DNA of 38,443 nt from a virus: positions 1 through 38,443 of IMG/VR virus record IMGVR_UViG_3300027833_000111. One strand, 5' to 3'. Of this stretch, positions 1 to 38,443 are shown piece after piece. The notes beneath the pieces were generated by a model, which saw only the letters and a program-made list of their open reading frames with translations, was not told the DNA's origin and did no database searches. Numbering within the stretch: the first letter of the stretch is position 1; each line of letters opens with the position of its first letter. The translations under genes and the position numbers were made by a program.

Positions 1-397
1 TGATATTCCAGATATCGATCGGCCTCCGCTGCCTCCTGTGCCTCCGGTGCCGCCGTAGCCTCCAACGCCGCCTCCACCGCCTCCACCATAAGTATAGTAC
101 CCAGCGCCGCCGGATCCGCCATTGCCACCAGTTGTTCCAACAAATCCTCCGCCGGTTGCACCTGGTGATAAAGTAGTATTATTGGACACAAAAGAGCCTT
201 GACTTCCGCCTCTACCCGACACAGTGTTTAATGTTCTAAAATATGTATTTCCGCCTGCTGAATTACTTGCGTTTGCACCAACTGCTACGTCATATGTTTG
301 TCCTGGATTTACTGAGACTGTACTAGATGCATAGCCTCCGCCACCGCCGCCTGCGCCGCCGTTGCTATATCCCGAGCCACCTGCGCCGATTGCTTGC
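1..397 (-). repeat. Glycine-rich, GC-rich segment encoding the adhesin tip
   Basis: About 130 codons encode runs such as GGAGGGGGGY, GGTGGTGGSGG and GGNGGSGGAG, separated by short polar segments. On the plus strand this appears as tandem gcc/tcc/acc triplets, which makes the region far richer in G+C than its neighbours. It belongs to the reading frame of the fibre gene and is a low-complexity protein region, not a separate element. The repeat array continues to the window edge. Confidence 0.8.
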
Positions 398-2181
398 ACA
401 GTTACATTATCAATATGAGACGGAGCAGTCCATTTGTATATTCCTGGTGTAGTAGAAACTACTGACGTGCCGCTGTTGGATAAGAAAGTTGCTGTCGGCG
501 GTGTTAGTGAAGTATCTGATATATACGTTGCTGCACCATTGCCTGCTGTTAACACAACTGTGCCATTAACTGAGCCTGTTCTTAGTTGTATGTCAAAAAC
601 CTCTGTTCCTTCAGTTGCTAAATCTGCTCTAGTAGTACGAATAAATTGACCTGTTCCGCCAAATACTTCAACAGTTCCACTAAGTGTATTGTCAGTAAAA
701 TCTCCAGCAGTTATGCCCGCCCCTGTAGTTGTCCAATATAATATACCATTAGGTACATTACTAGTAGATACAGTATATGTTGATGATTCTCCTTCTGTTA
801 CACTCGAATATTCTGATGTTATTGAATATGTAGGTGTAGGTGCAGGTGTAACACCTACAGAATTATCTACTATTGTAACAACTCCGGTCGAGTCAACAAA
901 ACTTGACAGTGACGCATCTGTGTATAACCTTAATCTAAAACTTTCAGTACCTTCAGTAAAGTTATCAGCTAAAAGTGTTCTATTAATAGTTCGTTCAGCT
1001 TGTGTATATGCTGCGGTAATTGTAATACTTCCTGATAGAGTGTTGTCATCAAAGTCTGCCGCAGTAACATTGCCACTAACAGCTTCTGTATCCCAGTATA
1101 ATGTAATCGGGTAATCGACATTTACTGCATTTACAACATAATCTACACTTGCATATTGTTGTGCATTTGCATTATGAATTTCATATTGATTCCTTGCTAA
1201 GTCAACTCCAATAGAATATTCTGGGCTACTATTAATCTCTGCAGGAGAGTCAAATCCTGATACTGATGTTGTGATGGAAAATGTAGGATCTTCAACAGAT
1301 ACATAGTTTCCTTTAGCAATGTATAATTGTGCATTACTTTCAAGTCTTCCGTCTACATTATTGTCAACTACGTTATCAAAGACAGTATCATCAAACTCAA
1401 TTCTAAATTCAATTTTACTACCAGTCAACTCTCTAGCGTTAATTTTAAAAGTATTATTTTCGTATACAGCACTTGTATATCCAGTACCGGCTTTGTAATA
1501 AATCTGTTGATACGCAGATGTAAGGTCATAATTGCCTACAGAAGATACTTGAGTAGAGTTTACTACAGTGTTGTTATATCCAAATGAGATTGTTCCAACT
1601 TCAGCAAGTAATTGCGCCCAATCAAGTCCTTTTTGTGTTTTTGATGCAGAATTAGCTGCTGCTATTCTTATTTGTCCGCCGCTATTAAAAAAGTTACGTC
1701 TGTGATCTGAATCATTAAATGTTACTGTAAATACTTGATAAATTAATCCGTTCCATGACGCTGATCGTATATCAGTTAATTTAAGTGATTGTTCTGCTTG
1801 TGACGGTGATACAATAAATTTATTAGTTTCAATTAAAGTCATTAATGCTTCGTAGTCAGCTATACCTTTCTTAAACCCATCAGGGTCATCTGTAAGTATT
1901 CCGTCATCGCTTAGAAATGCACTTGTTTCTTCTGCTACGGTATTTGATCCACTTATTACTGTATCGATTGATAAATTACCAACACCAACCTGGTGTACTC
2001 TAGCATTTAAAATATCTGCATATATGTTATTAAGATCAGCTGCTCTAACTTCGCCTTCGACTGAACTAACTTGGCTACTTGATAGTGTTTGTCCGTAACC
2101 ACTTTGGCCTGCGCCTTGACCATAAATTAATGAAATTCTGTTTTGTAGGTTATTGATTCGTGCTGCTGTAATATTTGCCAT
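1..2181 (-). CDS. Tail fibre/adhesin with Calx-beta-like repeats and glycine-rich tip (3' end outside window)
   Basis: Seen: reading from the ATG at 2181 the frame stays open for 727 codons to the left edge, so the C-terminus is missing. The start is supported by AAGGAAC just upstream, and only 9 bases separate it from the next gene. The N-terminus (MANITAARINNLQNRI, then a GYGQ/SSQV segment and ARVHQVG near residue 65) resembles the N-termini of tail-fibre proteins I recall from marine T4-like phages. Two segments, about residues 335-437 and 446-552, share a pattern of YW..T, AxDFxDNTLSGxxxx, then TEGTExFxxxLxT; this is typical of Calx-beta-like immunoglobulin-fold repeats. From about residue 595 the chain is dominated by glycine, serine and asparagine. 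Inference: a distal fibre or receptor-binding protein on the virion. Gly-rich tips occur in T-even gp38 adhesins, but homology to gp38 is not established. CDS is certain; the adhesin role is likely. Confidence 0.85.
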   Translation of the reverse strand, partial: MANITAARINNLQNRISLIYGQGAGQSGYGQTLSSSQVSSVEGEVRAADLNNIYADILNARVHQVGVGNLSIDTVISGSNTVAEETSAFLSDDGILTDDPDGFKKGIADYEALMTLIETNKFIVSPSQAEQSLKLTDIRSASWNGLIYQVFTVTFNDSDHRRNFFNSGGQIRIAAANSASKTQKGLDWAQLLAEVGTISFGYNNTVVNSTQVSSVGNYDLTSAYQQIYYKAGTGYTSAVYENNTFKINARELTGSKIEFRIEFDDTVFDNVVDNNVDGRLESNAQLYIAKGNYVSVEDPTFSITTSVSGFDSPAEINSSPEYSIGVDLARNQYEIHNANAQQYASVDYVVNAVNVDYPITLYWDTEAVSGNVTAADFDDNTLSGSITITAAYTQAERTINRTLLADNFTEGTESFRLRLYTDASLSSFVDSTGVVTIVDNSVGVTPAPTPTYSITSEYSSVTEGESSTYTVSTSNVPNGILYWTTTGAGITAGDFTDNTLSGTVEVFGGTGQFIRTTRADLATEGTEVFDIQLRTGSVNGTVVLTAGNGAATYISDTSLTPPTATFLSNSGTSVVSTTPGIYKWTAPSHIDNVTVQAIGAGGSGYSNGGAGGGGGGYASSTVSVNPGQTYDVAVGANASNSAGGNTYFRTLNTVSGRGGSQGSFVSNNTTLSPGATGGGFVGTTGGNGGSGGAGYYTYGGGGGGGVGGYGGTGGTGGSGGRSISGIS

Positions 2182-2190
2182 TTGGGTTCC

Positions 2191-3708
2191 TTATACCTTA
2201 AGTACGCATTCTACTAGCTTTTCGCCCTCATTGCTATTACTTTCCAGCGCAATTCCTACCATTGCTGTTGTTGAAATAGTTGTACATACGCCATCTGCCA
2301 TTGCATAAACTGCATCGCCTTTTCTAACTGCACCCTTAACTCTTACAGGCAACCGCCCTTTAAGTCCAATGTATTGGCCTTCGGCTTCGCTGTTCATCAT
2401 GTATGCTGGATCAGTTGATACAACTCCAATACAATGACTACTTGCACTTGCTGGCTGCACTTCTGCTTCGCCACCTACTGCAACTGCTGTGCCTGCTGGC
2501 AATTCTTCTGATGTTGCATACTTTTCTGCTAAGTCAGCATATCTTGCACTTGTTGCTGTACCTTGAAATAAGTTAGCAACTATGTTTCCGTCACCAGTTC
2601 TAACAGCAACAGTATCATTTGACAATAATTGGCTTCCAACTGCATATAAATCTGTTCCATATTTTAATTTGTCAGATTTATCAGCAACACCTTTAAATTT
2701 TGTAGAATGTATCTCTTTCCAGCGTAGCGAGGATGATCCAATATCGTATACATTATCAGCACCTGGCATAATACCAAGTATATTAACGTCAGCTATTGTA
2801 GTTACTGCTCCTAATGTACTAGTTGTTTGCAATAATATCTTACTACTTGAACCATTAGAGTTAGTTATCACTCCGGCATTTGTATTTGCATCAAACCCTA
2901 TAGATAGTTGATCTGATGATCCAATTTTTATACCTGTATTACTTTTAAATTTAGTTTCTTCATTAAATACGCTTGCTGTACCCGAAGTTGTTGTAACTAA
3001 TTCAGATCCATCTACAACCTTAACAATAGCACCGTTTGCGTCATAAACAACAATTTTTTCTGCTGATGTTGCAGTTCCATTGATTCTATGTTCACTTGTT
3101 GTGATACCAGGATTTACACCAGTACTTAGAGTGTTAATTAAATTTAAACCTTTAATAATTTTAGTAAAACCTGCTATAGTGTTACTAGCATCAATATCAA
3201 ATGCAGGACTATTACTTGCAATAGATATAATTACATCATTAAGGGTTGTAGTAATAACACTATTAGTACTGCCATCTTGTCCTACTAGATCTACACTTTG
3301 CATTTGTGTTAGACCTTCGCCTGAGTTTTGCGGGCCTATAAGATCAAAAGTTGTTCCGTTATACACATATAATTGGTTGTTTGCACTATCCCACCAAAAA
3401 TCTCCATTTGAAGAACCTGTTGGTGTTGTACTAGTTGCAGTTGCTCCGCCTGATGCCTTCCATGTATTTCCGTCATAAAATTTTAGTTTGGCGCTTGCAG
3501 AGTCATACCAAAGTTGACCAGTTAGCGCCCGAGGTGGCGCAACAGTGCCAGAGAAGTTTTCAAGTAAAAATAACATATTTTCATTTTGAATTTCTCCGTA
3601 TCCTGCATAGTTTTTACCTATGAATTTAAGGTCAGTTGTTTGATCAACTGTACCATCTTCTACTGTTGTTAACAGTGTATTGTTATATCTGTCTATTTGA
3701 TAAGCCAT
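2191..3708 (-). CDS. Tail fibre protein 3 (shared adaptor N-terminus, Peptidase_G2-like C-terminal domain)
   Basis: A 505-aa structural protein. Residues 1-90 carry the adaptor shared with the next two upstream genes: GKNYAGYGEIQNENM, LLENF, then GQLWYD...LKFYDG..WKASGG. A second short copy follows (GDFWWD...NQLYVYNGT). Around residues 316-346 is the marine-phage fibre motif NVYDIGSSSLRWKEIHSTKFKG, and from about 388 a domain beginning YADLAEKYATSEELPAGTAV, with GVVSTDPAYMMNS and GRLPVRVKGAVRKGDAV. That last domain resembles C-terminal fibre domains related to the Peptidase_G2/autoprocessing type, but I cannot identify a catalytic residue. Inference: a trimeric tail fibre attached to the baseplate by the shared N-terminus. 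A late-promoter-like element lies 28 bases upstream of the start. Confidence 0.85.
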   Translation of the reverse strand: MAYQIDRYNNTLLTTVEDGTVDQTTDLKFIGKNYAGYGEIQNENMLFLLENFSGTVAPPRALTGQLWYDSASAKLKFYDGNTWKASGGATATSTTPTGSSNGDFWWDSANNQLYVYNGTTFDLIGPQNSGEGLTQMQSVDLVGQDGSTNSVITTTLNDVIISIASNSPAFDIDASNTIAGFTKIIKGLNLINTLSTGVNPGITTSEHRINGTATSAEKIVVYDANGAIVKVVDGSELVTTTSGTASVFNEETKFKSNTGIKIGSSDQLSIGFDANTNAGVITNSNGSSSKILLQTTSTLGAVTTIADVNILGIMPGADNVYDIGSSSLRWKEIHSTKFKGVADKSDKLKYGTDLYAVGSQLLSNDTVAVRTGDGNIVANLFQGTATSARYADLAEKYATSEELPAGTAVAVGGEAEVQPASASSHCIGVVSTDPAYMMNSEAEGQYIGLKGRLPVRVKGAVRKGDAVYAMADGVCTTISTTAMVGIALESNSNEGEKLVECVLKV

Positions 3709-3736
3709 TGCTTGTAAACCCCTAGTGCTATTATTA

Positions 3737-3746
3737 GTATTTATTC
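3737..3746 (-). promoter_or_regulatory. T4-late-like promoter element upstream of fibre 3
   Basis: Minus strand reads GAATAAATAC, close to the T4 late consensus TATAAATA, in a 40-bp intergenic gap and 28 bases before the ATG at 3708. The identical 10-mer occurs at 8456-8465. Placement in two of the few gaps of this operon supports function; transcription from it is not shown. Confidence 0.55.
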
Positions 3747-3748
3747 AA

Positions 3749-5677
3749 TTAAAATGAATACGGTTCAGTTGTACTTGTGTGAGTCCATGCTGTACCGATT
3801 GATGTATAAGTCATTAATGTTCTTGACGGAGTAAGAACAACATTACCGCTTGCTGTGTTTGAAGCATCAAGATCTTGTATTGCTTGGCCAGCGTTTGACG
3901 CACCGCCTTGATCAACTGCAACAGTATTTTTAGTTAGTACTCCACTTGTGTCAGGACTTTCTGATACAGTAACATTAATACCAGTTACCGTTGCTCCTGC
4001 ATATGATGTTGTATGTATTTTTGCAGTCTTGCCAGTATTAAGTATGTCTGCTGGATACATTGAATTTATAATTGTTGCAACATTTGCTTCTAATGTCGAG
4101 TCTACTCCTAATCCAGTAACGTCTAGTGAAAATACTATAACTTCAGTTGATATTTGTTGATCGGTGTATGCCTTTGTTGCAGCATCTTGATCTTCTGTAG
4201 GATTAGCTAATCCTGTAATTTTTTGATTATCTTGTATTGCAATGTCGCCGGCCGCTGTAATATTAATTCCGTTATTAGAAACTACTGCAAAAGAACCAAT
4301 ACTTGGTGATGCTGTTATTGTAGCGCCATTTATGTTTATATCATCAATATCTAAATTAATTAAGTTTCCAATTTCGTCTAATTGCGGGGCTTTTTGAATA
4401 TTAACTAAACTTGTATTTGTTAATTTGTTTTCTCCGCCAATTTTTATTGCCTTAGTATTGTCACTTAGATCTAAATTAACATTAGTTGTCCATGCATCTT
4501 CTAATTGCTTCCAGGTCCATAATTTTTGCCCAACATCTGAAGTATCTAATATAAGACCTGCGTTATCTGCATTTAATCCAGTTAATGTTGTGCTATCAGA
4601 TGCTTTAGCAATTTCAATATTTTTATCTTCAATTCTTAGTGTAGCAACATCAATACTAGTTGTCGTTCCTTCGATTAAAAGATTACCAGTTACTCGTAAA
4701 TCACCATCTACATCTAATGTATAATCAGGTAGTCTAAATTCGCCGGCTGGTGTTCTATTAAATATTCCAACTCTTGCAGTACTTGCATCTACGTAAATTG
4801 CATCTACTGTAATTGATCCAAATGAGCTTGACTTAACACGCATACTCATATCTTCGTCGGTAATTTGGTTTTCTAAATAATATCTAGGACCTACAATTTT
4901 TTGTACGTGATTCTGTGAAGAACCAACAGTTAATCCACCTGAGTTTGAAATTGTTAATGTGCCTGTTGTTAATCCATTAGCAGTTGACGGAAGGAAACTG
5001 TCAGCAGTTCTAACTACGCCTCCTGCTGTAACAAGTGCATTAGCAGAATCTGCAATACCTCTAAATTTAAAATTATCAGTGTCAATAATATTAAATCCTT
5101 GATATATTATACCAGTTGGATTAGTTGCTGTAACTAGTCCGTCTATTTGTTGACTGTACACTGGTGTAAATTCTATTGCACTAACTACTGCTGTTAATGT
5201 ACCGCCGACATATAAACTTGCAACTGTTCTAGAACGGCTCTGGGCATCAAGTATACTTTCTACTCTGTATCCAGTTTCGCCCTGTGTTAGAGTATATGAC
5301 GGACCCATTAAAATAAGATCGCTGCCATCGTATGCATATACTTGATTGTTTAAACTATCTATCCATAAATCACCAGCAACCATTTGTGGTCGAGTAGTTT
5401 GTACAAATGGTCCGCCACTTGCTTTCCATTGTATTCCGTCATACACTTTTAATCGCTTATCGCTATTATCCCACCAAGTTTGTCCAGTTAACGGATTACT
5501 AGGTGATGATGTATTGGAAAAATTTTCTAATAATTTAATAAAATTTTCATTAAAGTATTCACCGTACCCTGTATAGTTTCTACCAACAAGTACAAGGTTA
5601 GTACTAGTAGTATCTATTTGGCCATCAATTAAGTCTGTTAATATTGTGCCGTCTGTCTTGTTTAGTTGATAACTCAT
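3749..5677 (-). CDS. Tail fibre protein 2 (shared adaptor N-terminus)
   Basis: A 642-aa structural protein. Its N-terminus aligns by eye with the two neighbouring fibres: GRNYTGYGEYFNENF, LLENF, GQTWWD...LKVYDG..WKASGG, followed by GDLWIDSLNNQVYAYDG. The middle (about residues 330-360) has VTGNLLIEGTTTSIDVATLRIEDKNIEIA-type sequence, split here as VTGNLLIEGTT and RIEDKNIEI. Near residues 483-509 is KITGLANPTEDQDAATKAY, a repeat-linker motif common in phage fibre shafts. The C-terminal ~130 residues have no domain I recognise. The gene begins one base after the preceding stop codon, behind a weak GGAAA site, so it is probably co-translated with fibre 1. Inference: a second fibre species with a different receptor-binding end. 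Confidence 0.85.
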   Translation of the reverse strand: MSYQLNKTDGTILTDLIDGQIDTTSTNLVLVGRNYTGYGEYFNENFIKLLENFSNTSSPSNPLTGQTWWDNSDKRLKVYDGIQWKASGGPFVQTTRPQMVAGDLWIDSLNNQVYAYDGSDLILMGPSYTLTQGETGYRVESILDAQSRSRTVASLYVGGTLTAVVSAIEFTPVYSQQIDGLVTATNPTGIIYQGFNIIDTDNFKFRGIADSANALVTAGGVVRTADSFLPSTANGLTTGTLTISNSGGLTVGSSQNHVQKIVGPRYYLENQITDEDMSMRVKSSSFGSITVDAIYVDASTARVGIFNRTPAGEFRLPDYTLDVDGDLRVTGNLLIEGTTTSIDVATLRIEDKNIEIAKASDSTTLTGLNADNAGLILDTSDVGQKLWTWKQLEDAWTTNVNLDLSDNTKAIKIGGENKLTNTSLVNIQKAPQLDEIGNLINLDIDDININGATITASPSIGSFAVVSNNGINITAAGDIAIQDNQKITGLANPTEDQDAATKAYTDQQISTEVIVFSLDVTGLGVDSTLEANVATIINSMYPADILNTGKTAKIHTTSYAGATVTGINVTVSESPDTSGVLTKNTVAVDQGGASNAGQAIQDLDASNTASGNVVLTPSRTLMTYTSIGTAWTHTSTTEPYSF

Positions 5678-5678
5678 T

Positions 5679-7826
5679 TTAATTTCCAGTATAGATTATA
5701 TAATTAACAGCTAAGTATGGATTCATAGTATCCAGTGGCGCACCTACAAGTTCTGGTACTTCTTCTGTACCAATATTTGTAAAATCTCCGCTACCTGTTG
5801 CTCCACCGCCAGCAATGCCACCGCTTGATGCTAAACCTTGAGTGCCGCCGAGACCAGGCTCAACTGTTAATTTAATTGCGTTATTATCAGAAGGTTCTCC
5901 CGCTGCTTCCCGTAATGCATAATATTGATTTCCGCTCGGGCCTTCTAAATTATGGTCGTGTTCTGGTAAATTAACATCTCTAACACGCACTGCTTCGGTT
6001 CCAGCGTTTCCGCCAACAGCTCCGGCAGCAGCGTTTGTAACTCTGCCCGCTGGTGCACCATTCATATTATCAAGGCCTAAAGCAAATCTACCTCTAAAGT
6101 CCGGCAAGCCAAATGTTGTTGCACCATTTTGTAATAATAAAGATCTATCTTTAAATGCATACCCAATAGCTGTAAACAATATGCTGTAATCAGAAATATT
6201 AACAATAGATCCATCACAAAATAACCAACCTGACGGTAGCACACTTCCTGCAAATGGCATAAGGCCGCCTGCAGGGACTAAAGGAATTGTACTTAAAAAA
6301 GTACTTTTCTTTACTTTATAAACACCCGAGTCAAATCCGCCCGATGAACTAAATTTGTTAAGCAATATTTCATCTTCGTTATCTGAAAAGGGCAAAGTTG
6401 TCTTGTTTGATATAAAACTATTAGCAATACGTACATTAAATGTTTTTGTAGTGCCGCCAACTTGGCCGTCATATTCAAAACTATTGTCAGTTACATCACC
6501 AGTTATTCCAAACGTAGTAGCACTTGCAATTCTATCTGCAGATCCTGCTCTGCCGCTGACTGTTCCGCTTACATTACCTTGTAAATTACCAAAATACGTA
6601 TTAGCATAAACATTATCATATTTTAATACAGCTGATCCAATATCCCATCTACCTGTAGTTGTAGGTGATATATTACCACTAGATATATATCCAGCAGTTG
6701 CTTCATTATTATCATCATTGCCGCCTAAAATTATGTTTCCGCCGGCTTGTATATCTTTCGCTACTGCAATTCCGCCCTTAGTTACAAACGTGCCTGAAAG
6801 AAGATCAGTACTATTATAAGTAGTATCGATTAATATTTTTCCTGATGTCGGATCACCTAATGCTTGATTTACTTTAACACTTCCTTTAATATCTAGTGCC
6901 GATTCAGGTGCTGTATTATTAACGCCGATAAAGCCTCTAGCATCTAGTCTTAGTATTGTATCATAAGATGTGCTATTAAGCATTCTAAAATCTATATTAG
7001 ACGTATCACTATTTTGTCGAAATACGGTACTTTGATTTTCTATTTGTATTCCTAACTGTCCACTAGTACCTACAACAATGCCTTGATCGTTTTTAATATT
7101 AAGTTGGAAGTTAGAACTAGATTCTGCATCGCTTCTTAAAAAATTTGTAGCAGGAACAATAGTATTGTTAACTACAAGATTTTCAGCTTTTTCTGAAACT
7201 CCGTAGTATTTTAATACTGATGTACCTACTAGTGCCGATGCACTAAGATTCATACCAGCATTAATTCCGCCTTGAAATCCTGTAATAGTAGTTTTTGGAG
7301 TAAATGCCTGCGAACTAATTATTATACCAGTTTGATTTTTAATTTTTATAGATAAAACACTATAAGTTACGTCATCAGACCCAATAATTGATTCAGCTTG
7401 TGCTCCTGTAAGTAGTCCGTCACTAAAATCTGGCCCAACTAATATCCATGCTGCTCCAGTAAACAAATAAAGTTGCTGTGTTTCAGTATTAACCCACAAG
7501 TCTCCTGAACTAGAATTTGCAACTGCTGGTTGATTGGTTGCTTTTTTAACTCCACTAGCTGCAATCCAAGTAGTACCGTCGTATATTTTAAGTTGATCAA
7601 CTCCAGTTGATGTATCGTACCATAGTTGTCCTTCAACTGGACGAGTGGGCGATGAACTACTTGCAAAATTTTCTAGTAAATGTAAAAAGTTTTCATTTAC
7701 TGCTGTCCCGTAACCAGTATAATTTTTACCTGGATATGATAACGAAGTTTCTTGATTTAATGTGTTGTCTTCAACTACAATAGTTCCCTTATTAACGGAA
7801 TCAGTGTACGATATTGTATATGCCAT
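5679..7826 (-). CDS. Tail fibre protein 1 with phage tail collar domain
   Basis: A 715-aa structural protein with the adaptor N-terminus (GKNYTGYGTAVNENF, LLENF, GQLWYD...LKIYDG..W, then GDLWVNTETQQLYLFTG). About residues 290-390 hold typical shaft sequence including RWDIGSAVLKYDNVYANTYFG. Residues ~514-586 match a phage tail collar domain: MPFAGSVLPSGWLFCDGS, then FGLPDFRGRFALGLDN. Near residue 620 is LPEHDHNLEG; collar proteins such as T4 gp12 carry a comparable His-rich metal-binding motif. AAGGAAT precedes the ATG. Family knowledge: collar-domain fibres are short or long tail fibres contacting the host surface. This is the best candidate in the window for a short-tail-fibre (gp12-type) role, although the rest of the chain is not gp12-like. 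Confidence 0.9.
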   Translation of the reverse strand: MAYTISYTDSVNKGTIVVEDNTLNQETSLSYPGKNYTGYGTAVNENFLHLLENFASSSSPTRPVEGQLWYDTSTGVDQLKIYDGTTWIAASGVKKATNQPAVANSSSGDLWVNTETQQLYLFTGAAWILVGPDFSDGLLTGAQAESIIGSDDVTYSVLSIKIKNQTGIIISSQAFTPKTTITGFQGGINAGMNLSASALVGTSVLKYYGVSEKAENLVVNNTIVPATNFLRSDAESSSNFQLNIKNDQGIVVGTSGQLGIQIENQSTVFRQNSDTSNIDFRMLNSTSYDTILRLDARGFIGVNNTAPESALDIKGSVKVNQALGDPTSGKILIDTTYNSTDLLSGTFVTKGGIAVAKDIQAGGNIILGGNDDNNEATAGYISSGNISPTTTGRWDIGSAVLKYDNVYANTYFGNLQGNVSGTVSGRAGSADRIASATTFGITGDVTDNSFEYDGQVGGTTKTFNVRIANSFISNKTTLPFSDNEDEILLNKFSSSGGFDSGVYKVKKSTFLSTIPLVPAGGLMPFAGSVLPSGWLFCDGSIVNISDYSILFTAIGYAFKDRSLLLQNGATTFGLPDFRGRFALGLDNMNGAPAGRVTNAAAGAVGGNAGTEAVRVRDVNLPEHDHNLEGPSGNQYYALREAAGEPSDNNAIKLTVEPGLGGTQGLASSGGIAGGGATGSGDFTNIGTEEVPELVGAPLDTMNPYLAVNYIIYTGN

Positions 7827-7836
7827 TATCTATTCC

Positions 7837-8439
7837 TTATCCTGCTAAACTCTGAACTCTAACAGTATAATCAATTTGTATTAAACGGTTGAGTGATTTT
7901 TGTACTGGGTGAAAAATTACATGAGTAATTAATCTTCCAGTGCCTGTTGAACTATAACTGCGCAGACCAAGTTCGTCAAATACATAGTTATTTGTTTGTG
8001 ACGAAGCTGTATCAAACGCATCTTGACCGTTTGGTTCGCCGTAATCTAGCAAACAGCTAACTACAATATCAGTGTAGTTAGTTCCGCTTAAATGACGGAT
8101 TTCAGTTTTATTCCTAACTGGGTCTGTATTGTTAACACTTCTTTCGTCTACAACCTTTGTATATGTTTGGTTGTATAGTGTTGCATTAGTGCCTGTGCTG
8201 TTGGGTGTTAGGTACGTAATAATGCCAGTAGGATCAACGCTTGTTCCGCCATTACCAAAGCTCATTTCGTATATAAACCCCTGTCCGGCATTACTCAAAC
8301 TTTCAGCAAGTGCAATACTCATATTTTCATAGTGAATTGCATTGCGCTTGTCAATGTATACCTTTTGTGATTCAGGGTCAAATATTTTAATGTGTCCCTG
8401 AACTAATACTCCGTTTGTGTCTTGCATATTATCGCTCAT
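7837..8439 (-). CDS. Conserved-looking virion structural protein, function unknown
   Basis: 200 aa, soluble, with no signal peptide or membrane segment. It begins MSDNMQDTNGVLVQGHIKIFDPES and ends HPVQKSLNRLIQIDYTVRVQSLAG; the alternating pattern suggests a beta-rich fold. I recognise no enzyme motif. It sits between the giant protein and the fibre set, separated from the fibre gene by 10 bases, so it is probably an adaptor or accessory baseplate protein linking fibres to the baseplate; that role is inferred from position only. AGGA lies 7 bases before the ATG, and a late-promoter-like element lies 16 bases upstream. Confidence 0.8.
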   Translation of the reverse strand: MSDNMQDTNGVLVQGHIKIFDPESQKVYIDKRNAIHYENMSIALAESLSNAGQGFIYEMSFGNGGTSVDPTGIITYLTPNSTGTNATLYNQTYTKVVDERSVNNTDPVRNKTEIRHLSGTNYTDIVVSCLLDYGEPNGQDAFDTASSQTNNYVFDELGLRSYSSTGTGRLITHVIFHPVQKSLNRLIQIDYTVRVQSLAG

Positions 8440-8455
8440 TTATTTTTCCTATACT

Positions 8456-8465
8456 GTATTTATTC
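8456..8465 (-). promoter_or_regulatory. T4-late-like promoter element overlapping the giant gene's stop codon
   Basis: Minus strand reads GAATAAATAC, identical to 3737-3746. The TAA stop of the giant gene (8462-8460) lies inside it. It is 16 bases upstream of the 200-aa gene's ATG, so a transcript would have a very short leader that still holds the AGGA ribosome site. Confidence 0.55.
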
Positions 8466-11400
8466 AGGTAGCTCCGATGTTCCGGCACGTAAGAATCTTG
8501 CAATACTATTATTAGACTCTCCTAAAGAATTGATACCTTCATTCCAAATTTTGCCTTGTTTCTTAATAATAGTAACCCGTGTTCCTTCAGTCGGTACTTG
8601 TGTTAAGTCTATTTGTTGTGCTTGTACATTAAATGTTACGTCTGCTGGGGTTTCATAATCGCCTTCTGGGCTATCTTGTTCAAATACTGGCAAAAATGAA
8701 CTAATACTATTCTTGCGCATACGCACTCCGCCAACAAAAACTTCTAATTCATTTATAGAACCAGTTACAGAGCTTACATCAAATAATGCTGTAGTGCCAT
8801 CTGCTGTAATATCTTGAATAATGTTATTGTCAATATACGGAATAGTTTTACTTATATTCTGATCAAATACTTTTGACTCAGCAGCATGTAAATCCTTAAC
8901 ACCTGTTCCTAATGTTCCTCTACGAAGTTGACGTAACAGATTACCTTCTTTAACAAAATATTCAATACGTTCGCCATTTATGAAAATTACGCCAGGTAAA
9001 TTCTGTCCCTTGTTTGGCTCACTTAGTGAACCGGCATCCTTTACTGTGATTCGTAAATCGTAGTAGTTTAGTGGTTCTTCTAATGTTGTTACTGACGCAT
9101 CAAGCCTCTTGTAATGAGTTCTATTTAATATATCTTTGAATTGTCTATATGCAAACTTCGAAGTACTTACATTAGCAGTAAAATGAACTATGTCAATTAA
9201 ATCATATTTTTCAGGTGTTGTTGCTAACTGAACTGTAGTATTATTATTTGTTAATACATAGTCAGTATCAGGAGTTAATAATTCTCCGTTTTTAACAACC
9301 CAAGCATATTTTGCATCAACCGCCGGCTTTCTTAATTTAATTTCGCCTACTGATAATCTATTGTAAGTATTATAATCTGCATTTTCTAACTGTAATGTTA
9401 CTCTTGATACAACATCATAATTAATACGCTCTATACCTAGCAAATCATGATTACTAAATTGGAATATTTCAACTATTGCAAAACCACCGGGTGCTGTGTT
9501 TAATGTTACAGTATTCGGTGATGTTAATGTATACTGGCCATCTGTAATTACATAAATTTCAACTATATCGCCTTCAAAACCTACATTATCATTTAGTATA
9601 ATACTACTATTAGCAATATCAAATCTCCAACTAACTGGTGTAAAAATTTCTTCTCCGTTTAAGAACACTTTTATATCGTTAGTAAGTAGAGAGCCTTGTG
9701 GTTGTTGAAATGTTTCTAATGCATATTCACGTTGGTTAGTTGCAGGAATTGTATATTGTATATTATAGCCTGGACTTAGAATATTATTTCCAACTTTTAC
9801 AATCAAGTTATGCTGTGTAGGTACAGTATAGAAAGGTGCTGACGATAATACAAAATCAACTTTTGACCCGGTGCCTGCAAACCTATCCTTTTTCATTTGG
9901 CTATAATTTACTTGTATTGTACTATCAAATAATGCATAGTAAACTAAATCTCCTTCTGTTGGTGCAGAGTCAAACGTAAATACAGCATTACCAGTTACTT
10001 CTGATTCATTAAATGCTACTGTTTGTCTTATACCATTAACACTAACAAACATATCTAAGTCAGTTTGAAATCTTACTCTAGTTTCAAACGAAGTAGTTGA
10101 ACCGTCTGCATTATATTCACCGTAATCTAAAATATTTTGTCCAGCTTGTGATACTGTTACAATACTAAGAATTGCTCCATCAACATAACTGCTGATATTA
10201 CTATTAATAGTTACTGTACTATTTTTCCAATCAATAGTGTAATTGCCAGACTCTCTTGAAAGTATAGTATTGTTAATTTTAACAATAATAGAATCTATAT
10301 TACTAGGAGTAATATTCAAGTCATATGTTGTAACAGATGTATCTATGTAATAACTTTGACTATCAATTTTTCCTTGGCCATCTGAATCTCTAGTGTATAC
10401 TTTAATATCTAATGTATCAAATATTTGTCCAGGTACAAGTTCTTCAGGTCCTGCCATTGCTGCTTCGGATATAAATCCGTCACCATCGGTAATTATATCT
10501 TCTGCCGCTGTACCCGAAGCAGTAGTGTACAAAAGATCGCCGCCGGAAAGTGCAGTATCATAACCCGCTGGGTCCGGTATCACACTTCCGTCACTTGTTG
10601 ATTTTCTTACAACAAATATGTCACCATCGACTATGCTTATTCCTAAATCTTGCACATAAATTATGTCAGTTGTTCCGTCACCTGTGATGCTATTTGTAAT
10701 AGCATTTACATTAGTTGCAGTTCCTAAACTAAAGTTAGGATCATCGATTCGAACATTGTTCTTATAAAGGTTATAAACAGTGCCACTTTCTAATGGAGTA
10801 GTTAATTGTACTGCAATTGTAGAGCCATCTGCTGTAAATACTTGGTCTTCGTATGTGTTATCAAATTGATCCCATTGATCAATAAACCAACCTTTTGTAT
10901 CCCAACCCGATACTCCTTGGAAATCAAAACTGCGTACTTCAACACCGCCATAATCAATGCCTGTCATTAGCTGATTTAGATCTTTACTATACATCTCTGA
11001 GTTAGGATAGTAAGAATGTAAAATTCTATCTTCAGCACTAAGCATACTTAACGGTAATTGATATTTAACTTCAATTACAGCATTTAATTTAGGCGGTTTT
11101 GCAAATACAATTCTTCCTTTTTCTCTTGTATAGGTTGATGTATTATCTTCAAAATTAGTATATGTATACTTACTACGCAATTGTTCAATATTATCAACTA
11201 ATACCTGTATAGTAGAATTATCAAAATCCATTGGATAAGGAAGATCAAAGGTTGTGTTATCGCCTGTTCCGGTATGCAACATTTGTTTTGCAATATTGTC
11301 ATAAACATATTGTCCACTTAATCTGTCAAATTTAACTCTTATATGAGGATTGCGTACAAGTCCATTACCAAGTATTGCAGTAGCTTTGGCTAGCGTAGAT

Positions 11401-14400
11401 ATCTCATTTTGGGGGCCTTCGATTATTACTAACGGAGCAGTAACATATCCAGTTCCTGAATTAGTAACAATGATTTTTGTTATCTTACCATATGCTAAGA
11501 CAGCTTTAGCTGTTGCTCCGATTCCGCCACCGCCTTCAAATCTCACAGTTGGAACAAATGTGTATCCGCTTCCTAGATCACTGATTTTAACTTCAACAAT
11601 TTTGTAACCTAGATTGTCTAACCAATGTTTTCTAGGATATATTGTAGTGTTATCATCTGCGCCTACAATAACATTACTATCAATATTAGCAACACTCGGT
11701 GTTATTGTTCCTGTTATATTATTGTAATAAGGTGCAAGATCAAAGTCAGTAACACTACTAGATGTATTGTCTAAACTTTGATAACTATCAATAAATTGTC
11801 TTACCTTAGTACTGTAAGGCTTAACTTCATTAACATAACTTTCAAAATCTGACAAGTTACTATATTTAAATGTAGTATCTTGTGAAAGATTACCTAATTT
11901 GTGTGTTGCAGATATAAAGCTTGTTTTAAACATCCAGTCAACATTAGGCTGTTCTGAAAGAATATATCGTAATGTTGCAAAAAATAGCTGATTATACTCT
12001 AATTCTAAGTCTCCAATAAATATATTATCTCTTAATGCTTCAAAGATTATTCTCAATTCTTTTACAGGGTTATTGTCATAAAATACACTATCAAAACTGT
12101 TGTTATCGTATCCTGTTGTGTTTTTAGCATAATCATATAAACTATCGTTAAACTGGATAGAGCCGTTTTGTCTACCAATGGTTTTATAGTTTATTGTATA
12201 ATCTTCTGTATTTTGATTAGATTCTTTTTCTAATAGTAGCCAGCCGCCTGTACCAACATTGTTAATTTTAACAGTATTGCCAACGATGTCGTCGATTGTA
12301 CTAAGTTCATAAGAATTATTAACAGTATAATTAACTTCAGTAAACTGATTATAACCAGTAGAGTACCAGTCAATATAATTCCAATAATTTGATACATTAT
12401 AATCCTGTACTGATGTTCTAAACCAAGAGTTAGATGCTACGTTCCAGTTATATAATGACCATTTGTTAAATGAAGTACTATCCGATTCTACTAATACTGT
12501 GAATTTTCTAACATTTAATATTGTTGTGTCAGTATAATCATTACCTTGTGTTAATACTTCTACATTATCAATTTGTCCAAGATTATTTATAGTAATACCT
12601 AAAGTTGCTCCGTTACCTGTACCTTCAAATTGATACGAAGGAGCAATTTTATAACCTCTACCCGGATTAGTTATTGCAACACGAATAACTCTACCATTAA
12701 CTACTATTGGAGTTAATACTGCTGGTGTTAGTTTGTTTGTGCTAATAAATTCAAGTTCTTCAAAAGTATCAATCTTTAGATCATAAAGATTGCTTATAGC
12801 AGTAGGTAGTTCATCTTTTAATAAAAGAGAATTAATATTATATTCGTCAACAATCAATGTATTTAATAATACCGAATTTACTCTTTCGATAGTTTGTTTT
12901 AATGCTTCGACTCTGTTAACAAACATTCCTTGTCTTGGGCGATTTTGTATACCTTGGCGCTTGGCTACAGGAATTTTAGGATCTGGTACAATTCTGTTAT
13001 TGCTGTCAAATCCAATTAAACTATCAAACCACTTACGCTCGATATCGTAATTAGGCTTACTTGTAGGTAAACTATCTGATATTAACTGATATTGGGCATG
13101 CTCGTTTTGAGAATTATTTGGCCCTGTTGAATATCGAATATTTAATACTAAATCGTCTGATGTAATTAAGTTATCAAAATTATTTAATACTATCTTATCT
13201 TTACTAATAAAACTAATATATCTATATCCGTTTTCTCTCGGTGATTGTATTAAATTACGAATATTAGCGCAATTAATTTTACGATTTTTAGCTACAGGAA
13301 TAGTAAGTTTATTTTCAACCCAGAAATAATACTTTGTATCAAAGGTTTGACTTATGTCATCGTAAGATAATTTAGCACTATATTTTGTATCACCGTATAA
13401 TGCTATGCCACTTATACCCAAAGCAATGCCGTTATCAGTGTCAGCTAGTTGATTCCATTGACTTGGTAAATAATCACTTTCTACCCATTCGTATATATCA
13501 ATCGACGCACCTGGTAATAATGTATTCCATCCATTACTTTGGAATGTTGTAGATCCTTGGTAAACATTGCTAAATCTAGCATTATTAATATTCCACCAAA
13601 TTTGACCAACATGCGACTTACCCCAATGTGTTGATGGAGAAACTGTTATATCATCTAACTGGCCTACATTATATGATGCAGGATCTTGTGGCGTTTTAAA
13701 TGTAATTTCTTGATCTGCTACTCCTGCAATTTTTCCTTGTACAGGATCAATGTAATCTATATAAGAAACTATTTGATTAGTTCGCTTGTTATATAAAAAT
13801 ACCCCTTGTATTTTAGAAACATCAACAGGCGTTACACTATATCTTAGTGAATTCCATGATTTTTTATTTTTTGTTTTACGATAATCTAAAACTGCACCTT
13901 TATAATCGCTACTAGCAAAATTTGGAATTCCTGTATAGATATGGTTATCGTTAATTAATAAATTTTTACCAAAATCAATTTGCGCATCTTTAAATAATAA
14001 CTGTTCAGAATAGATTAATGTGTCTTGTACATTTTCATATACATATATTGTACCTTTATCTATTTTTATATTATTAAACGAAGTAAACTTATTGTCAAAT
14101 GTAGTTTCAGCACGTTCGTCTGATGCAGTATCTAAAACATAAGATTGATCTGATAATAGTTTAGTGTACGTGTCAAATCTTGTTGGTATAATCTGGTCGC
14201 CGTTTTGACTCGATATCACTAAACCTTCGTTGCCAAATGCAATAGAGTATCCAAATTTTTCAATTTGTTCGTTATTTGGAGATGTAATTACAGTATTTGG
14301 TGTAGTTATTGTATTACTATTAACTACATCAACTGTTCCAAATTTTTCTGTTGTTGAATTATAGTTATAAATCCAAACAGCGCCTTGATCTTTACTAATT

Positions 14401-17400
14401 TGATCATCTAACGGAACACTTACTGCTATTTTATTTCCTTCTGGATTTAATACAACTGTATCTGCCCAGCGGTTCTTGTCTATCAAAATATTCGGTGTAG
14501 CAGCATTATCATCGTGATCTTGTAATTCAAAACTTGACTCAGGAGCATCAATTACTTGACTTAGTACATACTTCTTATTATCAAGTCTATAAATTGCTAA
14601 TTGCGTTTGGTAAGAACTATCCGATAATTCTAATTTAGTTGTTACTACTAATACTTGCGCATCATCACTTAAATCAAAATTTTCAGCAAACTGTGATATA
14701 TTTGTTGCAGGATCATATGATAGTTCATTATAATATGTATCTAGTGTTAGATTTGGTAACAATCCTAAATAATCAATCTTACCATTAACTACTTCCCAAG
14801 ACGTATTTAAACTAGACGGAATCTCTGAGCCTTTTGATATGTTTGTAGTTGCTTCATAAATTATATCAAGATAATTTACAATATCACCCATTCTATAGCT
14901 AATAGAATTATCAAATGTACCTCTAAAGTTTTCGTCTTTAGCTCTCTTCCAACTGATATTGGTCCAATATATAGTATCACTAATATTGTTTTGCGTAACC
15001 GGAACTACTTTACGTGCAATATAATAATTATCTTTCCATATTACAACATCACCAATTTCATAAGATGTACTAAGTTTGTGTAATCCTTTCAAAGAACTGC
15101 TAGAAGGTACGCCATGTTTATATATTTCAATAGCGCCCGGATTTTGTCTCCATTCTAAATTTGTATCTCTTGCAGAGCCTGTAGGTTTATTGGACACCAT
15201 TAAAGTATAATCGTTACCAGTTTGATTTATTTTAACTTGCGAACCAAATCTTTTATCTGCTTGTGCATATTCTGAAACTAATGTTAATTGATACTGATAA
15301 ACTCCGTTAAAGTCTTTCCTATAAATTGATACAGCACCTTGATTTAGCGATCCTGGTGTACCAGTTTTATCTGCCGGAATATTATAAATTTGAGTGTAAT
15401 CTTTGTTTGTAGTATACGGCGGATTAGCAGCTCTAGATATACCAGTAATGATATCTTCATTATAAAAATAGTATTCTTGATCAGTAATTGGAACAACATT
15501 ATCCCAAGTTAATGAATCTGAGAACGGAGTTTCAGTATCTACAACAATTAGTTTACCAATTAAATTTGTTCCTAGAACAATATCATTATTAATGTCTAAA
15601 ATTGTACCAATGTCTTGATCAGGATCTGTATTAGATCGTGACAATCTTCTAATTTCAAATTTACCAATATTAGTTAATTGTTCAAAAGATCCGCCAACTG
15701 TTATATCTAATCTATCAGTTGGTTCTTTTTCTTCAAATTGTGCTTGTGTTAGTACATTAACATACACTCGAACTTTATTAAAGTTTCTTTGATAAAACAT
15801 TACTTCAGCAGCACTTGTAATTGTACTAGTTCTAGCAAGTCCCCCTTGTCCATCTCTAGGAATCTGTACATCAACTAAAATATCACCAATTACTGGTTCA
15901 AATACGTTACCTTGGAAATCAAATTCAGTAAAATCAAAATCAATGTATCCGTCCCATATGTCTTGTACAACAATATCAGTACCTGTAATAAGACTAGCAG
16001 CGAAGCCAGTTTGAGCTATATCAAATTCTTTATTATCAAAATACTTAATATTAATTTTTGTTGGTGTAGCAGAATTTGGACCATTTTCTAAAAATCTAGG
16101 ATATATTATATTTGAATAATCTTTTGATGTACGAATTACATATCTACTACTTGGTATAGCAACTTCAATTCCTCCATTGTCGCCTGTATAAGATAAATGG
16201 TTTATAAAACTTACTTGATTTTTATTAGTAACGTATGCGCCGATATCGCTGATCGTATCTTGAATATTGCTATATGCATTTAGTAATTGTTGTTGCTCAA
16301 CATCTTCTCTTTTACGAATATCAGAGTATACTAATCCTCTACCAACATCATAATATTTGCTGTTGTTAGAATATGTAAACGTATTGCCCGAAATAACCTC
16401 TGCCGATTGTGGAGTTGGATCTTGACCTATTTCATATGTTTTAAACAGCCAGTATCCGGAAACACCTTCACTAGTATTATACGTATCTGCTTCTGAATAA
16501 AATCCTACAAAGTCATTTCTATTATTAAATAGTTCACCTAATATAGTAAACACACCATTAGTGTTTATTAGATAAACAACTGCACTATCTCTAAATGTAG
16601 ACACATAATATACTTCTGCAGAACCAGTGTCAGTTTGTACAATTTCGCCTTTAGTTGGCAATGTTACATAAGTTTCAATAAAGAAAATATGATCTATTTT
16701 TTGTTGTATAATATGTTCAGTGGATAAAAATGTACTGGATATTTCTGGTATAACGTTATCAAACGGAAGATATATATCTAGTGTTGGATACGCAAAGCTG
16801 CGTTTGTTCCAATATAAACTTACTCTATCACCAAGGATATCGTCTAAAGTTCCTGAAGTTCCGTTATACATATCCTTAGGAGCTTTTACTAAAAAGTGAT
16901 CTACAACATTGTTAGGCAATCCAGGATCGCCTGCGACTAATAATGTTAATGATGTTGAATCAGAATCTGATTGCTCAGATATATTAATATAAGAATCAAA
17001 ACTTGAAAACGATTCTGCTTCAATAGCAGGAAGAATTTCTCTATTTGCTTTCCATAAACTTTCTTTGTATTTTACAATTTGTCCTTTTGTATAATTTTGT
17101 TGAGAACTGAAATCTCCAGTAAATTTAGTTTTTACGTTACTTGCTTTAGGAATGCCTACTACTAAATATTCACCATCGGGCGAAACATCAATGCTTTCGC
17201 CAAAGTTACTATTGGCTGGATCATACAATGTAGCTGGAGAATCAATAACTATCCAATATGTTGAAATTTCAGTGTCATCAAACTGTGCTGAACTAGTGTG
17301 CGTTATAGAAGTAGTATAATAAGTTCTAGAACTATCAAGGTCATAAACTACGTTATCACCTTTATAGAATATAGTATTTGGTTTCCATGGCAGTATAGTA

Positions 17401-20400
17401 TCTGGTGGAAATATTTCTTGATCAATTGCTAATTCTGACGATTCATTAGTTCTTCTATAATAATTGATTTTACCGTTACCATTACTAGCTGAAGATACAA
17501 AGAAGTTTCTATTATCACTAGTAACTGACATGCTCTCTGAAAACTCTTGTAGTTCTCCGGTAAATATCTCGTTATTAACTATAGTTTGATTTCTTTTATA
17601 TACACTTTTATTTTCTAAAACTGTCCAATCATCATTATAATTTTCAATCCAAAATCTTTGTCCTTGATACAATTTATCTTGTGCTAATAAATTTGCTTCT
17701 TCGACTGTTGCTACACGTACCGAACGTAATTTAGTTAATAAAAAGTCTTTTCCTATAAACGAATCAGGAGTTGTGTCTGTAGATAGTCTAATGGTAATTT
17801 TATTAAGAATAACACTTTCAACAACATATAGTCCTTCTAGATTAAATTCTTCAGCAGCACGTATACCAATAATATCAAGCGGCTTTACTAAGCCACCTGC
17901 CCAACGATTTACTGTCAACTCTATCAAAGGATCTCCTGTAATATCAGATCTTTGATTTTTATTTTCTAATACAGTTACAGATGTTTCGAGACTAATGTGT
18001 TGGTACACATTCCATGGGTTTTCACCTAGCTCTGTTACCCAAATATAATCACCAAGGCCTAGTAAATTAACATTACCCAATGGTAATTCGTTACTAGAAC
18101 TAGCTACAAATGAGACATCTTCTTCTCTTACAAATCCGCCAGTCTTAATTACTTCATTTTTAACTTCTTTAGTTGGGAACGGTGCATGGTTGTAGTCTAA
18201 AGGCTTGTCATATACTTCGTGTTCTAAAATTCTATAATGTTTGTCAAAATTAGTTGCTGGTAAACTAGTAACTAATTCAATTGCTTGCGGTGATTCCTGA
18301 ACTTTACTTTCTTTAAGATTAAATTCAACCTGTTCAACATCGTTAGTTGCTCCAAAACGACCAACTTGTAATGCCCACTCTTCGTAAAACTCTAGTGTAT
18401 CTTTTCCAGCACTGCCTAATGCACTAAACATTTTTGATAATGCATTTTTTGTGCCTTTATCTTGTATAAATCCTTGATAAAACTTATATTGACTTACATC
18501 GTCAGGAATAATATTAGCAAGATACTGTCTTTTTTGAAATCCTGTAAAATGTTTTGCCATTTTTTGCAACTCGGGATCAAAACCTTGGGTATCTAAACTG
18601 TAAAAGTCAGTAAATTGATTTGTTCTATAATCAAAATTTGTAATTAATTCCGGTTCTGGTTTTTCATTAAGTCTAAACCATTTAGCAGTTTCAAAATCTG
18701 TTGTACCTGGAATATTTTCAGTTGCAACATAATAAAATTGTTTATATTTAACAAGACTACCAATTCCAAAATCTTTCCATTGAGCCCAATCTACAACTTT
18801 AGCATCGTCGTACACAAATCCTGGAATATTTAATCCACCAGACCAATCTGCTGCACGGTAGCCACTAACTTTAATACGCTCTTGTCTATATCCAGAACTA
18901 GGTTCAAATACAATGTCATTAAACACTGTCTTGTTATCAATTAATACTACATGTTCTCTTTGTACTAATGGTAGTGCAGCACTATATAATCCTTCTTCAG
19001 TGTTTACGGTTTCTATACCAAAACTATTTTTATCTCTCAATAGACTATTGAATTCGCTATTTAACGGTTCTCCGTTTGCTTGTAATATACTATAAGTGTA
19101 GAACGGATCGTTAATATCGTCTACAACAAAATATTCTTTACTAAAATTAAATTTATTAGCAGCTGGTGATATTGTTATAACTGTGCCTGTAGTCCAGCCT
19201 TGTGTTGTCCAGAATAAAAATTCTCTAGCACTTTGATCCCAATTATTAACTGTTCCGTCTAACTCAACAAAATTAAAATCAAAACCTAAATCATTTAATC
19301 TCTGACCGTATCCTAACAAAAAGTCAACTACATCTTGTGAGGTCTTAAGTGTTGATCCGTATGGTAATGAGTCAGTTATTGTTTGGTCAAAATTACGTTT
19401 AAATAATGCAGTTTTTCCGCCGACAATCGGTAATTCAGGAAGTTTTGCAAGATTGTCTGTACTAAATGAAGCAGCAGATGTAAATGTTTTTGTAACTCTA
19501 TAGTATATATTGTTATTTTCTATAATAGTATCTTTATAAAATATAGTAGACGAATTCCATTTTGAAGTTGTTTCGCTTATTCCTCCAACTGTTACTGGAA
19601 CTGTTTTCGAAGAAGTGATCGGTGCGTAATACTCAAAGAACGGATTTTGATTGTTATAACCTCTTACAACAAATCCGCTAGCTGTTTTTTCAATAATTAT
19701 ACCACTGTACACTGCTGACGCTTGTGGTGAACTCTTATTAAGAAATACTTGATAGTTTTCTTGCGGGATATAAATTCCGCCTTCGGATAAAAGTTGTTGT
19801 GGGCTACGACTATCAAGAATTAAATTTATTTTTTGTTTATCACTAAACCCGCCTAGTTTAAATCCTAACTGATTATTGATTGCTTTTAATTCATTTTGGT
19901 AATCTTGATAAACTGTTAGCACATTACTAGCAACTAGATTATAAATGTAATTTACAAATCCTGAAGTATTTACTCTAGTAGTAGCAGCAAAGGTATTAGG
20001 AAATTCTATATTATGAAGTGTTAAAAATTTGCCGGTTGTAGAATATACTTGCTGTCCGGCTAAGTTAGTTGTTATACGAGATACGTCAAATGCTTCTCCG
20101 ATTGTACTAGACGGCTTATTAAGCATTAAGCTCTTAACAATTGCAAAAGGATAGTTAGAACTTCTGCGCCATGCAGTTTCAACTGGTGCTTCGTCGCCAA
20201 AGCTAAAGTTTCCTGTACTTTGTCGTATAATAAACTGTTTTACATATCCACTTTCTTGAGGATGTTTTAATTTTCCTGCAGAATCAACTGGTATAAATCC
20301 TACTAAACCTGGTCTTGCATAATCTAAGGTATATCTAATATTGTTAGGTTCTGCTATCTTACCTTCTTGAATATCAGTCCAAAGTATTAAATTGTCCCTA

Positions 20401-23400
20401 GTATACGGTGCTGGACCGTATACTGTATTCCACCATAATGGTTTAATTTTAAATCCTTGTATTTCCCAAGGATGGCTATGTGGCCTATCAGTATCAAAGG
20501 CACGTTTATATACGCCTCGCCAAAAACCAGGAAGAGATTTACCAAATGGATTTACTGAAGATGAGTAATTAAACGTAAAAGGATTTAATCTATCATAAAA
20601 ATAATTATCAGTATAATCATTGTCTACATATGTTAACCACTGTGTAAAGTTAGATAGTAAACTACGGTCAACTTCTGTTTTTGTAAATTCGTTAGTTCTA
20701 AAATCTCCACCTACAAATTTATCAATATTAATAAGGTTATTATCATAATTTACTTTTATATTATTAAAGATTCGTTTTTCAATATCTAGTAATAGTTCAT
20801 CTCTAAAATCTAAGTATGCTCTAATATAACTACCATCATGTCCTCTAATAAAAGGAATACCTGTAGGATATGCATCATATTCTACATTATCAACAGTTCC
20901 AATTGAGCTACCGGTTGTAGGAATATAAAGTGTAATGTTTAGACCTTTAAACAAGTACGCATTTGATGTTCCTGTGCCGCCGCTAGCAGTATCGGCTGCA
21001 TTAGCTGCACTAATAGTGTTGTAAACCGGATAAAACCATCCTCTATTACCAGCATTAGTAAATCCAGATTCAACTTCTCCGTATATTTTATACGATTTAG
21101 ATTCTATCGGTTCAGCAGTTTGATACGTGTCGTCAATTGTAAGTTCAGGTGCAAACTTTGGATATATTCCTAATTTAGTAGGAGTTGGTGCAATAAACGT
21201 TCCGTCTGTACTTTCATATTCGTAAATGTCGATTATATCGTTTACTTGTTGATCTGAGTCAATAACTACATAACCATCTGCATCAAACGTGTAGTCTAAA
21301 TTATAAGACAATTGTTTAGAATTTAAATATACACTAACAGCATTAGACGATAGCTTATCTAAATCAAACGGCGCAGTTAATGCATAAGTTTTAATTCTAG
21401 AATCTAAAACAGTATATGTTATCTGATTTGATGGCCCGTGTGCTACCATGTCAGAAAAGTAAAACGGTTGTGTTTTAATTTTATCTTTATTAATTTCTTT
21501 TAAAATAAGGTCAACATGTTGTTTAGTTTCACCGTCAAATCCTAAAGATTCAGCAGTTTCTAAAAACACTCTTTTAAATTTAGAATATTCAGTGCTTGCA
21601 TAATCAAGAGACTTTGTTAAATTGTATTTTGTGTTTAACAAATGGTACAATGAAAGATTCAAAGGACTTTTGTGTTTAACAAATCTTTTACCAAATTTAT
21701 CTAGATTTCCTAAGTCACGTAAGTTACCTAAACCCGGAAATACTCCTTTAAAATTCGATAGTTCTCCAACCATACTATCAACATGATCAATAACTTCGCC
21801 TAAAGTAAATTCAGACATGTCTTGATTTAATGGATTTCTTTCTAAGTTAATAGGAAGTTCATAATAACCTTTACTGTTTTTACTAGATTTACTATATGCT
21901 TTAATAGTAACTACATCGTCAATATTAATATCATTATAAAATCTAACTATTGCAGATTCATTTATTCTATCAATTTCATAATTAGCTAATCGAAGCTGTA
22001 ATTTATTATTAACAAGTACAATAACTTGCAAATCATTTAAATTTCCTGCTTTATCAAAAACGTCAATTTCAAAATTATTAGTTATGTTATCAGTTGCGGT
22101 GTATTGTCTAACTACATATTGTTTACTTGCTACTGGGGTATTAGACCAACCATTAACATATGTAAACAAAGTTTTATTTTTATATTTTCTTAAATTTGCA
22201 GTATCTGTAGTAATATCAATAACAGTGTCATCGTTTTGTATACTGAATTTATCACTTAACAAATTAAATTCAAAAACAATATCTCCACTATTTTCTATTT
22301 TCTTATATGATAACGGAAATCCTAATTCAACATCATTATTACCGTCACCTTCTTTATACGAAAATATTTTTGTTCCTTTAAACGTAGTAGAATTAAATAC
22401 GTCTAAGTCCCCATATGCATTGCCATTTGGACAACATAGATCAAACAACGGAGGTTGATTAACTTTTGTTTTTTCTTGTGCGGATTTCCATTTATTATAA
22501 TAATAATGGAATGTTTTGCCGCCAAATTTATTACCTTGTTTAACAAAAACAGTTTCTAAATCTACAGGAATAGTATCTTCTGTTTCTACCAAACTGATTT
22601 GTCGAACATTGTTTATTGTACTAAATTTTACTTCGTATATTTTTCCGTTAACTCTGATATCAGTATCTGCTGCAAATAGTATTCTCATACCATTTGCTAA
22701 ATTAATACCATCTACACTATATCCTAACTCGCCTTCAATTGTAGAAAAGACATCTGTTGTGAAGAAATCAATTAGGTCAATATCAGTCTTTGCTTCAACT
22801 CCAAAATTAAATAATTTTAATCCTGCTTCAAATTCAATAATAGGACGTTTTGCTCTACCTGTTTCGTCAATGTCAATATCTAAATTATTATATTCATAAC
22901 TTTTAATTAATACATCTTTATGAAACCATTTGTTATAACGAGACCACGGATTTTTATCTATACTTGCTCGGTTAACTATTAAATAATCTTTATCTTGTGC
23001 AGATGCGCTTGCGTTTGCAAAAGGTAAATTATCGAACTGATCGCTATCAAACGGAATAAGTATGTTTTCACTATATGCTGCTGGAATAATTAAGTCTTTT
23101 TCGTTTATTAAAACAATTTTATCACCAACACCTTCGACATACCACTGATCCTGTGCATACGTTGTAGGCAAAACATTGCCTTGAAATTTTATTTTCATAC
23201 CATTTGAAAATATTACTCCGTTAGCACTAGTGTAATCTTTTTTACCTAAAATATCAGCAGCAACATCAAGTTTAGTATTTTCTTCAATATCATATAATTT
23301 TATATGACCGCTAGTGTCAATTGAATTTTTACTGATGTAGTAAAGATTATTAGGAGCATTTATAGGAATAGTAAACTCGATAATACCCTTTTCAATATAA

Positions 23401-24299
23401 GCAATTGCTACTTCTTCACCTTCTTCACCTATTTTACGGATGCCGTCAGGATATAATGTTGAAACATTATCATCTGCTTCAAATGACACACTTCCGCTTT
23501 GTGGTAATACTATAAATTCACCTACGTCATATGACGAGCCATTGCTATCATACAAGGTAGCATCAAATAATCCATTATCTCTTAGTCCTGCTGAACCAGC
23601 AGTTATAATAGAAGAGCCAGGAGTAAATGTTCTACTAATAGCAATTGCCATTGGGTGTCCGGGTGTATCAATTTCAAAACGATATGTTTGTCCACGATAT
23701 AATTTTAATGACGGATTTCTAGTAAGCCCGTCATTAAAAACATATGCTATATTATCGCCTTGATCTTCAAGAGTTACAGTGTATGTACTGATTACTGTTT
23801 GCGACTGTCCGCGCACATCAACACTTAGTGGACCATTTGGTTCCCAATAATATTCGCGGAAGTTTGTAAATTTATCCCAATCAATATTAGGGTTCCATGG
23901 ATAATAATCGCTACTATTAAGTCTGCTCTCGTTAGCTGTATTGGCGCCAAGAAATCCTAACATGCCAATATAATCATTATAATCTTTATAAAAAGTTACA
24001 TTATCTAAATCATCTTTAATAACAGCAGCTGGTTCTAATTGGTAATTTTCTCTGTTTGACGAAACATCACCTATATAGTTGTCACCAGTTTTATAAGCCT
24101 TTGCTGTTTTACGACCAACATATCCATTAATTTTTTCAGCTTGGCCAGGCTGTATTAACTGATCTATAGTTCCTTGTAAGAACTTTTTGTTTGCTTCAGT
24201 TCGAAAGAATTTTGGAATTAAATCGCTTGCAGATCTACTACTGTTATTGTTACCAGCACTCGGTAACGACTTGTCGTTTTGATTATTATTAGTTGCCAT
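8460..24299 (-). CDS. Giant 5279-aa baseplate-region structural protein (gp7 position)
   Basis: One uninterrupted frame of 15,840 bases, 41% of the window. Its ATG overlaps the gp6 stop (TAATG), implying coupled translation. Seen in order: a Ser/Asn-rich start, then a conserved-looking segment (YYPWNPNIDWDKF near 130-150); a cupredoxin-like domain (~198-335) lacking most copper ligands; several copies, between ~1580 and 3150, of a Y..GD.V.Y....Y.A pattern resembling CBM5/12; six FG-GAP-like blades between ~2366 and 3460; two G.GY..P repeats (~3870-3905 and 4238-4295); and six or more beta modules with (A/G)DG(S/T)T..F signatures from ~4340 to 5195. No signal peptide or transmembrane segment is evident. 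In T4 the gene after gp6 is gp7 (about 1030 aa), so position suggests a greatly enlarged peripheral wedge or adhesion protein. I recall large proteins at this locus in marine T4-like phages but cannot confirm sizes. Direct homology to gp7 is unproven. Confidence 0.9.
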   Translation of the reverse strand: MATNNNQNDKSLPSAGNNNSSRSASDLIPKFFRTEANKKFLQGTIDQLIQPGQAEKINGYVGRKTAKAYKTGDNYIGDVSSNRENYQLEPAAVIKDDLDNVTFYKDYNDYIGMLGFLGANTANESRLNSSDYYPWNPNIDWDKFTNFREYYWEPNGPLSVDVRGQSQTVISTYTVTLEDQGDNIAYVFNDGLTRNPSLKLYRGQTYRFEIDTPGHPMAIAISRTFTPGSSIITAGSAGLRDNGLFDATLYDSNGSSYDVGEFIVLPQSGSVSFEADDNVSTLYPDGIRKIGEEGEEVAIAYIEKGIIEFTIPINAPNNLYYISKNSIDTSGHIKLYDIEENTKLDVAADILGKKDYTSANGVIFSNGMKIKFQGNVLPTTYAQDQWYVEGVGDKIVLINEKDLIIPAAYSENILIPFDSDQFDNLPFANASASAQDKDYLIVNRASIDKNPWSRYNKWFHKDVLIKSYEYNNLDIDIDETGRAKRPIIEFEAGLKLFNFGVEAKTDIDLIDFFTTDVFSTIEGELGYSVDGINLANGMRILFAADTDIRVNGKIYEVKFSTINNVRQISLVETEDTIPVDLETVFVKQGNKFGGKTFHYYYNKWKSAQEKTKVNQPPLFDLCCPNGNAYGDLDVFNSTTFKGTKIFSYKEGDGNNDVELGFPLSYKKIENSGDIVFEFNLLSDKFSIQNDDTVIDITTDTANLRKYKNKTLFTYVNGWSNTPVASKQYVVRQYTATDNITNNFEIDVFDKAGNLNDLQVIVLVNNKLQLRLANYEIDRINESAIVRFYNDINIDDVVTIKAYSKSSKNSKGYYELPINLERNPLNQDMSEFTLGEVIDHVDSMVGELSNFKGVFPGLGNLRDLGNLDKFGKRFVKHKSPLNLSLYHLLNTKYNLTKSLDYASTEYSKFKRVFLETAESLGFDGETKQHVDLILKEINKDKIKTQPFYFSDMVAHGPSNQITYTVLDSRIKTYALTAPFDLDKLSSNAVSVYLNSKQLSYNLDYTFDADGYVVIDSDQQVNDIIDIYEYESTDGTFIAPTPTKLGIYPKFAPELTIDDTYQTAEPIESKSYKIYGEVESGFTNAGNRGWFYPVYNTISAANAADTASGGTGTSNAYLFKGLNITLYIPTTGSSIGTVDNVEYDAYPTGIPFIRGHDGSYIRAYLDFRDELLLDIEKRIFNNIKVNYDNNLINIDKFVGGDFRTNEFTKTEVDRSLLSNFTQWLTYVDNDYTDNYFYDRLNPFTFNYSSSVNPFGKSLPGFWRGVYKRAFDTDRPHSHPWEIQGFKIKPLWWNTVYGPAPYTRDNLILWTDIQEGKIAEPNNIRYTLDYARPGLVGFIPVDSAGKLKHPQESGYVKQFIIRQSTGNFSFGDEAPVETAWRRSSNYPFAIVKSLMLNKPSSTIGEAFDVSRITTNLAGQQVYSTTGKFLTLHNIEFPNTFAATTRVNTSGFVNYIYNLVASNVLTVYQDYQNELKAINNQLGFKLGGFSDKQKINLILDSRSPQQLLSEGGIYIPQENYQVFLNKSSPQASAVYSGIIIEKTASGFVVRGYNNQNPFFEYYAPITSSKTVPVTVGGISETTSKWNSSTIFYKDTIIENNNIYYRVTKTFTSAASFSTDNLAKLPELPIVGGKTALFKRNFDQTITDSLPYGSTLKTSQDVVDFLLGYGQRLNDLGFDFNFVELDGTVNNWDQSAREFLFWTTQGWTTGTVITISPAANKFNFSKEYFVVDDINDPFYTYSILQANGEPLNSEFNSLLRDKNSFGIETVNTEEGLYSAALPLVQREHVVLIDNKTVFNDIVFEPSSGYRQERIKVSGYRAADWSGGLNIPGFVYDDAKVVDWAQWKDFGIGSLVKYKQFYYVATENIPGTTDFETAKWFRLNEKPEPELITNFDYRTNQFTDFYSLDTQGFDPELQKMAKHFTGFQKRQYLANIIPDDVSQYKFYQGFIQDKGTKNALSKMFSALGSAGKDTLEFYEEWALQVGRFGATNDVEQVEFNLKESKVQESPQAIELVTSLPATNFDKHYRILEHEVYDKPLDYNHAPFPTKEVKNEVIKTGGFVREEDVSFVASSSNELPLGNVNLLGLGDYIWVTELGENPWNVYQHISLETSVTVLENKNQRSDITGDPLIELTVNRWAGGLVKPLDIIGIRAAEEFNLEGLYVVESVILNKITIRLSTDTTPDSFIGKDFLLTKLRSVRVATVEEANLLAQDKLYQGQRFWIENYNDDWTVLENKSVYKRNQTIVNNEIFTGELQEFSESMSVTSDNRNFFVSSASNGNGKINYYRRTNESSELAIDQEIFPPDTILPWKPNTIFYKGDNVVYDLDSSRTYYTTSITHTSSAQFDDTEISTYWIVIDSPATLYDPANSNFGESIDVSPDGEYLVVGIPKASNVKTKFTGDFSSQQNYTKGQIVKYKESLWKANREILPAIEAESFSSFDSYINISEQSDSDSTSLTLLVAGDPGLPNNVVDHFLVKAPKDMYNGTSGTLDDILGDRVSLYWNKRSFAYPTLDIYLPFDNVIPEISSTFLSTEHIIQQKIDHIFFIETYVTLPTKGEIVQTDTGSAEVYYVSTFRDSAVVYLINTNGVFTILGELFNNRNDFVGFYSEADTYNTSEGVSGYWLFKTYEIGQDPTPQSAEVISGNTFTYSNNSKYYDVGRGLVYSDIRKREDVEQQQLLNAYSNIQDTISDIGAYVTNKNQVSFINHLSYTGDNGGIEVAIPSSRYVIRTSKDYSNIIYPRFLENGPNSATPTKINIKYFDNKEFDIAQTGFAASLITGTDIVVQDIWDGYIDFDFTEFDFQGNVFEPVIGDILVDVQIPRDGQGGLARTSTITSAAEVMFYQRNFNKVRVYVNVLTQAQFEEKEPTDRLDITVGGSFEQLTNIGKFEIRRLSRSNTDPDQDIGTILDINNDIVLGTNLIGKLIVVDTETPFSDSLTWDNVVPITDQEYYFYNEDIITGISRAANPPYTTNKDYTQIYNIPADKTGTPGSLNQGAVSIYRKDFNGVYQYQLTLVSEYAQADKRFGSQVKINQTGNDYTLMVSNKPTGSARDTNLEWRQNPGAIEIYKHGVPSSSSLKGLHKLSTSYEIGDVVIWKDNYYIARKVVPVTQNNISDTIYWTNISWKRAKDENFRGTFDNSISYRMGDIVNYLDIIYEATTNISKGSEIPSSLNTSWEVVNGKIDYLGLLPNLTLDTYYNELSYDPATNISQFAENFDLSDDAQVLVVTTKLELSDSSYQTQLAIYRLDNKKYVLSQVIDAPESSFELQDHDDNAATPNILIDKNRWADTVVLNPEGNKIAVSVPLDDQISKDQGAVWIYNYNSTTEKFGTVDVVNSNTITTPNTVITSPNNEQIEKFGYSIAFGNEGLVISSQNGDQIIPTRFDTYTKLLSDQSYVLDTASDERAETTFDNKFTSFNNIKIDKGTIYVYENVQDTLIYSEQLLFKDAQIDFGKNLLINDNHIYTGIPNFASSDYKGAVLDYRKTKNKKSWNSLRYSVTPVDVSKIQGVFLYNKRTNQIVSYIDYIDPVQGKIAGVADQEITFKTPQDPASYNVGQLDDITVSPSTHWGKSHVGQIWWNINNARFSNVYQGSTTFQSNGWNTLLPGASIDIYEWVESDYLPSQWNQLADTDNGIALGISGIALYGDTKYSAKLSYDDISQTFDTKYYFWVENKLTIPVAKNRKINCANIRNLIQSPRENGYRYISFISKDKIVLNNFDNLITSDDLVLNIRYSTGPNNSQNEHAQYQLISDSLPTSKPNYDIERKWFDSLIGFDSNNRIVPDPKIPVAKRQGIQNRPRQGMFVNRVEALKQTIERVNSVLLNTLIVDEYNINSLLLKDELPTAISNLYDLKIDTFEELEFISTNKLTPAVLTPIVVNGRVIRVAITNPGRGYKIAPSYQFEGTGNGATLGITINNLGQIDNVEVLTQGNDYTDTTILNVRKFTVLVESDSTSFNKWSLYNWNVASNSWFRTSVQDYNVSNYWNYIDWYSTGYNQFTEVNYTVNNSYELSTIDDIVGNTVKINNVGTGGWLLLEKESNQNTEDYTINYKTIGRQNGSIQFNDSLYDYAKNTTGYDNNSFDSVFYDNNPVKELRIIFEALRDNIFIGDLELEYNQLFFATLRYILSEQPNVDWMFKTSFISATHKLGNLSQDTTFKYSNLSDFESYVNEVKPYSTKVRQFIDSYQSLDNTSSSVTDFDLAPYYNNITGTITPSVANIDSNVIVGADDNTTIYPRKHWLDNLGYKIVEVKISDLGSGYTFVPTVRFEGGGGIGATAKAVLAYGKITKIIVTNSGTGYVTAPLVIIEGPQNEISTLAKATAILGNGLVRNPHIRVKFDRLSGQYVYDNIAKQMLHTGTGDNTTFDLPYPMDFDNSTIQVLVDNIEQLRSKYTYTNFEDNTSTYTREKGRIVFAKPPKLNAVIEVKYQLPLSMLSAEDRILHSYYPNSEMYSKDLNQLMTGIDYGGVEVRSFDFQGVSGWDTKGWFIDQWDQFDNTYEDQVFTADGSTIAVQLTTPLESGTVYNLYKNNVRIDDPNFSLGTATNVNAITNSITGDGTTDIIYVQDLGISIVDGDIFVVRKSTSDGSVIPDPAGYDTALSGGDLLYTTASGTAAEDIITDGDGFISEAAMAGPEELVPGQIFDTLDIKVYTRDSDGQGKIDSQSYYIDTSVTTYDLNITPSNIDSIIVKINNTILSRESGNYTIDWKNSTVTINSNISSYVDGAILSIVTVSQAGQNILDYGEYNADGSTTSFETRVRFQTDLDMFVSVNGIRQTVAFNESEVTGNAVFTFDSAPTEGDLVYYALFDSTIQVNYSQMKKDRFAGTGSKVDFVLSSAPFYTVPTQHNLIVKVGNNILSPGYNIQYTIPATNQREYALETFQQPQGSLLTNDIKVFLNGEEIFTPVSWRFDIANSSIILNDNVGFEGDIVEIYVITDGQYTLTSPNTVTLNTAPGGFAIVEIFQFSNHDLLGIERINYDVVSRVTLQLENADYNTYNRLSVGEIKLRKPAVDAKYAWVVKNGELLTPDTDYVLTNNNTTVQLATTPEKYDLIDIVHFTANVSTSKFAYRQFKDILNRTHYKRLDASVTTLEEPLNYYDLRITVKDAGSLSEPNKGQNLPGVIFINGERIEYFVKEGNLLRQLRRGTLGTGVKDLHAAESKVFDQNISKTIPYIDNNIIQDITADGTTALFDVSSVTGSINELEVFVGGVRMRKNSISSFLPVFEQDSPEGDYETPADVTFNVQAQQIDLTQVPTEGTRVTIIKKQGKIWNEGINSLGESNNSIARFLRAGTSELPE
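8700..11290 (-). repeat. C-terminal array of beta modules in the giant protein
   Basis: At least six segments share a module start of the type x(D/G)G(S/T)(T/K)xxF followed ~20 residues later by a V.V.(G/N)N.I strand: around residues 4340 (GDNTTFDLPYP), 4483 (ADGSTIAVQL), 4646 (DTSVTTYDL), 4725 (ADGSTTSFET), 4805 (GTGSKVDFVL) and 5160 (ADGTTALFDV). Copies are highly diverged at DNA level. Likely small beta-sandwich modules forming a stalk; identity of the fold is inferred. Confidence 0.6.
11415..12700 (-). repeat. Pair of GxGY..P repeats in the giant protein
   Basis: Near residues 3870-3905 the chain reads ITNPGRGYKIAPSYQFEG followed by GNGATLGI; near 4238-4295 it reads LGSGYTFVPTVRFEGGGG, GATAKAVL, then NSGTGYVTAPLVIIEG. 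The shared pattern is G.GY...P...(F/I)EG..G.GA.A...G.I..I.V. These are protein repeats separated by about 330 residues of unrelated sequence. Confidence 0.6.
13910..17204 (-). repeat. FG-GAP/integrin-like propeller blades in the giant protein
   Basis: Six segments fit F(G/A)xS(I/V)xxSxDGxxLxVxxPxxxxxxGAVxIY: FGESIDVSPDGEYLVVGIPK (starting F2366), RFGSQVKINQTGNDYTLMV (F3018), FAENFDLSDDAQVLVV (F3204), a blade with VVLNPEGNKIAVSVP and GAVWIYNY (from R3277), FGYSIAFGNEGLVISS (F3349) and FGKNLLINDNHIYTGIP (F3443). The last four are spaced 70-95 residues apart, right for successive propeller blades; the first is detached. A calcium-binding DxDxDG loop is not clearly present. Confidence 0.6.
14848..19550 (-). 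repeat. CBM5/12-like short modules interspersed in the giant protein
   Basis: Recurrent pattern Y..G(D/S/Q).V.(Y/W)....Y.A followed by an aromatic some 15-20 residues on: FYKDTIIENNNIYYRVT (~1584), GIGSLVKYKQFYYVATE (~1845, followed by FETAKWFRL), FYKGDNVVYDLDSSRTYY (~2310), YTKGQIVKYKESLWKANRE (~2403), YEIGDVVIWKDNYYIAR (~3079) and YRMGDIVNYLDIIYEATT (~3133). The pattern resembles chitin/cellulose-binding CBM5/12 modules. Several copies adjoin the propeller blades. Carbohydrate binding is inferred. Confidence 0.5.
23295..23710 (-). other. Degenerate cupredoxin-like domain in the giant protein
   Basis: Residues ~198-220 read LYRGQTYRFEIDTPGHPM, matching the N-terminal strands of plastocyanin/cupredoxin-like domains with the first histidine ligand at H215. 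The usual closing motif (LYY.C..H..MGG.I) appears at 319-333 as LYYISKNSIDTSGHI, where the Cys, His and Met positions are Ser, Ser and Thr. A ~40-residue insertion lies between. The fold is inferred; metal binding is unlikely. Confidence 0.5.
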
Positions 24300-27200
24300 T
24301 AGTAACTATAGCCTCCGCCTGATGAACTTGTCGTTGTTGTTGCACTTGTTATTCCTGTTGTTACAGAATTTACGCTAGTAATTACGTCACCTGTTGCTTG
24401 TAATTCAGTAGCTGTAATTTCATCTATGATTTCAATATCAGTGACTTGAGCAGCACTTATAAAAATTTCGTCTAATTCAGATTTTATTTCAAATAAACTT
24501 CCAAAAGATTGTGAACCTTGTCTAGGAACAATTATCATACTAACTAACTTCGGAGTTAGTGTATTCATTATAAATGCACTTAGTTCTTGGAAGTAAAAAG
24601 TTTCACCAAAGTCCCAGTTATCAATTGCAAAAAATCTATTAATTGCATCAATTATATCAGCCTTTAATTCATTTTCATTAACTACTAGATCTTTATTTCT
24701 TACAATTTTAAATTTTACTTGAAGATCTGCATCAGCTTTACTTCCAAATAGTATCTTATACTTAACTGGATGATAAATTATTTCATCACTAATTGATTTA
24801 ATTGCGTTAATATCCGTACTGTAGGATCTAGATAGTTGATCGTTACTGGCTGGTAACGGCTTTACTGCTGTTGCATTAGCTACATACTTACGCATATCAT
24901 TATCGTAATTTTTAGTTAACAAATATGTATCTATAATATTACTAGAACTTGGATCAATTCTATAATTTGAATCTGCTACATGCATATAATGAAACTTTAA
25001 GTTAGCTCTACCAGTGTATGCTTTGTAGTTAGAATTTAAAGTTGTATTACCTAGTTCCTTGTTTAATGTTTTAAATACTTGTTCTTCTAAAAGATAAAAA
25101 ACATCGCCTTCGTTGTGTAAACTATAAGCGCCTATTGCGGATTCATTTTGTTTAATTTTAATTTCGTTATTAGTATTTGCAAAATACTTAAAGTCCTGTA
25201 CACCGTCTGATGTAGTATACCGCTTTTGGAATACTATCTTATCAGAATTTTCAACATTAGAATTAGTAGGATCAACTAATATGTCAAATAAATCTAAATC
25301 ATCTACAACACCGTCATCGTCTAAATCAAAAAATTGTACTTGTATTTTTCTTGTATCTACATATCCTTCGTTATCTCTATATGCATCACTAACACTCCAT
25401 GTAAAGTCTTTAGAATACGATATAGTATCTGCAGGAATAGTATTAATACTTAATACATCAATTTTATCACGTACTATTTTTCCAATTGCAGGGTCATAAA
25501 TTTTGTCAGCACTATCAAAGAAAAATCTAATTTCATCTTCGCTTTCAAAAATATAGCGTTGGTTTCTATTTGTTATTGTATATTTTTCGCCATTTGTTTT
25601 AAACCATAATAGCCAGCTTGAATCTAAATTTTCACCTGTTATATCGCCTGTTTTTCCTAAAGAAAAACTGTTTACAGTATTAATATTTTCAGCAAGAATT
25701 AATTTCCATTCACGGCTTTCGGTATCATATCGTAACGCAAAATCTTTATACGCAAAAGATTGGTCAATAATTTGTATTTTTAAATCATCTACTAATGTGT
25801 TTGATATCTTAGGTTTAACTTCTACTAATAAACTTCCTTCATTTATTACATCAGTTAATATAATATCACCAATATTAGTATTACTAACAGTATCACCTTC
25901 GTTTGAAACACTTACTACACTAGTCCATCTATATATCGATGCGCCTTTTTTGTTAGAATTAGTAGTAATAGTGCCGTCTGGCAAATAATACTGTTGTACT
26001 TCTGATGAATTTTTAGGAGCAGTAAATTTAAGCATTGTTCCTGCTTCTACAAATCTTAAATTATTTGAAGTAAACACCCCTACCTTAGACACATTTGTTG
26101 TGTCAGCTTGTGTAGCAAACACTCCTGAATTTTTATTTGTTTCTCGATAATAATTTTTCCATACTAAGCTTAAATCACTTGTTAATATTTTTGGAAATTC
26201 ACTAAAGTAAAAATTTCTAAGAGAAGTAGAAGATATAATGCCGTCTATTGTATTGTAAATAACTCCCTCAATATCGCTTTGTGTTGCAAATTTAAAATCA
26301 GTTTTTGTTTCAAATGTTTCTTTATAAAGTACACCGTCATTAGCAAAAAGACTAGTATTTGAATATTTTCCACTAGCGTCTTTTAGATCAAAATATCTAC
26401 TAATACCACTTGAAATCCTGTTTGTACTTTTTGTTTTAATAATATCTTGACTGATTGCCAATGGTCCAATATTATAATCTTCGCCTGTGATTAATCTGTT
26501 TTGAGTATAATAAGTTGTCGGAGCATTTTGTTTAATACTTGCATTTGTCTCTGTTGCACTACCATTTGAAACTGTGTAATTTAAACGCAATCCTAGTGTT
26601 AATTTTTCTAGTGTTCCGGTTCTACTCTGATACGGTATATCAATATTAACATTGCCTATTGAATTAGGCGAAACAACCATACTACTATTAGCACTAGTTC
26701 TATAATATACTTTAAAGTTCCCAGCAGGTAAATTACCAAATACACCGTCACTAAACACTAAGTTTATTCTATCGCCGATTCTAGTAACAACAGAAAATAT
26801 ATTTCGTACGCCTTCAAACAAGCTATTATAAATTATATTATTGCCTTCGACATTTGCAATTTTAGTCCATTGTGTTGTTTCAAAACCATTAGTATCAACA
26901 TTATAAAGCCATACATCGTCATTATTAATATTTTCAGAATCTACTGCAATTATTTGATTAGGTATAGGATTTGAAACACTAAACGGTCCTGATTCTAGCT
27001 TTCCTTGGCGGAAGTGCATAAAGAATCCTGTGTTATTACTGCCAGCGCCTTGGCCATCATCTCTAAACAAAAATGCAGGACTTGTTCCAGGAAGAGGTGC
27101 CTCTTCTGTAATTGTAGTACCTTGAATATCAGTACTTACTACTTCAAATCTTGTGCTAACTCCTTCAATGTTCTTTGAAAAAGGAAAAACTGCACTACCA

Positions 27201-27781
27201 GTATTAGTAGCGTTAAGTCTATATTTTTGTGTTTGAACGCCATCAATATTTTCACTTTTTAAAGGATTGCCTATTGAATTTTGTACAGGGAGTGCAGAAT
27301 TAAGGACTTTAATAAATTGCTCAAAGTAGTTTGCATTAGTTTGATCATTCCACTTAATCACTCTGCCAGCAAGTTTTGCGTTGGCACTGTCTGTAATATT
27401 CTCAGTTGTTTTAACTGTTACAAGTTTAAGTAGTCCGTTTGTTGCTTGGTTTCTGCGAGGATTATAAGACAGCATACGTGCTAGACGTAATACACTTTCT
27501 CTGCGCTCTGCTGTTTCAAGGAAGTTTTCACGAGCGTTTAAATCAATACGGAATGATAAGTTTTGCCCAAGGAAAGCAATCATATCAATCAGCGCAAGAT
27601 ATTCACTTGATTCAATGTAATCGTTAAAATCTTCTGGATAGTTTTGACGCAAATAGTTAATCATTGTGCGTCTTAGATTATCAAAATCGTAGCTTTGGAA
27701 ATCTGCGTTTCTAAAGCTTTGGTAAATTCTTTTCCAGTCTTCAGCTACAAGTAGCCTTGACTGCCTATCAGATGTAGACAT
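24299..27781 (-). CDS. gp6: Baseplate wedge protein gp6
   Basis: 1160 aa; T4 gp6 is 660 aa. The N-terminus (YQSFRNADFQSYDFD, then YLRQNYPEDFNDY, LALIDMIAFLGQNLSFRID and RRESVLRLARMLSYNPRRN within residues 15-115) is the classic gp6/Baseplate_J-like start. The C-terminal region also matches: FFAIDNWDFGETFYFQELSA, then LTPKLVSMIIVPRQG, LFEIKSELDEIFISAAQVTD and IEII near residues 1060-1130. Gp6 forms the inner ring of the baseplate wedge with gp25 and gp53, both encoded just upstream. The centre is enlarged compared with T4, and the chain ends in a Ser/Thr/Gly tail. AAGGAAA precedes the ATG, and the TAA stop overlaps the giant gene's ATG by one base. Identification is firm; the large middle is unusual relative to T4. 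Confidence 0.95.
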   Translation of the reverse strand: MSTSDRQSRLLVAEDWKRIYQSFRNADFQSYDFDNLRRTMINYLRQNYPEDFNDYIESSEYLALIDMIAFLGQNLSFRIDLNARENFLETAERRESVLRLARMLSYNPRRNQATNGLLKLVTVKTTENITDSANAKLAGRVIKWNDQTNANYFEQFIKVLNSALPVQNSIGNPLKSENIDGVQTQKYRLNATNTGSAVFPFSKNIEGVSTRFEVVSTDIQGTTITEEAPLPGTSPAFLFRDDGQGAGSNNTGFFMHFRQGKLESGPFSVSNPIPNQIIAVDSENINNDDVWLYNVDTNGFETTQWTKIANVEGNNIIYNSLFEGVRNIFSVVTRIGDRINLVFSDGVFGNLPAGNFKVYYRTSANSSMVVSPNSIGNVNIDIPYQSRTGTLEKLTLGLRLNYTVSNGSATETNASIKQNAPTTYYTQNRLITGEDYNIGPLAISQDIIKTKSTNRISSGISRYFDLKDASGKYSNTSLFANDGVLYKETFETKTDFKFATQSDIEGVIYNTIDGIISSTSLRNFYFSEFPKILTSDLSLVWKNYYRETNKNSGVFATQADTTNVSKVGVFTSNNLRFVEAGTMLKFTAPKNSSEVQQYYLPDGTITTNSNKKGASIYRWTSVVSVSNEGDTVSNTNIGDIILTDVINEGSLLVEVKPKISNTLVDDLKIQIIDQSFAYKDFALRYDTESREWKLILAENINTVNSFSLGKTGDITGENLDSSWLLWFKTNGEKYTITNRNQRYIFESEDEIRFFFDSADKIYDPAIGKIVRDKIDVLSINTIPADTISYSKDFTWSVSDAYRDNEGYVDTRKIQVQFFDLDDDGVVDDLDLFDILVDPTNSNVENSDKIVFQKRYTTSDGVQDFKYFANTNNEIKIKQNESAIGAYSLHNEGDVFYLLEEQVFKTLNKELGNTTLNSNYKAYTGRANLKFHYMHVADSNYRIDPSSSNIIDTYLLTKNYDNDMRKYVANATAVKPLPASNDQLSRSYSTDINAIKSISDEIIYHPVKYKILFGSKADADLQVKFKIVRNKDLVVNENELKADIIDAINRFFAIDNWDFGETFYFQELSAFIMNTLTPKLVSMIIVPRQGSQSFGSLFEIKSELDEIFISAAQVTDIEIIDEITATELQATGDVITSVNSVTTGITSATTTTSSSGGGYSY

Positions 27782-27805
27782 GTACGTTTCCTTGTTTATT
27801 AATAA

Positions 27806-27812
27806 TATTTAG
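27806..27812 (-). promoter_or_regulatory. T4-late-like promoter element upstream of gp6
   Basis: Minus strand CTAAATA in the 57-bp gp25-gp6 gap, 24 bases before the gp6 ATG. It shares the TAAATA core with the elements at 3737, 8456 and 37022 but is followed by T, not C. A second candidate, TTAAATAC (27830-27837), lies a little further upstream in the same gap. Confidence 0.4.
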
Positions 27813-27838
27813 CTGATTTAAAAAAGTGCGTATTTAAT

Positions 27839-28276
27839 TTAAAGTAGACCATTTTTCTGATCAAACTTAAATTTAATTTGCTCAGAAATATTATAAGGAA
27901 TATAGGAAACTGTGCAATCAATGCTTATTCCTTGTTCATAAGTGTCAACAACTATGCTATCTGCTTGAATTCTAGAATCAAAGTTTACAATAGTAGTAAC
28001 GTTTTCAATTATTGCTTCTTGTATTGCAGGTGTAAATGGTTCAAATAATAAGTCCCATATTATACATCCAAATGTAGGGTCACTTAATTTTTCGCCTTGT
28101 CTTATATGGAAATGATTGATTAAATCTTGTTTAATAAGTTCAAGATCATACAAAGAAAATCCGTTGTTTACAGAAGTATTAGTGCTAAATCCTCTGTATG
28201 CACGACTCGATACCTCTGTACGAGGTGCTGCCGGCACAGTAACATGTTTATATAGATTTTTTTCTAATTCGCTCAT
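27839..28276 (-). CDS. gp25: Baseplate wedge protein gp25
   Basis: 145 aa, close to the 132 aa of T4 gp25. The gp25/GPW signature is at residues 57-81: HIRQGEKLSDPTFG followed by CIIWDLLFEPF. Further on, NFDSRIQ fits the family's conserved loop before the final strands. Gp25 is a lysozyme-fold-derived but non-enzymatic core wedge protein that contacts gp6 and gp53 and helps start sheath assembly. It lies 12 bases after gp5 with an AGGG ribosome site (TAGGGTAAATATAGTATG) and 57 bases before gp6, the arrangement expected for the wedge core. Confidence 0.95.
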   Translation of the reverse strand: MSELEKNLYKHVTVPAAPRTEVSSRAYRGFSTNTSVNNGFSLYDLELIKQDLINHFHIRQGEKLSDPTFGCIIWDLLFEPFTPAIQEAIIENVTTIVNFDSRIQADSIVVDTYEQGISIDCTVSYIPYNISEQIKFKFDQKNGLL

Positions 28277-28288
28277 ACTATATTTACC

Positions 28289-31200
28289 CTATTCTACGTT
28301 GTTGTCTGTGCCATCACTATTTTGTGGTCCAGGATTATTCGCTTCGTTATCTGTAACTTCTGGATCATTTAAGTCATTGCCTAATTCTTCATCAACAATC
28401 GGAGTTTCCGTTTCATTAAAGTTTGAAGGACCTTTTGGTATTTTTCCGTTTCTGTCAAATCTAAATGAACCGCCTTCACTAGTATGAGCACTGAAGTGCA
28501 TAGCATCATCAAGTGATCGCCATGCTCCGCCCCAACCAAGACCGTGTTTGTTTGCAATTTGTAAAGTATTTGATGGCATATCTGTCATCGGAGCATTTGC
28601 TGGACGAGGTTTGTAAAATCCATTAGGAAAAGTATTAAACACAGGGTTAGGCCAGTTAAGGTCAATAGCAGCACCACTAGCATGACAACTCCAACTACTG
28701 CTACCTACTGCCTGACGTTTGGCATATCCGCCAAGTGCTTTAATTTCATAAACTTGTTCAAATTCATCTAAGAAGGCTTGGAAATTAGCAGCAAATACTT
28801 CTGCAACTTGAGTACTTAATCCTGCTTTTCTAGCATAAATTGTAACTAATTTCCCTTCAGGACCAGATGAGTCAAAAGTTGCATCACTTTGTCCAGCGTT
28901 ATTTGGACCAGTACTGCCAGAGTCGTTATTTACAGGACCGTCGCCGGTGCCACCATCAAAGTCGTCACTAGAGCCGCCGCTGCCAACAATAGTTCTACTA
29001 CTCGTATTAGCTGCTTTATTTTTATTAAAGATATCTGGCGATTCTACACGATCTGAAGGTGTTAGTGTTCCAGGAACTTCTCTATCAGTTTCTTCTTTCT
29101 TAAATGCTGCTGGATTCATATTTTCATGATGCATGTACGGTTCGTGCGTAGGTGCTCTAGTTAATATACTGTCATAAGGTACAGGCTGCAATGCTCCAGG
29201 GAACATATAAGGTAATGTAATAGTAGTTAACGGTTCTATAGGTGTTGCATCAGTTGCATCAATTGTCTTCGTTGCCGATGTTGCTGTAAGTGCAATAATT
29301 GGAATATTAGCTGCGTCGATATTCGAAGATGCAGCAGATGCTGCTGGTGCAGCAGGTCCATTAAGGTTAATATCGCCACCGCGTATTATTGTATTTGCGG
29401 CACCAATACTGAAATCACCGCCTGCGGTATTTTTAAATGCTGCTCCAGACAAATTATTAATTTCTGATGCTGCGTCTACAAATATTGACGCATCTGACTT
29501 TGTGTTAATATTTGCGGTTGCTATATTATTAATTGTTGCAGCGGATATAACAGAATAATCATCTGCAGACTGATGTCGAATATTAGCATCAGATATTAGA
29601 TGCACTTCTCCAGTTACACTTGCATGACTGTGTCCTTCTACTACAGTTTCCATATTTCCTTTAACGAAAATTTTAAGGTCGCCGCCACAGCCCGAAGAAT
29701 GTATATTAATTCCTGATCCTTTTATATAATGTGTGCCTGCGACTAATTGTACCGTGCCGGTACCGGTGCCTGGCTTATTTGCCATTATAAAACATGTGCC
29801 AATTTCGTTATCTGGAGAACCGTAGGCTGTAAAATCTGTAGTACCCACAAAAACAATTACATACTTGACTCCGTTGCGTATGTCTGGATCTGTTATAGGA
29901 AGTACTTTTGTTGAACCTGACAAATCATTTATATCACTTCCTGATTCTCGGAACCAAGATTGTTCACTCTTTTCATGTACCGAATTATCTGCTTTCATAT
30001 AGTAACTTTTTTTAGAATGCAGATTATAGTCATCACCAACTGTAGTTTTCATACCTTGTGTAATTGCTGTATCCGAAGTGCCTTTTACTGTTAATTTATA
30101 ATCTTTTCCTGCATACATTTTTGTATCAAATGCACTTTCAATATGTACACGACCACTTGCCTTATCGTCAAATACTGCTTGACCATCACTCCAACGTGCA
30201 GACGCTTTCATATTAATATTTCGACCTGCTTCAATATTAAAATCTCTTTCAGCTGTAAAATTAATATCGTTTTCTGTCATTACACTAATGCTATCTTGTG
30301 CATGTATATCAATTTTACCGTCACTTGTTAATTCTATCCAAGCTGTGCCACGAGAGTTAGAAATATAAATTAAATCTTCACTATTATGTAAAAGTATTTG
30401 ATGCCCAGTACGTGTCCTAAATCGCATAAGCTCGTTATGAGGGATAGTTTCATCGCCACCTTCTTCGCCATTTAGTTTGTTAACATAAAATGGTGGGCCG
30501 TCTTCTGCATGAGTTTTTCTAATAAATTTATCATTACCGTCGTCCATAACAACCGAGCTGCCGCCTAGTCTGTTATACGGAACATTTGCTTTTTTTCCAG
30601 CAGCACCAATATCAACTCTAGGAGCGCCTGCTCTCTTATCTAATGGCCCAGGGGTGTTAATACCAAAAGCAGAACTAGGTATTTCACGACGAGCACTTGT
30701 AGTCGTTGTTCCTCTATGTTCATCATAAAGTAGTCCTTGTACTTCCAATATATTTGTAAAATCTTTATTATATGGTTTATTAAAAAGAGTTGGATCAACT
30801 AAACTACCGTCTTCAATTTTTTTATTATACTCGCCAACTGGTAGTTTTGCTCCTTTTAGATTCTGAGGAGTAACTTCTGTTGTACGTTGAGTACTTGCTC
30901 TACCATCTGGAACCATAAAGTTCATATAGTCATCTGGTATACATCCAATCCAATAACCAAAGTTTGCATTACCTTCGGCAAATATTACAAGAACTCTAGA
31001 TCCTACATCAGGGGGTACCATCCACATACCGTAACTCTTTTGTGTATTCTCGTATCCGTCATTTGCTGTAAGTCCAGCAGTTGGTGTTACGCCGTAAAAC
31101 GGTGACAAATAACGCACATTCATTAACTGTCCGCTGCGTTCAGGTGTGCCGCCGGCACCAGTGTACCGGATTATTTCAACTTCTAATCCGCCCATATATT

Positions 31201-31297
31201 TGGTGTCTAAATGATTAACGATAATAGCTTCGTACGGGCCGCTATCATATACTTCGGTAACTTTAGCTGAAGATCTTGTATAACTACCTTGTGACAT
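28289..31297 (-). CDS. gp5: Baseplate hub/spike protein gp5 with C-terminal M15-type peptidase
   Basis: 1002 aa; T4 gp5 is 575 aa. Residues ~10-130 form a gp5/VgrG-like OB domain (NHLDTKYMGGLEVEIIRY, then VPPDVGSRVLVIFAEGN and FGYWIGCIPDD). Residues ~300-650 are VgrG-like spike sequence with repeated short strands (DGKIDIHAQDSISVMTENDI, FNIEAGRNINMKA), interrupted near residues 472-520 by a GTTDFT module. After a Pro/Ser/Gly-rich linker, residues ~820-945 are an M15-type metallopeptidase: SCHASGAAID fits SxHxxGxAxD with predicted zinc ligands H872 and D879, and DAMHFSAH supplies H934. No T4-type lysozyme domain is inserted between OB and spike, unlike T4. Inference: the hub punctures the envelope and its peptidase cleaves peptidoglycan cross-bridges during infection. 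Confidence 0.9.
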   Translation of the reverse strand: MSQGSYTRSSAKVTEVYDSGPYEAIIVNHLDTKYMGGLEVEIIRYTGAGGTPERSGQLMNVRYLSPFYGVTPTAGLTANDGYENTQKSYGMWMVPPDVGSRVLVIFAEGNANFGYWIGCIPDDYMNFMVPDGRASTQRTTEVTPQNLKGAKLPVGEYNKKIEDGSLVDPTLFNKPYNKDFTNILEVQGLLYDEHRGTTTTSARREIPSSAFGINTPGPLDKRAGAPRVDIGAAGKKANVPYNRLGGSSVVMDDGNDKFIRKTHAEDGPPFYVNKLNGEEGGDETIPHNELMRFRTRTGHQILLHNSEDLIYISNSRGTAWIELTSDGKIDIHAQDSISVMTENDINFTAERDFNIEAGRNINMKASARWSDGQAVFDDKASGRVHIESAFDTKMYAGKDYKLTVKGTSDTAITQGMKTTVGDDYNLHSKKSYYMKADNSVHEKSEQSWFRESGSDINDLSGSTKVLPITDPDIRNGVKYVIVFVGTTDFTAYGSPDNEIGTCFIMANKPGTGTGTVQLVAGTHYIKGSGINIHSSGCGGDLKIFVKGNMETVVEGHSHASVTGEVHLISDANIRHQSADDYSVISAATINNIATANINTKSDASIFVDAASEINNLSGAAFKNTAGGDFSIGAANTIIRGGDINLNGPAAPAASAASSNIDAANIPIIALTATSATKTIDATDATPIEPLTTITLPYMFPGALQPVPYDSILTRAPTHEPYMHHENMNPAAFKKEETDREVPGTLTPSDRVESPDIFNKNKAANTSSRTIVGSGGSSDDFDGGTGDGPVNNDSGSTGPNNAGQSDATFDSSGPEGKLVTIYARKAGLSTQVAEVFAANFQAFLDEFEQVYEIKALGGYAKRQAVGSSSWSCHASGAAIDLNWPNPVFNTFPNGFYKPRPANAPMTDMPSNTLQIANKHGLGWGGAWRSLDDAMHFSAHTSEGGSFRFDRNGKIPKGPSNFNETETPIVDEELGNDLNDPEVTDNEANNPGPQNSDGTDNNVE
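29725..29880 (-). other. GTTDFT module inserted in the gp5 spike
   Basis: About residues 472-525 of gp5 read YVIVFVGTTDFTAYGSPDN (G485 is the first Gly of GTTDFT), then GTCFIMANKPGTGTGTVQLV, preceded by a PITDPDIRNGVKY segment. I recall the same GTTDFT..G...N..G..F.A...G.GTGT pattern in unrelated phage and marine-metagenome tail proteins, which suggests a mobile small domain. It breaks the regular spike repeats on both sides. Confidence 0.5.
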
Positions 31298-31314
31298 TTA
31301 TTGTTTCCATATTA

Positions 31315-32532
31315 TTAAAAAGGGCCTCTTCCTTGCGATTGCCAAGCTTTTGCTGCTGAAGTTGCGTTGGATGATGCTGTGTTTGCTGCGGCTGCTGCGC
31401 CTGTGCTTGCAATTGATGCTACTTGAGCTGCTGCGCCGGATGCATTTTCTGCTAATGATTCTGCTGATACTGGTGCAGGACACGGTGCTTCTGTAGGTGC
31501 AGCTTCTGGCTCTGTAGGTGCATTTCCTTCTAATGCTTGAGTTATTTGTTCAAAAGAAGGTATTTGAGTTTTTCCTCTAGGATCGGCTGCATCAGGATCG
31601 TCTTCATCAGGTTGCGGTATTGCTACTCCTGGAGGTGCTACTCCTATATTTGTTCCAGCTACGCCTGCTGCGCCAATATTTTGCTCTACATGCGGAGTAG
31701 CTGCTGCTGCGCCAGTTCCATGAACCAATATATCTTTAACTTTTTTACCAGTTCTAAAATCATAACGATCATCTAACGGGTCAATTACTTCATATGTATA
31801 AACAGCAGAAGCATCTGGTAAAGTTGACGATCCAATTGGTTGAGAGCCAGGTCGTCCTTGACCTGAAACTGCACCTAATCCAGCGCCTGCTGTTGATCTA
31901 GCAACTTGTGTTCTAGGCAAAGTGCCTAATTCTGGCGAAGCTCCACTTGGTCCTGATGGCAATACATCAATTGTAGATACCTCTCCAGTGCCGCCGTTTA
32001 AAATATCATTTAATTGAGTGAATAAACTATCAGGATCATGATGAGCTTTATTTAAACCATCGCCTGCATAATAACTTTGTCCTTTATTAACTATGCGAGA
32101 CTGGCCTTGCATTTGATAAGGAACAGGAATACTAGCAAATTCTTGTGATAATTTAATCATAAATCTAGGCGTTGTATATGTGCCAGCAACCCACTCGTCT
32201 AGTTTTCTATATGTTTTTAAAATAGATAATATTAAATAATCTTGTATATCAGGAGTATATCTTGTAGTAAGAGGATCGATGCCAGAAACTCTAATTGCTT
32301 CTGTTAAAGTTTTTTTAATAAACTGATATCGACCGCAAGCAGTTGACCGATGTCCTTGATCTAATCTCTGCTGTTGAAATCTTTGAACTTCTGCACACGT
32401 CATTTGTACAAGACTAGGTTCACTTGTGCCAGGCCACAAACTTGTATACGGATCTACTCCGGCAGACGATTCGCCTTTTGCAATTAGAGATAATAATGAT
32501 TTTTCTTGGCCTGTAATAGTTATTTCTGTCAT
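31315..32532 (-). CDS. Lysozyme/lytic-transglycosylase-like baseplate hub protein
   Basis: 405 aa. Residues 9-175 resemble the lysozyme superfamily, GH104-like: LLSLIAKGESSAG places a probable catalytic Glu at E21, and STACGRYQFIKKTL (GRYQF at 67-71) fits the substrate-groove motif AxGRYQF. Residues ~185-405 are low complexity: Gly/Pro/Ser-rich, then an acidic patch (QPDEDDPDAADP) and an Ala/Ser-rich end (from about residue 360). No signal peptide, so it is not a classic secreted endolysin. It lies between the hub-like protein and gp5, 17 bases before gp5. Inference: a virion-associated muralytic enzyme that takes the place of the lysozyme domain fused into T4 gp5. Alternative: a lysis enzyme delivered with the help of a holin, less likely given the structural operon. 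AAGG in the preceding gene's end serves as ribosome site. Confidence 0.75.
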   Translation of the reverse strand: MTEITITGQEKSLLSLIAKGESSAGVDPYTSLWPGTSEPSLVQMTCAEVQRFQQQRLDQGHRSTACGRYQFIKKTLTEAIRVSGIDPLTTRYTPDIQDYLILSILKTYRKLDEWVAGTYTTPRFMIKLSQEFASIPVPYQMQGQSRIVNKGQSYYAGDGLNKAHHDPDSLFTQLNDILNGGTGEVSTIDVLPSGPSGASPELGTLPRTQVARSTAGAGLGAVSGQGRPGSQPIGSSTLPDASAVYTYEVIDPLDDRYDFRTGKKVKDILVHGTGAAAATPHVEQNIGAAGVAGTNIGVAPPGVAIPQPDEDDPDAADPRGKTQIPSFEQITQALEGNAPTEPEAAPTEAPCPAPVSAESLAENASGAAAQVASIASTGAAAAANTASSNATSAAKAWQSQGRGPF

Positions 32533-32541
32533 TATATTTTC

Positions 32542-35500
32542 TTACCTTGGTCCTGCTCTAGGAGCAGATGGGAATGTAGATTGTTGAGGACTAAATGCAA
32601 GATCTCCAACCTGTATAACAGGCGCTGCAAATGCTATGTCGTCGCCACCCGTTGTTGAATTAGCCGGGAATAAACTCTGAGACATTGCTAAATCTTCTCC
32701 AACTGCTGTTAAATTTGCAACAGCACTTGATAAATTACAAGGATCAGCTGCTGCTACTGTACTATTTACACTATTATTTGCAGCATCAGGTAAACCTGGC
32801 GCAGTATCTTTTCCTGATGCAATACCGCCGTCTGTAGCTGTAATACTTTTTGTAGTTACAGTTGCTTCGTCATCTTGACCCCTGCGTCTAATCATTTTAA
32901 GAGTTTGTGTATATTTTCCACCGCTAAACACATTAGTTACTGCCCAAATACTAAACAGTCCGCTAAACTGGGGAACTCTTCGAGGCATTTCCATAGTTGC
33001 TCCATTAACTTGATAGTCAAAAGGTGAATTAAAATTAACTACACAAAAGATTTCACTTTGTAAGTAGTTCATTGTACCGTCATCTAACACACTTGGGTTA
33101 CCAGATGATTTACCAACATAATTTCCAGTTTGTTGAGGAAGGAAAAATGGATCTCCCCAAATTTCCATTTCAGCAGTAACCATGTCAACAGTTTGATTTA
33201 TTAATGTATTATGAAATTGTTCTGCAATTCTTACCTTTATGTCTCCAGACTCATCACCAGTTGAGTTTGATAGATTATTAGCTTCTTTTGTTTGGGGTCC
33301 AGGTTCGTTTTTCTGTCTGCCGTCGTCTTCAACAGCAACTTTAGAGCCAGTTTGTTCATCTCCTTGTTGAAAAGTTGCACTGGTGCCGGGATTTGTGGAA
33401 GCGCCGTTTTGCCCAAAATTACCAAAAGCTGTCATAAAGAACTGATTATTAAATTGTATATCAAAATTTAATACGTCTTCATTTTTTCCTGTGTAAAAAT
33501 AGTTATATTGTTTAGGTGCCAATGCCTTTAATTGTTCAGTATTTTTTGCACGTTGAGTTGCTCCAGTTTGTTTTGCTTCGTCTGGATAATATTTAATTAT
33601 ACTATATACATAAATTTTAGGTGAAGATCCAACTTGTTTTTCAGCTGCTGGATTTTTATCTAAAAATACTTGAGTATCAATTTTAAACCATGTATTAACA
33701 CCATTTTGTGATTCTGTAGTAGCTTGTTCCTTTGCCCAGTCACTTTTTTTAATTACTTTTTCAATCATACTAGTTATAGTTTCACCTTGGCGAAACTGTG
33801 TAGTTCTAGCTTTTTCTGCTGGGGCAGTTTCGGCATTACTAATATCTACAACATCACCAAATTCGTCGTATGCAGCACTTTGGTCTGACTGTGCTGTTTG
33901 ACCGCCGGTTGCTGTATTTGTTACTAGATTAGATAATCCAATCTCATTCATATTGTTTATATCTGATGCATATGCCTTTAATGTATTAAATAGGCGATCA
34001 GATGATGCTACAGAATTATTTTCAATACCTTGTTGTTTTCTAACAGTACTTTCATCTCCGGCATTTTCTGCTAATCCCTTTTCTCGACGTTGTTGTTCTC
34101 CTGCATTGATAGTTAAAGCAGATTGTTCTTCTGCAACTTGGTCTTTTATTCGGCCAACTAACTCAACCAACGCATCAGGAGTTTTTGGAAATGCAATAAT
34201 GTATCGATCGCCTTGTATAATTGTTTCAGAAGTTTCAAGTTCTTGCACACGCTCATTAAATACAGACATAACACTTTTTTCGTCGCCGCTTAATACTTCG
34301 TGTACTAATGAACCAACAGAATTAATTTGTACTTTTGATGTTTGTGCGCTATCGTCTAAAGCAGATTCACTATAAGGAACTGCTTGAACAGCGTATTCGC
34401 TACCTTTAGCTTGTACTGAAAAATCAACTTTAGTAATCATAATCGGAACATATGCTGGTGCTGTATTAATTAGCATAGAATTTCCGTATTCGTCATAACC
34501 TTTAAAGTCAATTTTTAAACAAAACGGAGCATTAACATAATTATCGTAACCTAAAGTTGCAGCTGAACCGATAAGAGCTTCAATAAAATTTCCCATACTA
34601 TATGGCTCAACAACATCAAAAGTTATAGATGTACCTAATGCTACTCCAGTATTTGAATTAGGTGCAATAACTGCATCAAGATTTAAATTATCAAGATAGT
34701 ATTCTGCATGACTAGTGTTACCATCTTCTCCGCTTGCATCTTCTTGGAAAGTAGTATATCTTTTATCTAAACTTCCGCCACTGGATTTAATAATATATTT
34801 TTGCACAAAACCGTCGGAAGACCTATACTTACTAGGAAAGTTAAATTCTTCATTGTCTAAAATTCCTAATGTAATAATATAATTATAATGATTGTGATCT
34901 CTTAAAGGATTTGGCACTTTGCTTGCTGCTGAACCATTATTAATAACTACATTTGCTCCTCCTGGAATATTTGTCGAGTCCCACGGAGTTTTAAAATTTA
35001 AATCTAGAAAATCTGCAACTGGATTAATGTCTTTAGCAGATTCACTAAGCTGGCGGATTACATCAAACTGTCCTCCCACTGCGCCAACTAATTGAGATAC
35101 ATCCTTAGCAATTACCGAAATTGGATTATTTAATAATTTTCCAAAATCAGCAAAACTACTTACTATTGAACTTAATCCAGAAATATTAAATCCATTAAAT
35201 ATTGATGATTTTTCTGATATTGAAGACACACTTGAACTAAACTGGCTAGATACCTTGCTTAATGTTCCCGAAACATTACTAATTGACCCTATTGCATTAT
35301 TAGCACTTGTAAATTTTCCTCCAATGGAAGATTGAAGACCTTGTGATAACGCATTATTTATATTGGTGTTTCCTAAATTAGAAATACCTTCAATTTGTTG
35401 TGATATTGCTCCTGCTACTGCTGCAACATTACCGATATCAGCAGTGTTTGATATCAAACTATCAAGTTTTCTAGGATCAAATGCTTGCCCTGGTATCTTT

Positions 35501-35733
35501 GCTGCTGCTGCACTAAACCCTTTAGCAGAAGCTGTAGCGCCAAATGCAGCTAAGTCAGAGCCTATTGCTCCTCTAATATTATTCATACTATTAGTTACTG
35601 ATCCTACAGATGTTGAAATTCTATTTAACTTTGCTGCTGAAGAATTTGCTGATTTTGTAAGAGAATTAATAGATGCTATTGCATTGTTTGCCTTAGATAC
35701 ACTACTTGTTATTTTTGAGAAACTGAATGCCAT
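32542..35733 (-). CDS. Large baseplate hub-like structural protein (gp27 position)
   Basis: 1063 aa. Residues 1-230 are Ser/Ala/Asn-rich with heptad-like spacing (helical, possibly coiled coil), similar in style to the gp48 N-terminus. From ~275 a folded region begins (RDHNHYNYIITLGILDNEEF) with FDVVEPYSMGNFIEALIGSA and FCLKIDFKGYDEYGN near 370-420, and AVQAVPYSESALDD near 455. Near 760 is YNYFYTGKNEDVLNFDIQFN; near 870-960 is AEMEIWGDPFFLPQQ and then MPRRVPQFSGLFSIWAVTN. The pattern suits a hub or tube-adjacent protein. Its position beside gp48/gp53 and the gp5 cassette suggests the gp27 job (the ring holding the gp5 trimer), but I see no direct gp27 motif, so this is positional inference. 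The start is supported by GGGAA upstream and by the 3-base gap after gp53. Confidence 0.7.
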   Translation of the reverse strand: MAFSFSKITSSVSKANNAIASINSLTKSANSSAAKLNRISTSVGSVTNSMNNIRGAIGSDLAAFGATASAKGFSAAAAKIPGQAFDPRKLDSLISNTADIGNVAAVAGAISQQIEGISNLGNTNINNALSQGLQSSIGGKFTSANNAIGSISNVSGTLSKVSSQFSSSVSSISEKSSIFNGFNISGLSSIVSSFADFGKLLNNPISVIAKDVSQLVGAVGGQFDVIRQLSESAKDINPVADFLDLNFKTPWDSTNIPGGANVVINNGSAASKVPNPLRDHNHYNYIITLGILDNEEFNFPSKYRSSDGFVQKYIIKSSGGSLDKRYTTFQEDASGEDGNTSHAEYYLDNLNLDAVIAPNSNTGVALGTSITFDVVEPYSMGNFIEALIGSAATLGYDNYVNAPFCLKIDFKGYDEYGNSMLINTAPAYVPIMITKVDFSVQAKGSEYAVQAVPYSESALDDSAQTSKVQINSVGSLVHEVLSGDEKSVMSVFNERVQELETSETIIQGDRYIIAFPKTPDALVELVGRIKDQVAEEQSALTINAGEQQRREKGLAENAGDESTVRKQQGIENNSVASSDRLFNTLKAYASDINNMNEIGLSNLVTNTATGGQTAQSDQSAAYDEFGDVVDISNAETAPAEKARTTQFRQGETITSMIEKVIKKSDWAKEQATTESQNGVNTWFKIDTQVFLDKNPAAEKQVGSSPKIYVYSIIKYYPDEAKQTGATQRAKNTEQLKALAPKQYNYFYTGKNEDVLNFDIQFNNQFFMTAFGNFGQNGASTNPGTSATFQQGDEQTGSKVAVEDDGRQKNEPGPQTKEANNLSNSTGDESGDIKVRIAEQFHNTLINQTVDMVTAEMEIWGDPFFLPQQTGNYVGKSSGNPSVLDDGTMNYLQSEIFCVVNFNSPFDYQVNGATMEMPRRVPQFSGLFSIWAVTNVFSGGKYTQTLKMIRRRGQDDEATVTTKSITATDGGIASGKDTAPGLPDAANNSVNSTVAAADPCNLSSAVANLTAVGEDLAMSQSLFPANSTTGGDDIAFAAPVIQVGDLAFSPQQSTFPSAPRAGPR

Positions 35734-35736
35734 ATA

Positions 35737-36036
35737 TTAAATTCCCATCATTGATTGAAGATTAGAACCTTGTGGTAGATAAATTTTAGTTCCAGAAATA
35801 AAATCAAATACCGGATCTTTAAGAACATCAGGATTGCGTTGAGCAAATATCCACCAAAGCTCTTTTTTACCGTATAGATCGTTTGCTAATAAGTCAGGCC
35901 TATAAGTGTATGCAGGAATTATTTCATATAATATGTCATTTCCTGAAACCGGAACTGGTCTAGGAACAAAGATATCTAAATATCCAGCAGTATTAATAGG
36001 TGTTTTGCTGTAAGGGCCATAAGTTTTACTAGACAT
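35737..36036 (-). CDS. gp53: Baseplate wedge protein gp53
   Basis: 99 aa, about half of T4 gp53 (196 aa). Residues 35-90 hold the conserved LysM-like core: YEIIPAYTYRPDLLANDLYG, KELWWIFAQRNPDVL, then DPVFDFISGTKIYLP. Gp53 clamps neighbouring wedges together in the inner baseplate with gp6 and gp25. The ATG overlaps the gp48 TAA by one base (TAATG), and the next gene starts 3 bases after its stop. This appears to be a compact form consisting of little more than the core domain. Confidence 0.9.
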   Translation of the reverse strand: MSSKTYGPYSKTPINTAGYLDIFVPRPVPVSGNDILYEIIPAYTYRPDLLANDLYGKKELWWIFAQRNPDVLKDPVFDFISGTKIYLPQGSNLQSMMGI

Positions 36037-37001
36037 TATACAAATCCTTCAGGTTTACCAACAAATCCGCCTTTTGAAAAATCAGTTAAACTAAATTTAG
36101 CTTGTGATCTACGGGCGTACTGTGGAGTAGCTGTAACTGTTATTGTTGCCATAGATGGTACAAAATTTTCTTTACCATCTACTACACATCTAATGTAATC
36201 AACGTCATTAGGTAAGTCAGTTGTAAAGTTAGTTATTACAACCGGAATATCATTTAAAACATGTTGTCCATATCCGCTCAATCTACAAACTACAGGCGGC
36301 AATCCTGTAGTTGCGTCATCGCCGCCATAGAACATTTTAGTTGCAGACCTTAAGAAATGTAATGCTGCTATAAAATATTGTCCATCGTCTGTTGATTCAT
36401 TAACAAATTCACCTGTGATAGTAAAAGCATCCACTTGACTGTTCTCATAAGAATTATAAGGAAAGTTTGTATGTACAGGTTGTACTTGAGAATAATTTGC
36501 ACTATTACTTACTAACACAGTTGGAGTAAAAGGAAACACCATTGAGTTATTAGTTCCTACTAATGGAGCAAGAACTACGCTATCTTGCGAAAGTATAGTT
36601 GGTACCGAGATTCGTACACGCCAATCAGCATCATTTGCAGCAGTTATATTACTAGAAATTATCGCCTTTGATATTGTTCGAGTTGGCGGAGCAGCATTGT
36701 AACCAACTTGTTGTGCAGAATTTCCTATCATTCTAAGTGCTGCGCCAGCTTGTGCTAAATTGCCTCCTCTACTAATAATACTATCAACTTGACCTATATT
36801 ATTTTTCATCGATCCTGCAATATTAGAAATTTGTCCAAATGTATTTGAAAACCCACCAGACGTATCAAAGTTTTTTATTAAACTAGTTGTTCTGTTTAAT
36901 CCTGATGTAAAATTATTAATTGTGCTAGAAACTGATGACACATTACTAAAGGCATTATTAATTTTACTCGACAGTTGATTAAAGGCGCTAAAAATACTCA
37001 T
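36036..37001 (-). CDS. gp48: Baseplate tail-tube cap protein gp48
   Basis: 321 aa, against 364 for T4 gp48. The first ~90 residues are Ser/Asn-rich and probably helical. The folded domain from ~110 contains DADWRVRISVP, MVFPFTPTVLVSNSANYS, HTNFPYNSYENSQVDAFTI, FLRSATKMFYGGDD, CRLSGYGQHVLNDIPVVI and FTTDLPNDVDYI, the pattern annotated as gp48 in marine T4-like phages. Gp48 (with gp54) caps the baseplate and starts tail-tube growth; gp54, a related tube-initiator, is a weaker alternative identity. It is the first gene of the minus-strand block: a late-like promoter lies 20 bases upstream and AGGAG 11 bases upstream of the ATG. Confidence 0.85.
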   Translation of the reverse strand: MSIFSAFNQLSSKINNAFSNVSSVSSTINNFTSGLNRTTSLIKNFDTSGGFSNTFGQISNIAGSMKNNIGQVDSIISRGGNLAQAGAALRMIGNSAQQVGYNAAPPTRTISKAIISSNITAANDADWRVRISVPTILSQDSVVLAPLVGTNNSMVFPFTPTVLVSNSANYSQVQPVHTNFPYNSYENSQVDAFTITGEFVNESTDDGQYFIAALHFLRSATKMFYGGDDATTGLPPVVCRLSGYGQHVLNDIPVVITNFTTDLPNDVDYIRCVVDGKENFVPSMATITVTATPQYARRSQAKFSLTDFSKGGFVGKPEGFV

Positions 37002-37021
37002 TTTATTATGATCTCCTACTA

Positions 37022-37029
37022 GTATTTAG
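37022..37029 (-). promoter_or_regulatory. T4-late-like promoter for the gp48-to-fibre block
   Basis: Minus strand CTAAATAC (within AACTAAATACTAG), 20 bases from the gp48 ATG, with AGGAG between. It abuts, without a single spare base, the TTGACA box of the divergent gp55 promoter (37030). It is probably recognised by polymerase carrying gp55. Confidence 0.6.
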
Positions 37030-37058
37030 TTGACAAAATTAAGTAAGTAGTTTATAAT
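37030..37058 (+). promoter_or_regulatory. Consensus sigma70 promoter for gp55
   Basis: TTGACA at 37030-37035 and TATAAT at 37053-37058, both perfect consensus, with the optimal 17-base spacer. Expected start of transcription is near 37065. An AGGAG ribosome site (37072-37076) follows, 6 bases before the ATG at 37083. This is an early-type promoter read by unmodified host polymerase. Confidence 0.9.
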
Positions 37059-37082
37059 ATAAGTTAACTATAGGAGAAACTG

Positions 37083-37931
37083 ATGCGCCCCAAGAATTAT
37101 CTAAACAATAAAGATATATTAAAAGAAATACACAAATCAAAAAATAAGTTTAACAGTTATTTAGAACCAGAGTTTGGTCAGTACGACATTATCCTTCCAA
37201 GTGTAGACAAAATTAATCGCTTAACAGTTGCTGAAGCAAAACGCAACAAGGCAAAAAAGATGTCATCTGCTGAATACGAGCGCCGTAAAGGACTTGGTGA
37301 GAAGGTCAAGCAAGCCGAATGTGAAACACTTGCATCTGAAATTACAAAAGAAGAATTAATCTTCCGTGTAATGACATTTGATCACATTCCAGAAGAGCCT
37401 GGACGTAAAAAGAACCCAAAAACAGTTGCAGATACGAGAGTCAAACTTCCTTTTCCGCCGTTTAAGCATTACAAGTACGACGAAGATGGCGAAATTGTAC
37501 TAGTAGGCAAAAGTCACTGGGTAGGTGGCATGGACAACGGACATTTTAGTCACCAACACGGTAAAGCAACCGATAAGCTTGCTATGATGTGGTTAAAACT
37601 TGTTGATCGTTATGCAACAAGAGGCAATGTACGTGGTTACACATACAATGACGAGATGAAAGGACAAGCAATACTACAGCTGGCGCAGATTGGTTTGCAG
37701 TTTGATGAGTCTAAGTCAGATAATCCGTTTGCATACTACACAGCCGCAGTTACTAACAGTTTTGTTCGTGTAATTAATATAGAGAAGCGCAATCAAAACA
37801 TTAGAGACGACATTTTAGAAATGAATGACTTAAACCCAAGTTATACAAGACAAAATCAAGGCGAATGGGAAGCAAGTGTCAAAAGAAATGAAGATGCTGC
37901 ACCAACTGCATACACAAATACCAAAAAATAG
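37083..37931 (+). CDS. gp55: Late-transcription sigma factor gp55
   Basis: 282 aa; T4 gp55 is 185 aa. Residues 4-20 (KNYLNNKDILKEIHKSK) match the start of T4 gp55. Residues ~160-240 match its sigma-region-2-like core: LVDRYATRGNVRGYTYNDEM, KGQAILQLAQ, FDESKSDNPFAYYTAAVTN, then FVRVINIEKRNQNI. Between them lie some 130 extra residues, rich in charged residues and including GKSHWVGGMDNGHFSHQHG. Gp55 directs host core polymerase to late promoters. The T4 protein ends in a clamp-binding SLDFLYE segment; here the C-terminus reads NEDAAPTAYTNTKK and shows no such motif. It is expressed from its own consensus promoter, divergent from the structural genes it should activate. Confidence 0.93.
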   Translation: MRPKNYLNNKDILKEIHKSKNKFNSYLEPEFGQYDIILPSVDKINRLTVAEAKRNKAKKMSSAEYERRKGLGEKVKQAECETLASEITKEELIFRVMTFDHIPEEPGRKKNPKTVADTRVKLPFPPFKHYKYDEDGEIVLVGKSHWVGGMDNGHFSHQHGKATDKLAMMWLKLVDRYATRGNVRGYTYNDEMKGQAILQLAQIGLQFDESKSDNPFAYYTAAVTNSFVRVINIEKRNQNIRDDILEMNDLNPSYTRQNQGEWEASVKRNEDAAPTAYTNTKK

Positions 37932-37932
37932 G

Positions 37933-37961
37933 TTGACAGGTGTTAATAATTACTATATACT
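37933..37961 (+). promoter_or_regulatory. Sigma70-type promoter for gp47
   Basis: TTGACA at 37933-37938, one base after the gp55 stop codon, and TATACT at 37956-37961, with a 17-base spacer. Expected transcription start is near 37968, giving a leader of about 20 bases that contains GGAGGA (37977-37982). It lets gp47 be transcribed independently of gp55. Confidence 0.8.
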
Positions 37962-37988
37962 ATTACATGTATATATGGAGGATACTCT

Positions 37989-38443
37989 TTGTTTAAGAAA
38001 GCTGCGGTGTTTACGGACATCCATTTTGGTTTAAAGGGCAATAGTCGTGTACATAACGAAGATTGCGAAGAATTTATTGATTGGTACATAGAACAAGCAC
38101 AAGCTGCCGGTTGCGAGACTGGTATCTTCTGTGGAGACTGGCATCATAACAGAAATAGTCTTAATCTTACTACTATGGATGCTACAATTAGAAGCATGGA
38201 AAAGCTAGGTAAAGCATTTGAGAAGTTTTACTTCTTTGATGGCAACCACGACTTGTATTATAAAGACAAACGTGACGTTAACAGTACTGCTTTTGCAAAA
38301 CACATTCCAGGTATTACGTTTATAGACGAAATCTTCATTGAAGATGATGTTGCACTAGTACCGTGGCTTGTTGGCGATGAGTGGAAGAAGATGAAAGACA
38401 TCGAAACAAAGTATTTGTTTGGTCATTTTGAACTTCCTAGCTT
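37989..38443 (+). CDS. gp47: Recombination nuclease subunit gp47 (SbcD/Mre11-like), 5' part
   Basis: 151 codons are in the window; the frame runs off the right edge. The start is TTG at 37989, chosen because GGAGGA lies 6 bases upstream and no in-frame ATG occurs until residue 63, after two catalytic motifs. Calcineurin-like phosphoesterase motifs are in order: TDIHFG (D10, H12), CGDWHHNR (D50), DGNHD (N86, H87) and FGHFE (H146), spaced as in T4 gp47. Gp47 is the nuclease partner of the gp46 ATPase (SbcCD/Mre11-Rad50 type), which resects DNA ends for recombination-dependent replication and degrades host DNA. Gene 46 is expected just beyond the window. Confidence 0.95.
   Translation, partial: MFKKAAVFTDIHFGLKGNSRVHNEDCEEFIDWYIEQAQAAGCETGIFCGDWHHNRNSLNLTTMDATIRSMEKLGKAFEKFYFFDGNHDLYYKDKRDVNSTAFAKHIPGITFIDEIFIEDDVALVPWLVGDEWKKMKDIETKYLFGHFELPS

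Follow-up and report, generated by a model that had tools for sequence, protein, structure and literature searches.

The well-studied early-to-late switches of phages mostly rely on dedicated repressors or activators. In phi29, the divergent early and late promoters A2b/A2c-A3 are located at the early-late switch, as at the junction described here, but the phi29 switch utilizes the proteins p4 and p6 with one host sigma factor, unlike the two-sigma junction of the present phage. In the bidirectional promoters of E. coli, one RNA polymerase (RNAP) binding event precludes the other and strong one-way activation represses the opposite direction; the basal activity is too low for competition, and exclusion matters when one direction is strongly active (PMC12825309). 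The overlapping divergent promoters Pr/Pc of pLS20 lie at a regulator gene, as here, and form a genetic switch (PMC4207663). In T4, late transcription depends on gp55, gp33, and gp45, and the clamp lengthens the late footprint by 13 bp upstream (PMC2988020). In the passage on the jumbo relative CBB in PMC5259590, an independent report, ATAAATA precedes structural genes, and homologs of gp33 and gp45 are given as undetected. The sliding-clamp profile PF02916 matched 0 of 15 records in our set, and the control genome(s) gave no match either.

The window analysed here, the whole stretch of 38,443 nucleotides of viral DNA (IMG/VR record IMGVR_UViG_3300027833_000111), appears to be a piece of a marine jumbo-phage genome of the T4-like type. 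It also contains a single ORF of 5279 aa amid the tail/baseplate genes (8460-24299, minus strand). The gene of a late sigma factor, gp55, stands back to back with a late operon, and the intergenic gap of 81 bp holds both promoters. The features of this region are as follows:

35737-36036, minus strand: gp53-like wedge subunit of the baseplate, encoded second in the late operon (phrog_7145, E 1.4e-23; PF11246, E 6e-4)
36036-37001, minus strand: virion structural (baseplate) protein, encoded by the leading gene of the divergent late operon (phrog_12050, E 3.2e-43)
37013-37017, minus strand: Shine-Dalgarno AGGAG of the baseplate gene, from the sequence
37022-37029: late box of the first-pass annotation, CTAAATAC on the minus strand, equal to GTATTTAG on the plus strand
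37023-37030, minus strand: late-promoter box ACTAAATA in the T4 register (TATAAATA), with zero changes on the gp55 tree
37030-37035, plus strand: sigma70 -35 element TTGACA of gp55, its first base common to the late box
37036-37052, plus strand: 17-bp spacer of the gp55 early promoter, with conserved TTA (37039-37041) and GTA (37047-37049)
37053-37058, plus strand: early -10 element TATAAT of gp55, with a predicted start at ~37065
37072-37076, plus strand: Shine-Dalgarno AGGAG of gp55, from the sequence
37083-37931, plus strand: gp55-family late-transcription sigma factor, 282 aa (phrog_12791, E 1.6e-75; phrog_234, E 1.2e-21)
37933-37961, plus strand: sigma70 promoter of gp47, TTGACA-17-TATACT, separate and used as the internal control
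37989-38441, plus strand, running past the window end: gp47/SbcD-like recombination nuclease (phrog_100, E 1.7e-34)

The first-pass annotation had recognized here a late promoter abutting the early promoter of the late sigma factor itself, and its gene and promoter assignments are borne out. The two profile matches place the 282-aa protein in the gp55 late sigma family, and its closest cultured counterparts are those of PA5oct-type phages (46% identity), Phosso (45%), Atu_ph07 (40%), and the RaK2/121Q group (~38%). The PF11246 match of the wedge protein falls just short of the cut-off of that profile. The early promoter of gp55 is a perfect sigma70 consensus, TTGACA-17-TATAAT (37030-37058, plus strand), with 24 bp from the -10 element to the ATG, and it is the single exact TTGACA-N15-19-TATAAT in the window (0.16 expected; present in 14 of 100 shuffles). 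On the late side, CTAAATAC is found once in the window, and the bare TATTTAG shows no enrichment there (7 found vs 15 expected), so the case for the late box rests on position and conservation. The annotation had the box touching the -35 element. On the plus strand GTATTTAG does adjoin TTGACA, but in the T4 register the box ACTAAATA overlaps the -35 element by one base, 37030, which is common to both; base 37029 is also joint between the late box and the early promoter. The late start, formerly placed near 37010-37017, is corrected to a predicted ~37017-37019 on the minus strand by analogy with T4 late promoters, and thus the predicted early and late starts are ~48 bp apart. As in T4-type late promoters, which carry a TATAAATA-like box at a fixed short distance, TAAATA is located 27 nt before the baseplate gene.

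For the statistics of the late motif, we called genes in 1.08 Mb of sequence, made up of the window and nine related contigs. Over these 10 sequences, coding-strand TAAATA is concentrated at 25-30 nt before gene starts, with 60 occurrences vs 2.4 expected (25-fold) and 4 on the antisense strand. In the noncoding DNA upstream of genes, enrichment is highest for the words ATAAATA (81 vs 0.54 expected) and TAAATAC (60 vs 1.3). Within the window, the minus-strand genes starting at 37001, 27781, 8439, and 3708 carry TAAATA 23-35 nt upstream. Position and enrichment together support ATAAATAC as the late motif of the clade, and TAAATA is a genuine late motif there. Mirrored boxes (e.g. ATTTATCGTAAGCGATAAATAC) also occur at back-to-back late-late junctions, as in G001 (29738-29802), G003 (38578-38711), G004 (103095-103134), and G007 (84928-84977).

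The first-pass annotation had proposed the conservation of the overlap in related phages as a check, and the overlap is kept in Atu_ph07 as well as across the close clade. We gathered 116 gp55 loci by gp55 protein similarity, two of which are truncated, leaving 114 testable loci. The 12-mer TATTTAGTTGAC stands at the gp55 junction with zero spacing in 113 of the 114, representing 67 distinct cores, and the sigma70 promoter is conserved in the same proportion, with the TTGAC of its -35 element invariant across all 67 cores. Exactly one copy of TATTTAGTTGAC is present in each of 20 of 20 related contigs, and in a scan of the collection for the full composite, 102 of the 120 matches listed lay immediately before gp55. 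In a tree built from 88 gp55 proteins, 12 of the 12 columns of TATTTAGTTGAC show zero changes, while the 10 upstream flanking columns show 6-23 each, and the leaders changed their length at least 29 times on the late side and 38 times on the early side. In the control, the gp47 sigma70 promoter ~0.9 kb off in the same genomes, TTGAC is likewise invariant and most of the -10 element is kept; the number of changes is 6-22 for each of the seven bases upstream and 11-27 per column for the spacer. These counts indicate that the back-to-back early/late arrangement is real and strongly conserved over a large set of marine jumbo phages of the T4-like type.

Several other observations belong to this comparison. 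TATTTAG as a general part of early promoters was rejected, with one composite copy per contig and a gp47 control that lacks it. The TATTTAG|TTGACA contact is also found in other phage contigs (L199, L111, L176, L197, and L140) at divergent junctions between DNA polymerase and NUDIX genes, an endonuclease and an unknown gene, and a glycosyltransferase and a tail fibre; some of the scan matches away from gp55 are of this kind. A BLAST search of the 42-bp junction against cultured phages gave mostly weak AT-rich matches.

The joint base bears the marks of both promoters. At -37, the gp47 promoters prefer G (62 of 84), and the late boxes prefer A on their own strand at the joint base (71%), followed by C (13%); the joint base of the gp55 junction is always C/G, a compromise and the joint optimum for both promoters. 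In the exceptional junction L263 (2869-3000), the old early -35 and -10 elements have decayed, a new early promoter is located 57 bp downstream, and the joint base is T, yielding the consensus late ATAAATA with the TATTTA box kept. As one natural test, this locus speaks for the reading with two promoters.

Outside the close clade, the gene pair is widely retained. In PA5oct, 121Q, and RaK2, the gp55 gene is divergent from a baseplate or structural operon, and in Phosso and Atu_ph07 its divergent neighbour is a nucleotidyltransferase gene heading such a run, while in the cyanophage S-MbCM6 it is within a same-direction run and not divergent. Between the late box and the -35 element there are 0 bp in Atu_ph07 (where the contact is present, with no clear -10 element at the usual place), ~5 bp in the RaK2/121Q/CBB-like phages, 22 bp in PA5oct, and ~73 bp in Phosso. 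Among PA5oct-like metagenomic loci, the distance is exactly 36 bp in 26 of 41, with both leaders variable; a semi-conserved ATAAAC..TTTTAT stretch is seen between the late box and the -35 element in the PA5oct-like loci L279-L323. From this distribution, the divergent pair is ancient and widespread, with each clade keeping its own spacing. The exact contact is lineage-specific and not universal.

On this basis, we propose that the junction is a fused divergent early/late promoter with mutually exclusive initiation, in which gp55-programmed RNAP wins late in infection and lowers the initiation of gp55, and we give this reading a probability of roughly 60%. Host sigma70-RNAP would read rightward into gp55, followed by gp47 with its own promoter, and gp55-RNAP would read leftward from the T4-type late box overlapping the -35 element into the baseplate operon. 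The two promoters overlap in their core elements, and judging from standard RNAP footprints each initiation complex would cover the core element of the other, so that only one of them could be assembled at any moment. At the early stage of infection, sigma70-RNAP would make gp55 and hold the baseplate promoter closed; as gp55-RNAP builds up, it would take the site, start the baseplate operon, and reduce gp55 initiation. Since the predicted starts are ~48 bp apart and ordinary footprints would reach across both, initiation by the two polymerases is likely to be mutually exclusive. The first-pass annotation spoke of a collision, which is the wrong word; divergent polymerases move apart, hence the process would be a competition for binding. 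The strong activity under which exclusion operates in E. coli could be reached here by the consensus early promoter together with a late promoter under activation. The function as a timing switch, including its direction, strength, and timing, is plausible but unproven, and it is equally possible that the early sigma70-RNAP blocks the baseplate promoter as that gp55 shuts off its own promoter one way.

Natural variants are at odds with the strict form of the regulatory claim, in which contact is universal and gp55 purely shuts itself off. Eight loci (L007, L008, L009, L010, L012, L013, L016, and L017), whose gp55 proteins are 91-93% identical to that of the window, carry a second sigma70 promoter of consensus type, with GGTTGACA-17-TATAAT or a close match to it, downstream of the overlap and at most 100 bp upstream of gp55, with one origin on the tree. 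In addition, 20 of 73 distinct junctions have a TAAATA late box directed toward gp55, and in 18 of these it is fused to the -10 element (5.8 expected in shuffled leaders, with a maximum of 13); the fused form TATAATAAATAC is found in L041, L050, L055, L058, L061, L068, L236, L248, and others. With such sense late boxes, gp55-RNAP may transcribe its own gene too, and together with the second sigma70 promoter they count against pure negative feedback. Moreover, because the contact is not universal (~5, 36, and ~73 bp), the gene pair does not depend on strict exclusion, and both complexes might bind together at the 36 bp of the PA5oct-like phages and the ~73 bp of Phosso. The broader proposal, that the late sigma factor silences the early promoter of its own gene by directing polymerase to the late promoter fused with it, a repressor-free timer conserved across T4-like jumbo phages with the spacing tuned by clade (contact, ~5 or 36 bp), is doubtful, and we offer it tentatively.

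In a rival account, which we consider rather unlikely, two ordinary promoters are tightly packed in the 81-bp gap without regulation, each kept for itself, differently timed, and seldom competing. The genome is gene-dense, other clades tolerate 36-73 bp, at the basal level there is little competition in E. coli (PMC12825309), and the late-late divergent junctions (TATTTATCG..CGATAAATA) are packed as tightly as the gp55 junction, so that close packing is by itself no sign of a switch. Simple packing does not readily account for a spacing that is fixed by clade even when it is not minimal, as at the 36 bp of the PA5oct-like loci, nor for the box-to-35 distance of the close clade, which is constant except where the early promoter was replaced. 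The constancy in the close clade was rejected as a stand-alone proof of coupling: no deletion is permitted and an insertion would fit at no more than one to two inter-base sites, and therefore the conserved contact is weak evidence, with ~1.5-3 insertions expected (an estimate from the leader-length changes) and 0 seen. The spacing of the PA5oct-like clade is better evidence of coupling.

In another account, which we regard as unlikely, a phage or host protein binds the spacer element ATTAASTAYGTATAT and picks which promoter fires. Along the spacer, the columns 37039-37041 change 0, 1, and 0 times and the columns 37047-37049 change 6, 1, and 3 times, a conservation missing at the gp47 promoter, whereas the columns 37042-37046 change 13-22 times. 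Several columns of the spacer are free to vary. The element survives in L263 despite the decayed -35 and -10 elements, and its first part is present in Atu_ph07 without a matching -10 element. TTAASTRCG occurs 15 times in noncoding DNA vs 1.1 expected (14-fold), and the ATTAASTAYGTATAT word is also located before the late box of another late gene, but it is not general to late promoters. The spacer conservation, which was unexpected, hints at a possible third regulatory element or factor. A conserved element RTTAANTRCGYAYAT was noted at 37036-37052 in the window, in homologous spacers, and in several contigs upstream of a gene of 284-290 aa; it is over-represented in noncoding DNA and occurs in promoter regions. 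Two further candidates were rejected: the spacer element as a general upstream element of late promoters, with GTASTTAA at -18 in only 2 of 147 other late promoters, and a palindromic operator TAGTTGA-N5-TTAACTA over the -35 element, whose right arm is unconserved across lineages.

It is very improbable that TATTTAG is an UP-like upstream part of the gp55 early promoter with no late promoter present, since, although it is AT-rich, lies at -43 to -37, and is invariant alongside the -35 element, it is missing from the other sigma70 promoters in these genomes, many further genes have TAAATA on the same strand and equally far upstream, the TATTTA box stayed in L263 when the early promoter moved off, and the box is apart from the -35 element in RaK2-like and PA5oct-like phages.

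If the coupling by mutually exclusive initiation is true, the shared-base junction of the late sigma promoter and the late operon would be a minimal switch made of promoter geometry alone. Without coupling, the junction would remain a well-conserved case of dense phages sharing promoter bases. In either case, the natural variants (contact, ~5, 36, and 73 bp, the tandem second promoter, and the sense late boxes) provide a ready series for studying promoter competition. We found no description of this promoter overlap in the open-access literature, and the junction is a variant of the already known overlapping divergent promoters. Compared with T4, it shares a gp55-family sigma factor and a TATAAATA-type late box (PMC2988020). 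CBB has the same ATAAATA late motif, with gp55 just downstream of a TGAAACG-type promoter; the passage of PMC5259590 on its promoter classes leaves a divergent late-box overlap undescribed, and the spacing in the CBB clade is ~5 bp. The switch of pLS20 utilizes the repressor/activator RcoLS20 and DNA looping (PMC4207663), whereas no such protein is known at the jumbo-phage junction. In the bidirectional promoters of E. coli, the divergent initiation sites share DNA, as here, and RNAP binds a pseudo-symmetrical sequence in two orientations (Warman et al., PMC12825309); in contrast, the jumbo-phage junction involves two different sigma factors, one of which is encoded under the opposing promoter.
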